Origin: a virus
Reading direction: 5' to 3' (one strand)
Virus record (IMG/VR): IMGVR_UViG_3300031111_000528
Coordinates: 1 to 45,703 of that record
Length of the DNA: 45,703 nt
The position numbers and the translations under genes were made by a program. Positions within the stretch are counted from its first letter, which is position 1; each line of letters begins with the position of its first letter. This document shows, piece after piece, positions 1-45,703 of the stretch. The notes below the pieces were generated by a model. That model worked only from the letters and a program-made list of their open reading frames with translations. It did not search any database and was not told where the DNA came from.

Positions 1-630
1 TCATAGCGTCACCGTCCAATAGCCGCAGATGCACACGCTGCCCGGGGCGGCGGCGTGCTCGTCGCACCAGCCGGGCGGATAGGTGTGCCCGTCGCAGTCC
101 TTCATTACCAGGTCGAACGTCCCCGTAAGTTGCCCGCCCACGCACGACACATGTTCCGTCACGTCCTGCATGTCGGCCAGGCACGAGCCGATGAAGCAGC
201 TGTCCGGGCAGCCCTCGCACGGGTCTACGAGGACGCTGGGGCCGGTGTAGTACAGCCCCGCTTCGATCCGCACCCCGTCCGGCTTGCTCGCGTCGGCATA
301 GCAGCCGATCCACAGCTTGTAGTAGAACGTCCACGTCTCCGGATAGTACGGGTGGTCCACCAGCCGCCGCATCTCGTATAGCCACTCGGTCCAGCCAGTG
401 CCGTACCACTTCCTGCACAGGTAGTCGTACGTCCCGTCGGCCAGGAACTCGACGTACCACCACGGGGCGTTGTCGTTGTAGTTCTCGATGTTGTCATCGT
501 TCACCGACGGCGTGCCGACCCAATCGCGGCAAGCCTCGCAGCAGTTGCCCGCGCTGGCGCAGTCGGTGGCCAATGCCCCGCCGGTCGCATGTGTGAGGAT
601 CGCGCCGTCGCCGGCCATGATCGGAGCCAT
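1..630 (-). CDS. Cysteine-rich phage structural protein, unknown function
   Basis: The protein is 209 aa. I do not recognise its family. It holds about 15 cysteines, several paired as CEGCPDSC-type or C-x-C motifs, and is rich in Trp and Tyr, which suggests disulphide- or metal-stabilised folds of an extracellular tail or fibre component. I chose the ATG at 630 because it overlaps the stop of the upstream gene (TGATG). The open frame continues further upstream only as an Arg-rich shadow of that gene. The gene is the most distal tail-side gene in the window, and its stop codon lies at bases 1-3, so it is complete. A role in the tail tip or host contact is inferred from position only. Confidence 0.6.
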   Translation of the reverse strand: MAPIMAGDGAILTHATGGALATDCASAGNCCEACRDWVGTPSVNDDNIENYNDNAPWWYVEFLADGTYDYLCRKWYGTGWTEWLYEMRRLVDHPYYPETWTFYYKLWIGCYADASKPDGVRIEAGLYYTGPSVLVDPCEGCPDSCFIGSCLADMQDVTEHVSCVGGQLTGTFDLVMKDCDGHTYPPGWCDEHAAAPGSVCICGYWTVTL

Positions 631-1424
631 CACGCCACCTCGCACGGGCCGGTGCTGAACGCCACCGACCGCGTCTCTGCCGAGACGGCTACGAGTGCGC
701 CCAGCGAGTCGTATGTCGGCGTGCGGATGAACTGGTAGACCGGAGCGCCGCTCACCCCCGACCAGTAAAGCCGCATGGGCGTGAACTGCACGCCGTAGAA
801 TCCGGGCTCCTGGGCGTCGATGGCCCACTCTTCGGTGTCTGCCGTCTCGCCGCTGCCGCCAAGCACCTTGGGGTCACCCGAAATGCTCGTCGGAAGCGGC
901 TCGCCCAATCGGACCACAGCCCACTTCAGGCCCGTGCCGCTGTCCTTCCACAGGATCACCGCCGAACCGGACGCGCAGCTTGTCAACACCGGCTGTCCGG
1001 CGTCAACGTCGGCGAACTGGTGGCCAGCGTCCGTGACGTTCACCACGGCCGGGCACACGCCCGCTACGCAGGCCTTGCCGATCTCGCCGTCGGCGATGGG
1101 TTCCAGCAGGACGACAAACTTGCCCGCATGGCTGGCTGTGGCCGTCACGCCGACAAACGCGACCTGGTTGGCGAAGCTATCCGTGGCATCGGCCGGAGAG
1201 AAGATCGGCGAGTCGATGCCGAGGGCGGCAAAACGGGCTGCATCCGCGCCGCTTGCGTTCTTGACCGGCACGATGCCCGTCTGCCGGAACGACTGTGTCG
1301 GCTTCTGCGCCGTTCCCTGCTGGCGCTGAAGGTAGTCCCTGGCCGCGTCAACGAACGTGTTGAACGTCGTTGCCGGTATCTTGAGAGGCTGTCCGGGTTG
1401 CACCTTCTTGAGATGGTCACCCAT
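630..1424 (-). CDS. Tail-region protein, unknown function
   Basis: The protein is 264 aa, soluble, with no signal peptide or membrane segment. The N-terminal part contains a Gln-rich helix (around residues 28-45). The rest is rich in Gly, Ala, Val and Asp and looks like beta-structured virion protein. The stop overlaps the start of the next gene (TGATG) and the ATG lies three bases after the preceding stop, so it is co-translated within the tail operon. I cannot name a family. The position downstream of the tape measure suggests a distal tail or baseplate role, which is inference. Confidence 0.65.
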   Translation of the reverse strand: MGDHLKKVQPGQPLKIPATTFNTFVDAARDYLQRQQGTAQKPTQSFRQTGIVPVKNASGADAARFAALGIDSPIFSPADATDSFANQVAFVGVTATASHAGKFVVLLEPIADGEIGKACVAGVCPAVVNVTDAGHQFADVDAGQPVLTSCASGSAVILWKDSGTGLKWAVVRLGEPLPTSISGDPKVLGGSGETADTEEWAIDAQEPGFYGVQFTPMRLYWSGVSGAPVYQFIRTPTYDSLGALVAVSAETRSVAFSTGPCEVA

Positions 1425-1427
1425 GGG

Positions 1428-2258
1428 TCAAGTTCCTATCCCCAATCCTGCGAAGTCGCCTTCTTCGTAGACCTTCTCTATGTAGACGGCGATGGGCTTC
1501 TTGACGATGGCCTTGGCGGCAGAGTCCTCGCTGTCGGCGTAGCGGACCCACATGTACTCCCAGCCCTTCTTGTCGATGCCGCTGATGTCTCCGACCGTCA
1601 GGCCGGAGCGGTTCTCGCTGGCCGCGAAGCGGAAGCTGATCTCCCAGTCCTCGTCCCCTCGCTTCGATCCGGACGCGCCGAGGAACAGCACCTCACCTGC
1701 GGCGAAGCCCTTGAACGATGCGTTGTTGACACGTCCGGTGAGCGACCGCAGCGTTGACTTGTAGCCGCCCGTCACGGCCGCGTCAGCCAGGTAATGTGTC
1801 TCTGAGAAGTTGTAGACCGGCACGGTGATGTCTACGCCTTCCACCGAATCGTGCGTGACGCCGACAGCTCCCTTGAAGTCGGGTGCGGTCTTCCCGGCCG
1901 GGGCGTACCTGTTGACGGTGCTGATCGACTGCGTGACGTGCTGCGCTCCGCCGCCGGTGTCGAATGAGAAGGCAGAGTCGCCCGTCTCCGGTGGCTCACT
2001 GTCTTGCGACGACCGGGCGTAGCGGACAGTTCCCTTCCAGATGCACCCGTCCGGGTTGGCCGTATCCATCACGACCGGCTCGATTTGGCTGGACTGCCGC
2101 GTGAGGTACTGGTAGCTCGACGGAGCCTCGCCGAGCATGGCGTTCTTGGCATCCACGTCGCTGGCCGTGCCTCGCACCTGGTAGCTGAACGTGACGGATA
2201 GGTTGGCACCCGTCGTCCACTGCCTGCTGTCTGGAAGTTCCTCTGCTGTGATCGCCAT
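1428..2258 (-). CDS. Tail-region protein, unknown function
   Basis: The protein is 276 aa. The open frame begins 36 codons earlier, but that stretch is an Arg/Pro-rich shadow of the tape measure gene. The ATG at 2258 (MAITAEELPDS) follows the tape measure stop by ten bases and gives a clean start. The composition is beta-rich, with many Thr, Ser, Gly and Asp residues, as in tail-tip or adhesin domains. It is the first gene after the tape measure, where distal tail proteins of siphophages lie, so a distal-tail-like role is plausible but not shown by a motif I can see. Confidence 0.6.
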   Translation of the reverse strand: MAITAEELPDSRQWTTGANLSVTFSYQVRGTASDVDAKNAMLGEAPSSYQYLTRQSSQIEPVVMDTANPDGCIWKGTVRYARSSQDSEPPETGDSAFSFDTGGGAQHVTQSISTVNRYAPAGKTAPDFKGAVGVTHDSVEGVDITVPVYNFSETHYLADAAVTGGYKSTLRSLTGRVNNASFKGFAAGEVLFLGASGSKRGDEDWEISFRFAASENRSGLTVGDISGIDKKGWEYMWVRYADSEDSAAKAIVKKPIAVYIEKVYEEGDFAGLGIGT

Positions 2259-2268
2259 AGCTCGCGCC

Positions 2269-4053
2269 CTAAGAGAATGCCAGCCCGCCGTCGCGGGCTT
2301 CGTCCAGCAGCTTCTTTGTGTTCTTCGCGGTTTCCTCGGTGGCCTTCGCTGTGCGGTCGGCGGCATCGCCGGATTGCAGACCGAGAAGCGCAGCCGCGTT
2401 GAACGTCCCAGTCACGCCTACCTTCGCTGCCTGCTGGGAAAGCTCCATGCCGCCAAGCTCGGCCATGCCTTGAAGCCCGGACATGTCCGGTGCCTTGATC
2501 TCGACTGCTCCATCCAGGCCCAGCAGCTTGCCCAGCGACGAGTCCCCGAGCTTGGCGCGGAACTCGGCGTCGTGGGCCTGCCATTCCTTCGAGAGCTGCT
2601 CGCCGAGGGCGTTCACGCGGCCTTGAAGCTCCCTCTCCAGCGGGCCGATGTGCCGGGCGGCGATATTCGGCATTTCCTTGATGGCCGACTCGAAGCCTTC
2701 CAGCAGCGGCGTCCACTTGAAGTTCCAGCCTTCGCCGGTGGCGAAGCCGATGATGGCATCCCACAGAGCCTTGAGGTTGCGGCCGATGTTGACGGCCACC
2801 GTCTTCGTGAATCGCCAAATGGTCGTGAACACGTCCCGCCAGTTGTCGGCGAACCACTTGAGCGTCGCCGGGATCACCTCGACGAAGAAGTGCCGCACCT
2901 GCGAGGCGAAGCGGACGATGTGCAGAATCCCGGCGGATGCGGCATATTCCATTGCGGCCCGCCAGTTCTTCACGGCGAAGACGACGGCGGAGATGGCCGT
3001 GACGGCTGCGTTCTTGAACCAGCCGAACGCCTTGCCCAGCCACTCGACGGCCATGCCGCCCAGGTCGGTGGTGCTGGCCAGGACCGCACCGAGCGCGACC
3101 ACGGCCGCGATTACCAGGCCCAGCGGGGACAGGACGAAGCTCAGCACCGTCGCCAGGCCGCCGAGAATCGTTCCCGCAAGCGACACGGCTGTGCCGAGCG
3201 CTGCCAATGCGACCCCGCCTGCGACGACCATCGCGGCAACCTTGGCGATGGACACCACCACCTGCCGGTTAGCCTGTATCCACGCCGACGCCTTGACGGC
3301 GATGGTCGTGATCGTCCCGGCCAGTTGCTTGAGCGCCGGGGCCAGAGCGGCCCCCACCTGGAAGACGCCCATCTTGACGACCTTCCAGAGGGAGTCCATC
3401 GCGTCGGTGAAGTCCTCGGCCGCCTTGGCGTCCTCGCCCGACATCGTCAGGCCGAGCGCCCGGGCCTGCTGCTGGAGCGCCTCGATGCCCTTGGAGCCCT
3501 GGGCGAACATCGGCAGCAGGTTCGTGCCGGTTCGGCCGAACAGAGTCATGGCGATGGCAGCTTTCTTCGTGGGGTCGGAGATCTGGCCGATGCTGTCGGC
3601 CAGTTTCTTGAACTGCTCCTCCGGCGAGAGGCCGTCGAGGTCCTTGTACGTCAGGCCCAGGTCGGCCAGTGCGTCCTTGGCGGTGGACAGGCCTCGCCCG
3701 GCGTCGTAGATCGACCGCTGCATCCGCCGGAAGCCGTTTTCCAGCGACTCGAACTCCGTGCCGGTCTGGCTGGCGACGAAGCGGAGCTCGCTGAGCGTCT
3801 CGACCGACAGGCCGGTCCGCTTGGCCATCTTAGCGACCTGGTCGCCCATGGAACTGAACGCTTTAGCCGCCCCGAGCATGGGCGCAAGCACGGCCGTGCC
3901 GAGGCCGGCCATCTTCAGGCCCATGTTGCGTATGTTTGCACCGAAGGCCTTGAGCTTGGCCGACGCGGCCCTCAGCCCGCGCACGAGCTTGCTGTCGTCG
4001 GCGAAGAGCTCGACGAATGCACGGCCCGCTCGGATGCCTTGAGTCGATGGCAT
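2269..4053 (-). CDS. Phage tail tape measure protein
   Basis: The protein is 594 aa. The N-terminal third has the typical tape measure pattern: a short beta element, then a long run of Ala/Lys/Leu helices (KLKAFGANIRNMG, GDQVAKMAKRTGLSVETLSELRFVASQTG). This is characteristic of the TP901-type core domain. The middle (roughly residues 240-340) holds several hydrophobic Ala/Val/Gly-rich helices that could span a membrane during DNA injection. It is short for a tape measure, implying a short tail if length scales as usual. It sits between the tail chaperone and holin-like cluster and the distal tail genes. Confidence 0.85.
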   Translation of the reverse strand: MPSTQGIRAGRAFVELFADDSKLVRGLRAASAKLKAFGANIRNMGLKMAGLGTAVLAPMLGAAKAFSSMGDQVAKMAKRTGLSVETLSELRFVASQTGTEFESLENGFRRMQRSIYDAGRGLSTAKDALADLGLTYKDLDGLSPEEQFKKLADSIGQISDPTKKAAIAMTLFGRTGTNLLPMFAQGSKGIEALQQQARALGLTMSGEDAKAAEDFTDAMDSLWKVVKMGVFQVGAALAPALKQLAGTITTIAVKASAWIQANRQVVVSIAKVAAMVVAGGVALAALGTAVSLAGTILGGLATVLSFVLSPLGLVIAAVVALGAVLASTTDLGGMAVEWLGKAFGWFKNAAVTAISAVVFAVKNWRAAMEYAASAGILHIVRFASQVRHFFVEVIPATLKWFADNWRDVFTTIWRFTKTVAVNIGRNLKALWDAIIGFATGEGWNFKWTPLLEGFESAIKEMPNIAARHIGPLERELQGRVNALGEQLSKEWQAHDAEFRAKLGDSSLGKLLGLDGAVEIKAPDMSGLQGMAELGGMELSQQAAKVGVTGTFNAAALLGLQSGDAADRTAKATEETAKNTKKLLDEARDGGLAFS

Positions 4054-4056
4054 GGA

Positions 4057-4284
4057 CTACTCGTCCTCCGGCATGGGAAGGGAATACCACCCCTCGGGCA
4101 GGTTCATCTTGCCGGCGACGGGCTCGCCGTCGGCGTCCTTCACCCAGACCTTCACGTGCTTGACCGTTTCTCGCAGCCGCACGGGCGTGCCGTGCGGAAC
4201 GTAGATCGTCCGCACGCATCCTGCACCAGAGGTCAGCAGCATGATGGGCAGCAGGAAGGGAATCAGCCGTTTCAGAAGGCTCAT
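4057..4284 (-). CDS. Small lipoprotein, possible spanin-like lysis protein
   Basis: The protein is 75 aa with a Lys-Arg start, a hydrophobic core (LLPIMLLTSGAGC) and a lipobox ending at the Cys around residue 22. This predicts a signal-peptidase-II-processed lipoprotein. The mature part is a small charged beta-like domain. The ATG at 4284 overlaps the stop of the next upstream gene (ATGA), while the longer open frame is a shadow. Two more small membrane proteins lie directly upstream, so the three may form a lysis set (holin, membrane partner, outer-membrane spanin). The spanin idea rests on size, lipobox and neighbours, not on sequence similarity. Confidence 0.6.
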   Translation of the reverse strand: MSLLKRLIPFLLPIMLLTSGAGCVRTIYVPHGTPVRLRETVKHVKVWVKDADGEPVAGKMNLPEGWYSLPMPEDE

Positions 4285-4436
4285 GGTTTGCTCCAGTGCT
4301 CGCGGACCTTCGCTCGCAATTTGTCGCGCGTGTTGCGGTCTGGGTCGGCGTCCTCCGCCGTGGGCCGCGATTGCTTCACGACCCACGGCAGAAGCGCCTG
4401 CAACACGGCGGTCAAGATGGCGACAAGCCACTTCAT
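4281..4436 (-). CDS. Small membrane protein, possibly lysis related
   Basis: The protein is 51 aa: an N-terminal transmembrane helix (MKWLVAILTAVLQALLPWVV), then a charged tail rich in Arg, Lys and Asp that is probably cytoplasmic or periplasmic. The start overlaps the upstream stop (TGATG) and its own stop overlaps the lipoprotein start (ATGA), so it is translationally coupled on both sides. Its topology fits an inner-membrane spanin or holin partner. I see no catalytic motif. Confidence 0.6.
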   Translation of the reverse strand: MKWLVAILTAVLQALLPWVVKQSRPTAEDADPDRNTRDKLRAKVREHWSKP

Positions 4437-4816
4437 CAGGCAGCCTTCGAGTCGCTCAGGCCGCCAAAGCGGTCCAGGTCGTTGTGCGTGATCTGGATGC
4501 CTTGCTTGATTTCCTCGACGAGTTTGTCCGACGGCTGCTTGCCGTTGTTGGCTTCGGCATAGGCGTTCAGGACGAATCGAAGAGCCGTGTCGAGCTTTGC
4601 CAGGCCGGCGTTGGGCGTGTCGTCGGGGATCTGCTTCTCGGCCAGCTTGATGCCGGTGATAATGCTGCCCTCGTACTTCTTCCATGCCTCCTGGAACGGG
4701 TTGAGCTTGCTGGCCAGGAAGATGAAGAAGCCGACCACAGCCGCCCACGTCACAGCGAAACCAAAGCTGGAGTTGAGGAACTTCCCGACAGCCTCGATGA
4801 TTGCATTGACGTCCAT
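4436..4816 (-). CDS. Holin-like membrane protein
   Basis: The protein is 126 aa with one hydrophobic helix near the N-terminus (FGFAVTWAAVVGFFIFLASKL) and a helical, charged C-terminal half. This resembles the layout of LLH-type holins. I chose the second ATG at 4816 because a GGAAAGGA ribosome site lies the right distance upstream and the start follows the preceding stop by one base; the first ATG at 4843 would lie inside the upstream gene. Coupling with the two following small membrane and lipoprotein genes supports a lysis role. The family assignment is tentative. Confidence 0.6.
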   Translation of the reverse strand: MDVNAIIEAVGKFLNSSFGFAVTWAAVVGFFIFLASKLNPFQEAWKKYEGSIITGIKLAEKQIPDDTPNAGLAKLDTALRFVLNAYAEANNGKQPSDKLVEEIKQGIQITHNDLDRFGGLSDSKAA

Positions 4817-4817
4817 G

Positions 4818-5063
4818 TCATAGTCCTTTCCGGCCTTGTCCATTAAGGAAGGCCTGCTTCAGAGTTGCGATGTTCTCGTGGTCCACTTCGATGACTTCGT
4901 GCGGCGTCTTGCCCTCTCTACAAAAGGGGTCGTAATCGCTCGGCTTCATGGTCCGACCCTTCTTCGGGTCGCGGTGGCAGTTGGCCGTCAGGGCCAGCAG
5001 GACCGATAGCCGGCCCCATTCGTCGCGGCCGTGGCCTTCGGCCATCCACAGCAGTTGCCGCAA
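4818..5063 (-). CDS. Tail assembly chaperone, second part (frameshift product)
   Basis: From a TTG codon this is 81 aa, with the segment RQLLWMAEGHGRDEWGRL...LLALTANCHRDPKKGR..PSDYDPF that I associate with the T-type half of phage tail chaperones. The same frame continues upstream, inside the preceding gene, as RDVWIIAGSLGVDPRPLT. This looks like genuine conserved coding sequence, yet no ATG, GTG or TTG precedes it in this frame. The domain is therefore probably made as a -1 frameshift extension of the gene at 5066-5539, as in lambda G-GT. The predicted fusion is about 240 aa if slippage occurs at 5240-5246. Confidence 0.7.
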   Translation of the reverse strand: MRQLLWMAEGHGRDEWGRLSVLLALTANCHRDPKKGRTMKPSDYDPFCREGKTPHEVIEVDHENIATLKQAFLNGQGRKGL

Positions 5064-5065
5064 CG

Positions 5066-5539
5066 TCAGCGGTCGGGGATCGACTCCGAGACTTCCGGCG
5101 ATGATCCAGACATCGCGCCAGCGATCACTTCCTGAACGTCCAGACCGCCGATCTTCTCTTCGATGGCCTTCACGGCCGCGTCGATCATCGCCGCCTGCGT
5201 CTCCACGGCGCGGGCTCGGTCTGCCCGGCCGCGGCTGCGGAAAAAATCCACTAGTTCCTCATAGAACGCCTTCTGCGCCGCCAGCAGCGTCGCTCCGTCG
5301 AAGCCGGCCCGCACGTCGGCGTCACTGACCTTGTGCGTCTCGAACTGACTTGCCAGCAGGGCGCAAAGCACCTCGCCCAGGAGCATCTCGTCCGTGCCGA
5401 GGCGCGTCAGCAAAGGTGGATCACCGGCTTCCGGCTGGAGCAGGTCGATATCCAGCGTGTCCTTGACAGCCATGGCCGTGCCGAGGTTCAGGCCGATGGC
5501 CCAGGTTCGTCCGGCAGTGTCAGTGAATGTCTTCATCAT
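5066..5539 (-). CDS. Tail assembly chaperone, first part
   Basis: The protein is 157 aa and mainly helical in its second half. It follows the tail tube gene and precedes the tape measure region, the usual place for the G-type chaperone that coats the tape measure during tail building. I chose the ATG at 5539 because it forms an ATGA overlap with the tail tube stop; the longer frame is a shadow. About two thirds in, the codons GAT TTT TTC contain a T TTT TTC heptamer, a likely -1 slip site leading into the frame of the downstream chaperone part. The function is assigned from context and from the downstream part. Confidence 0.7.
   Translation of the reverse strand: MMKTFTDTAGRTWAIGLNLGTAMAVKDTLDIDLLQPEAGDPPLLTRLGTDEMLLGEVLCALLASQFETHKVSDADVRAGFDGATLLAAQKAFYEELVDFFRSRGRADRARAVETQAAMIDAAVKAIEEKIGGLDVQEVIAGAMSGSSPEVSESIPDR
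5240..5246 (-). promoter_or_regulatory. Candidate -1 ribosomal frameshift site T TTT TTC
   Basis: Read on the minus strand, the zero-frame codons are GAT TTT TTC, giving an X XXY YYZ heptamer. The -1 frame has a TGA a few codons upstream and is then open without a stop to base 4818. The slip site therefore sits at the very start of the shared open window. A run of six T is also the slip signal known for the phage P2 E/E' tail chaperone. No pseudoknot was modelled. Confidence 0.55.
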
Positions 5540-5979
5540 GCACCTCCGACTTCGTGCCACTCGACGAACACCGCCAACTTCGCCGTCACGTCGGCGACGA
5601 TTGCCTCTTCCAGCGATTCGTTGCGGGAGAAGTTGGTGATGGCAAAGTCGCCAAGCGGGCCTTGTGCCCCGGAGATGCCAACCTTCTGGTCCAGCACGGC
5701 TAGTGCGACGGTGCTGGCTGTGAGGAATGCGGTCTTGATCGCGTCGAAGACGGTGTCGCCCGGCCGCCAGACCATCTGGAACTCGACGGTGCACTCGCGG
5801 AGCGTCGGTGCAGTGGCCCGCCAGCCGGAGTTGCCTCGCGTGGTGATGTCCGCCTCGCCGGCCTCCAGGTTGAGCGTCACGTCGCGGACGTTGTCCACCT
5901 CGGTCATGCCCGACGGCGAGGTCTCGCCGGCTGCTCCCTGGTAAAGCCCGGCGTTCATGCCCAATACATAGGTTGCCAT
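5536..5979 (-). CDS. Major tail tube protein
   Basis: The protein is 147 aa. It has the length, beta-rich composition and position of a siphophage tail tube subunit. The N-terminus (MATYVLGMNAGLYQG) is followed by VDNVRDVTLNLEAGEADITTRGNSGWR and the FEFQMVWRPGD-like stretch typical of tail tube proteins, which carry a short motif describing differences from a tube background. It lies between the head-tail connector genes and the tail chaperone pair. The stop overlaps the chaperone start (ATGA). Confidence 0.75.
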   Translation of the reverse strand: MATYVLGMNAGLYQGAAGETSPSGMTEVDNVRDVTLNLEAGEADITTRGNSGWRATAPTLRECTVEFQMVWRPGDTVFDAIKTAFLTASTVALAVLDQKVGISGAQGPLGDFAITNFSRNESLEEAIVADVTAKLAVFVEWHEVGGA

Positions 5980-5992
5980 TGTGTAGTGCTCC

Positions 5993-6430
5993 TTACCTGA
6001 CGCTGCTGGCCCACATCGCGGGCAGCCTGGGTTGTTCCTTCTCGAAGGCCGGCCCCATGTATGGGCGAGCCCTGATTCTCACGTGTCGTTTCTTGCGGCG
6101 GTTGCGTAGGCCCTCGACCACGGTTGAGGTTCCGCCGTACTCCAGCGCCGCCGGTGTATCTCCCACCTTCTGATTCAACCGCTGCGGGCCGATGACCACG
6201 CTTCGCCTCTGGCGGTCGTAGCCGAAGTAGATCAGCCGCTTCAGCAGGCCGGTGTGGCTGCTGGGTGGCTGGCCGGGCGCGCTTACGCGCTTCCGCTTGC
6301 GGATGGATGACTTTGCCCCGCGCCGGACGAATGCGCCGAAGCGGCTCAACACACGCCGCGCAGCCTTGTCCACCGCGCCGGTGACGGCCTTGCGGTCGAA
6401 GAACATCTGCTTCGTGACCAGACGGATCAT
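5993..6430 (-). CDS. HK97 gp10-like tail completion protein
   Basis: The protein is 145 aa and very basic. It carries a helix pair with many Arg and Lys residues and an SAPGQPPSSHTGLLKRLI segment. The pattern of a small Pro-containing turn (PGxPP..TG.L) followed by strands is typical of the HK97 gp10 family, which completes the tail top and joins it to the head. The gene precedes the tail tube gene, as expected. The start ATG overlaps the stop of the upstream gene. Confidence 0.75.
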   Translation of the reverse strand: MIRLVTKQMFFDRKAVTGAVDKAARRVLSRFGAFVRRGAKSSIRKRKRVSAPGQPPSSHTGLLKRLIYFGYDRQRRSVVIGPQRLNQKVGDTPAALEYGGTSTVVEGLRNRRKKRHVRIRARPYMGPAFEKEQPRLPAMWASSVR

Positions 6431-7542
6431 CTGCGGTGTCCTCTCGCCGTGCTGGTCGAAGTGGACGTCCCGCCTGGCAGGCCGGTAGAGGGCAGCGTGA
6501 TTTCCAGGAAGGCCGCGTTATCGCCCGTCAGGTCATAGCCGTGATAGCGAGGAGACGACGGAGGCGTCGGCACGTCCCACGGGTCGATGATGCACAGGTG
6601 CAGGACATCTCCAGTCGGCCACTCGCCGGCCGCGATGATGTCAGGCGACTTGATCCATCCCGCCCCTTCCTCAGAGGCGCTCTGCCAGTCGGTGCCGATC
6701 GGTTGAGCGGCGACGGCGTCGAGGATGTCGGAATAGTTATCCGCCTCAGTCAGCCCGCCGGTGATTCCTGTGCTGTTGGCCAGCCTGATTGCCGTTGGGT
6801 CGGCGACGCTGTCATGGAGATATAGCCGTGCCGCCAGTGGGGCCTGATACTCGCTGATGTCGAAGGCCATCAGCGACCGGTCTATTGCGCAGAAACAGTC
6901 CTCGCGGACGCGGGTCGTTATGCCCGTGCCTTGCCAGGTGCATTCGGCGGCGGCCTGTATGACGGCCCATTGGCCCGGAGGCGCGTCGTAGGTATAGATG
7001 CGCACGGCCATGTCGCCGTAGGTCAGGCGGACGGTCTCGGGGTCGAGGTTGATCTCGTCGATGCCGGCCGCTTCGGCATATGCCTTCGCCTTGGCCAGGT
7101 TGACCTGCACGCGCTTGGCCGCTAGGTCAATCGAGCATTCCTTGCCGAGTCGGAGCTTCCAGGCGTCGAAGAACAGGCCGCAACGCAGGCCATCGACGCC
7201 GGGGAACTCCAGGCCGTCGGCGACGGTGTGAACGCCTTTACTGAAGTCCACGTCGAACGTCAGGCTGTCCGGACAAGATGCAGGCGTGAGGACCGGCCCG
7301 AAGTGCGTGGGCGTAATGACTTCTCGCTTCGATGCAACCACCAGCGCATCTGCGTCGGCTGCGTCAGGCCGGAGGGATATCCAATCGTCGCCCAGGCGGA
7401 TGACGTAGGCTTCACCTTCGCGCCTTACGCTCAGTAAGTCGTCGACGCATCGCCAGTGGCCATCGTATCGGGCGAATTTCGGCCCGGCGTGCAGGCGGGC
7501 GCGGTTGCCAAGAATCTCAGTTGTCGCGTTCAGGATGGCCAA
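6427..7542 (-). CDS. Phage virion protein, unknown function
   Basis: The protein is 371 aa and acidic, with no signal or membrane segment. It has several Cys residues and a C-terminal Ser/Thr/Gly tail (GGTSTSTSTARG). It lies between the connector-type genes and the tail completion gene. Beta-rich composition suggests a structural or decoration role. I do not recognise a family. The start at 7542 overlaps the upstream stop by 13 bases and the stop overlaps the next start (ATGA). Confidence 0.6.
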   Translation of the reverse strand: MAILNATTEILGNRARLHAGPKFARYDGHWRCVDDLLSVRREGEAYVIRLGDDWISLRPDAADADALVVASKREVITPTHFGPVLTPASCPDSLTFDVDFSKGVHTVADGLEFPGVDGLRCGLFFDAWKLRLGKECSIDLAAKRVQVNLAKAKAYAEAAGIDEINLDPETVRLTYGDMAVRIYTYDAPPGQWAVIQAAAECTWQGTGITTRVREDCFCAIDRSLMAFDISEYQAPLAARLYLHDSVADPTAIRLANSTGITGGLTEADNYSDILDAVAAQPIGTDWQSASEEGAGWIKSPDIIAAGEWPTGDVLHLCIIDPWDVPTPPSSPRYHGYDLTGDNAAFLEITLPSTGLPGGTSTSTSTARGHRR

Positions 7543-7856
7543 TTGTCATCCTCCGTTACGAGCACGTGTTCGTCGGGAAAGACTACGGATGCCGAATGCT
7601 GCCCAGCCGGTGCGAGCAGGCGCTTGGCCAGGCCAAGGGCGGTTTCGCGTTGAATGTGTGGTTGCCCCGGAATATCGAGCAGGCCGATGGCCAGGCCGTC
7701 CTCGTCGCCGTTGGCGTGGATGTAGCGCGTGGGCGTAACGCTGACGCACAGGCCCAATGCAGCCACAGCATGGCGGATCGCCTCATCGGTCATCGTTCGC
7801 CTGCCGGGGGCAAGCCCCAACTCTATCCGTGCGTGATGTGTCGGGCAGCTTCTCAT
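7530..7856 (-). CDS. Small phage protein, unknown function
   Basis: The protein is 108 aa. The ATG at 7856 gives an ATGA overlap with the preceding stop; an internal Met at residue 22 (MTDEAIRHAV) is an alternative start. The core is a mixed alpha/beta stretch with GDEDGLAIGLLDIPGQ. Its position among connector genes suggests a head-tail joining or minor virion role, but no motif confirms this. Confidence 0.5.
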   Translation of the reverse strand: MRSCPTHHARIELGLAPGRRTMTDEAIRHAVAALGLCVSVTPTRYIHANGDEDGLAIGLLDIPGQPHIQRETALGLAKRLLAPAGQHSASVVFPDEHVLVTEDDNWPS

Positions 7857-8215
7857 GACGCAACCGCTCCGAACGGCGTCCAGGTGATGTCCGAATCGCT
7901 TGCACCGACCGGCTTGGCATACAGCTTCGTGCAGCCCGCACAGTCGATCTGGTGGTTGCCTTCAGCCTTGTAGCCGCAGCCGACGCCGGACGGCTCGCCA
8001 GCAGCGACCTTGGCGACCAGGTATGTCTCCTCGGTGACGCCGACGTGGATGTAGGCGGTGCCGTCCGGCAGGTCGATTGCCGTCCACTGGCTCGCCGTAG
8101 CCGTCACGGCCGCCGGGGACGATATCGCGCGATAGCCGGATGCCAGCTTGACCAGCAGCGCACCGGTCTCGTCGTCTATCTGCACGTCAGCAGAATTGAG
8201 CCATCGTTTAGCCAT
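7853..8215 (-). CDS. Small phage protein, unknown function
   Basis: The protein is 120 aa. The C-terminal half contains GVGCGYKAEGNHQIDCAGCTKLYA, with three cysteines that might form a small metal site or disulphide. The rest is beta-like and rich in Ala and Thr. It is probably a virion component given its location between capsid and tail genes. I do not recognise a family. Confidence 0.55.
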   Translation of the reverse strand: MAKRWLNSADVQIDDETGALLVKLASGYRAISSPAAVTATASQWTAIDLPDGTAYIHVGVTEETYLVAKVAAGEPSGVGCGYKAEGNHQIDCAGCTKLYAKPVGASDSDITWTPFGAVAS

Positions 8216-8227
8216 GTCTGGTGGTCC

Positions 8228-8680
8228 TTATTTCAGGAGTCTGTACGTCACTGTCAGCACGGACGTAAACAGGCGCGTCTCGGCAAGGTGGTCGGGCGCG
8301 TAGATCGGCTCATTGCTCGTCGTAACCCAGACGGCTTGTGGCATTGCCGCCAAAGGTCGCCGCTGAAGGAACTCGGCGATCTCTTCAACCAGGCTGAGCA
8401 GTTCGGCCACCTGGGTGTCCACGTCGGTGCCAGCCTCGGCACCTGCCAAAAGCTTCTTCTGGATGCCGATGTCGATCTGCACATCGTGCTGACTGAGCGT
8501 CCGCGAAGCGCCGGTGATCTCCACGCCTCGCGGTACGACGGTCACACGCAGGTCCTTCAGGTCGGCAAGCTCATAGTGCGGCAGTACGCGACGCTCGGGC
8601 GTGAAGCTCTCGCTGAACCCTTCGCCGCCGCTGGCCAGTTCGGTCACAACGGCGTCTGCAATGTCCGTTATCAGTGCCAT
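8228..8680 (-). CDS. Head-tail connector region protein, unknown
   Basis: The protein is 150 aa. I chose the ATG at 8680 (MALITDIADAVVTEL) because GGGTAACG lies just upstream and it follows the preceding stop. The opening helix, the LRVTVVPRG strand and the alternating strand pattern are like small tail terminator or neck proteins that cap the tail. The name is inferred from size, secondary-structure feel and location, not from a motif. Confidence 0.55.
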   Translation of the reverse strand: MALITDIADAVVTELASGGEGFSESFTPERRVLPHYELADLKDLRVTVVPRGVEITGASRTLSQHDVQIDIGIQKKLLAGAEAGTDVDTQVAELLSLVEEIAEFLQRRPLAAMPQAVWVTTSNEPIYAPDHLAETRLFTSVLTVTYRLLK

Positions 8681-8684
8681 ATCG

Positions 8685-8918
8685 TTACCCTGCAATCCAC
8701 GCAACGATGCCCGATGCCAGTGCCGTTACACCCGCACCCACGATTATCCAGATCAGTTTGCCCTGGCGATTTGCATCCTGTTCCAATCGGTCCAGACGAA
8801 TCGTGATTCCGGGCCGACCGTTGCCGCGCACCGCCTCGTCCAGCCTGTCGAGCTTCACGTGCATGGCCTCGAACTGGGGACTGCAGAACTGCTCGAACTG
8901 TTCGCTGCATCCGCTCAT
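8685..8918 (-). CDS. Small XhlA-like membrane protein
   Basis: The protein is 77 aa. A helical segment with LDRLDEAVRGN..ITIRLDRLEQDANRQGK (likely coiled coil) leads into one C-terminal membrane helix, WIIVGAGVTALASGIVAWI. This coiled-coil-plus-C-terminal-anchor layout is that of haemolysin XhlA-type phage proteins, which act with holins. The ATG at 8918 makes an ATGA overlap with the upstream stop. Its place among head-tail genes, away from the other small membrane genes at 4057-4816, is unusual. Confidence 0.55.
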   Translation of the reverse strand: MSGCSEQFEQFCSPQFEAMHVKLDRLDEAVRGNGRPGITIRLDRLEQDANRQGKLIWIIVGAGVTALASGIVAWIAG

Positions 8919-9274
8919 TCTGTGCCCACTTCCTTCGCATGAATCCGCATGGTTGTCCTGTGTGGATCGCTCCATCGCCAATGTCCCTGGCCAGCCAGGC
9001 TCATCACCTCGAAGATCACGCCGTCAGCAACGATCTGGTCGCCCGCTTCCGGCTCGCGGAACGTGGGGGACAAGTCTTCGCCGAGAATCAGGAAGTCCGT
9101 CACCTCGGCCCCGACACGCAGGCCGTAATCGTCCTCGACCTCGTACTGCGTCCTGCCGAACGTGGCGTTGACTTCCAGCTCGGTCTCGCCGCGCCGGTAG
9201 GTGACTTGGCTGGAGGCATGCTGCTTCAGCATGTCCCCCAGCCATTGGCTTCCTTGCCTCAACAGGTCACCCAC
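8915..9274 (-). CDS. Head-tail joining (neck) protein
   Basis: The protein is 119 aa. It opens with an amphipathic helix (LLRQGSQWLGDMLKQH), then strands including QVTYRRGETELEVNATFGRTQYEVEDDYGLRV and DFLILGEDL. Small proteins with this layout directly after the capsid and cement genes usually close the portal or join head and tail. The assignment is by position and size, so moderate. Confidence 0.6.
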   Translation of the reverse strand: MGDLLRQGSQWLGDMLKQHASSQVTYRRGETELEVNATFGRTQYEVEDDYGLRVGAEVTDFLILGEDLSPTFREPEAGDQIVADGVIFEVMSLAGQGHWRWSDPHRTTMRIHAKEVGTE

Positions 9275-9286
9275 ACTGCTTCTCCC

Positions 9287-9625
9287 TTACTGGCTCAACC
9301 GCACGCGGACGGTCGTATCTGTGTCGCCCGCAGCCGCGACGGCCTTGCCGAGCTTCTTGTTCGCGCCGCTCTCGGAGTCGGTCTTGGCGACGGCTTCCGC
9401 CTCGTCCCAGTAGACTTCCGATCCAGCCGTGATCCCGCCGTCGCCGGATGCCTTGGGCAGGTCGAACACGCCGGTTACGGCCAGCGCGCCGAGGGTGCCC
9501 GAGGCGATGTCCAATTTGGCGATGCCAATCAGGTCGCCTTGAACGACCACGTCCCCAGCGCTCACGTCCGCGCCCGGTGTGTAGTCGATTGCGTTACCGT
9601 CATGAATGAATGTTGCCGTTGCCAT
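9287..9625 (-). CDS. DUF2190-type capsid cement protein
   Basis: The protein is 112 aa. It shows the pattern of the DUF2190 head decoration family: DYTPGADVSAGDVVVQGDLIGIA, then a GVFDLPKASG segment and VYWDEA. These small beta-barrel proteins bind the outside of the mature head and strengthen it. It lies immediately after the capsid gene, as expected. Confidence 0.8.
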   Translation of the reverse strand: MATATFIHDGNAIDYTPGADVSAGDVVVQGDLIGIAKLDIASGTLGALAVTGVFDLPKASGDGGITAGSEVYWDEAEAVAKTDSESGANKKLGKAVAAAGDTDTTVRVRLSQ

Positions 9626-9690
9626 GAGTTGTTGCTCCTTGATGGTCTGAAGGAATCATGCGGTTCAACGAAGGGATGAGGCCCTTCCTA

Positions 9691-11802
9691 TCAGGCCTCG
9701 CCCTTCATCTTCAGCGCGCCTCGGTGGTCCTGTTCTCGAACTCCGAAGTCGATGTAGCCACGGAACTGGATGCCCAGCGTGTTGAAGTCGGCGTCGGTCT
9801 TCTCCACGGTCGGCCGGTCCACGCCGTTGAGGAACGCGATCTCGATGGCCGGAAGCCGGTTCGGATCGGCCAGCAGGTACCAGGCCTTGCTCGACGCGCC
9901 GGTGAAGGATGCGTTGGACAGGTAGACCGAGCTGACCACGTCGAACTTGCCGACGTGCGGGTTGGTCGAGGGCTTGGCCTTGTTGGCGGTGGTGGTCTCG
10001 TTGAGCTGCAGGCTCTTCATGAGCATCTCGGCCGGGACCTTCAGCGCCGTCGGCACCAGCAGAATGCTGGCCGGCATGCCCAGCGGCTTGCCGTTGGGCT
10101 TGGTCTGTTTGCCGAAGAGGACCTCGGCATCAGTCAGCCCGTCGACCGAAAGTGCGGTGTCTGCGCCGGCGACGTAGTTGCTGTGGTCGGCGTGGAAGAA
10201 CGCCTTGCTGTCGGCCTGGACCGGGTTGGAAAGCCACAGGCCCCAGGCGGCGTCGGCGATGGCCTCGGCCGCACCCATGCCGATCTGGCGTGGGATGTCC
10301 GTGAACGCGCCCATGTCATCGTTGATGATCATCTGACGCGTCAGCGCGAACATGATCCCGTGGGTGTCGGCCTTCTGACCGAACTTCTGCTCGTCGAGCT
10401 TGCCGTGCTTCAGCTCGCCGTCCGGACCGACCTGCTGGAACTGGAAGCTGCCGGTCATCCGGTAGCGGGTGTGCTCCTTGAAGTCGTTCACCGACGCGAT
10501 CTTCGCGATCTTGCGCCAGGCGTCCTCGATGTAGTCGTACCCCTCCAGCAGCATCTTGTTGGCGATATTGGAGAGGATGCCCGGCAGGCTGGTAGTGCTG
10601 AATGCGGCCTGGAGCCAGCCCGAGGCGTCGCGCCGGAAGCGCGGCAGCTGCTGACCCGACGCCAGCTCGCAGAACTCCTGAATGCCCACGCCGCGCAGCT
10701 TGTCGGCCGCTTCGAGGATCGGCTCGGCGTAGACCGTCTCGATCCGCGAGTTAGGCAGGCCACTGGCCATCAGCGCGACGGCCTCGAAGACCTGCGGGCT
10801 GGTGTTGCGGGGCTGCGACGCCACGGCGGGAACCTGCGGACGGGACGCACGGAGCACGTGCAGCTCGGTCCGGCTCTCGTCCCAGCCTTCCTCTATGGCC
10901 TTGGCCTCGATGTCCGGGTGCCTGCCGGCGCAGACCTTGCGAATCGTCTCGACGCGCCGCGTCTCTGCGGCCATACGCTGCCGCATCTGCGTCACGGCTT
11001 CGTCACCCGAGGCAGATGCGTTCAGGCGCGAGGCAGTCGTGGGCGCTTGGGGCGACTGCGGTTTCGGCTCCTGTGCCGGGGCTTGCTTCCCCTCGGCGTC
11101 GGCCTGCTGGGTGTCGGCTCCCTGCGTTTGGGCATCGGCTTGCCCCGCATCCTGCTGGGCATTGTCCGCTGCGGTGGCGGTGTTGGTGTCGTTTCCGTCC
11201 ATGGAATCAGTCTCCTTACTGTTGGCGGCTTGTCGCGAGTCAGATCGAGCGGCGATGCGTGCCGAAGTGGCCGCGTCCGCTCCGCTGTCGACGAACGAGA
11301 TCTCCTTGAGGATGGCCTTGCGGACCACGTGCAGCGGTCCGTCGAAGGTGCTTCCGTTGACTGTTACTTGCTGGCCGTTGGGAATGAACTCGGCATCCAC
11401 GACGGCAGCGCCGATGCTGGCCTGCCAGGGGAAGCCGTTCACGCCGGACTTCGCCACGTCCCTCGCCCAGGAGGTATCCCGGCTGACGAGGCCCTCGGCG
11501 ACGACCTGGCCGTTCTCGACGACCACTCGCTGCGTGTGGCCGACACCCTGGCGCGGGTTGTGATCGAGGCGGACCGGGATGTCCTGGCGGTCAATGGCCA
11601 GGCCCTCCAGGTCGACCACGACCGGGTGCGGGAAGCCTGCGATCCGCATTGGCCCGCCGGTGTAGGCGACCATGCGGAATCGCGGCATCTGCTTTTCCGG
11701 CTCATCCGCCGCCTCGACGGTCAGCGGGCATCGGAACGTCAAATAGTCAGGCCTGTCTGACGTAGCCTTGGCGAAGTCAGGCTGCTTGCTGCTCTTCGAC
11801 AT
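9691..11802 (-). CDS. Prohead protease-major capsid fusion protein
   Basis: The protein is 703 aa. Residues about 20-190 look like an HK97-type prohead protease: RLDHNPRQGVGHTQ with a candidate catalytic His at 81, QASIG with a candidate Ser at 129, and a closing LKEISFVDSGADAAT. A Gln/Ala/Asp-rich linker (about 200-260) resembles scaffold. The C-terminal part, with LTRQMIINDDMGAF, is the major head subunit, similar in feel to Mu gpT-type capsid proteins. Family knowledge says the protease processes itself and the scaffold. The ATG at 11802 overlaps the portal gene. A separate internal start may also give free scaffold-capsid. Confidence 0.85.
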   Translation of the reverse strand: MSKSSKQPDFAKATSDRPDYLTFRCPLTVEAADEPEKQMPRFRMVAYTGGPMRIAGFPHPVVVDLEGLAIDRQDIPVRLDHNPRQGVGHTQRVVVENGQVVAEGLVSRDTSWARDVAKSGVNGFPWQASIGAAVVDAEFIPNGQQVTVNGSTFDGPLHVVRKAILKEISFVDSGADAATSARIAARSDSRQAANSKETDSMDGNDTNTATAADNAQQDAGQADAQTQGADTQQADAEGKQAPAQEPKPQSPQAPTTASRLNASASGDEAVTQMRQRMAAETRRVETIRKVCAGRHPDIEAKAIEEGWDESRTELHVLRASRPQVPAVASQPRNTSPQVFEAVALMASGLPNSRIETVYAEPILEAADKLRGVGIQEFCELASGQQLPRFRRDASGWLQAAFSTTSLPGILSNIANKMLLEGYDYIEDAWRKIAKIASVNDFKEHTRYRMTGSFQFQQVGPDGELKHGKLDEQKFGQKADTHGIMFALTRQMIINDDMGAFTDIPRQIGMGAAEAIADAAWGLWLSNPVQADSKAFFHADHSNYVAGADTALSVDGLTDAEVLFGKQTKPNGKPLGMPASILLVPTALKVPAEMLMKSLQLNETTTANKAKPSTNPHVGKFDVVSSVYLSNASFTGASSKAWYLLADPNRLPAIEIAFLNGVDRPTVEKTDADFNTLGIQFRGYIDFGVREQDHRGALKMKGEA
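11200..11217 (-). promoter_or_regulatory. Internal ribosome site and ATG inside protease-capsid gene
   Basis: On the minus strand AAGGAG (11217-11212) precedes an in-frame ATG (11202) by nine bases, in an Asn/Ser/Asp linker just after the protease domain. The start would give a 503-aa scaffold-capsid product without protease, as known for nested scaffold genes such as lambda Nu3. Confidence 0.5.
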
Positions 11803-13240
11803 CCTTGTCGACCTCCTCGTCTTGGTCATCCGTGGGTTCGGGTACTGCCTGCGTCGCGGGCGGTTCGACTCCACTCGGCGCAGTCAGCCCGAGTTCGGTC
11901 ATCAGCGCCTGCTCCTTGGCGCGTTGGCGCAGTTCGACCTCCCAGTCCTTGCCCTGTCGGGCATACTCGGCCGCCAGCGTGGTGGTATTGCTGGCCAGGC
12001 GGGTAGCCTGGGCGTTGGCCTCCTTGGCCGGGTCGACGTGCTCGGTGCCGTCAAAGAACCACTGGTGCGGTACGTCCATCGTGCGAAGAAAGGTGAAGTC
12101 GCTCAGGAGCTCCGCCTCGCCGATCCAGGCTGCAAAGATAGGGTCCAGCACAGCCTCGGCCAGGTGCGCCTGCTCCACGCGGATGGACTTGTAGTAGGTC
12201 TGGTGATCGAGCCGCCCGGAGGCATAGTTGTAGCCTGAGGAATTGCAGGCGGCGATGTTGTACGGCAGGTTCAGGCAACGGGCGATCTCGTTGAGAAGCT
12301 CTCGCTTGAACTCGCCGTAGGTCGTGCCGGGCTGCTCGGCCTTGATCTGACCCAACTTCCACCCGTCCGGCAGGACTGTGGCCATGCGCTTCTCGAGTTC
12401 GACGATATCCATCGGCTCTACGGCCGCAGCCTCGCCACTGGCCGGTGCGTCGGTGAACAGTACCGCCGCGAAGTCGGCGGCAGTCTCCGCCGCACCCAGC
12501 ACCGCCAGCGTGTAGCGCCTCAGTTGGGCGAATAGCGGCAGCGCCGGAGTGATCTCGGGGATACCCCGGTGCTGGCCCGGACGGTCAGACCGGAACCAGT
12601 GAACCACCGCGTCGGCGGGCACCAGGTCGTACTGCGTCCGCCACGCGGCCAAGTCGCCAGGATGCTGACGAAGGATCGTGTACGTCCGAGGATTGCCGTA
12701 GGCGTCGAGTGCGATACCGTCGATGTCGTTGGCGACCGGCAGTACCGCCATGACCGGCGAGGCCACGCGGTCGGCCTCTACCAGATGAACGTCGAGCATC
12801 ACGGGCGAATCGACCATCGGGTTGTCCGTCAGTACGGCGAACGTCTCGCCATCGGTCGCCTTAGCCACCCGCATCGTGCGGAGTGTCTCGGCAAGGCTGA
12901 CTGCCTTGGCCCATTCGGTGAAGGCTGCCTCGACACGGCGGTTGACCTCATCGTCGTCGGCCAGCAGCTGCAGGCGCGGGCCGGTGCCGATGCAGTCGTT
13001 GGCAAGGGTCAGCACGATCCCCTTGGCGTAGGAGTTGTTTGCCACCTCGTATCGGGCGCGTTGACGCAGCTTGCGGCGAACATCCGCAGAGGCAGCGCTG
13101 TCGGCGGACAGCGAATCTGCCATCGCCCAGTGACGGACGTTCTCGGCGGTCGTTTGCGCAGCATCGAAACGCGCTCGGACTACAGCCGGGATGGACTGGT
13201 TCTTGGGGGGAGCCTTCCTGGTCTTGCGGAACGGCCACAT
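11777..13240 (-). CDS. Portal protein (lambda-type)
   Basis: The protein is 487 aa. It matches the lambda-family portal layout: a basic N-terminus, RARYEVANNSYAKGIVLTLANDCIGTGP, HLVEADRV, VVHWFRSDRPGQHRGIPEITPAL and the C-terminal ACNSSGYNYASGRLDHQTYYKSIRVEQ. Portals form the dodecameric DNA gate at one head vertex. The start ATG at 13240 overlaps the stop of a 27-codon open frame (TGATG). The long upstream extension of the frame is a shadow. The C-terminal tail is acidic and Gln-rich. Confidence 0.9.
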   Translation of the reverse strand: MWPFRKTRKAPPKNQSIPAVVRARFDAAQTTAENVRHWAMADSLSADSAASADVRRKLRQRARYEVANNSYAKGIVLTLANDCIGTGPRLQLLADDDEVNRRVEAAFTEWAKAVSLAETLRTMRVAKATDGETFAVLTDNPMVDSPVMLDVHLVEADRVASPVMAVLPVANDIDGIALDAYGNPRTYTILRQHPGDLAAWRTQYDLVPADAVVHWFRSDRPGQHRGIPEITPALPLFAQLRRYTLAVLGAAETAADFAAVLFTDAPASGEAAAVEPMDIVELEKRMATVLPDGWKLGQIKAEQPGTTYGEFKRELLNEIARCLNLPYNIAACNSSGYNYASGRLDHQTYYKSIRVEQAHLAEAVLDPIFAAWIGEAELLSDFTFLRTMDVPHQWFFDGTEHVDPAKEANAQATRLASNTTTLAAEYARQGKDWEVELRQRAKEQALMTELGLTAPSGVEPPATQAVPEPTDDQDEEVDKDVEEQQAA

Positions 13241-13323
13241 CAGACGGTCCCTCCCGGCGTTTTCCGGTATGGATCGGCAGCAGGATGAGTACCGGCGGAT
13301 CGGGCTGAATGAAGCGTGGTCAT
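13240..13323 (-). CDS. 27-aa coupled small open frame before portal
   Basis: This 27-aa frame begins with ATG inside the stop of the previous gene (TGATGA) and ends with TGA inside the portal start (TGATG). It exactly fills the gap between the two genes. Its end (TPGGTV) mirrors the end of the previous protein (SPGGTV) because both carry a GGG(A/G)GG ribosome-site-like stretch before the next start. It may act mainly to carry ribosomes to the portal gene. Whether the peptide has a function is unknown. Confidence 0.4.
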   Translation of the reverse strand: MTTLHSARSAGTHPAADPYRKTPGGTV

Positions 13324-13520
13324 CACACCGTTCCCCCCGGTGAAAGCTTGGCCAGCTTGATGCCGAGTCCCTTCGACCGGCTGGCCTTCTTCGACTCCAG
13401 GTACCTGTCGGCAGCGATCTGGTCGGCAAGACTGTGCTGCTCGACCGCCCCGGAGTCACCGCTGGCCTTCCGTGGCCCGGCGGCGTTCTCCTGGATCGAG
13501 TTGTCGAGTTCTTCGCCCAT
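13323..13520 (-). CDS. Small head-associated protein, unknown
   Basis: The protein is 65 aa from the ATG at 13520 (MGEELDNSIQENAAGPRKASGD). An alternative ATG at 13550 would overlap the conserved 17-bp leader motif, so I prefer the later start. The middle reads EQHSLADQIAADRYLESKKA, a helical segment. Small proteins of this type often lie between the terminase and portal genes and may join the head, but I cannot name a family with confidence. Confidence 0.6.
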   Translation of the reverse strand: MGEELDNSIQENAAGPRKASGDSGAVEQHSLADQIAADRYLESKKASRSKGLGIKLAKLSPGGTV

Positions 13521-13551
13521 GTAGGTGTTCCGGTAACAGTGCCCTGACATT

Positions 13552-13568
13552 GGTTACCTATGCCGTGC
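13552..13568 (-). promoter_or_regulatory. Leader motif, copy A (GCACGGCATAGGTAACC)
   Basis: This 17-bp sequence on the minus strand recurs without change at 27521-27537. Flanking similarity (GCGCT, GCCT) extends upstream of both. Both copies lie in short gaps just before minus-strand genes. Here it precedes the portal-protease-capsid operon. It may be a phage promoter or operator. Confidence 0.45.
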
Positions 13569-13654
13569 CGCAGGCAGCGCACCGCAAAACGCCGGAAAAC
13601 TGACATGGGCCGTGAGGGAGTTACGCATGTAGAACTTGAGGGCGAGAATCGAGG

Positions 13655-13846
13655 CTATATGGTCATCGTGGCGCTTTGCTCATACGTCGTGATGCGCCGT
13701 CCGCAGTAGCGACACTCACGACGGCGCAGCAGTCGGCCGCCCACGGCGCGACGCGTGTAGAGCACGCGAAAATGCCCGCACCCGCAACGCGGGCATTCCA
13801 GGCCCCGCTTCCGAACAGGCGTTCGATTATCCGTTGCCTGGGCCAT
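13655..13846 (-). CDS. NrdR-like zinc-ribbon protein (no ATP-cone)
   Basis: The protein is 63 aa with ECPRCGCGHFRVLYTRR...RRRECRYCGRRITTYE, a four-cysteine zinc ribbon almost identical in spacing to the N-terminal domain of NrdR. The ATP-cone domain that makes NrdR a ribonucleotide reductase repressor is absent. A stand-alone ribbon could bind DNA or help the terminase. It starts directly after the terminase stop, so both are on one message. Confidence 0.7.
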   Translation of the reverse strand: MAQATDNRTPVRKRGLECPRCGCGHFRVLYTRRAVGGRLLRRRECRYCGRRITTYEQSATMTI

Positions 13847-16111
13847 CTATCGCCTGCCCTTCTGGATCTCCGACAGCCGCATGCGTTGTCGCACCGGTGC
13901 GGCCCTGGCTTCCGTGCCAGGCAGCACAGCGCCTTGAATCGAAGCCGCCACCGCACAGCCGACAAGGCAGTCCAGCCAGTGATTGTCCGGCCCGCCTGCC
14001 CGGAGCTTCCACTCATCCACCACGCGACCCCGCGCCTCGGTCCGCACGCGGTATTCGGCGGTGAGATGATCGGCCAGCAATTGATGATCGGTGGGCTTGT
14101 GGCCGAAGAGTGACAGACAGCCCGGATCAGCCATGGCCACCGACAACCGGGCGTGGATGAAGCTTTTCCAGTAGTTCGTATCGATCAGGACGTGGCGGAC
14201 CTGGCGACGGCCTTGGACATTGGGAATGCGCCAGTGGTGGCCGACCCGCTCCCCGCGTTTGCGTTTGTACTCGCTGAAGGGAATGCTCGACGCGCCGACG
14301 TATCGTCCGTGGCTGGGCATGACGAGACTGGCGTGAGCGCTCTGGCGGCAGAACTGGTAGACCACATCGGTCGACTGGCCCCAGTTAGCGTCGATCAGGC
14401 AACGCTCGATCCGCAGTTCGGCCCCGTCATCTCGCCGCCAGCGACGGGACAGACAGTCCTCGGTGAGCTTCTCCAGCCCGGCATAGATCGACCCTTCCAG
14501 TCCAGCGCCAGGCGCAGCCCGCCCGAGCGTCTTCTGCGCCTCCCGCAATGTGAAGTAGCCGCGCTGCTGGTCGGGGTACGTTCCATAATCGACGACGTAG
14601 CCGGTGAAGTCGTCTTCCCACGCGATGACCGTGTGAAAGAGCATCTTCCCCTGCACGTCGATGAACATGGTCAGGTGGCTGGCACCCATGGGCACCTCGC
14701 CCTTGGGGTGCCCATTGACCTTCGCTGCGATTTGATCAGCTGTGAGCATGTCGGTATCGCCCTCATCTTCCGGCAGAGGTTCGTTCTGATACTCCGCCCA
14801 GAAGGCCCGTTCATCCTGGAGCCGCAGGTTCATCGCGTGCTGGATGGCGGATAGTTCATCGGTGTTGTGCCTTTCCGGCCAGGCAACAGCAGACCCGGCA
14901 TCCATTGCCTCGCGATGCTCGCGATAGAACTCGGTGGCCTCATGGCCGTCGCCGTCGTTGCGGAAGCTGTCTGAGCGAATCTGCGCATACTTGTCCCAGA
15001 GCTTCTCGTTGTCCGGGAAGGCATAGACCAGCTTGGTGCGCTCGCCTTGCCAGGCCGCGTGCTTATCGCGGTCGAGGATCTGGTCGGCCATATCGCCGGG
15101 CCGGATCACCGTGCAGGGCATGATGCCGGAGATCTTCTGACCCGGTCCGGCCAGGTTCAGGATTGCGCCGTTGAGCGTCTCCATCCGCGAGCGAACCTGC
15201 TGATCGCTCCGCGCCGATTCGTCGGTCTGCGGGTCGTCCAGCACCACCAGTGACGGCCGCAGGGCCCGACCATCGGCGCGCTTGTACTTCATCCCGCGAA
15301 TCCGGCTCTCGATGCCGGCCACGCGGATGATTGCCCCTGATGCCTTGCTGTCCGGGATGGTCGGCAGCACGATTTCATCGGCCGTCCAGACGATCCGCGT
15401 GTGCTTGCCGCCCGCCAACTGCCCCTTGGCCCGGTTGTGAATCCGCTCCAGGGCATGGATCGGGAACACCGCCTCGGGGTAGTCGTCGAGAAGTTGCTCG
15501 TTGGTCTCGAACTCGACCTTGATGCTCTCGAGCATGTTGCGGGCGTGTCCGGCGTCTGATCCGATCAGGCAGACGAACTCCCGTGCCCCAGTGAGCATCG
15601 CCCAGATGCAGGCGGTTTCGGCGAGTGTGGTCTTGCCGCTCCCGCGAGGCATGGCCATGGCGAACACGCCGCCGCGCAGCACGGCCGTCTCGATCTTGGC
15701 GATCACCTTCAGGTGGTCGTCCGACCACGGCAAGCTGAAGGTCTGCGGAAAGTATGCTTCGCAGAAGAACCGGAAGTCGGTCGCGCCCCGCGCCTTTCGC
15801 TGCGGATCGACCACCTCGGGGATGTCGCCGATGTCACGACCGATGGCCGACAGCTCCGCGTTGCGGGCGCGTGCGGCCTCCTTCATCGCGTCGTAGTCAG
15901 CGGGTGGCTTGTCCGGTTCGCCGTTGTGCCGCAGCCACGCCAGCCAGGCGGCATAGCGGAACAGGTCCACGTGCTTCTCGTCACCGATGCGATATCCCGC
16001 CCGGTTGCGATGACGACGTAGCTGCCGTTCGCTGATCACCTCGCCCAGCGGTGTGGAGTTCAGCATCCGCGTCAGCATCGACGGCCGCAGTTGGCGCGGG
16101 TCAATCGCCAC
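13847..16111 (-). CDS. terL: Terminase large subunit
   Basis: The protein is 754 aa. An N-terminal extension (about 1-110) holds a basic, helix-turn-helix-like stretch. Then comes the packaging ATPase with Walker A MPRGSGKTT (about 154-162) and Walker B VVLDDPQTDE (Asp at 292-293). The C-terminal nuclease shows FIDVQ, LIDANWGQ and DNHWLDCLVG acidic motifs. The protein pumps DNA into the prohead and cuts it. It is longer than the usual 500-650 aa, similar to GpA-type terminases. The start overlaps the preceding small gene by 11 bases. Confidence 0.9.
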   Translation of the reverse strand: MAIDPRQLRPSMLTRMLNSTPLGEVISERQLRRHRNRAGYRIGDEKHVDLFRYAAWLAWLRHNGEPDKPPADYDAMKEAARARNAELSAIGRDIGDIPEVVDPQRKARGATDFRFFCEAYFPQTFSLPWSDDHLKVIAKIETAVLRGGVFAMAMPRGSGKTTLAETACIWAMLTGAREFVCLIGSDAGHARNMLESIKVEFETNEQLLDDYPEAVFPIHALERIHNRAKGQLAGGKHTRIVWTADEIVLPTIPDSKASGAIIRVAGIESRIRGMKYKRADGRALRPSLVVLDDPQTDESARSDQQVRSRMETLNGAILNLAGPGQKISGIMPCTVIRPGDMADQILDRDKHAAWQGERTKLVYAFPDNEKLWDKYAQIRSDSFRNDGDGHEATEFYREHREAMDAGSAVAWPERHNTDELSAIQHAMNLRLQDERAFWAEYQNEPLPEDEGDTDMLTADQIAAKVNGHPKGEVPMGASHLTMFIDVQGKMLFHTVIAWEDDFTGYVVDYGTYPDQQRGYFTLREAQKTLGRAAPGAGLEGSIYAGLEKLTEDCLSRRWRRDDGAELRIERCLIDANWGQSTDVVYQFCRQSAHASLVMPSHGRYVGASSIPFSEYKRKRGERVGHHWRIPNVQGRRQVRHVLIDTNYWKSFIHARLSVAMADPGCLSLFGHKPTDHQLLADHLTAEYRVRTEARGRVVDEWKLRAGGPDNHWLDCLVGCAVAASIQGAVLPGTEARAAPVRQRMRLSEIQKGRR

Positions 16112-16301
16112 CGGCCATCTCCTTGACCAGCCAGGCGGCGTAATGCACCAGGTTTACACGTCCGTCGGCGTGGGTGGGCGCACCGGCCTCGATGTCGGCG
16201 CGAACCATCGCCTCGGTGATCCGCCGATTCCCGGCGGCGGCGAGGATTTTGGCCGCCTGGGTGGGCGTCAGGGCCGTGACTGTGGGCGTTTCGGTAGCCA
16301 T
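16101..16301 (-). CDS. Small terminase-associated DNA-binding protein
   Basis: The protein is 66 aa. TPTQAAKILAAAGNRRITEAMVRADIEAGAPTHADGRVNLVHYAAWLVKE resembles a small winged or plain helix-turn-helix. The second part resembles the start of the terminase itself, which also has VDLFRYAAWLAW. It overlaps the terminase and opens the late operon, so it may be the small terminase subunit. No further evidence. I took the ATG at 16301; the longer frame upstream is a shadow. Confidence 0.55.
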   Translation of the reverse strand: MATETPTVTALTPTQAAKILAAAGNRRITEAMVRADIEAGAPTHADGRVNLVHYAAWLVKEMAGGD

Positions 16302-16431
16302 ATCTCTAGCCCGCTCGCATGCTTGCGGAAATCTGTAAGTTCTTTCGCCACAGGCGGTTAATTGCCTTGATGAGGTTGCGGCTCCATGGCTGAATGTGTG
16401 TGTAACGCAAGCAATACCAAGGAGATACACC

Positions 16432-16692
16432 ATGCGAATAACACGAATCGATATCGAGGGCCGCGAAGGCCGATACGCCACGATCACCCGCCGCAAGGGC
16501 AGCCGGTGGATCGAGGTCACGATCCTCACCGCCTACCAGCCCGACGGCAAAGACCACCGCATCGCGGCCGACGCCGACGAAAGCGAACTCAGGAACCAGG
16601 CCCGCCACCTCCAGCACGCCCTCGACGGCGTCATCGGGACGGCGGGCGACATCGATGGGTACTACCGCGAGCTGCAGCGCTTCGCAGACTGA
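16432..16692 (+). CDS. Small phage protein, unknown function
   Basis: The protein is 86 aa. A clear AAGGAGA ribosome site sits before the ATG at 16432; the longer frame starting at 16396 has none. Strands MRITRIDIEGREGRYATITRRKGSRWIEVTIL suggest a small beta-sheet, followed by a helix. It is the first of four plus-strand genes that diverge from the packaging operon. I do not recognise it. The 130-base gap before it must hold promoters for both directions, but I see no clear consensus. Confidence 0.6.
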   Translation: MRITRIDIEGREGRYATITRRKGSRWIEVTILTAYQPDGKDHRIAADADESELRNQARHLQHALDGVIGTAGDIDGYYRELQRFAD

Positions 16693-16713
16693 ACTGGAAA
16701 GGACGGCAACGCC

Positions 16714-16953
16714 ATGACCACGCAGAACAACAAGCAGCCAGTGTGTGACGCCCTCAAGCGTGCCCGGGCCGACATCGCCAGCCTGACCGACTGGATCGAG
16801 TGCGAACTCGAAAAGCATGACGGCGACGAGGTCGCCTGGGCCGACGTCAATACGCTCGAGTTCGTCCGCGAACACCTCGTCGAGACGCTGGAACGCTTCT
16901 CCGGTGTATCGCGGGCCGAGATTCAGCGCAGCCTCGACGAGCTGCACATGTAA
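16714..16953 (+). CDS. Small acidic helical protein, unknown
   Basis: The protein is 79 aa, helical and acidic. It contains CDALKRARADIASLTDWIECELEKHDGDEVAWADVNTLEFVREHLVETLERF, likely a helical bundle. A GGAAAGGA site lies upstream. It is second in the plus-strand block. Function unknown. Confidence 0.55.
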   Translation: MTTQNNKQPVCDALKRARADIASLTDWIECELEKHDGDEVAWADVNTLEFVREHLVETLERFSGVSRAEIQRSLDELHM

Positions 16954-16977
16954 CCCATCAGCGTCAGGAGAAACGCA

Positions 16978-17172
16978 ATGCCTCACGAAGCCATGGACCA
17001 GACGCTCGAGCGAATCGCCAGAGAAGACCTGGAGATCACCACGCTCGAACCGCGCCACAACGATGAAGAGGACTTCCACACCTTGGCGGTGTGGGAGATC
17101 GAAACCGTCATGGAGCGGGCCTACCAGGCCGGCTCCGAAGCCGCGAGCAACGCTCGCAAGCAAGGAGACTGA
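16978..17172 (+). CDS. Small acidic protein, unknown
   Basis: The protein is 64 aa, acidic and probably helical, with AVWEIETVMERAYQAGSEAASNARKQ at the end. A CAGGAGAA ribosome site lies before the ATG. It is third in the block and is followed after three bases by the HARE-HTH gene. Function unknown. Confidence 0.55.
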   Translation: MPHEAMDQTLERIAREDLEITTLEPRHNDEEDFHTLAVWEIETVMERAYQAGSEAASNARKQGD

Positions 17173-17175
17173 ACC

Positions 17176-17697
17176 ATGAAGAAGACAGACATACAGATCA
17201 ACGCGACGTACCTGGTGAAGGTGGCGGGCAACCTCGTGCCGGTGAAGATCACCCGCGAGCACGCCAATGGCGGATGGGAAGGTTCCAGCGTCAAAACCGG
17301 CAAGACCATCCGCATCAAGAGCGCCCAGCGCCTGCGGAAACGTCTCGCCGACGCGGCCCCCGTGGCGAAGAAGGCCGAGAAGCCGACCAAGGACGCCAAG
17401 GCCATCGCCAAACGCGACACGGGCGAACGTGGGGCCAAGGGTGGCGAACGTGACGCCAAGCCGAGGAGCCTGCTGGACGCGGCGGCTCACCTGCTGTCGC
17501 TGGGTACCGGCGACCCGATGCGATGCAAGGACATCGTCGACCTCGCCGTCGCACGTGGCCTGTGGACACCCGGCAGCGGCAAGACGCCAGCGAATACCCT
17601 CTACGCATCGATTCTCCGCGAGATCAAGACCAAGGGCGATGCCAGCCGGTTCATCAAGGCCGAGCGCGGCAAGTTCGCCTTGGCCAGCAAGAGCTGA
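17176..17697 (+). CDS. HARE-HTH domain protein
   Basis: The protein is 173 aa. The N-terminal part (about 1-60) is a small basic beta domain (TYLVKVAGNLVPVKITREHANGGWEGSSVKTGKTIRI). A Lys/Ala-rich linker follows, then residues about 95-170 match the HARE-HTH winged helix (SLLDAAAHLLSLG..PMRCKDIVDLAVARGLWTP..KTPANTLYASILREI). This domain is known from bacterial RNA polymerase delta subunits and restriction enzymes and is thought to contact DNA. The gene ends eight bases before the convergent methyltransferase gene. Confidence 0.75.
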   Translation: MKKTDIQINATYLVKVAGNLVPVKITREHANGGWEGSSVKTGKTIRIKSAQRLRKRLADAAPVAKKAEKPTKDAKAIAKRDTGERGAKGGERDAKPRSLLDAAAHLLSLGTGDPMRCKDIVDLAVARGLWTPGSGKTPANTLYASILREIKTKGDASRFIKAERGKFALASKS

Positions 17698-17705
17698 ACG
17701 CCACA

Positions 17706-19085
17706 TCATACCTGCACCTCCTCGACTGCCCCGGCCTGTGTCGGGGCGGTCTCAGTGACGGCATCCGCATCGATCCTCTCCGCCTTCCGCCCGGTGAACT
17801 GCTCCCATCGCTGCACGATCACGTCGCAGTAGGCTTGGTCGAGTTCCATCAGGAACGCATGCCGTCCGGTCTGCTCGCAGCCGATCAGTGTCGAGCCGCT
17901 GCCGCCGAAGAGGTCCAGAACGTTCTGCCCCGGCAGCGACGAGTATTGGATCGAGCGCACGGCCAGCTCGACGGGCTTCTCGGTCAGGTGGACCATCGCC
18001 TGGGGGTTGACCTTCTTGACGTGCCAGAGGTCGGTGGCGTTGTTGGGGCCATAGAACTTGTGCCCCGCGCCCTCCTTCCAGCCGTAGAAGCAGATCTCGA
18101 ACGCCCCCATGAAGTCCTTGCGCGTCAACACCGGGTGCTGTTTGTCCCAGACGATGCCCTGCGAGAAGTACAGGCCGGCAGCCTTCAGTGGCGCGGGGTA
18201 GTTGCCGAGGTTGGCATAGCCGCCCCAGATGAAGAACGACCCACCCGGCTTGAGCACGCGCGAGGCGTTGGCGAACCAGGCCAGCAGCATCTCGTCGAAC
18301 GCCTCGTCGGTGACGAAGTCGTTCTCCAATGGCCGGTCCTTGGCCCGCATCTTCTTGCGGGCCTTCTTCGGGTCACTGACGCCGCGCGCCTGGTCGAAGC
18401 CCTGGTGATGGAGCTGGGCCTTCTTGTTGGTGAACGAGCTGAGACCGGCGGCGATGGCCGTGTTGCTGCGCGGTTCGACCTTCACGTTATACGGCGGGTC
18501 CATCGCAACCAGGTCAATCGTGGCTCCGTCGAGTAGCTGATCCAGGTCTTGGACGCCACCGCTGTCGCCGCAGAGCAACCGGTGATCGCCGAGAATCCAC
18601 AGGTCGCCGCGCTGCGTGATGGGATCGTCGGGCGGCTCGGGCACCGAATCCGGGTCGGTCAGACCTTCGGCCAGGTCGCCGTCGAGCAGATGGGCCAGCT
18701 CGTCCTCGCCAAAGCCGAGCAGGCTCAGGTCATAGTCGGCCTGCTGAAGGTCTTTCAGCTCGATGGGCAGCAGGTCGAAGTCCCATTCGGCCAGTGTCGC
18801 GGTCTGGTTATCCGCGATGCGATAGGCTTTCACCTTCTCCGGCGGCAGGTCGGTGGCGACATGGACCGGCACCTTGGCCAGACCGAGCTTCTTCGCAGCC
18901 TTCCATCGCGTGTGGCCGACGATGATCACGCCCTCGGCGTCCACCACGATCGGCTGACGGAAGCCGAACTCCCTCAGGCTGGCCGCCACGGCTTCGACCG
19001 CGTCGTCATTGATGCGGGGATTGCCCTCGTAGGGCTTGACGGCGTTGATGGGTCTAAGTTCTACGTCAAATGTCTTTGCTGTCAT
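17706..19085 (-). CDS. ParB-domain DNA methyltransferase
   Basis: The protein is 459 aa. Residues about 8-90 form a ParB/Srx-like domain (IVVDAEGVIIVGHTRWKAAKKLG). Residues 160-440 are a beta-class DNA amino-methyltransferase: DPPYN at 196-200 and, later, DLFGGSGST at 391-399, so the catalytic motif precedes the SAM-binding motif. It probably methylates N4-cytosine or N6-adenine and may protect phage DNA from host restriction. The ATG at 19085 overlaps the stop of the broken HNH gene (ATGA). No partner restriction enzyme is visible nearby. Confidence 0.85.
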   Translation of the reverse strand: MTAKTFDVELRPINAVKPYEGNPRINDDAVEAVAASLREFGFRQPIVVDAEGVIIVGHTRWKAAKKLGLAKVPVHVATDLPPEKVKAYRIADNQTATLAEWDFDLLPIELKDLQQADYDLSLLGFGEDELAHLLDGDLAEGLTDPDSVPEPPDDPITQRGDLWILGDHRLLCGDSGGVQDLDQLLDGATIDLVAMDPPYNVKVEPRSNTAIAAGLSSFTNKKAQLHHQGFDQARGVSDPKKARKKMRAKDRPLENDFVTDEAFDEMLLAWFANASRVLKPGGSFFIWGGYANLGNYPAPLKAAGLYFSQGIVWDKQHPVLTRKDFMGAFEICFYGWKEGAGHKFYGPNNATDLWHVKKVNPQAMVHLTEKPVELAVRSIQYSSLPGQNVLDLFGGSGSTLIGCEQTGRHAFLMELDQAYCDVIVQRWEQFTGRKAERIDADAVTETAPTQAGAVEEVQV

Positions 19086-19381
19086 GATTGCACCTCCGTG
19101 TGCGTTGATGAGGTGTTGGACCAGCGAACCACTTCACGGCACATGCCGATGAACTCCTCGCTCGTCAGCGACCCCTTGGCTCGGTTTACATCTTTGTGCA
19201 GCACTTAGGCGTTTGCGATGCTGTGTTCGCCGCTGTAGCGGATCGGTACGATGTGATCGATAGCCGCCGTTTGTGGTGTGAGCTTGCGCCCGGTCAAAGC
19301 ACAGCAATATCGCTGTTGTTCCAGCAGACGCAGAACATTGCCCACTGATACCGGCCCCTGTAGAGCGGGTCCCTCTACCAC
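19082..19381 (-). pseudogene. HNH endonuclease gene broken by a TAA codon
   Basis: From the GTG at 19381 the frame reads RYCCALTGRKLTPQTAAIDHIVPIR and then GEHSIANA, an HNH motif, and meets TAA at 19205-19207. After the stop the same frame continues as VLHKDVNRAKGSLTSEEFIGM and on, the usual end of this HNH family, to a TGA that makes an ATGA overlap with the methyltransferase. The TAA sits where a Gln codon (CAA) is expected, so one C-to-T change explains it. The truncated 58-aa product lacks the terminal His/Asn-containing helix and is probably inactive. Readthrough or a sequencing error are alternatives. Confidence 0.7.
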
Positions 19382-19710
19382 TGGCGTTTGGCTTTGGGGA
19401 TGTAGCGGCTGCCCGCAATCGTTCGATTCATGGCCCACCGTTCCCAGTCGCTCTTGTTGGCACGGTGCCTCTTGCTGGCCAGGATGCCGACGCCTCGACG
19501 CGCGAAATCCCTCCATGTCTGCCTCAGAACCACGGCGATGTTGCCCTTGGCCGGTGGACGGCTCATCCGAATACGCCAGCCCTGCACCATGCTGTGCGCC
19601 GCTCGGGACCAAGGGTCGCCAAGAAGCTGGGCGTTGCGCCTGTCGGTGCAAAGACGACTGATCAACCCGCTCACAGACCGTTGCCACGCCTGATTCGTTG
19701 CTGTTTCCAT
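19375..19710 (-). CDS. Basic phage protein, unknown function
   Basis: The protein is 111 aa, rich in Arg and Trp, with repeated W-x-R patterns (TWRDFARRGVGILASKRHRANKSDWERWA). An AGGAG site lies about ten bases before the ATG at 19710. It is likely DNA- or RNA-binding given its charge. It precedes the broken HNH gene with overlapping ends. I do not recognise a family. Confidence 0.5.
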   Translation of the reverse strand: METATNQAWQRSVSGLISRLCTDRRNAQLLGDPWSRAAHSMVQGWRIRMSRPPAKGNIAVVLRQTWRDFARRGVGILASKRHRANKSDWERWAMNRTIAGSRYIPKAKRQW

Positions 19711-19842
19711 ACATTGTGGTCTCCTGTCATTGGCCATGAAGAGGCCGTGTGAAAAAACCGGACAGCGCAAACAAACTGTGCCTATGGGCGCGACTGTTCC
19801 CGCTGGCCTCACGAGAAGCTCTTGCCGGGAAGGAACCATGGA

Positions 19843-20059
19843 CTTCTTTCACCCCATCCCCATGCGCGCACGCGGGCGGGTTCTTCCTTCGCGCGCACAT
19901 GCAGGGGTGAAAGGGTGAAAGAAGGAGAGAGAGTGTTGTTATTACTATACTTAAGGCGCGTACTTCTTTCACCCCCACCCGGTGAAAGAAGGGGTGAAGG
20001 ATAGTGAAAGAAGCGCGGGTTGTGACGGCCAGTTTCACCATCTTTCACCTTCTTTCACC
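19843..20059 (+). repeat. Array of GGTGAAAG(AAGG) repeats, candidate origin
   Basis: Within 217 bases, ten near copies of GGTGAAAG or its complement occur, at 19843, 19906, 19914, 19963, 19981, 19993, 20003, 20033, 20041 and 20050. Two copies form a perfect 11-bp inverted repeat around a 7-base loop (19963-19991). Between copies lies an AT-rich stretch (about 19932-19955) that stands out in this GC-rich sequence. The array starts inside the 3' end of the primase gene and fills most of the gap at 19711-20044. It looks like an iteron-type origin or a multi-operator. There is no gene in the gap. Confidence 0.6.
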
Positions 20060-22492
20060 CTCGGCCAGACGGTAGGTCAGCCCGCTGCGGCCGTCAGTGG
20101 CAATGGACGCGGCCAGCACGTCGCCGCGCTGCACGAGCGTCTCGATCAGTTCCTTGAAGTCCTTGGTCCTCATCTTCATGCGCTTCAGCAGCACGCTGTG
20201 CGGCAGTTCCTGCAAAGGTGCTTCCCGCAGCTTCCGCACGAGTTTCAGGCACTCGCTATGGAACGGGTTCTCGGCGACGTAGTTGGCAGCCAGGAACAGC
20301 TGCCGTCGCGTCTGATGCATGGCGAACACGCTGGCCCACTCGATGGCCGGCAGGTCGATGACGGGGTTCTCGTGGTTGGCGCTACAGGCGTGCAGCAGGG
20401 CCAGCTTCTTGGCGTTCTCATGGGTCCGTGACCAGGCAACGCGAGCGACCTCGTCATTGCGGGCGTGGGCCTGGTCGTACTCGCCCTCAGTCTGCCGCTG
20501 CAGAGCTGTGATCGCTTCGTCGGCTTCGGGCGTGCAGGGAACGACGCGCGGGTCCGGGTGGACGTCAATCAGGTTCACCCGCCGTGTGCCGGGCTGATAT
20601 TCGGCCCACCATCGGGCGGCCTGGATCACCGGCTCGGGCAGGTGGCGGGCACTGCCGGGCGTCTGGCCAGCACTTCGTTTGCCGATATCGACGATGATCA
20701 GGCGGGCGAAAAATCCGTTGGTCAGCATTCGCTGGCTGAGCGATTCGTAGAAGTACTGCGGCGTGGCAGTCCCGAACAGTGTCAGGTGCGGCTGGTCGAT
20801 GCTGGCCGCTTCCTTCTGGCCTGCCTTGACGCGAATCGGATAGACGGCATCAGCTGAGGTGTAGAGCGTCAGCAGGATATTGGGAATCGACTCGCGCTTG
20901 TTCTCACGGTCGAGGTTGATCTGCCGCAGGACGCCGTCCATCTCATCGTTCTGGAACAGCATCGCGCTGGTGCGGGCCAGCGCGTCCTGGATGCCTTCGC
21001 CGCTGGCGAACTTGTCACCCAGCGCCGCCACATGGCCGATCTCGAACAGCACACGCGAGTTGACTTTGCGGGGGAAGTCCTTGCCGGTGCCACTGCTAGC
21101 GAGTGCGAGCAGGTAGATGTTGGGCCGCAGGTCGCCGGCATCGCAGACCTTGCGGCCGCAGAGGTAGGATTGCAGGGCGATGGCGCCGCAGAAGGCCAGG
21201 CCGACGTTCGGATACGGCGCGTTGGCCAGCGTGAAGTCCATGACCTGTTCGACCAAGCCCGGAACATGGAAGAGATGGTCGGGGATCGACCCGGGGTCGG
21301 CGATCTCTGGCGCAGGTGCGGATTCTCCGTCGGAGATCGCCATTGTCCGACCGAGAGCGGCACTGTCCGACGGACAAGTGCCGGGTGCTACGGACATTCG
21401 CATAATGCCTGAGATGTCCGCACCGGCGGCGCTGTCGGCCAGAGAATCACCACCGTAGCCGAGTTCTCGCAGAGAGCGAGCGGCCTGTTCGTAATCTCCG
21501 CCACAGGTCAGCAATGTGTAGACGGCGAACGGCGAATAGGCCCGATTGGGTTCGAATGGCGCGGCATTGGACGAGAAGACGTAGAAGACGCGGTCCCTTA
21601 GTGTCGCGGACGTGCCCGAATCCTTGCCGGGCCGCCGCCAGTATTCGTTCTCTCCGCCTTTAGTGCGAACCCATCCGTATTGTTCGAGCACAGCCCGCAC
21701 ATCTCCGCGATGGTTGAAGTCATCGCCGGGCCTGTCGGCATTGTCTGGCGAACAGTCGCATTGTCCGACGGATAACGGGCTTGTCTGGCCGACAACACCA
21801 TTGTTCGACGGACAATGGCCGTTGTGCGAATTCTCTGCCGACATTTGGCATTGTCCGACCGATGATGCGCTTCTCTGGCCGACATCCGCAGAGCCCGTCG
21901 GACCATCCACCACCGGCGGCAGGTATTCGTTCAGTTCCCACGCCGCTTGTAGAAGAACGTCACGCTCGGCAGAAGTCAGCATGGGCGGGTCGCGCAGATC
22001 ACCCTGGATCATTTCGTAGCCCGGCGTTGGGGCACACAGGAACAGGCCGCCTTCGCCACGGGTTTCAATGAGCGTGGCGATCTTCTTACCCTCGCGGCGC
22101 TGGGCCAGTTTCATGTTGCCGCAGACCTCGCCCTCACAGCGGTAATACACATGCCGCCCGTCGCGTTGGGTGGACTCGATGACCAGCCTGGCCAGCAGAT
22201 CCGGCCCGATGTGCGCCGCCCAGGCGTCGAACAGTTCCCCGCCAGCGTCGAAGTCGATCATCTCGCCATTGCCCGACACGCGGCCGCAAAGAATACAGAT
22301 CGCATCGGGATCGTTGGCGAACCACGCCGATACCTCTGCCTTGGTGGGCAGTCTCTTTCGATACTGTTTCCACCGGCCCACAGCCGGGCGTTTCTCGGCC
22401 CGACGGGCGGGCAGTACGCACAGGCCGGCGGCCAAGTAGGCCTGCGCAGCCTTGCCGAGAACCTCTGGCTGTCCTATCCTGTTCGTCGTCAT
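20045..22492 (-). CDS. Primase-polymerase and DUF3987 replication protein
   Basis: The protein is 815 aa. The N-terminus (about 10-170) resembles the bifunctional primase/polymerase domain: AAQAYLAAGLCVLPARRAEKRPAVGRWKQY, then IDFDAGG and GRHVYYR. Residues about 420-720 resemble DUF3987, a P-loop domain often fused to primases, with LALASSGTGKDFPRKV as the nucleotide loop. The C-terminus may be a winged helix. The protein likely starts or primes phage DNA synthesis. Two linkers (about 202-251 and 364-396) are encoded by 20-bp DNA repeats. The ATG at 22492 shares bases with the start of the divergent gene. Confidence 0.8.
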   Translation of the reverse strand: MTTNRIGQPEVLGKAAQAYLAAGLCVLPARRAEKRPAVGRWKQYRKRLPTKAEVSAWFANDPDAICILCGRVSGNGEMIDFDAGGELFDAWAAHIGPDLLARLVIESTQRDGRHVYYRCEGEVCGNMKLAQRREGKKIATLIETRGEGGLFLCAPTPGYEMIQGDLRDPPMLTSAERDVLLQAAWELNEYLPPVVDGPTGSADVGQRSASSVGQCQMSAENSHNGHCPSNNGVVGQTSPLSVGQCDCSPDNADRPGDDFNHRGDVRAVLEQYGWVRTKGGENEYWRRPGKDSGTSATLRDRVFYVFSSNAAPFEPNRAYSPFAVYTLLTCGGDYEQAARSLRELGYGGDSLADSAAGADISGIMRMSVAPGTCPSDSAALGRTMAISDGESAPAPEIADPGSIPDHLFHVPGLVEQVMDFTLANAPYPNVGLAFCGAIALQSYLCGRKVCDAGDLRPNIYLLALASSGTGKDFPRKVNSRVLFEIGHVAALGDKFASGEGIQDALARTSAMLFQNDEMDGVLRQINLDRENKRESIPNILLTLYTSADAVYPIRVKAGQKEAASIDQPHLTLFGTATPQYFYESLSQRMLTNGFFARLIIVDIGKRSAGQTPGSARHLPEPVIQAARWWAEYQPGTRRVNLIDVHPDPRVVPCTPEADEAITALQRQTEGEYDQAHARNDEVARVAWSRTHENAKKLALLHACSANHENPVIDLPAIEWASVFAMHQTRRQLFLAANYVAENPFHSECLKLVRKLREAPLQELPHSVLLKRMKMRTKDFKELIETLVQRGDVLAASIATDGRSGLTYRLAEGERR
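21302..21401 (+). repeat. 20-bp iteron array I inside primase gene (5 units)
   Basis: Five consecutive 20-bp units begin at 21302, 21322, 21342, 21362 and 21382. They share ATTGTCCGACSGACA-like cores; the unit at 21362 contains the perfect palindrome TGTCCGACGGACA. The first and last units are the most degenerate. Confidence 0.65.
21740..21889 (+). repeat. 20-bp iteron array II inside primase gene (7 units)
   Basis: Units start at 21740, 21760, 21780 and 21800; then a 10-bp half unit (21820-21829); then 21830, 21850 and 21870. The core is TTGTCYGRCSGACA, as in array I. A 20-bp period is not a multiple of three, so the repeat is in the DNA and not in the protein, and it changes reading frame from unit to unit. 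Confidence 0.7.
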
Positions 22493-22934
22493 GAGCACGA
22501 GTCCAAGCAAGCAGCACCCCGGCGACAGCTCGGAACAACGCGAGGCGGAGCGAGAGATCCTCGAAGCAGTAAGCCGAGAACTGGGCGTCCCACTCGACGG
22601 CAAGCCGGACATCGCCCAACGCGCCGACCTAGACGGTTTCCAAGGTGGCCAGCGGCCAATCTGCGTTGAGGTCTTTGCCCATCAAGGCCCATCGAAGGAT
22701 GGCCAACGCAAGAAGCTGATGCGTGACATGTGCAAGTTGCTCCTTGTCGAGAAGCTTCTCCGCAAGAAGTGCCGCAAGATCGTTGCCGTATCGGACCCGG
22801 AATCTGTGAAATTCCTCGACAAGTCGTGGATGGGCCGGTTCGCCGATGAATTCGGCATTGAACGCATCGTCGTGACCTTGTCAGAGGATACGCGTAAACG
22901 CGTGCTTCGAGCCCAGAAGAGACAGTACCGGTAG
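22491..22934 (+). CDS. Small protein, possible PD-(D/E)XK-like fold
   Basis: The protein is 147 aa, from ATG 22491 (MSTSPSKQHPG). The core PICVEVFAHQGPSKDGQRKKLMRDMCKLLLVEKLL and KIVAVSDPESVKFL alternates strands and basic helices and could be a degenerate nuclease-like fold, though the acidic residues are not clearly placed. It is divergent from the primase gene, with overlapping start codons, and convergent with the helicase gene (gap of three bases). The function is unknown. Confidence 0.6.
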   Translation: MSTSPSKQHPGDSSEQREAEREILEAVSRELGVPLDGKPDIAQRADLDGFQGGQRPICVEVFAHQGPSKDGQRKKLMRDMCKLLLVEKLLRKKCRKIVAVSDPESVKFLDKSWMGRFADEFGIERIVVTLSEDTRKRVLRAQKRQYR

Positions 22935-22937
22935 ACA

Positions 22938-24623
22938 TCAGAAGGGCACCTCGCCTTCCGCCGGCACGTAGGCAGGCACGTCACCGCCATCTCGCTCGTC
23001 GCTGCCATCGAGGCGAGGTGGGATCGGCCCAAGTTGGTAGTCCATGATGCGGTCGAACTTCTCGCCGGTTACCGAGCGCACGGTGATGGCCAGGGTCTCT
23101 GCGACGCCGCCGGCCTCGCAGATTTCGACGGCCTGCGCCGCCGTGTTCGGGAATGGGTCGTTCGATCTGGCCCGCCACCAGGCCTCGAACTTGCCCCTGG
23201 CGTAGCCGGTGTGTTCGGGGCAAACCCATTCGCTGTGGTAGTCATTGAAGCCGCAGCGGTAGTCGACGCGCATCGTGCGCGGATGGTCCTCCGGGGCGTC
23301 GCGCTTGACGTGGACGCTGTAGTAGACTTCGCTGACCTCGCAGTCGGTTTCAGTCACCTCGCCGGAGAGGATGCCCGCCGTGGAGGCCTGGTGGTCGTGC
23401 TGCTCTCGCTGAGGCGGCGGGAACTCATAGCCGCACTCCGGGCAGATGCCGTAAGCGGCGTGGATCACCGCCTGACACTCGGGGCATTCCTTCGCGGGCG
23501 CTTCGCCGTTGCCGGATGACCGATCCCTGATCTCCAAGGCATCGACCGGGCCATGCCGCAGGATGTTGCCGCCGAAATCCAGAACCAGACAGTTCTCCTT
23601 CGACGTGTCCAGTCGAAAGCCGCGACCCACCATCTGGTAGTAGAGGCCCGGCGAGTTTGTCGGCCGCAACAGAGCCACGCAGTCGATGTTGGGAGCGTCA
23701 AAGCCCGTGGTCAGGACGTTCACGTTGGCCAGGTACTTCAGATCGCCGTCCTTGAACCGCTTGAGCGTCTCGGACCGTTCGAAGGACAACGTATCGCCGC
23801 ACACGAAGCCGCACTCCTGGCCGCACTCGGTCAGCACGCGCTGGACGTGCCTGGCATGTTGCACCCCGCTGGCGAAGACCAGCACCGAGTGCCGCTCGCG
23901 GGTGTGATCGACGATCTCACGGCAGGCCGAGCGTACGAGTGAGTCGTCATCCATCAACGCCTCGACCTCACCCGCGATGAACTCGCCGCCCCGGATGTGC
24001 AGGCCCGACGTATCGACCTTGCGCCGGCTTGCCTTGGTCTTCAGCGAGCACAGGTAGCCCTGCACGATCAGTTCACGCACACCCACCTCGTAGCAGACAT
24101 GATTCAGCAGGTGGTCCGGGGCGCAGATCATCCCCGTCGTCATGCGGTACGGGGTGGCCGTCAGACCGATCATGCGCACGTTGGGATTCACCACCCGCGC
24201 GTCGGCCAGGAACGTGCGGTACATGCCCTCGCCGTCAGGCGGCAGCATATGGGCCTCGTCGATCAGGATCAGGTCGAACCGGTCGAGTTCAGCGGCGCGG
24301 CGGTAGACGCTCTGAATGCCAGCCACGATGATCGGATGCTCGGTATCCCGGCTCTTGAGGCCTGCCGAGTAGACCCCGATCCGGTTCCAGAGGTCCGGGG
24401 CCATGGTGTGCAGCTTGTCGACCGCCTGCTCGAGCAGTTCCTTCACATGCGCGAGGATCAACACGCGCCCGTCCCACTGCTGCACGGCATCGCGGCAGAT
24501 CGTCGCCATCACCGGCGTCTTGCCGCCCGCTGTCGGGATCACCACACAGGGGTGATCGTCCCGATGGCGCAGGTGGTCGTAGACGGCACTGACCGCCTCT
24601 CTCTGGTACGGGCGCAGCTGCAT
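22938..24623 (-). CDS. SF2 DNA helicase
   Basis: The protein is 561 aa. Helicase motifs follow in order: Q-like LRPYQREAV, Walker A PTAGGKTPV, DEAH (LILIDEAHML), motif III LTATP, and motif VI YQMVGRGFR. A four-Cys zinc ribbon (CPECQAVIHAAYGICPECG) lies at about 380-400. It resembles the phage replication/recombination helicases of the UvsW/RecG-like SF2 group. I chose the ATG at 24623, which overlaps the stop of the small membrane gene (TGATG). It probably remodels replication or recombination intermediates with the Sak4-like and RusA-like proteins next door. Confidence 0.85.
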   Translation of the reverse strand: MQLRPYQREAVSAVYDHLRHRDDHPCVVIPTAGGKTPVMATICRDAVQQWDGRVLILAHVKELLEQAVDKLHTMAPDLWNRIGVYSAGLKSRDTEHPIIVAGIQSVYRRAAELDRFDLILIDEAHMLPPDGEGMYRTFLADARVVNPNVRMIGLTATPYRMTTGMICAPDHLLNHVCYEVGVRELIVQGYLCSLKTKASRRKVDTSGLHIRGGEFIAGEVEALMDDDSLVRSACREIVDHTRERHSVLVFASGVQHARHVQRVLTECGQECGFVCGDTLSFERSETLKRFKDGDLKYLANVNVLTTGFDAPNIDCVALLRPTNSPGLYYQMVGRGFRLDTSKENCLVLDFGGNILRHGPVDALEIRDRSSGNGEAPAKECPECQAVIHAAYGICPECGYEFPPPQREQHDHQASTAGILSGEVTETDCEVSEVYYSVHVKRDAPEDHPRTMRVDYRCGFNDYHSEWVCPEHTGYARGKFEAWWRARSNDPFPNTAAQAVEICEAGGVAETLAITVRSVTGEKFDRIMDYQLGPIPPRLDGSDERDGGDVPAYVPAEGEVPF

Positions 24624-24763
24624 CACCATGTGACCACCGTCGTCAACGTTGCAGCGGCCAGCCAGTAGATGACCTTGCGCCAGTCGCCGGTGGGCACGTA
24701 GCCCGCAGCGGCGCAGACACCCAGAACGATCAGGAGCGTGGGGAACAGCTTTTCCATAGGCAT
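24623..24763 (-). CDS. 46-aa membrane protein, unknown function
   Basis: From ATG 24763 the frame encodes 46 aa with two hydrophobic stretches, LFPTLLIVLGVCAAAGYV and VIYWLAAATLTTVVTW, around a short polar turn, so it may be a membrane hairpin. It begins one base after the resolvase stop and ends in a TGATG overlap with the helicase start. These tight junctions support translation. Confidence 0.5.
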   Translation of the reverse strand: MPMEKLFPTLLIVLGVCAAAGYVPTGDWRKVIYWLAAATLTTVVTW

Positions 24764-24764
24764 A

Positions 24765-25172
24765 TCAATTCGATTGCGGATTGAACGTCTCCAGTTGCCC
24801 CCCGCAGACCGGACATCGCCGCAGGGGAAGATTCATGACTTGCACCAGCAGTCTTCCGCTTGGGACCACCTCGCAGCGTTTCGTGATGAGCAGGTCGATC
24901 TGGCTGTCGTCCTCGTAGACATCGGCATGTTCGAGCGCGTCGAGAACCGGCTTCTGGATGTTGTCCAGGTCGCGGCGACGCCGGTCGGGAGGGAAAGCAT
25001 CCATCGCCAGCGCGATGCGCCCGCCCGAAGGAGGCTTGCGAGGTCCGCCGCCACCCAGAAGGGCGCAGACGTTCTTGCGGAACGCCCGGCCCTCCCGGCT
25101 GATCAACGTGCGAGGCCCGACCCGACGCCAGTAGTGGTTGATGCTGGGCGGGTAAGGAAGCGTCATCACCAC
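24765..25172 (-). CDS. rusA: RusA-like Holliday junction resolvase
   Basis: The protein is 135 aa. It follows the RusA pattern: LPYPPSINHYWR at the start, then PPDRRRRDLDNIQKPVLDAL with acidic residues 68 and 70 and VYEDDSQI with Asp 88-89, the set that binds catalytic metal. The C-terminus adds a CPVCGG half ribbon. RusA cuts four-way junctions made in recombination and replication. An AAGGAGG site is best spaced for the GTG at 25172; the ATG at 25166 is an alternative start. Confidence 0.85.
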   Translation of the reverse strand: MVMTLPYPPSINHYWRRVGPRTLISREGRAFRKNVCALLGGGGPRKPPSGGRIALAMDAFPPDRRRRDLDNIQKPVLDALEHADVYEDDSQIDLLITKRCEVVPSGRLLVQVMNLPLRRCPVCGGQLETFNPQSN

Positions 25173-25182
25173 GGCGACCTCC

Positions 25183-25644
25183 TTACCGTTTCCAGGGAGG
25201 GGTGTTGTCGGTCACTGGCGCTTGGGACTGCTGACCGTTTCCGGCAGCGTCCTTGCGGGCGTAGCCCCTAATCTCGTTGGTCAGTTCGCCCGTGTCTTCG
25301 CGCGCCTTGAGTTTGACGGTGATCACCAGCGGCAGGTTGTGCAGGTCCACGCTGTCGCGGGGCTGCATGACGCCGGTCGCGTGGCAGATGGCTGACAACT
25401 CACTTCGGGCGATCTTTACCGCCGTGGCGTTGGGGTTGTTGAGGTTCAGTCGCGCCCATAGGATGCGGTTCTTGTACTCGCCTTCCAAGATGGTGAAGGT
25501 CAACTGGAGGTAGCTGCCCGAGCCGCTCTTGGTGGCCTTCATCTCCGACTCAGTGATTGCGGCGAGGTACTTGCCTGCCGGCAACGGCTCGAAACTGGTG
25601 GTCGGTTCGACTTCGGTTGCGTTGAATCCGTTCAGGTTTGCCAT
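25183..25644 (-). CDS. DUF669-type single-strand DNA-binding-like protein
   Basis: The protein is 153 aa. The start ANLNGFNATEVEPTTSFEPLPAGKYLAAITESEMK and the middle LQLTFTILEGEYKNRILWARLNLNNPN are typical of the DUF669 phage family, which has an OB-like fold and usually sits beside recombination genes. The acidic or polar tail DNTPPWKR is reminiscent of SSB-type tails. It lies between the Sak4-like ATPase and the resolvase, consistent with a recombination cassette. Confidence 0.8.
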   Translation of the reverse strand: MANLNGFNATEVEPTTSFEPLPAGKYLAAITESEMKATKSGSGSYLQLTFTILEGEYKNRILWARLNLNNPNATAVKIARSELSAICHATGVMQPRDSVDLHNLPLVITVKLKAREDTGELTNEIRGYARKDAAGNGQQSQAPVTDNTPPWKR

Positions 25645-25647
25645 CGA

Positions 25648-26430
25648 TCAGTTCTCCTTGCTGTTGGTGTTCGCGGGGGCATCACTGCCCACTAGACGCA
25701 GGCCGTGGGCGGGCGAAGGGCTGGCTGTCAGCGCCTGCATCAGCGCTGACCACGAGAGGGGAATCTCGGCGGGCAGGCTGTAGCGATTCTTCGCCAGGAC
25801 CACGTTCGTGCCCTGGGTCAGAAGCGTGCGACGGTCACCGTCGCGAGAGGCGTACAACACCGCGTCGGCCCATTCGACGAATGGGGGCAAGATCCAGTGC
25901 GGAAGATCGGGCGCGGCCAGTCGCAGGTCGAATCCTTCCGGCGCGGTCATCTTGGTGTTGGCGGCATGGGCCAGAAGGATGATCGCCACGCCGTTGCCGG
26001 CTATGGCGTTGAGCATCGGCAGCAGATCGCGGTAGACGATGTTCTGCACGATCTCGCGGGCCTTGAAATAGCCGCCATGCGCGGTGCCGAGCGTGTTGGT
26101 GATGTCGCCCGCCGATTTGCCGTCCAGGTCGAGCACCACGTGCTCGACGATGCGCTGCACCATCCAGTCGATGGTGTCGATGGCGAGCGCCGAGAGGCCA
26201 TCCGGCGGCGCGGTGGCTATCTCAACCAGCCACTGGCGCATCTGCGGCCAGGACTGCAGGTACGGCGTGCGTTTCAGACCGCGTACGGCACCGGCCCCAT
26301 TCTCGCAGTCGATCAGGATCGCATCGGATGATGCGGCGAACGTGGTCTTGCCGATGCCCGGCTGGCCATAGACGATCATCTTTGGCGGCGCGGGAGTGGT
26401 CGTGGTGATCAGTGATTCGATCAGTGTCAT
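25648..26430 (-). CDS. Sak4-like RecA-family ATPase
   Basis: The protein is 260 aa. Walker A is GQPGIGKTTFA (about 22-32), followed by DAILIDCENGAG and LSALAIDTIDW, and later VAIILLAHA. This is the pattern of the phage AAA_24/Sak4 group, RecA-like annealing and recombination proteins. The ATG at 26430 has an AGGAG site eight bases upstream. With the exonuclease upstream and the SSB-like protein downstream, it forms a likely exonuclease-annealase pair for phage recombination. Confidence 0.8.
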   Translation of the reverse strand: MTLIESLITTTTPAPPKMIVYGQPGIGKTTFAASSDAILIDCENGAGAVRGLKRTPYLQSWPQMRQWLVEIATAPPDGLSALAIDTIDWMVQRIVEHVVLDLDGKSAGDITNTLGTAHGGYFKAREIVQNIVYRDLLPMLNAIAGNGVAIILLAHAANTKMTAPEGFDLRLAAPDLPHWILPPFVEWADAVLYASRDGDRRTLLTQGTNVVLAKNRYSLPAEIPLSWSALMQALTASPSPAHGLRLVGSDAPANTNSKEN

Positions 26431-26464
26431 GGCTATGCTCCTGTTCCTAGGGTTCGTGCAACAA

Positions 26465-26536
26465 TGGCAGGCGTGGGAGTCAAACCCACATCCCGAGGCC
26501 TTTCCGAAGAAGAGGCCCCGGTAGCCCGGCCCTGCC
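26465..26536 (-). ncRNA. tRNA-like RNA fold in early operon
   Basis: On the minus strand a 6-bp outer stem GGCAGG/CCTGCC encloses two hairpins. One is a perfect 17-base T-arm (GTGGG TTTGACT CCCAC) placed exactly seven bases before the acceptor end. The other is a long hairpin: eight paired bases, a small bulge, then TTC-TTCG-GAA, a UUCG-type tetraloop. A normal D-arm and anticodon arm are absent and no CCA is encoded. It lies in the 181-base gap 26431-26611, which has no gene. It may be a processing signal, a tRNA mimic or a decayed tRNA. Confidence 0.4.
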
Positions 26537-26611
26537 GAATGTCAAACACGCCCGGGGGGTGGCCGTCGCGTTTGGTGGACTCGCCACAAGCCGCCCGGGC
26601 GCGAGAAATGC

Positions 26612-27421
26612 TCAGGCCACATCGAGCACGCGGATCTCCTCGTAGCCCGTGGGCCAGTGATCGTGCTGATGGCAGATTCGAAGCCGGCGTATCGCCGCTT
26701 CGTTTTCACGCTGGGCGATGGCAAGCGTGTCGTCGCTGACGCGCCACACGCCGCAGCGAAATGGTTCTTTCTTCTCGATAGCAACGAGGTGAACGGGAAC
26801 CAGCAGACCATCGAGAGCTTGGGCCAGAACGGCCCGGTAGAACGCCATCTGCCGGTGATAGCCGAAGCGCCGCGCGTCCGACTCGAACCAGGTCAGGTCA
26901 TCACAGGTCTTGAAGTCCACGATGCCGCGATGCGGATGCACCCAGTCGATGCGAATCTGGCAAGGCGTGCCGCAGTACTCCGCCCGCAAGATGCCTTCAG
27001 ACCGGCCGTACAAGAGTAAGTCCACGGCCTCATCGTTCATGGCCACGCCGGTGGCCATCTGCTCGATCAGTTCGACCTGATCGTGACTGAGCACCGGTTT
27101 GCCCTGTGACTCGGCCCATGCGGAGAAGGCCTTGGTATTGGACCCAAACGGCTTGTTGGTCTTGGGGTTGATCGGCCCACCAAGGGCGAAGACGGTCTCG
27201 TAGACATTGCGGCCTTCGAGGATGCGGACGTGTGTGGCTCGCCCAAGCAGGAAGGCCGGCGAATCCTTATCCTCGATCAGCCCGAGCGCCTTTCGGCGGT
27301 GCAGCAGCGGGCATTTCACGAAGTCCAGCAACTGATGGCTGGAGAGATACTCGCTCGTCTTGGCGTGGTACTCCTCCGCCGGTTCAACGTCCAGAATGTT
27401 CAGGTCGATGCTCAAATCCAT
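26612..27421 (-). CDS. PD-(D/E)XK exonuclease (RecE/DUF3799-like)
   Basis: The protein is 269 aa. YLSSHQLLDFVKCPLLHRRKAL and FLLGRATHVRILEG near the N-terminus, then CQIRIDWVHPHRGIVDFKTCDD (motif Asp...D-x-K) and FGYHRQMAFYRAVL, match the phage PD-(D/E)XK exonucleases of the PDDEXK/RecE type. The predicted role is 5' end resection of phage DNA for recombination with the Sak4-like ATPase. I took the ATG at 27421; the ten residues upstream are less typical. Confidence 0.85.
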   Translation of the reverse strand: MDLSIDLNILDVEPAEEYHAKTSEYLSSHQLLDFVKCPLLHRRKALGLIEDKDSPAFLLGRATHVRILEGRNVYETVFALGGPINPKTNKPFGSNTKAFSAWAESQGKPVLSHDQVELIEQMATGVAMNDEAVDLLLYGRSEGILRAEYCGTPCQIRIDWVHPHRGIVDFKTCDDLTWFESDARRFGYHRQMAFYRAVLAQALDGLLVPVHLVAIEKKEPFRCGVWRVSDDTLAIAQRENEAAIRRLRICHQHDHWPTGYEEIRVLDVA

Positions 27422-27459
27422 AACGTGCCTCGCATGTATCTGCGATTTCACTGCCCGCT

Positions 27460-27497
27460 CCCCGGAGGCCCAGGCATGAACGCCAGGGCCTCCGGGG
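27460..27497 (-). promoter_or_regulatory. Strong RNA hairpin in exonuclease leader
   Basis: Perfect 12-bp inverted repeat CCCCGGAGGCCC/GGGCCTCCGGGG with a further three pairs and a six-base loop. It lies between the leader motif copy B and the exonuclease start. No T-run follows on either strand, so it is not a standard terminator. It may be an attenuator, an RNA-stability element or a protein-binding site. Confidence 0.55.
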
Positions 27498-27520
27498 ACG
27501 GCATGAGTTGTGTGCTCTCT

Positions 27521-27537
27521 GGTTACCTATGCCGTGC
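27521..27537 (-). promoter_or_regulatory. Leader motif, copy B (GCACGGCATAGGTAACC)
   Basis: Exact second copy of the 17-bp sequence at 13552-13568, about 100 bases upstream of the exonuclease start and just after the sigma-like gene. Same orientation relative to the downstream minus-strand genes. Confidence 0.45.
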
Positions 27538-27554
27538 AGAGGCGAGCGCCCCGG

Positions 27555-28136
27555 TTAGTTGGGGCCAAGACCGGCTTTTTCGAAGCGGGATCGCATGCGG
27601 GCCAGCGCGTTGTTGATCTGCCGGCGCGACACATTGCGCTGCCGAGCGGCGCTGGCCACACCGTGCTCGGCCACATGCGCCAGCAGCGCCCGGTCGTCCG
27701 GCTCCAGGCCCTGCATCACATGCTCGATGGCTTCGCGCAGCTCGAAATGCTCGACCGGCGAGATGGGGTAGGCTTGTGTGAGACGCTGGCCGTCTTCTTC
27801 CAGCAGGACGGCACCGAGCGTGGTGATGTCACCGTCGCATTCGACCGGCGTGCGCTCCAGCGAGACCGCCTTGTACGACTCGCGACGCTTCTGGCGCTTG
27901 CGGTAGCGCAGCCGGATCGCCACCCATGTGTTGATGCAGTTGGTGACGAAGGCCTCGATAGTGCCCCGAGCTGGGTCGAACAGGTGCGCCTTCTCAAGGA
28001 GATAGAGGCGCATGTCCTGCCGCAGATCGCCGTAGTCCGACCGGGAGATGTCGGATCGGCGACAGAGCTGGCGGGCCTTGATGCGGATGAGGGTGACAGT
28101 GAACGGGTCCGATACGACGTCGTGGAGTTCGGCCAT
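27555..28136 (-). CDS. Phage sigma-like factor (ECF type)
   Basis: The protein is 193 aa. Residues about 14-80 look like sigma region 2 (DYGDLRQDMRLYLLEKAHLFDPARGTIEAFVTNCINTWVAIRLRYRKRQKRR). Residues about 125-185 look like region 4, a helix-turn-helix (LEPDDRALLAHVAEHGVASAARQRNVSRRQINNALARMRSRF). It probably binds host RNA polymerase and turns on phage genes. The shared 17-bp motif before two phage operons is a natural candidate target, which is inference. An alternative is a terminase-like or replication helix-turn-helix protein. Confidence 0.7.
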   Translation of the reverse strand: MAELHDVVSDPFTVTLIRIKARQLCRRSDISRSDYGDLRQDMRLYLLEKAHLFDPARGTIEAFVTNCINTWVAIRLRYRKRQKRRESYKAVSLERTPVECDGDITTLGAVLLEEDGQRLTQAYPISPVEHFELREAIEHVMQGLEPDDRALLAHVAEHGVASAARQRNVSRRQINNALARMRSRFEKAGLGPN

Positions 28137-28298
28137 GATTCCTCAAGGCCGGTCCACTGGCTCCCGAACCAATCAGCGATCACACAGTCATAGGTCTGTG
28201 CCGCGACAACTTGCCGCGAGGTAACACAGGTGCGGTCGTGACTGGCCGGTAATGAGCTGGCCGGCCTCGACCGAAGTCCGTGGTGTCGCGTCTGGCGC

Positions 28299-28323
28299 AA
28301 AAAAAGGCGGGCCGATGGCCCGC
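28299..28323 (-). terminator. Rho-independent terminator
   Basis: On the minus strand GCGGGCC-ATC-GGCCCGC is followed by CTTTTTTT. It lies 34 bases after the stop at 28357 and ends the message of the two unknown early genes. The rest of the gap to 28136 holds a further hairpin-prone stretch, including CTGTG/CACAG and CGCG/CGCG arms around 28190-28230, and no gene I can support. Confidence 0.75.
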
Positions 28324-28356
28324 GCAATGTTCACCTATGCTGCTGCTATTGTGGCA

Positions 28357-29343
28357 CTAACGCCTTTCGATGAATCTTTTCGCCCTGTCGCCGCGTTGCG
28401 ACGCGACAGTCCTTGAGACAGATGCTGAATCCTCCTCAGGTATGATCTCGGCCCGTCCGCCGTGACGTTCGACGGCTCGCCGGACCCTGTCCTTGCTGAT
28501 CGACTGCCCGGTCTGCTCGGTGAGTGCGTCCGCCGCCTTGCGATAGGAATCATGCTGCTTGTAGGCGGCGACATACGCATCGTCGGTGAGCAGTGACTTG
28601 ATCTCGGCCTTCACCTGCCGGCGAACCATCTTCTTGCCGGTCGGTCCGAGCGCGATCGCCTCCGCCGATTCGACAAGATGATCAGCGGTTTGGACGGCAT
28701 CAACGACGGCCCCGGCGTCCAGAACTAATCCCTCACCGTCACACGTCATCACCTGCGAGAGCACGACTACGGCGGGAACCGACCCCGACCAGATCCGTTC
28801 GTCGGGCAGATGGTGCGGCACCAGTACGATGGCGCGACCGCCCCGGCCGACGTGCGCGGCCACACTTGCGGCGTCGGGATCGGCCATGCGCCGGGCAAAG
28901 ACCACTTGGCGGGCCCTCTTGGTACCTGGGGGCCACGACGTTTGCCCCAGTCGCCAGAACCGATTCGCAACGACCGCCTTTGGCGTACCCTTGAGTCCCA
29001 GCGAGGAGCCGACAGCGGCGGCCAGACCGGCGGGGTCCACCTCCCAGCCGTTGCACATCTCCGGGGAGACCTCGACACGCATCGACTCGGGGCACCAGAT
29101 GTAGAATCGCTTCGTCTTGCCAGGTCCCGCGCGGATCGTGACCGGTTCGACGTGGCCGTCGGCGCAGTCTGGGCACGGCGCGTGCAGACCGTTGGCAGCC
29201 TGACGAATCAGGCCGAGGCGGCGGAACTCATCCAACGAGCCTGGCGGCCAGGTGGCGATCTCGGCGTGGTCAAAGACCCGACCCTCGTCATCGACGGCGG
29301 CCAGGATCAGGCCAAGCAGGTCATTCCGCATCATCATCGTCAA
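28357..29343 (-). CDS. Phage early protein with zinc ribbon and HTH, unknown
   Basis: The protein is up to 328 aa. Near residue 55 there is CPDCADGH and then WCPE.., suggesting a zinc site. The C-terminal part has AYKQHDSYRKAADALTEQTGQSISKDRVRRAVERHG, a likely helix-turn-helix. GGAGG is best spaced for the TTG at 29343; ATG codons at 29337, 29334 and 29331 are alternatives. The stop of the upstream gene overlaps it. I do not recognise a family. Confidence 0.6.
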   Translation of the reverse strand: MTMMMRNDLLGLILAAVDDEGRVFDHAEIATWPPGSLDEFRRLGLIRQAANGLHAPCPDCADGHVEPVTIRAGPGKTKRFYIWCPESMRVEVSPEMCNGWEVDPAGLAAAVGSSLGLKGTPKAVVANRFWRLGQTSWPPGTKRARQVVFARRMADPDAASVAAHVGRGGRAIVLVPHHLPDERIWSGSVPAVVVLSQVMTCDGEGLVLDAGAVVDAVQTADHLVESAEAIALGPTGKKMVRRQVKAEIKSLLTDDAYVAAYKQHDSYRKAADALTEQTGQSISKDRVRRAVERHGGRAEIIPEEDSASVSRTVASQRGDRAKRFIERR

Positions 29344-30517
29344 CGACGACCTCCCATAGCTTCAGGCATCGCTCGCCGACCTCACGCTGTTCGTCGGGCT
29401 TGCTCTTGAGGTTGCTGGAGTTGGGGGCCGAGACGTCAAACGTCAGCGTCGGCTGGCGACCCGGTCCGTCATGCTGGAACTTCAGGTGGAAGGTTGCCTG
29501 CAACACCCGCGTGCCGGCCGCCGCGATGCTCCCGGCCTTGAGCCACCGCTCCATCTTGCGGTAGATGTCGTTCGGGTGGCCTTTGGGATCGGCCTTGATC
29601 TCGATGTAGCCGCCGCTGCCGCGCGGGAAGAGGCGAAGCCGTGTGATCCGCGCCTCCTCGACACCGTCCCTTGGATCGGTCGGCAGGGGGAAGTCGGGCG
29701 TGAGCAGGTGGTCAAGCTGGAAAGACGGGCGCAGCGGATCGGCCGGATCGACCTCCTCGCCGAGCACCGCCTGGCAGAACGCCGACTGCAGCGGCCCCCA
29801 GACCTTCTTGCCGCCCTGAGCGAATACTTCCATCGCGCCGTCGTCGGCGTTGTAGACGAAGACATTCTCGAACGCATACCGATCCGAGCGCACGATGGGC
29901 TCATCGCTGTCGCCGTCGAACACCAGGTGCTTGTCGGGGTAGTCGTCGAGATAGGCGAAGAAGTAGTCGGTCCCGCCCGATCGCCGGTAGTTCACGACCT
30001 TGCAGAACCGGCCCCGCATCTGGGCCGGCCCGTAGAACGAGGTCAGCCCCTCGGCCAGAGCATCGCGCATGGCCTCGTCCACGACGATCTGCTTCTTCGG
30101 CAAGCTGTTGCGGCGCTTCCAGTGCCGTCCGGCCGCCAGGGCGTCAGCACGGGCGAACATCGCCGCCTCCTCAAACGCCTCGGGCACATGCAGGTACACC
30201 CACATCGCTCTGTCCGCCTTGCTCACCTGGGCCTTTAACTCATCGGCTCGCTCGGGGCAGCGCCAGAGGATCTCCTCGGCCAGCACCGCGAGCCCACGGT
30301 GGTCGGCCAGTTCATTGATGTCGCGGAGGATAATCTGCACCTGCATCTTCGACGCTTCGTCCAGCGCCTGCCACGCCTCAAAGACCGGCTCGATCTTGTG
30401 CTCGGTCAGCCCGTCCCACGGCACACCATCGAGTTCGCCACGCCCCGTGAAGAACTCGCGGAGCAGAGGGTTGGCGATGTGCTTGAGAACCTTCCTTGGA
30501 TCAAACGGCTTAGCCAT
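29321..30517 (-). CDS. Phage early protein, unknown function
   Basis: The protein is 398 aa with no signal or membrane segment. The N-terminal 100 residues are helical and acidic. The rest is mixed, with AFEEAAMFARADALAAGRHWKRRNSLPKKQI, then RRSGGTDYFFAYLDDYPDKHLVFDGD and a beta-rich end. It is the first gene of the leftward early operon behind a candidate repressor site, an important position for lytic control. I do not recognise a family or see catalytic motifs. Confidence 0.6.
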   Translation of the reverse strand: MAKPFDPRKVLKHIANPLLREFFTGRGELDGVPWDGLTEHKIEPVFEAWQALDEASKMQVQIILRDINELADHRGLAVLAEEILWRCPERADELKAQVSKADRAMWVYLHVPEAFEEAAMFARADALAAGRHWKRRNSLPKKQIVVDEAMRDALAEGLTSFYGPAQMRGRFCKVVNYRRSGGTDYFFAYLDDYPDKHLVFDGDSDEPIVRSDRYAFENVFVYNADDGAMEVFAQGGKKVWGPLQSAFCQAVLGEEVDPADPLRPSFQLDHLLTPDFPLPTDPRDGVEEARITRLRLFPRGSGGYIEIKADPKGHPNDIYRKMERWLKAGSIAAAGTRVLQATFHLKFQHDGPGRQPTLTFDVSAPNSSNLKSKPDEQREVGERCLKLWEVVVDDDDAE

Positions 30518-30540
30518 GACGGCAACTCCTTTCTACCGTC

Positions 30541-30555
30541 CAGTGAACGGTAAAC
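30541..30555 (+). promoter_or_regulatory. Candidate repressor operator B (CAGTGAACGGTAAAC)
   Basis: Lies 24-38 bases before the start at 30517. It agrees in 12 of 15 positions with the minus strand of the site at 31698-31712 (CAGTRAACGRTRAAC). Both flank the repressor/protease pair. Confidence 0.45.
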
Positions 30556-30564
30556 ACCAAGAAG

Positions 30565-30584
30565 AAAAAAAGAGAGGACGCCTC
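30565..30584 (-). terminator. Weak terminator after ImmA-like gene
   Basis: On the minus strand GAGG-CGT-CCTC is followed by TC and a run of seven T. The stem is only four bp, so efficiency is doubtful. It lies seven bases after the stop at 30591. Confidence 0.35.
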
Positions 30585-30590
30585 GCCCCC

Positions 30591-31304
30591 TCAGAACAAT
30601 CGCGGTTGAACCTTCTTCACCAGCAACTCGAGTTTCTGAAGCCGGTAACGCATCGCTTGGGCAGAGACCTCAAACCGCTCGGCCAGCGGCTTACTGAACT
30701 GGTCCATCGCCATCTTCTCGTTGGCCTGCCGATCGGCGTGATAGTCGCCGACGGGCAGGTCGGAGATGGCGACCGGCTTGTCCGAATCCCGCCACTGCGA
30801 CCACGCGTCATAGACCAGTTGGCGCGGCATCAGCGCGCAGGCCGCAAAGGCGTTGGCCTGGATTTCCTCGGGAGGATTCGCGCCGGAACGCTGAACGAAC
30901 GCCGGCTCGCAGTTCGCCTCGAACAGTGACTTGGCCGACGGGTCGTCCATCAGGTGCTGGCGGTGTAGCCGCCAGTGCCCGACCTCGTGGGCGAGGGTGA
31001 ATCGGTAGCGACCCAGCAGCTTCGGCGCGATCGACGGGTCAAGCGACTGGTCCACCTTGATCATCCGGTCGCCGAACCAGATGCCGCCCAGCACGTCCCG
31101 GTGGCCAAGCTCGGTCTGAAGGTCGGCCACAATAAACGCCAACTCCAGGTGAAGCTCAAGGATGTCCTCGATCGGTACCGGTGGTTCACTCACCGCCAGA
31201 TGGCTCTCTGCCCACTCGGCCAGGAGCAGCTCGGCCTGGTCTTCGATGCGTTTCTCAGGCAGGAACGGCACCTTGTATTGCCGGACGGCGACGCGACGTT
31301 TCAT
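30591..31304 (-). CDS. ImmA/IrrE-type metallopeptidase
   Basis: The protein is 237 aa. FTLAHEVGHWRLHRQHL carries the HExxH zinc motif, and EEIQANAFAACALMPRQLV supplies the third ligand region. This is the ImmA/IrrE family, which cleaves XRE repressors when DNA damage or other signals arise. A basic C-terminal helix-turn-helix (LAERFEVSAQAMRYRLQKLELL) follows. The ATG at 31304 overlaps the stop of the XRE repressor (TGATG), the classic repressor/anti-repressor pairing, so it probably controls prophage induction. Confidence 0.85.
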   Translation of the reverse strand: MKRRVAVRQYKVPFLPEKRIEDQAELLLAEWAESHLAVSEPPVPIEDILELHLELAFIVADLQTELGHRDVLGGIWFGDRMIKVDQSLDPSIAPKLLGRYRFTLAHEVGHWRLHRQHLMDDPSAKSLFEANCEPAFVQRSGANPPEEIQANAFAACALMPRQLVYDAWSQWRDSDKPVAISDLPVGDYHADRQANEKMAMDQFSKPLAERFEVSAQAMRYRLQKLELLVKKVQPRLF

Positions 31305-31672
31305 CACTCTTTGCCCCCGTCTTTCTGCTGGTCGCGGATCTGCTCCGTGAGCTCTCGCAACTCGTCGGCGGTCAGTCCCTTGACCGCCCGCAGCAGCGCC
31401 GGCATTGCTTGAGGCTCGTTCTTGATAATGTCCGTCAGGTCATCGGCCACACGGCCCGCCAGAGCGATCCACTCGTCGGCGTTCTGACCGAGCAGTTCCG
31501 CCACCGTGCGGACGCGTTCAGCCGTCGGTGCCCGCTCGACCTTCCCCTGCTCGACCTGAGACAGGTACGTCGGGCTCATGTCCGCCATCTCTGCGAACTT
31601 CCGAAGGCTATGGCCCTTGGCGACGCGGGTCGCTCGAAGAAGGTCGCCGAAGGTCTTTCGCGGATCAGCCAT
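31304..31672 (-). CDS. XRE-family repressor
   Basis: The protein is 122 aa. Residues about 8-62 are a helix-turn-helix: FGDLLRATRVAKGHSLRKFAEMADMSPTYLSQVEQGKVERAP. The C-terminal part is helical and acidic and may take part in dimerisation. AAAGGA precedes the ATG at 31672. Paired with the ImmA-like protease, it is the likely lysogeny repressor and may bind the two CAGTRAACG-type sites that flank the pair. Confidence 0.85.
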   Translation of the reverse strand: MADPRKTFGDLLRATRVAKGHSLRKFAEMADMSPTYLSQVEQGKVERAPTAERVRTVAELLGQNADEWIALAGRVADDLTDIIKNEPQAMPALLRAVKGLTADELRELTEQIRDQQKDGGKE

Positions 31673-31697
31673 GCTCGATTCCTTTTGACAAGACACC

Positions 31698-31712
31698 GTT
31701 CATCGTTTACTG
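31698..31712 (+). promoter_or_regulatory. Candidate repressor operator A (GTTCATCGTTTACTG)
   Basis: Lies 26-40 bases before the XRE start. Its minus strand CAGTAAACGATGAAC resembles the site at 30541-30555. The placement suggests autoregulation. It lies 105 bases before the promoter of the defence operon. Confidence 0.45.
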
Positions 31713-31786
31713 TACACGCACGCATCGGGCTGGTCAAGCGCGATTTGGCCGAGGCATTGTTTTTCGCCCACTGGCCTGGTATTGAT

Positions 31787-31845
31787 GTTACATGGCGTAA
31801 CCTTGTGAAACAAGGATTGACGTAATGCACCGCACCGGATAAGCT
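31787..31845 (+). promoter_or_regulatory. Candidate defence-operon promoter with two inverted repeats
   Basis: GTTAC-ATGGC-GTAAC (31787-31801) is followed directly by CCTTGT-GAA-ACAAGG (31801-31815), both perfect inverted repeats. TTGACG (31817-31822), 17 bases of spacer and TAAGCT (31840-31845) make a plausible -35/-10 pair. The -10 match is weak. The repeats would let a regulator, such as the product at 31887, cover the promoter. Confidence 0.5.
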
Positions 31846-31886
31846 GCTTGCTGTGCTGTGCGACGCAGCCGAGCGTGGAGAGAAGC

Positions 31887-32135
31887 ATGCCGGTCGAGAT
31901 CAACGGAAAACGATACCTCCAGGTAACTGAAGTCGCTGAAGCCGTGGGCGTTACACGGCAGACGCTTTGGCGATGGAGGCGTGACGGGGCCATACCCGTA
32001 GGCAGGAAGTACCGCGGCCGGCAGATCATCTACATGCCGAACGAGGTCGAGTTGATCCGGCTGTTTGCAGAGCGAATTGAGCCGATCGACGATCAACACC
32101 GGCTAGAGAAGACGTTGTTCGAGGGCGACTCGTGA
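31887..32135 (+). CDS. MerR/excisionase-type regulator of defence operon
   Basis: The protein is 82 aa. YLQVTEVAEAVGVTRQTLWRWRRDGAIPVGRKYRGRQIIYMPNEVELIRLF is a MerR-type winged helix with the expected arginine-rich wing. GGAGAG lies before the ATG at 31887; the TTG at 31848 is less likely. The last four bases overlap the desulfurase start (GTGA), so it is made with the modification genes. It probably controls its own operon through the inverted repeats upstream. Confidence 0.75.
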   Translation: MPVEINGKRYLQVTEVAEAVGVTRQTLWRWRRDGAIPVGRKYRGRQIIYMPNEVELIRLFAERIEPIDDQHRLEKTLFEGDS

Positions 32136-33307
32136 TCTACTTGGACAACAACGCGACAACGGAGCCTCTCCCGGAAGTGCGAGAGGCCGTTCTTGCTTCG
32201 CTGTGCCTTGGCCCGTCCAATCCTTCGAGCCCGCACGCGGCGGGAGAACCGGCGAGGCGTCTTCTCGCTGATGCGAGAGAGAGCGTCGCCCAACTGATAG
32301 GTGCTTCCTCGGAACAGGTACTCTTCACTAGCAGCGGTACGGAAGCCAATAATCTGGCGATGAACAGCATCGCATCACGACACTCCCAAAGCCACCTTCT
32401 CACCACACCAATCGAACACGAGTCGGTACGACGGAAGGCTGATATGCTCCGAGCTTCCGGCGTGGCAGTTGACGAGCTTCCGGTTGACAGCGCTGGGCGA
32501 GTTCGCCTTGACGCCGCAGACAGGATGATCACTCCCGAGGTGGGGTTGGTATCCGTTCAGTGGGTCAACAATGAGACCGGGACCGTCCAGCCCGTTGAAA
32601 GAATTGCTTCGCTGTGTCGCAGCCGAGGAGTCCGTTTCCACACCGATGCCGCTCAGGCTGTCGGGAAGATTCCGGTTGATGTAGCGTCGCTGAAGCCTGA
32701 TTTCCTGACCTTTACGGGCCACAAACTGCACGCCCCGATGGGCATCGGCGTCCTCTACTTCCGCAAGAGCGATCATCTGCGGCCGGTCATAGGGGGTGGC
32801 ACTCAGGAGCTTGGGCTTCGTCCAGGTAGCGAGAATCTCGCTGGCATTGCGGGCCTTGCTGTCGCCTGTGGCCTCCGGCGGCAACGCTTATTGGATGTCG
32901 TGAAGCGGATGACACAGCTGCGAGATGCTTTCGAGGCGGGAGTCCTGGGGGTCTGTGAGGGAGCATGTCTGAATACGCCGCGCGACGTGAATCGCGTGTG
33001 CAACACGACCAACATCCGGTTTCCGGAGGTGGACGGCGAAGCCCTCCTTGCCCAACTGATCATGCAAGGGATTTGCTGCTCTCAGGGCTCGGCCTGCACC
33101 TCACAGATTCCCGAACCATCACATACGCTGTTGGCTATGGGATTGACTGCACGCGAGGCCTACCAGAGCATCCGGTTCAGTCTGTCCGAGCTGAACACAA
33201 TGGATGACATAGACGGTGCCGTAGAGACCATTGCAGCATCCTACACGAGGCTGAAGCATGCGCTCTGCCGCCACGAGAACTTGGCAAAATCGGGGGGGAG
33301 AGCATGA
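32132..33307 (+). CDS. sspA: Cysteine desulfurase (SspA/IscS-like)
   Basis: The protein is 391 aa. Class V aminotransferase features: SSGTEANNLA, His 96 (TPIEHESV), DAAQAVGKI, the PLP-lysine in TFTGHKLHAPMG (Lys 198), GTQELGLRPGSEN, and the catalytic loop CSQGSACTS with Cys 322. The enzyme takes sulphur from cysteine and holds it as a persulphide. With the PP-loop partner at 37519 it supplies sulphur for the DNA backbone, as SspA (or DndA) does. The start is GTG in a GTGA overlap and the end is ATGA with the next gene. Confidence 0.85.
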   Translation: MIYLDNNATTEPLPEVREAVLASLCLGPSNPSSPHAAGEPARRLLADARESVAQLIGASSEQVLFTSSGTEANNLAMNSIASRHSQSHLLTTPIEHESVRRKADMLRASGVAVDELPVDSAGRVRLDAADRMITPEVGLVSVQWVNNETGTVQPVERIASLCRSRGVRFHTDAAQAVGKIPVDVASLKPDFLTFTGHKLHAPMGIGVLYFRKSDHLRPVIGGGTQELGLRPGSENLAGIAGLAVACGLRRQRLLDVVKRMTQLRDAFEAGVLGVCEGACLNTPRDVNRVCNTTNIRFPEVDGEALLAQLIMQGICCSQGSACTSQIPEPSHTLLAMGLTAREAYQSIRFSLSELNTMDDIDGAVETIAASYTRLKHALCRHENLAKSGGRA

Positions 33308-34179
33308 GGTTCTCAGGGCATGAGACGTTCTCCGTTCGAGAAGGTTGGCTTCACAAGGGCCTCCGGATGCTCTGTGAAGAGCCGGACATACTCTTCCATG
33401 AGCACGCTGCGGACTATCTCGGCGTCGGGTCGAACATGGCAAAATCCATCCGGCACTGGCTCCAGGCCACGGGTCTTGCACAGTCGGCCGAAGACCGGCG
33501 AGGCCGGCTTGAACCGACTCCCCTCGGCGTGCTGATCCTGGAACATGATCCGTACTTCATCGAGGTCGATACATGGTGGCTGCTGCACATCAACCTTGTC
33601 AGTAGGCCGCCGTACGCGGACACATGGCACTGGTTCTTCAACTCATTCAACCTGGAAAGGTTCGACCGATCCGTCGTCGTCGAGAATCTCCGCCAGTATG
33701 TGCAGATGAACAACAAGCGCATGCCGAGCATTAAGACGCTTGATCGGGATGTGTCTTGTCTGATGTCGAGCTACTCGAGGAATATCCCCGTGGACAATGC
33801 CGATCCGGAGGAGTCTCGCGACTGTCCGTTCCGGGACCTCGGTCTTCTCAGCCACTACCGCTCCTCCGGCTACTACCAGATGCACCATCAGATGAAGGCC
33901 GTACATCCCTGTGTCTTCGGTTACTGCGCCGCCAAGGCCTTTGAGGATGCTGGCAAGGGAGACATCGCAGTTCATCGCCTCATCAGAGACCCCGGCGGGC
34001 CGGGGCGTGCGTTTGTGCTCACCAGCGAGTCGCTTTACGAAACTCTGATTCACGTGACCAACAACTATGAAGAGATACGCATCCATGGCCATGCCGGCCA
34101 AAGGGCCGTATCGCTACCCGACCGCGATCCTGTGTCCTGGGCGGAGGCGCTCTATCACACGCTAGGAGTGACCGCCTAA
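33304..34179 (+). CDS. sspB: DUF4007 protein, SspB-like DNA nickase
   Basis: The protein is 291 aa. The opening MRFSGHETFSVREGWLHKGL is the hallmark of DUF4007 proteins. A winged-helix-like part follows (YLGVGSNMAKSIRHWLQATGL). SspB of the SspABCD system belongs to this family and nicks DNA so that single-strand phosphorothioation can take place (established for SspB; inferred here). The ATG sits in an ATGA overlap with sspA, and its TAA overlaps the next start (TAATG). Translation coupling across the genes suggests a fixed ratio. Confidence 0.8.
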   Translation: MRFSGHETFSVREGWLHKGLRMLCEEPDILFHEHAADYLGVGSNMAKSIRHWLQATGLAQSAEDRRGRLEPTPLGVLILEHDPYFIEVDTWWLLHINLVSRPPYADTWHWFFNSFNLERFDRSVVVENLRQYVQMNNKRMPSIKTLDRDVSCLMSSYSRNIPVDNADPEESRDCPFRDLGLLSHYRSSGYYQMHHQMKAVHPCVFGYCAAKAFEDAGKGDIAVHRLIRDPGGPGRAFVLTSESLYETLIHVTNNYEEIRIHGHAGQRAVSLPDRDPVSWAEALYHTLGVTA

Positions 34180-37100
34180 TGCCCCGAAAGAAGAAGGCAT
34201 ATCGAGTCGCTCCTGAAGCCGAGGACTTCCTGCGGTCCATCAACTTGTGCTTCGATGCGGAAGAACCGGAGAGAATCGCCCATTTCAGGCCGACTGCGAA
34301 GAGTGTTCCGCTGATGGAGGGGCTGTTGGCGGACGCTTCAGAGAGAGCCTTTCTGGTTGTTGCCCCGTACGGCTCCGGAAAGTCTCTGACACTGACCTAC
34401 CTGCTGCATGCCATCGAGAACCGGCCCGAATCGCAAAGCATGTTGTCATCTGTGGAGCGGCGTCTGGATGTGATAAGCCCATCTCTCCGCAAGACGTTGC
34501 TGAGTCGGCGTCGAACAAAGAAGCATGGCCTCGTCATTCCGCTGCATGGATATCAGAAGAGTCTGGGCCACGCGCTTCGTGTAGCAGCACATGACGCAAT
34601 TCGAAGGAACAAGCTGGGACGGCAGGCTCGCAGGCTGAGCGACACGGCAGTCGAGACCATGGAAGAGGCCGTCAGCTTTCTTCAGGAACTGAAGCAGGTC
34701 TGCCGAAGTGCGGGTTACGACCAGATATGCATCCTGTGGGACGAGACCGGCAGGCACCTTGAGTCGCTCATCGCCGACGGCAAAGCAACTGAACTCTCGG
34801 ATATCCAGCTTCTTGCCGAATATGCGTCCCGGTCCACGGACTTGCCGGTCACGCTGGGCGTTACCTTGCACCAAAGCATGCTGCACTACGCGCAGCAGAT
34901 GACCCAGTCCGTGCGTGCTGAATGGCTGAAGATTTCGGGCCGCTTCGAAACAGTACAGTACGTTGACGACAGCAAGGAAATCTACCGTCTCGTCGCCGAC
35001 ATCATCGCATCCAATCGTGGCGTGGTCGATCTTCCGTCCAAACGGACCTTGCGCGATCTTGCCAGGGAGGCGAAAGACACTCATGGCATGTTCAGCGACT
35101 TCACGCTCGCCGAACTGAGCGACTTGTTTGAGTCGATCTATCCGGCGAGTCCAGCCGCTGTCTATCTTCTGCCTCGGGTCTCAGCTCGAGTGGCGCAGAA
35201 CGAACGCACCTTGTTTACGTTCCTGTATACGGTGTCGCTGGCTGATGGATTCTCTGTTTCCGATCTCTATGACTACTTCTCGCCGTCGATGAGAGGTGAC
35301 ACTGCCGTAGGGGGAACGCACAAGCAATGGCTGGAAACCGAGAGCGCGCTTTCGAAGACAACAGGAGAAGAGCAGGAAGTCCAATCATTGAAGGCGGCGT
35401 GCCTTCTCAGCTTGGGAACCAAGGGTGAGCGATCCAGGGTTGGCCGAGACACGCTGCTGTGGTCCCTCGCAGGCTTCGACTCAAGCCGGGCGTTAAACGA
35501 CACGGTTTCAGACCTAGTGGCAAAGAAGCTGCTGCTGTATCGCGAGCACAGCCAAGAGGTGTCTGTCTGGCATGGCACGGATGTAGACCTACGTGGGCGA
35601 CTCCTTGAAGAGCAGGATCGGCACCGGGCGACCTTTGATGTCCTCGCGTTCCTGAACAAGGACGCCAGCCCAGAGCCGCTCAAGCCCATCGAGTATAACG
35701 TTGAGTACGGGGTGACCCGGTACTGGCCGGGTGAGTACCTGCTTGCAAGGGACTTCGCGTCCCTGATCGAGGATGACGGCGAGGGGCCGCAAGTACCCCT
35801 TGGGTCAGATGGCGTAGTCTACTACGTCATTGCTGAGACAGGAGAAGAGCTCTGCGAGGCACAGGCAGTGGTCCAGGAGCTAAGACATGACCAGGTCATC
35901 GTGTCTCTGCCCAGCAGCCCGCTGAATCTCATCGACGCGGCTCTCGAGGTGTGGTGTCTCTCTTCAATGCAGCACAATTCCGATCTGACGGGCGAAGACC
36001 CTCTCGTCTTGCCTGAGCTGCAGCAGATGCTTGATGACGCACGAGCCAATCTCCATGCAGTCCTGGATAAGCTTGTGCGGCCGACACCAGATGGTCCACG
36101 CTGGTACCACAGGGGGCAGCCGATGGCCATCACTAGGGTAAGCGAGATGCGCCGTCAGCTTTCGGCCATCACTAGAAAAGTCTTCTCCAGTACTCCGCAC
36201 ATCCATAACGAACTGATCAACCGCCACAAACCGAGTGGCACGATTGTCAATTCTCGCAAGAAACTCCTCATGGGAATCCTGGAGCGTCACGGTAGCCCTG
36301 AGCTTGTGACCGTGCCGACCACGCCGGATGCATCCATGTTCCGGACCATTCTTGTGCATACCGGTCTATATCGAGAGAACGGAGACAGTTCCTGGGGCTA
36401 TGTATCAGGCAAGACTAGCAGCCTGACGGATGATCACGGCCTGAAAGATACTTGGAACCGGCTGAGGGAGTTCTTCGAGGTTCCGTCTGATGCGCCCAAG
36501 AGGCCGAGAGAATTGCTGGACGAGCTTGTTGCCCCTCCATTCGGCATACGCCGGGGGCTGTTGCCGATCTTCTTCGGCGCTGGCATGAAGGCTTTCGGCA
36601 AAGCGATCTCGCTCCGCAATGGCAACGAATACGTCGCCGACATCCTACCCTCCGTGATCGAAGACCTCTGCCGCAATCCCGACGGCTATGAGGTCGAGGT
36701 CATTGCGCTTGATCCTCAGACCGACGAGTACTTGGCCACGGTGCGTGATGTGTTTGGGGGAGGCAGCCATCTCGATCTTGATACCGACCTCGTTCGGGCC
36801 ACTTACGACGCCATCCAGAGCTGGCTGTTTCAGCTTCCCAAATCGGCATTGACGGCGGATCATCTGTCCCAGCGGACTAGAGACTTTCAACGCCTGCTGC
36901 AAAATGCTCGCGAGACAGACCCGCTCGTATTCGTCTTGCAGCAGCTTCCGAAGGTATGCGGTTTTGATCGAAACCACTGCGATGACGCCCGCGCCGCCCT
37001 CAAGGAAGTGAAGGATGAACTCGAAAGCGTGTCCGATACCTACGTGCGGAAAGCAGCTTCGTCGGTTCAGCAGGCACTCGCTCGGGCTCACAACGATAGT

Positions 37101-37535
37101 TCACAAGGAATTCAGAAACTCGCCATGCAGTGGGCTAGCTACTTTCCCGACGCTGTGGCCGCAACAGGTCTCCCTGGGATTGCGAGAGGGCTGCTGTCGC
37201 GGATGAAGATGAGTTACGATGATGACGAGCTGTTCGTCAACTCACTGGCGCTATTGCTAGTCGGACGCCCAATTGATGATTGGGATGCAAGCATCGCGAT
37301 TGAGTTTGACGGTAAGATTCAGGAACTCGTCCACCGGATTGAAACAACGGCTCTACGACAGAGCGCTGCGGTCGATCTTGAGGACGCTGAGGAGATTCGC
37401 GATGGGCTATCTCATCTGGTGGCCGAGCGGATCGAAGACCTCTATGGTCAGCTAATCCGACTTGTCGGATCAGACAGATCGCGAGACGTTGTGACGACAA
37501 TCGTGAAAGGAGGGGGCAATGGCCACTCTACGTGA
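34179..37535 (+). CDS. sspC: Large P-loop ATPase, SspC-like
   Basis: The protein is 1118 aa. The P-loop VAPYGSGKSLTLTYL (Gly-Lys-Ser at 66-69) and a Walker B-like ILWDE (185-189) form an N-terminal AAA-like ATPase, followed by about 900 residues of helical and mixed sequence. Size, ATPase motif and place between sspB and sspD match SspC, the ATPase of single-strand phosphorothioation. It may move along DNA or organise the nickase and sulphur enzymes. Overlap with sspD is 17 bases, with a strong AGGAGGGGG ribosome site inside its end. Confidence 0.75.
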   Translation: MPRKKKAYRVAPEAEDFLRSINLCFDAEEPERIAHFRPTAKSVPLMEGLLADASERAFLVVAPYGSGKSLTLTYLLHAIENRPESQSMLSSVERRLDVISPSLRKTLLSRRRTKKHGLVIPLHGYQKSLGHALRVAAHDAIRRNKLGRQARRLSDTAVETMEEAVSFLQELKQVCRSAGYDQICILWDETGRHLESLIADGKATELSDIQLLAEYASRSTDLPVTLGVTLHQSMLHYAQQMTQSVRAEWLKISGRFETVQYVDDSKEIYRLVADIIASNRGVVDLPSKRTLRDLAREAKDTHGMFSDFTLAELSDLFESIYPASPAAVYLLPRVSARVAQNERTLFTFLYTVSLADGFSVSDLYDYFSPSMRGDTAVGGTHKQWLETESALSKTTGEEQEVQSLKAACLLSLGTKGERSRVGRDTLLWSLAGFDSSRALNDTVSDLVAKKLLLYREHSQEVSVWHGTDVDLRGRLLEEQDRHRATFDVLAFLNKDASPEPLKPIEYNVEYGVTRYWPGEYLLARDFASLIEDDGEGPQVPLGSDGVVYYVIAETGEELCEAQAVVQELRHDQVIVSLPSSPLNLIDAALEVWCLSSMQHNSDLTGEDPLVLPELQQMLDDARANLHAVLDKLVRPTPDGPRWYHRGQPMAITRVSEMRRQLSAITRKVFSSTPHIHNELINRHKPSGTIVNSRKKLLMGILERHGSPELVTVPTTPDASMFRTILVHTGLYRENGDSSWGYVSGKTSSLTDDHGLKDTWNRLREFFEVPSDAPKRPRELLDELVAPPFGIRRGLLPIFFGAGMKAFGKAISLRNGNEYVADILPSVIEDLCRNPDGYEVEVIALDPQTDEYLATVRDVFGGGSHLDLDTDLVRATYDAIQSWLFQLPKSALTADHLSQRTRDFQRLLQNARETDPLVFVLQQLPKVCGFDRNHCDDARAALKEVKDELESVSDTYVRKAASSVQQALARAHNDSSQGIQKLAMQWASYFPDAVAATGLPGIARGLLSRMKMSYDDDELFVNSLALLLVGRPIDDWDASIAIEFDGKIQELVHRIETTALRQSAAVDLEDAEEIRDGLSHLVAERIEDLYGQLIRLVGSDRSRDVVTTIVKGGGNGHST

Positions 37536-38331
37536 AGCGCTTGCGGCAATCACCGAGCAACCCGAGATCAAGCACATCGTCAGTGTGTCTGGGGGTAAAG
37601 ACTCTGCCGCCCTCGCGATCTACCTCCGCCAGCAGTATCCAGAGATACCGGCTGAGTATGTGTTCTGCGACACGGGTTGCGAACTGCCAGAGACGGATGA
37701 GTACATAAAGCGCCTTGAGGGCGTTCTTGGCAAGGAGGTCATCCGGCTAACCGCGCTCGAGACGTTGGGCATCAAGGAGAAGCCTGGACGAAACCCATTC
37801 GACATCTGGCTCAAGGAAGTGTACGGCGGGTTCCTGCCAAACCCGAGAAGCCGATGGTGTACGCGGGTCCTCAAGATTGAGCCTTTCGAGCACTATGTAG
37901 GCGATCAGTACGTGTTCAGCTACATTGGCATCCGCGGCGACGAAGATCGAGAGGGCTACAAACCAAAGAAGCCACCGCGCCTGTCGGAGCGACCGAACAT
38001 CGTGCCGATCTATCCCTTCAAGGACGACGGTCTTGGCCTGCCGGACATCAAACGTCTCTTGGAAGAAGCGGGACTTCACCTGCCCAAGTACTACGAGTGG
38101 AGGTCTCGCTCCGGGTGCTATTTCTGCTTTTACCAGCAGATCGGTGAATGGCAGGGATTGCGTGATCGCCATCCTGAGCTCTTCGAGAAGGCCCAGAAAT
38201 ATGAAATGAAGATCAACGGCAAGCAGTTTACCTGGGTTGATGGGCGAACGCTTGACCAGATTGCCGACATGCCCCGATATGAAGTGCCGTCGATGGACGA
38301 GGTAGAGGGGTGTGCCATATGCCACCTTTAG
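37519..38331 (+). CDS. sspD: PP-loop ATP pyrophosphatase, SspD-like (PAPS reductase family)
   Basis: The protein is 270 aa. The PP-loop is SGGKDS (24-29), with FCDTGCELPETDEY next, RWCTRVLKIEP (Cys 114) and a four-cysteine set: Cys 200, 203, 265 and 268. These resemble the iron-sulphur ligands of DndC and SspD. The enzyme activates the DNA phosphate with ATP and inserts sulphur from SspA. It is the last gene of the modification half. A very good ribosome site (AGGAGGGGG) precedes the ATG. Confidence 0.85.
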   Translation: MATLREALAAITEQPEIKHIVSVSGGKDSAALAIYLRQQYPEIPAEYVFCDTGCELPETDEYIKRLEGVLGKEVIRLTALETLGIKEKPGRNPFDIWLKEVYGGFLPNPRSRWCTRVLKIEPFEHYVGDQYVFSYIGIRGDEDREGYKPKKPPRLSERPNIVPIYPFKDDGLGLPDIKRLLEEAGLHLPKYYEWRSRSGCYFCFYQQIGEWQGLRDRHPELFEKAQKYEMKINGKQFTWVDGRTLDQIADMPRYEVPSMDEVEGCAICHL

Positions 38332-38420
38332 AGGATCTGATGGGGCGGTGGACCAGCGAACTCGGCAACGAGCGGGCCTCACGGCTCGCCGGGGAGGGCG
38401 GCGGTGAAGAAACTCCTTGA
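38319..38420 (+). CDS. 33-aa linking frame between sspD and helicase
   Basis: An ATG at 38319 inside the sspD end begins a 33-aa frame that ends 17 bases into the helicase gene. The gap between sspD and the helicase is otherwise only 72 bases. The frame could carry ribosomes across it. The peptide (PPLEDLMGRWTSELGNERAS and on) has no motif I recognise. It may be chance. Confidence 0.3.
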   Translation: MPPLEDLMGRWTSELGNERASRLAGEGGGEETP

Positions 38421-40023
38421 AACGCTTGCGAGGCTTGGGGCGACAGAGCTAGCGGCCTTTCTTGGCGATAGCACGGTGTCACTGTTGGAAATGCTCGGAT
38501 TGGAGCACCTGCAAGCGTTCCATCTGGCCGAGCTGGTGCTTACGCAGATCGGCCCCGAAGATCTTCTTCTTGACAACGCTCGCCGGCGCGAGCTGACTGA
38601 TGCCCTGACGGGTGAAGACGCTGAAAGACTGTGTCGTCTCGTAGGCATCTCTGCGGAGCCAGACGCGTGGACCGCCCTTCGTCGCCAGACGTTCCCCAAG
38701 GGCAGCGCTGCTTCGGCGGCGCTGTTTGGTTTCTTCGGCTACAGCCCGGCAGCCGAGGAAGGCCAGCGAGACCAGCCTCGCCCCTCAACCGTCATCGACC
38801 CGGAGTACAGCCTGTTTCCACACCAGATCACTGCCTGCCGGGAATGTACAGATATTCTGACACAGGGACAGCGGCCCCGGGTGCTCCTTCACATGCCGAC
38901 AGGTGCAGGCAAGACTCGAACGGCCATGAACGTCCTGGCACACTTCTTCCGTGATCGAATAGGTGATTCGAGCCTGGTGGTGTGGTTGGCGCACAGCGAA
39001 GAACTCTGCGAACAAGCTGCGGAAGAGTTTGAGAAGGCCTGGAGTGCCTTGGGTAACCGGCCGGTGAACGTCTACCGCGCCTACGGTCCACACCGGCCAG
39101 ACCTGCAAGCTTTGCGCGGCGGCCTCCTAGTGGCAGGGCTGCAGCTCCTTCACCGCCGCAGTCTGTCTGAGCAAGATGCGTTCTTCCGCATATCAAGGAG
39201 CGTAGCTCTCATCGTTATCGATGAAGCTCATCAAGCGATTGCCCCAACGTATCGCCATCTGCTGGAGTTGCTGGCGGTTGACCCGCGAACCGCGCTGCTT
39301 GGACTGTCTGCGACGCCCGGTCGAAGTCTCCTCGATGCTCACCAGGACATGGAACTCGCCCAGTTCTTTCGCAGGCAGAAGGTGACGCTCCGCGTGCCAG
39401 GATATGACAGCCCTATAGCCTACCTGCAGGCAGAAGGATATCTGGCCAACGTCGAGTACGACTATGTCCCATACAGCCCGGGAAAGAACATTGTCATGAC
39501 GCCTGATGAGGTCCAAAGGCTACAGTCCGAGCTGGACCTTCCACAATCGGTAATCACGCGCCTGGGGCAGGATCACAAGCGGAACTTTCTCATAGTTAGC
39601 CGTCTGATCGAGGAGGCTAAAGCTGGCTCGAAGATCATCGTCTTTGCTTGCTCAGTGCAGCATGCGCACATCTTGGCTGGCATCTTGGCAGCTAAGGGCT
39701 TTCGTGCAGGGGCAATCACGAGCAGCACCAATCCAGCACGCCGCAGGCAGTTGATCGCTGACTACAAGTCCCCCTTGGGCTGTCAGATACTCTGCAACTA
39801 CGGCGTCCTCACGATGGGCTTTGATGCACCAAAGACCAAATGCGCCCTGATCGCAAGGCCTACGCAGTCCGTTGTTCTCTACAGCCAGATGGTCGGGCGA
39901 GCCGCTCGCGGCCCGAAGGCTGGGGGGAATGAGCGATGCAAGATTATCACGGTGGTTGACCAATTGCCCGGCTTCCGGAGCGTTGCCGAGGCGTTCGAAT
40001 ACTTCGAGGAGATATGGCAATGA
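38404..40023 (+). CDS. SF2 helicase of the defence effector arm
   Basis: The protein is 539 aa. A helical N-terminal domain (about 1-125) of unknown type precedes the motor: MPTGAGKTRT (164-173), DEAH (273-276), SAT (302-304) and YSQMVGRAARG near the C-terminus. The closest pattern is that of type III restriction and DISARM/DEAD-like helicases. The GTG at 38404 follows GGGGAGGG. The stop overlaps the GHKL gene (ATGA). I expect it to move on invading DNA and pair with the nucleases downstream. Confidence 0.8.
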   Translation: MKKLLETLARLGATELAAFLGDSTVSLLEMLGLEHLQAFHLAELVLTQIGPEDLLLDNARRRELTDALTGEDAERLCRLVGISAEPDAWTALRRQTFPKGSAASAALFGFFGYSPAAEEGQRDQPRPSTVIDPEYSLFPHQITACRECTDILTQGQRPRVLLHMPTGAGKTRTAMNVLAHFFRDRIGDSSLVVWLAHSEELCEQAAEEFEKAWSALGNRPVNVYRAYGPHRPDLQALRGGLLVAGLQLLHRRSLSEQDAFFRISRSVALIVIDEAHQAIAPTYRHLLELLAVDPRTALLGLSATPGRSLLDAHQDMELAQFFRRQKVTLRVPGYDSPIAYLQAEGYLANVEYDYVPYSPGKNIVMTPDEVQRLQSELDLPQSVITRLGQDHKRNFLIVSRLIEEAKAGSKIIVFACSVQHAHILAGILAAKGFRAGAITSSTNPARRRQLIADYKSPLGCQILCNYGVLTMGFDAPKTKCALIARPTQSVVLYSQMVGRAARGPKAGGNERCKIITVVDQLPGFRSVAEAFEYFEEIWQ

Positions 40024-41810
40024 CATCCGAGGCATCCTCAGTGAACTATGAAATCCTTCCGCCGCATCTGGCCATCAAATCGATGCGTGACTCGGGGTAC
40101 CGCGATACGGCGCACGCCTTGGCGGAGCTCGTAGACAACAGCATCCAGGCCGGGCTGTCCGTGAACGAGGTGACCCAGGTCGAGGTGCTGTGCATCGACA
40201 CGGTCGACCTCGTGACCGAGAGACGCCGGCAGCGTATCAGCGAGGTGGCAGTTTACGACAATGCATCTGGAATGGATGCGGAAACGCTGAGGATCGCTCT
40301 TCAGTTCGGAAATGGAACGCATCTGGAATCCGAGGCCCAAGACGGTATCGGCAAGTTTGGCATGGGGCTGCCGAACGCATCGATATCACAGTGCCGTAGG
40401 GTAGATGTATGGTCTTGGCAGGAGGGCCGGTGCTTGCATACATACATCGACATCAGCGAAATCCGTTCTGGCAAGCAGCGTGCCGTACCAGAGCCAGAAG
40501 CATCAGAGATTCCGTCGCGATGGTTGGAACTCATACGCGATGAACCAAGTGACCACGGCACGTTAGTGGTGTGGTCTGAAATCGACCGCATCCGGTGGAA
40601 GACGAGTCCCGCGTTCTTCCGCAACGCGGAGTTTCTGATTGGTCGAATGTATCGCTACTTCCTGCGAGACAAGAAGGTGTCCATTCGGCTTGCGGCATTT
40701 GAGGATACGGGCGGCCAGGTCAGCAACAAGATCGACCGGGATGTTCTCCCGAACGACCCGCTGTACCTCATGGCAGGGACGTCGTCGCCAAGTCCTTTCG
40801 ACGAGAAGCCAGCATTTGACGAAGTCGCAAGATATCCGATACAGGTTGGGGCAAATGGCGCGCCCCATGAGGTCATGCTTACCTTCTCGATTGCCACGAA
40901 AGAGACTCGGGACGAAGGAGGAAGTGTGGCGATCGGTAAGCACACATCACGGAATCAAGGCGTATCCCTTGTGCGAGCCGGGCGTGAACTCGACATGAAT
41001 GATAGCTTCACCATTAAGTATGATACACGTGAGAGATGGTGGGGTATTGAGGTGAGTTTTGGCCCTGAGTTAGATGACGTGTTCGGGGTGACAAACAACA
41101 AGCAATCTGCGACTGCCTTCCGGGAATGCGACCTTGACGAGGATGCAATGAGCGAGGGCATGTCGCCCGGGGAGTTCCGAGATTACCTCGCTGAGTCGGG
41201 CGACCCACGACTTGCCATTTATGAGATCTCGCAGGAGATTACGAAGACACTCCGACGGCTTCGGGAGCAGATCCAGAGGATGAGAGCGGGTACGCGCAAG
41301 ACTGGCGTGGCCCCGGCTCCCGGTTCTGCAGAGGACATCGCGACACGCGCTACGAAGCGGCGACGAGAGGAGATTGGCGCGCAGGGAGAGAGCGACGAGG
41401 GGGAGGCACTGCCGGATAAGGACAAGGAAGCTCAGATATCGGAAGAACTGATTGCCGAAGGCGTGGACGAGGAGCAGGCGAAGGAAATCGCAGTTGAGTA
41501 CGTCCGCAAGCATTTCAAGTACCTGTTCCAGGAGGCACCGGTCCCTGGGTCAGCCATCTTCGACATTCGCTCGAAGGCCGGAACGATTATCATCCTGCTC
41601 AATACGCGTCATCCAGCAAGCGAACACCTGTTCGCAATCCTCAAGGAAGATGAAGAGGATACGCCGGCGCTCAAGGCACTCAAGCTGCTTCTTACTGCAT
41701 GGGCGCGCCTTGAGGACGAGGCTGGGGATACAAGAAGGCAGCAGCTAGAGGACATCCGCAGCGATTGGGGCAGAATCGCTCGCGATTTCCTGAACGAAGC
41801 CGAGGAGTAA
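40020..41810 (+). CDS. MORC/MutL-like GHKL ATPase
   Basis: The protein is 596 aa. GHKL motifs: N-box ALAELVDNSIQAG (Glu 36 and Asn 40), G1 YDNASGMD (79-86), and G2 GIGKFGMGLPNAS (109-121). This matches prokaryotic MORC-type ATPases, known from gene neighbourhoods with helicases and restriction enzymes. The middle is beta-rich and the C-terminus has a charged, coiled-coil-like stretch (about 425-470). GAGGAG lies eight bases before the ATG at 40020 but only two before the ATG at 40014, so 40020 is preferred. It overlaps the helicase stop. Confidence 0.8.
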   Translation: MTSEASSVNYEILPPHLAIKSMRDSGYRDTAHALAELVDNSIQAGLSVNEVTQVEVLCIDTVDLVTERRRQRISEVAVYDNASGMDAETLRIALQFGNGTHLESEAQDGIGKFGMGLPNASISQCRRVDVWSWQEGRCLHTYIDISEIRSGKQRAVPEPEASEIPSRWLELIRDEPSDHGTLVVWSEIDRIRWKTSPAFFRNAEFLIGRMYRYFLRDKKVSIRLAAFEDTGGQVSNKIDRDVLPNDPLYLMAGTSSPSPFDEKPAFDEVARYPIQVGANGAPHEVMLTFSIATKETRDEGGSVAIGKHTSRNQGVSLVRAGRELDMNDSFTIKYDTRERWWGIEVSFGPELDDVFGVTNNKQSATAFRECDLDEDAMSEGMSPGEFRDYLAESGDPRLAIYEISQEITKTLRRLREQIQRMRAGTRKTGVAPAPGSAEDIATRATKRRREEIGAQGESDEGEALPDKDKEAQISEELIAEGVDEEQAKEIAVEYVRKHFKYLFQEAPVPGSAIFDIRSKAGTIIILLNTRHPASEHLFAILKEDEEDTPALKALKLLLTAWARLEDEAGDTRRQQLEDIRSDWGRIARDFLNEAEE

Positions 41811-41814
41811 TCGG

Positions 41815-42795
41815 GTGGCGGACCAAGGCGAGAATCTTGTCTGGTCGCCCATTGAGCCACATCTGATAGGCCGGTGTGGGGACGAGGGTGGGATGCGCCT
41901 CTTGGTCGCACCGTTCATCCAACGGGACGCCTTCTGTCATCTCGTCGGCCGCCTCTCATCGCATGCAGAGCTCAAGGTCATCACGAGATGGAATGCCCGC
42001 GACTTGGCTGCAGGTGTGTCGGACCCCTTCGTGTTCGAAGAATGCCGTGATAGACACATCCCCCTTTATCTGCATTCCTCGATTCACTTGAAGCTTATCA
42101 CGATGGGCTCAGGCCTATGCCTCTGTGGCAGCGCGAACATAACGGCTACCGGCCTCGGGCTGCACGACCATGGCAACATTGAGGCTGGAATGTGGGCGCG
42201 TCTTGGCCCAGCAGATTGGCGATGCGTGTACGAAATTGTCAACGGCAGCCGTGTCGCAGACGAAGCGATGTTTGAGGCCGCTGTGGCATATCGCGAGAAG
42301 TTCTTGCATGCCGCACCGCCCTTGCCGCCATTGGTACTGCCACCAAGCCCGCCAGTCGACCTCACGCTGACATCCTTGCCGGCAACAATGAGCCCGGAGG
42401 ATGTGGCTACGTTTGCCGCTGGAGAGGAGGGCAAGTCGGTCACCGGTGGCGTCGATGTGAACCGCTTGATGCATGATCTCGTTCATTTTGGCGTACCATG
42501 CGAAAGGGACAAAGATGCCCTACTGAGGGGCATCGGCGAACGGTTTCTGAAGCAGCCCTTCGTAAGAGAGATCATCGATCATGTCCGGGAGTCTGGCACG
42601 CTCCGATTCGGCGAGATGACCGCCTGGATTCATTCGCAATGTCGCGATGTCCCGGTGCCATTCCGGTGGGAAGTGAAGGAGGCCACGAGGGCGCTCTACA
42701 ACTGGCTGGCGTTCTTCGTGCCGGAGATTACGTGGTCTGTTCCGGGTCAACGCTCACAAGTTATTTGTTGGAAGATCGCTGTTAGGGACGACTGA
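41815..42795 (+). CDS. Phospholipase D-family nuclease (DrmC-like layout)
   Basis: The protein is 326 aa. IHLKLITMGSGLCLCGSANITATGLG carries a single HKD motif: His 91, Lys 93 and the GSxN at 105-108. PLD-family nucleases work as dimers. The C-terminal half has a Pro-rich hinge (about 165-180) and a winged-helix-like end. The layout recalls DISARM DrmC, but no DUF1998 partner is present. The GTG at 41815 follows the MORC-like stop by four bases. Confidence 0.75.
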   Translation: MADQGENLVWSPIEPHLIGRCGDEGGMRLLVAPFIQRDAFCHLVGRLSSHAELKVITRWNARDLAAGVSDPFVFEECRDRHIPLYLHSSIHLKLITMGSGLCLCGSANITATGLGLHDHGNIEAGMWARLGPADWRCVYEIVNGSRVADEAMFEAAVAYREKFLHAAPPLPPLVLPPSPPVDLTLTSLPATMSPEDVATFAAGEEGKSVTGGVDVNRLMHDLVHFGVPCERDKDALLRGIGERFLKQPFVREIIDHVRESGTLRFGEMTAWIHSQCRDVPVPFRWEVKEATRALYNWLAFFVPEITWSVPGQRSQVICWKIAVRDD

Positions 42796-42813
42796 AGACA
42801 CACGAGGTCTCGC

Positions 42814-43734
42814 ATGGCTTCTGATCTACCACAATGGGACGTAGTCGAAGATGAACCGGAATACGGGATGCTCCTGAACGGCACCCCAGTCGTCGCGAAA
42901 GAGTCTGATGACGGCACTAGCGAAGAGGAGGTTATCCGTGACTGGCTGATTTCGATGGGTTTGGACGACAGGCTTCAGAAGTGCCCGATGTGTGGCCGTC
43001 CGTTGGCCCGAGCCCATCAGATTGAATGGCAAGACGGAGGAGACGGGATATTTGATCGAGAATTACAGGTATTGGCGTGCGCTCACTGCGCATATTGGCT
43101 CTACTGCAACTGCGTGAACACCGGCCCTAGCGTGTATGGTTGTCCCTGTGCCACGAAGGCGACGAGCCGGTTGCCATGTCTGAAACGTTTTGAGCGCCAC
43201 CTGCCAGATGGGTGTGCTGCTGAGATCGCTCAGCAACTGCGACGAGATCCGTCCAGATGGCATACAATCGATCCGCATCAGTTCGAACGTTTTGTGGCAG
43301 ATGTGTTCAGAGCCAACCACAGTGAAGCAGAAGTGATACATGTGGGGAAGCCTGCTGATGGGGGCGTGGATGTCTATTTCGTCGACGCTGGCGAGGAATG
43401 GCTGATCCAGGTGAAGCGAAGGGAGTCACCAACAGCTGCAGAGGGGGTCGGAACGCTGCGGAGTCTCCTCGGGACCTTAATTTTGGAAGGCTCAACAAGA
43501 GGGATGATTGTTACAACCGCTGATCATTTCACCTACCAAGCGAGGTTGGCCCAAGAGAAGGCTGCGAGCGTTGGATTCAGGGTCGTGCTCCAGGATAGAG
43601 ACATCCTCAATCGGATGCTAGACAACGTGATGCCGGATCGACCATGGCTGGGATTCGTTCGAGAGGAGCAGCCCGACTGGTATGGGCACTTCGCAGCCTC
43701 GATTCCAAGTCGGAGGCAGAAGCTTCTGTTTTGA
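42814..43734 (+). CDS. Mrr-type restriction endonuclease with zinc ribbon
   Basis: The protein is 306 aa. Cys 57, 60, 89 and 92 form a likely zinc ribbon (KCPMCG...CAHC). The C-terminal Mrr catalytic domain shows FERFVADVF (155-165), DGGVDVYF with Asp 186, and LIQVKRR (Gln 199, Lys 201), the PD-(D/E)XK core. Mrr enzymes cut modified or foreign DNA. The zinc ribbon may read DNA or contact the partners. ATG 42814 has ACGAGG upstream. It is the last gene of the operon, convergent with the recombinase partner gene. The sequence is visibly more AT-rich than the phage genes. Confidence 0.85.
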   Translation: MASDLPQWDVVEDEPEYGMLLNGTPVVAKESDDGTSEEEVIRDWLISMGLDDRLQKCPMCGRPLARAHQIEWQDGGDGIFDRELQVLACAHCAYWLYCNCVNTGPSVYGCPCATKATSRLPCLKRFERHLPDGCAAEIAQQLRRDPSRWHTIDPHQFERFVADVFRANHSEAEVIHVGKPADGGVDVYFVDAGEEWLIQVKRRESPTAAEGVGTLRSLLGTLILEGSTRGMIVTTADHFTYQARLAQEKAASVGFRVVLQDRDILNRMLDNVMPDRPWLGFVREEQPDWYGHFAASIPSRRQKLLF

Positions 43735-43739
43735 CCTTT

Positions 43740-44141
43740 TCATGTCTGAGCAGGCGGATACGCTTTGCGGAAGTGTTTCCACTGTTTCTTCCATTCGATG
43801 ATCTGAACGATTGGCCGAAGGTCTCGTTCGTTGATGGGGTCGCGGCCTTCCATCACGGGCGGGAGGTGCAGGATGGCCTCCTGAATGTCCGGGGCCAGAT
43901 GCAGCAGGTTCATGAGCTGGGTCATGCGGGGCTGCGTGACGTGTGCGAGGCGGGCCAATTCAGACTGGTCGGCGATCTGGCCGTCACGGAGAAGTGCGTC
44001 AAAGCGAATCGCCAGGGCCATCAGCTTCGACACGCGGGGGATGCGACCTGTCGGCTCAGCTGGTTTCGGGGCGGGGCCGGGCTTGGCCACCTTGCCATGC
44101 CCCTTGGCGACGAAGTGAATCTGCTTCGTGACTGTCGTCAT
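43740..44141 (-). CDS. Helix-turn-helix partner of serine recombinase
   Basis: The protein is 133 aa. The core ALLRDGQIADQSELARLAHVTQPRMTQLMNLLHLAPDIQEAIL is a ParB-like helix-turn-helix. Small genes of this kind often follow large serine recombinases in phages and elements. Its ATG overlaps the recombinase stop (ATGA), so both are made from one message. It may help select or regulate integration and excision, though that is inference. Confidence 0.75.
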   Translation of the reverse strand: MTTVTKQIHFVAKGHGKVAKPGPAPKPAEPTGRIPRVSKLMALAIRFDALLRDGQIADQSELARLAHVTQPRMTQLMNLLHLAPDIQEAILHLPPVMEGRDPINERDLRPIVQIIEWKKQWKHFRKAYPPAQT

Positions 44142-45703
44142 GCGGCCTCCTCCAGCTTACGGTCGATCAGCGAGCGGATGCTTGTCGGCCTGAACGTAAC
44201 TGACACGGTGCCCGCTTCGCCGTCGTACTCCACGGTCGAGATCAGCAGCTTCAGCAGACGGGCCTGTTCGCGGGGAATCAAGCTCTCCCAGAGGCCGTCG
44301 AAGTCGGCGAACGCGGCGAGGGCATCGGCCTGCGTCACCGTCTGTGCTTCGAGTTCAGCCACGCGCGTCTCAAGGCCGGGCATGCGCTGGTCCGCCGCCG
44401 AGAGCCGCTCGTGCAGGTTGACAATGCGAGCGGTCACCTCGGTCGTGGTCTGACCGCTGGTCGCAAGTTGCTGAAGTTCCTCGTGGTGGCGAGTGCGTTC
44501 ACGGCGAAGGGCGTCGTGTTCGCGCCGGGCCTCAGTCAGTTCGGCATCGATGGCGGTGTGGGCGTCGGCCAACACCTGGGCCAGGAGCGTCTCGTCTGTG
44601 GCCAGGCCACGTACCTCCTCGACCACCACGCGTTCGATCTCGCCGGCAGGCAGCGAACCGACGGGGCAGACGTCATGGCCGTTCTTGATGGCATTCGTGC
44701 AGCGGTAGTATCGATAGAAGTTCGGCTTGTTCTTGCCGCAGAAGGTGTGCGACATGGCGGTGCCGCAGCATTTGCATCGCAACAAGCCCCGCAGCAAGGC
44801 CCCGTACTTATTGCGGACCTCATTGCCTCCGGTTCGCCCGTTGTACTTGAGTTGCTCCTGGACCTTGTCGAACACGTCCTGTTCGATGATTAGCTCGTGC
44901 TCGCCGGGGTGAAGCTCATCCTTGTAAGGCATCTTGCCGGTATAGAGAGGGTTGGTCAGCAGCACGTGCAGGCTGGATTTGTCGAAGGCCCGGCCCCCCA
45001 ACTCCCGGCCTTTCTTGGTGACATGTCGCTTGTTTACCCATCGACGCTTGGTCAGTTCCTTCACCACCGGCAGCAGCGAGGACTCCTGAAGGTACATTCG
45101 GAAGATCTCCCCAACGCGGGCAGCTTCCTTGGCGTTGACGACCAGATGAGGACTCGGGCCGCTGCGGTCCACGTCGTAGCCCAGCACCGGGATGCCCCCG
45201 GTCCACTTGCCCTTGCGGGCCTGCGCGGCAAGCTTGTCGCGGATGCGCTCGCCGATGATCTCGCGCTCGAACTGGGCGAAGCTGAGCAGGATGTTCAACG
45301 TCAACCGGCCCATCGAATGGGTCGTGTTGAACTGCTGCGTGACGGACACGAACGAGACGTTGTGTCTTTCGAAGGTCTCCACGATTCGCGAAAAGTCCAT
45401 CAGCGACCGGCTGAGGCGGTCGACCTTATAGACAATCACGCAGTCGACCTTGCCGCGTTCGATGTCACGCAGCATCCGATCGAGCGCGGGCCGGTCCATG
45501 TTGCCGCCGGTGTACCCGCCGTCGTCGTAGCGATCCGGTAGCGCCTGCCAGCCCTCGGCCTTCTGGCTGGCGATGTACGCCTCGGCGGCGTCACGTTGGG
45601 CGTCGAGGCTGTTGTACTCCTGGTCGAGGCCTTCCTCGCTGGACTTGCGGGTGTAGATGGCACAGCGGATCACTGCCTTGGCCGTCTTGGTCTTGGCACT
45701 CAT
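44138..45703 (-). CDS. Large serine recombinase (integrase)
   Basis: The protein is 521 aa and begins at the last base of the window. The N-terminal resolvase domain has YTRKSSEEG (catalytic Ser 21 expected), VIVYKVDRLSRS and the long helix LTLNILLSFAQFEREIIGERIRDK. Then comes the recombinase domain, a zinc ribbon (CKCCG...YRCTN...C) and a coiled coil (about 390-440). Enzymes of this kind join attP and attB without help and are the usual integrase of such phages. The att sites are not visible; they may lie just past the right edge. Confidence 0.9.
   Translation of the reverse strand: MSAKTKTAKAVIRCAIYTRKSSEEGLDQEYNSLDAQRDAAEAYIASQKAEGWQALPDRYDDGGYTGGNMDRPALDRMLRDIERGKVDCVIVYKVDRLSRSLMDFSRIVETFERHNVSFVSVTQQFNTTHSMGRLTLNILLSFAQFEREIIGERIRDKLAAQARKGKWTGGIPVLGYDVDRSGPSPHLVVNAKEAARVGEIFRMYLQESSLLPVVKELTKRRWVNKRHVTKKGRELGGRAFDKSSLHVLLTNPLYTGKMPYKDELHPGEHELIIEQDVFDKVQEQLKYNGRTGGNEVRNKYGALLRGLLRCKCCGTAMSHTFCGKNKPNFYRYYRCTNAIKNGHDVCPVGSLPAGEIERVVVEEVRGLATDETLLAQVLADAHTAIDAELTEARREHDALRRERTRHHEELQQLATSGQTTTEVTARIVNLHERLSAADQRMPGLETRVAELEAQTVTQADALAAFADFDGLWESLIPREQARLLKLLISTVEYDGEAGTVSVTFRPTSIRSLIDRKLEEAA

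Follow-up and report, generated by a model that had tools for sequence, protein, structure and literature searches.

In phage lambda, the genes for the major tail protein, the chaperone G, its extension T and the tape measure protein lie in that order, with T in the -1 frame and a heptamer (GGGAAAG) that permits a tandem slip; G and the G part of the fusion protein GT bind the tape measure protein, while the T part binds the major tail subunit (PMC5009743). The lambda slip lies 7 codons before the G stop, and GT therefore holds nearly all of G. A comparable pair in phage P2 (E and E+E'), lying between the genes for the tail tube and the tape measure protein, uses a -1 slip on a run of six T (T TTT TTG) that falls 8 codons ahead of the stop of E; further tail chaperone extensions are annotated as -1 or ribosomal-slippage products in HK97 (gp13/gp14) and Bxb1 (gp20/gp21).

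The DNA examined here ('the window', which is the whole stretch of 45,703 nucleotides of IMG/VR virus record IMGVR_UViG_3300031111_000528) carries a similar arrangement on its minus strand, and its analysis makes it highly probable that -1 programmed frameshifting of the lambda G/GT type at 5246-5240 produces a tail chaperone GT besides G. A -1 frameshift in a tail chaperone pair had been proposed in an earlier note on this DNA, and is upheld by the position of the genes, an invariant heptamer, the avoidance of -1 stops, the lack of a second start and a T-like domain. The features concerned are as follows.

5536 to 5979, minus strand: tail tube protein, immediately upstream of G (Pfam Phage_tail_2, E 5.7e-07)
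5066 to 5536, minus strand: G, the putative zero-frame tail assembly chaperone (156 amino acids, 16.6 kDa predicted; homologues align from MKTF)
5536 to 5534, minus strand: ATG start of G (alternative ATG at 5539); its TGA stop is at 5068 to 5066
5259 to 5261, minus strand: TGA at which the -1 frame is closed, lying five codons before the heptamer
5256 to 5260, minus strand: Shine-Dalgarno-like GAGGA, candidate stimulator, 9 nucleotides before the heptamer
5240 to 5246, minus strand: slippery heptamer T TTT TTC, invariant in close homologues
5203 to 5234, minus strand: predicted GC-rich hairpin, candidate stimulator, starting 5 nucleotides after the heptamer
5068 to 5239, minus strand: dual-coded overlap, read in frame zero as the C-terminal 57 residues of G and in frame -1 as the linker and the beginning of T
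4818 to 5246, minus strand: -1 frame, an Arg/Gly/Asp-rich linker followed by a T-like domain (stop at 4820 to 4818)
about 5240 to 5121 and about 5120 to 4821, minus strand: the linker and the T-like domain, respectively, within the -1 frame
2269 to 4053, minus strand: tape measure protein, downstream (PHROG tape measure, E 1.1e-42)

A G of 156 amino acids is likelier than one of 157, since the start used in most homologues corresponds to the second ATG (5536). In frame zero the heptamer is read within GAT (5248-5246), TTT (5245-5243) and TTC (5242-5240), the phase that the earlier note had described; its account of a -1 frame closed just upstream (by the TGA at 5261-5259) and then open (from 5258 to 4818) also agrees with the sequence, as does its observation that a conserved T-like segment precedes any -1 start codon, the earliest ATG, GTG or TTG of that frame in the window being the TTG at 5063, downstream of RDVWIIAGSLGVDPRPLT. 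The predicted GT comprises G residues 1-97 followed by the product of the -1 frame (239 amino acids, 26.5 kDa); its transframe sequence over the slip site is predicted to begin AFYEELVDFFPQPR, and the tryptic peptide predicted for a -1 slip at 5246-5240 is AFYEELVDFFPQPRPGRPSPR.

The order tail tube, G, T and tape measure is conserved in homologues, with G and T as an overlapping pair of open reading frames as in the lambda type. A tblastn match to the tail tube protein was found upstream of G and on the same strand in all 92 loci searched (at a median of 440 bases before the G start), and the tape measure gene lies on the same strand in each of the 79 loci that have a match to it. Two small open reading frames (4057-4843, minus strand) separate T from the tape measure gene: one, at 4843-4436 (minus strand), is membrane-protein-like, has an ATG that overlaps the end of T, and has a positional match in 46 homologous loci; the other is lipoprotein-like (LTSGAGC), with a positional match in 27. 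Both look like lysis or moron genes.

Of 23 members, 22 matched Pfam Phage_tail_T through the T domain (best E 1.3e-05); the window's own copy fell below the Pfam cut-off (15.7 versus 25.9 bits), and G gave no significant match to curated families. An AlphaFold model of G was confident (pLDDT 85.6), and its best viral fold matches were tail assembly chaperones and proteins named as tail tube; the top match in BFVD was a tail assembly chaperone (probability 1.00, TM 0.48/0.58, E 5e-3). The model of T was poor (pLDDT 68.8), and a fold search of the PDB returned no significant match for either model. Among INPHARED phages, no homologue of G and no credible homologue of T was found.

Homologues were gathered by scanning viral sequences twice and genomes once, with peptide-pattern seeds that exclude the FF site. 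The resulting set comprised 80 viral homologues together with the window (81) and 44 further loci, giving 125 loci and 111 distinct genes, which share ancestry, such that counts of genes and of stops are not independent events. The earlier note had named the heptamer in homologues as a point to check, and TTTTTTC proved to be exact and in phase in 81/81 loci of the first set and 44/44 of the further loci (125/125). The site shows no synonymous variation: the two phenylalanine codons are TTT in 111/111 and TTC in 111/111 genes, and a preceding aspartate is always encoded by GAT (89/89). The codon before the heptamer varies among GAT, GGT, AAT, GCT and CAT (Asp, Gly, Asn, Ala and, once, His) and always ends in T. 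Elsewhere in the same genes, codons for Phe, Asp and Glu are mixed, and Asp is mostly GAC. No other slippery heptamer common to the homologues was found.

The same fusion might arise if RNA polymerase slipped on the run of T and produced mRNAs lacking one U, an explanation suggested by a homopolymer of exactly six T in all close homologues. A run of six T is, however, short for slippage by a bacterial polymerase; moreover, the run keeps its length of six T and its X XXY YYZ phase, and an element of the kind that acts on ribosomes (the Shine-Dalgarno-like GAGGA) is fixed 9 nucleotides upstream of it. Transcriptional slippage is judged very improbable, and ribosomal slippage on the heptamer is the reading that we prefer.

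The point at which -1 translation begins was located from stop codons, with the number of -1 stops expected in 73 distinct genes being derived from synonymous shuffles. Upstream of the heptamer, 165 such stops were observed against 159 expected (35 against 35.4 in the ten codons just upstream), with a -1 stop adjoining the heptamer in 5 genes and lying five codons away in 25. From the heptamer to the G stop, none was observed against 75 expected; the absence is already evident in codons 5-10 downstream (0 against 10.0) and persists to the end. In a control, codons at which a T in third position would give rise to a -1 stop ('at-risk') were compared with those at which it would not ('safe'): in downstream codons 3-40, T-ending codons occupied 0/1041 at-risk and 128/2277 safe sites, whereas upstream they occupied 235/1804 at-risk sites. 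The same control applied to a set of Planctomycetota genomes gave 0/266 at-risk against 44/595 safe sites, and the outcome is thereby reproduced among more divergent relatives. Selection on the -1 frame thus starts at the slip site, with stops avoided downstream and not upstream. Since -1 stops are absent from the heptamer onward, these counts establish, on sequence grounds, that the -1 frame is translated and is entered at the invariant heptamer or no more than a few codons away.

The earlier note had also raised the doubt that the true slip might lie nearer to 5120-5150, because about 40 residues after the heptamer look like Arg-rich, out-of-frame sequence. On that account the frame would change close to the start of the T-like domain, and the heptamer would be conserved for some other reason. 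The underlying observation holds: the -1 frame from 5239 to about 5130 is variable, rich in Arg and marked by a frame-zero codon pattern, and third-position variability marks frame zero to about 5144, is mixed at about 5143-5108, and follows the -1 pattern beyond. The conclusion drawn from it does not hold. No -1 stop was observed across the 40 codons that follow the heptamer, where about 48 were expected, and 0/410 at-risk codons among codons 3-20 end in T; nor do the homologues share another slippery heptamer at which a later slip might occur. The absence of -1 stops from the heptamer onward rules out a slip at 5150-5120, and we regard that account as exceedingly improbable.

As read from its sequence, the stretch of approximately 40 -1 residues that follows slippage at the heptamer is a real, tolerated and poorly conserved Arg-rich linker shaped by the overlying sequence of G; its Arg-rich appearance is consequently not evidence against the slip. 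Indels within the linker region of several homologues leave both frames open. The Arg-rich linker that GT carries ahead of the T domain is basic (pI 11.8) and modelled at low confidence, and the private end of G is acidic (pI 4.9) and partly helical. In the G model the slip falls at the end of a helix spanning residues 82-102, and GT would therefore retain the N-terminal body of G minus its last helices. One stretch of roughly 170 dual-coded bases underlies both of these ends. There is about an even chance that the slip serves to exchange the end of G, yielding two chaperones with alternative C-termini that are fixed across Planctomycetota phages, with the G tail performing a job that is absent from GT.

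Conservation is also evident immediately upstream of the slip site. The first glutamate of a Tyr-Glu-Glu motif is encoded by GAG in all 107 genes with Glu at that position, and the next glutamate by either GAA (62) or GAG (49); the fixed GAG codon maintains GAGGA 9 nucleotides before the heptamer. A string containing the canonical anti-Shine-Dalgarno sequence, GGATCACCTCCTTT, occurs once in the genome of Planctomycetales bacterium ZRK34 (as a whole-genome match). A conserved GAGGA is a good Shine-Dalgarno sequence, and might instead aid a weak or unusual start inside G from which T would be made as a separate protein. The -1 frame, however, contains no ATG, GTG or TTG before the conserved LTLR segment in nearly all homologues (one pair of identical sequences being the exception), a stop adjoining the heptamer in some genes leaves no start near GAGGA, and the invariance of TTTTTTC would be left unexplained. 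A start of its own for T was ruled out by this lack of start codons before LTLR, and a separately initiated T has almost no likelihood. For frameshifting at the heptamer, the GAGGA is instead a candidate stimulator.

A second candidate lies downstream. The stretch 5 nucleotides past the heptamer folds more stably than synonymous shuffles (best-window mean z of -1.3, versus -0.1 to -0.5 elsewhere), and the hairpins are individually stable. Their pairing register differs between subfamilies; RNAalifold found no single conserved downstream structure among 66 sequences and no covariation support, and an Rfam search returned nothing credible. Because the register varies and no covarying structure is shared, the hairpin is graded as no more than a likely element.

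We infer the following course of events, in which slippage would be ribosomal rather than transcriptional. Most ribosomes would read through G (5536-5066) and yield the product of 156 amino acids, and a fraction would pause at the heptamer T TTT TTC while Phe-tRNAs occupy both the P site and the A site, a division that would set the presumed ratio of G to GT. Both tRNAs would then slip back by one base and re-pair with UUU UUU, after which reading in the -1 frame would pass through the Arg-rich linker and the T-like domain to end at 4818 and complete GT (239 amino acids). The internal GAGGA 9 nucleotides upstream and the GC-rich hairpin 5-7 nucleotides downstream probably raise the rate of slippage. 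By analogy with lambda, the presumed role of G is to coat the tape measure protein, and that of GT is to recruit subunits of the tail tube.

The genomes from which the homologues derive are mostly named as Planctomycetota (Phycisphaerae and Planctomycetales), and include the complete chromosome of ZRK34; a small number of bins carry other names and may have been wrongly assigned. A serine-recombinase-like open reading frame at the end of the window (44138-45703, minus strand), recognized by reading its translation, fits a temperate phage. The same virus record carries a complete SspABCD-type DNA phosphorothioation cassette (32132-38331, plus strand; SspA E 3e-116, SspB 1e-103, SspC 6e-161 and SspD 5e-91), directly followed at 38404-43734 (plus strand) by genes for a PbeA-like helicase, an MzaB-like GHKL-type ATPase (E 1e-18), a 326-amino-acid protein without assignment and a protein that matches an Mrr-like nuclease; these may be partners of the Ssp genes in restriction or defence.

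When 392 Planctomycetota genomes were searched with a profile, 38 proved to hold the family; T is in the -1 frame and overlaps G at each of the 30 Planctomycetota genome loci examined. The ideal heptamer is not universal: among 21 more divergent loci, TTTTTTC is kept in 13, and it is reduced in the other 8 (L204, L206, L209-L213 and L215), which keep T TTY at the same place. The variants found in these divergent Planctomycetota are T TTC TTC, T TTC TGC, T TTT TCC and T TTT ACC, and T is still in the -1 frame at each such locus, which suggests a weaker, perhaps single-tRNA slip. The retention of T in the -1 frame at loci that lack six T (T TTC TTC, T TTC TGC and T TTT ACC) is a further argument against slippage by RNA polymerase.

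These observations extend a classic recoding event to a large and apparently uncharacterised family of Planctomycetota viruses and proviruses, foremost in Phycisphaerae, in which gene callers that annotate G alone miss GT. Literature searches returned no report on this family, none joining TTTTTTC with tail assembly frameshifting, and none joining Planctomycetes prophages with programmed ribosomal frameshifting, a negative that falls short of proving that such reports do not exist. The combination of a mid-gene slip and a long dual-coded overlap also makes it possible to ask, in a natural system, which part of G the fusion needs.

The mechanism is of a known phage kind, and its unusual feature, judged against a small set of slip positions (lambda, P2, HK97 and Bxb1), is how early in G the slip falls. 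In P2, with which no sequence similarity was found, the seventh base of the heptamer is G, in contrast to the C found here, and the slip lies close to the E stop. In HK97 and Bxb1, the -1 frame is open for no more than the final 17 and 50 codons of the first gene, respectively, whereas 59 codons are used at this locus. The heptamer differs from that of lambda, and G has no significant sequence match; a slip near the 3' end of G, which is usual for the lambda type but does not strictly define it, is replaced by one that lies 59 codons before the G stop, so that the C-terminal 57 residues of G are missing from the predicted GT.
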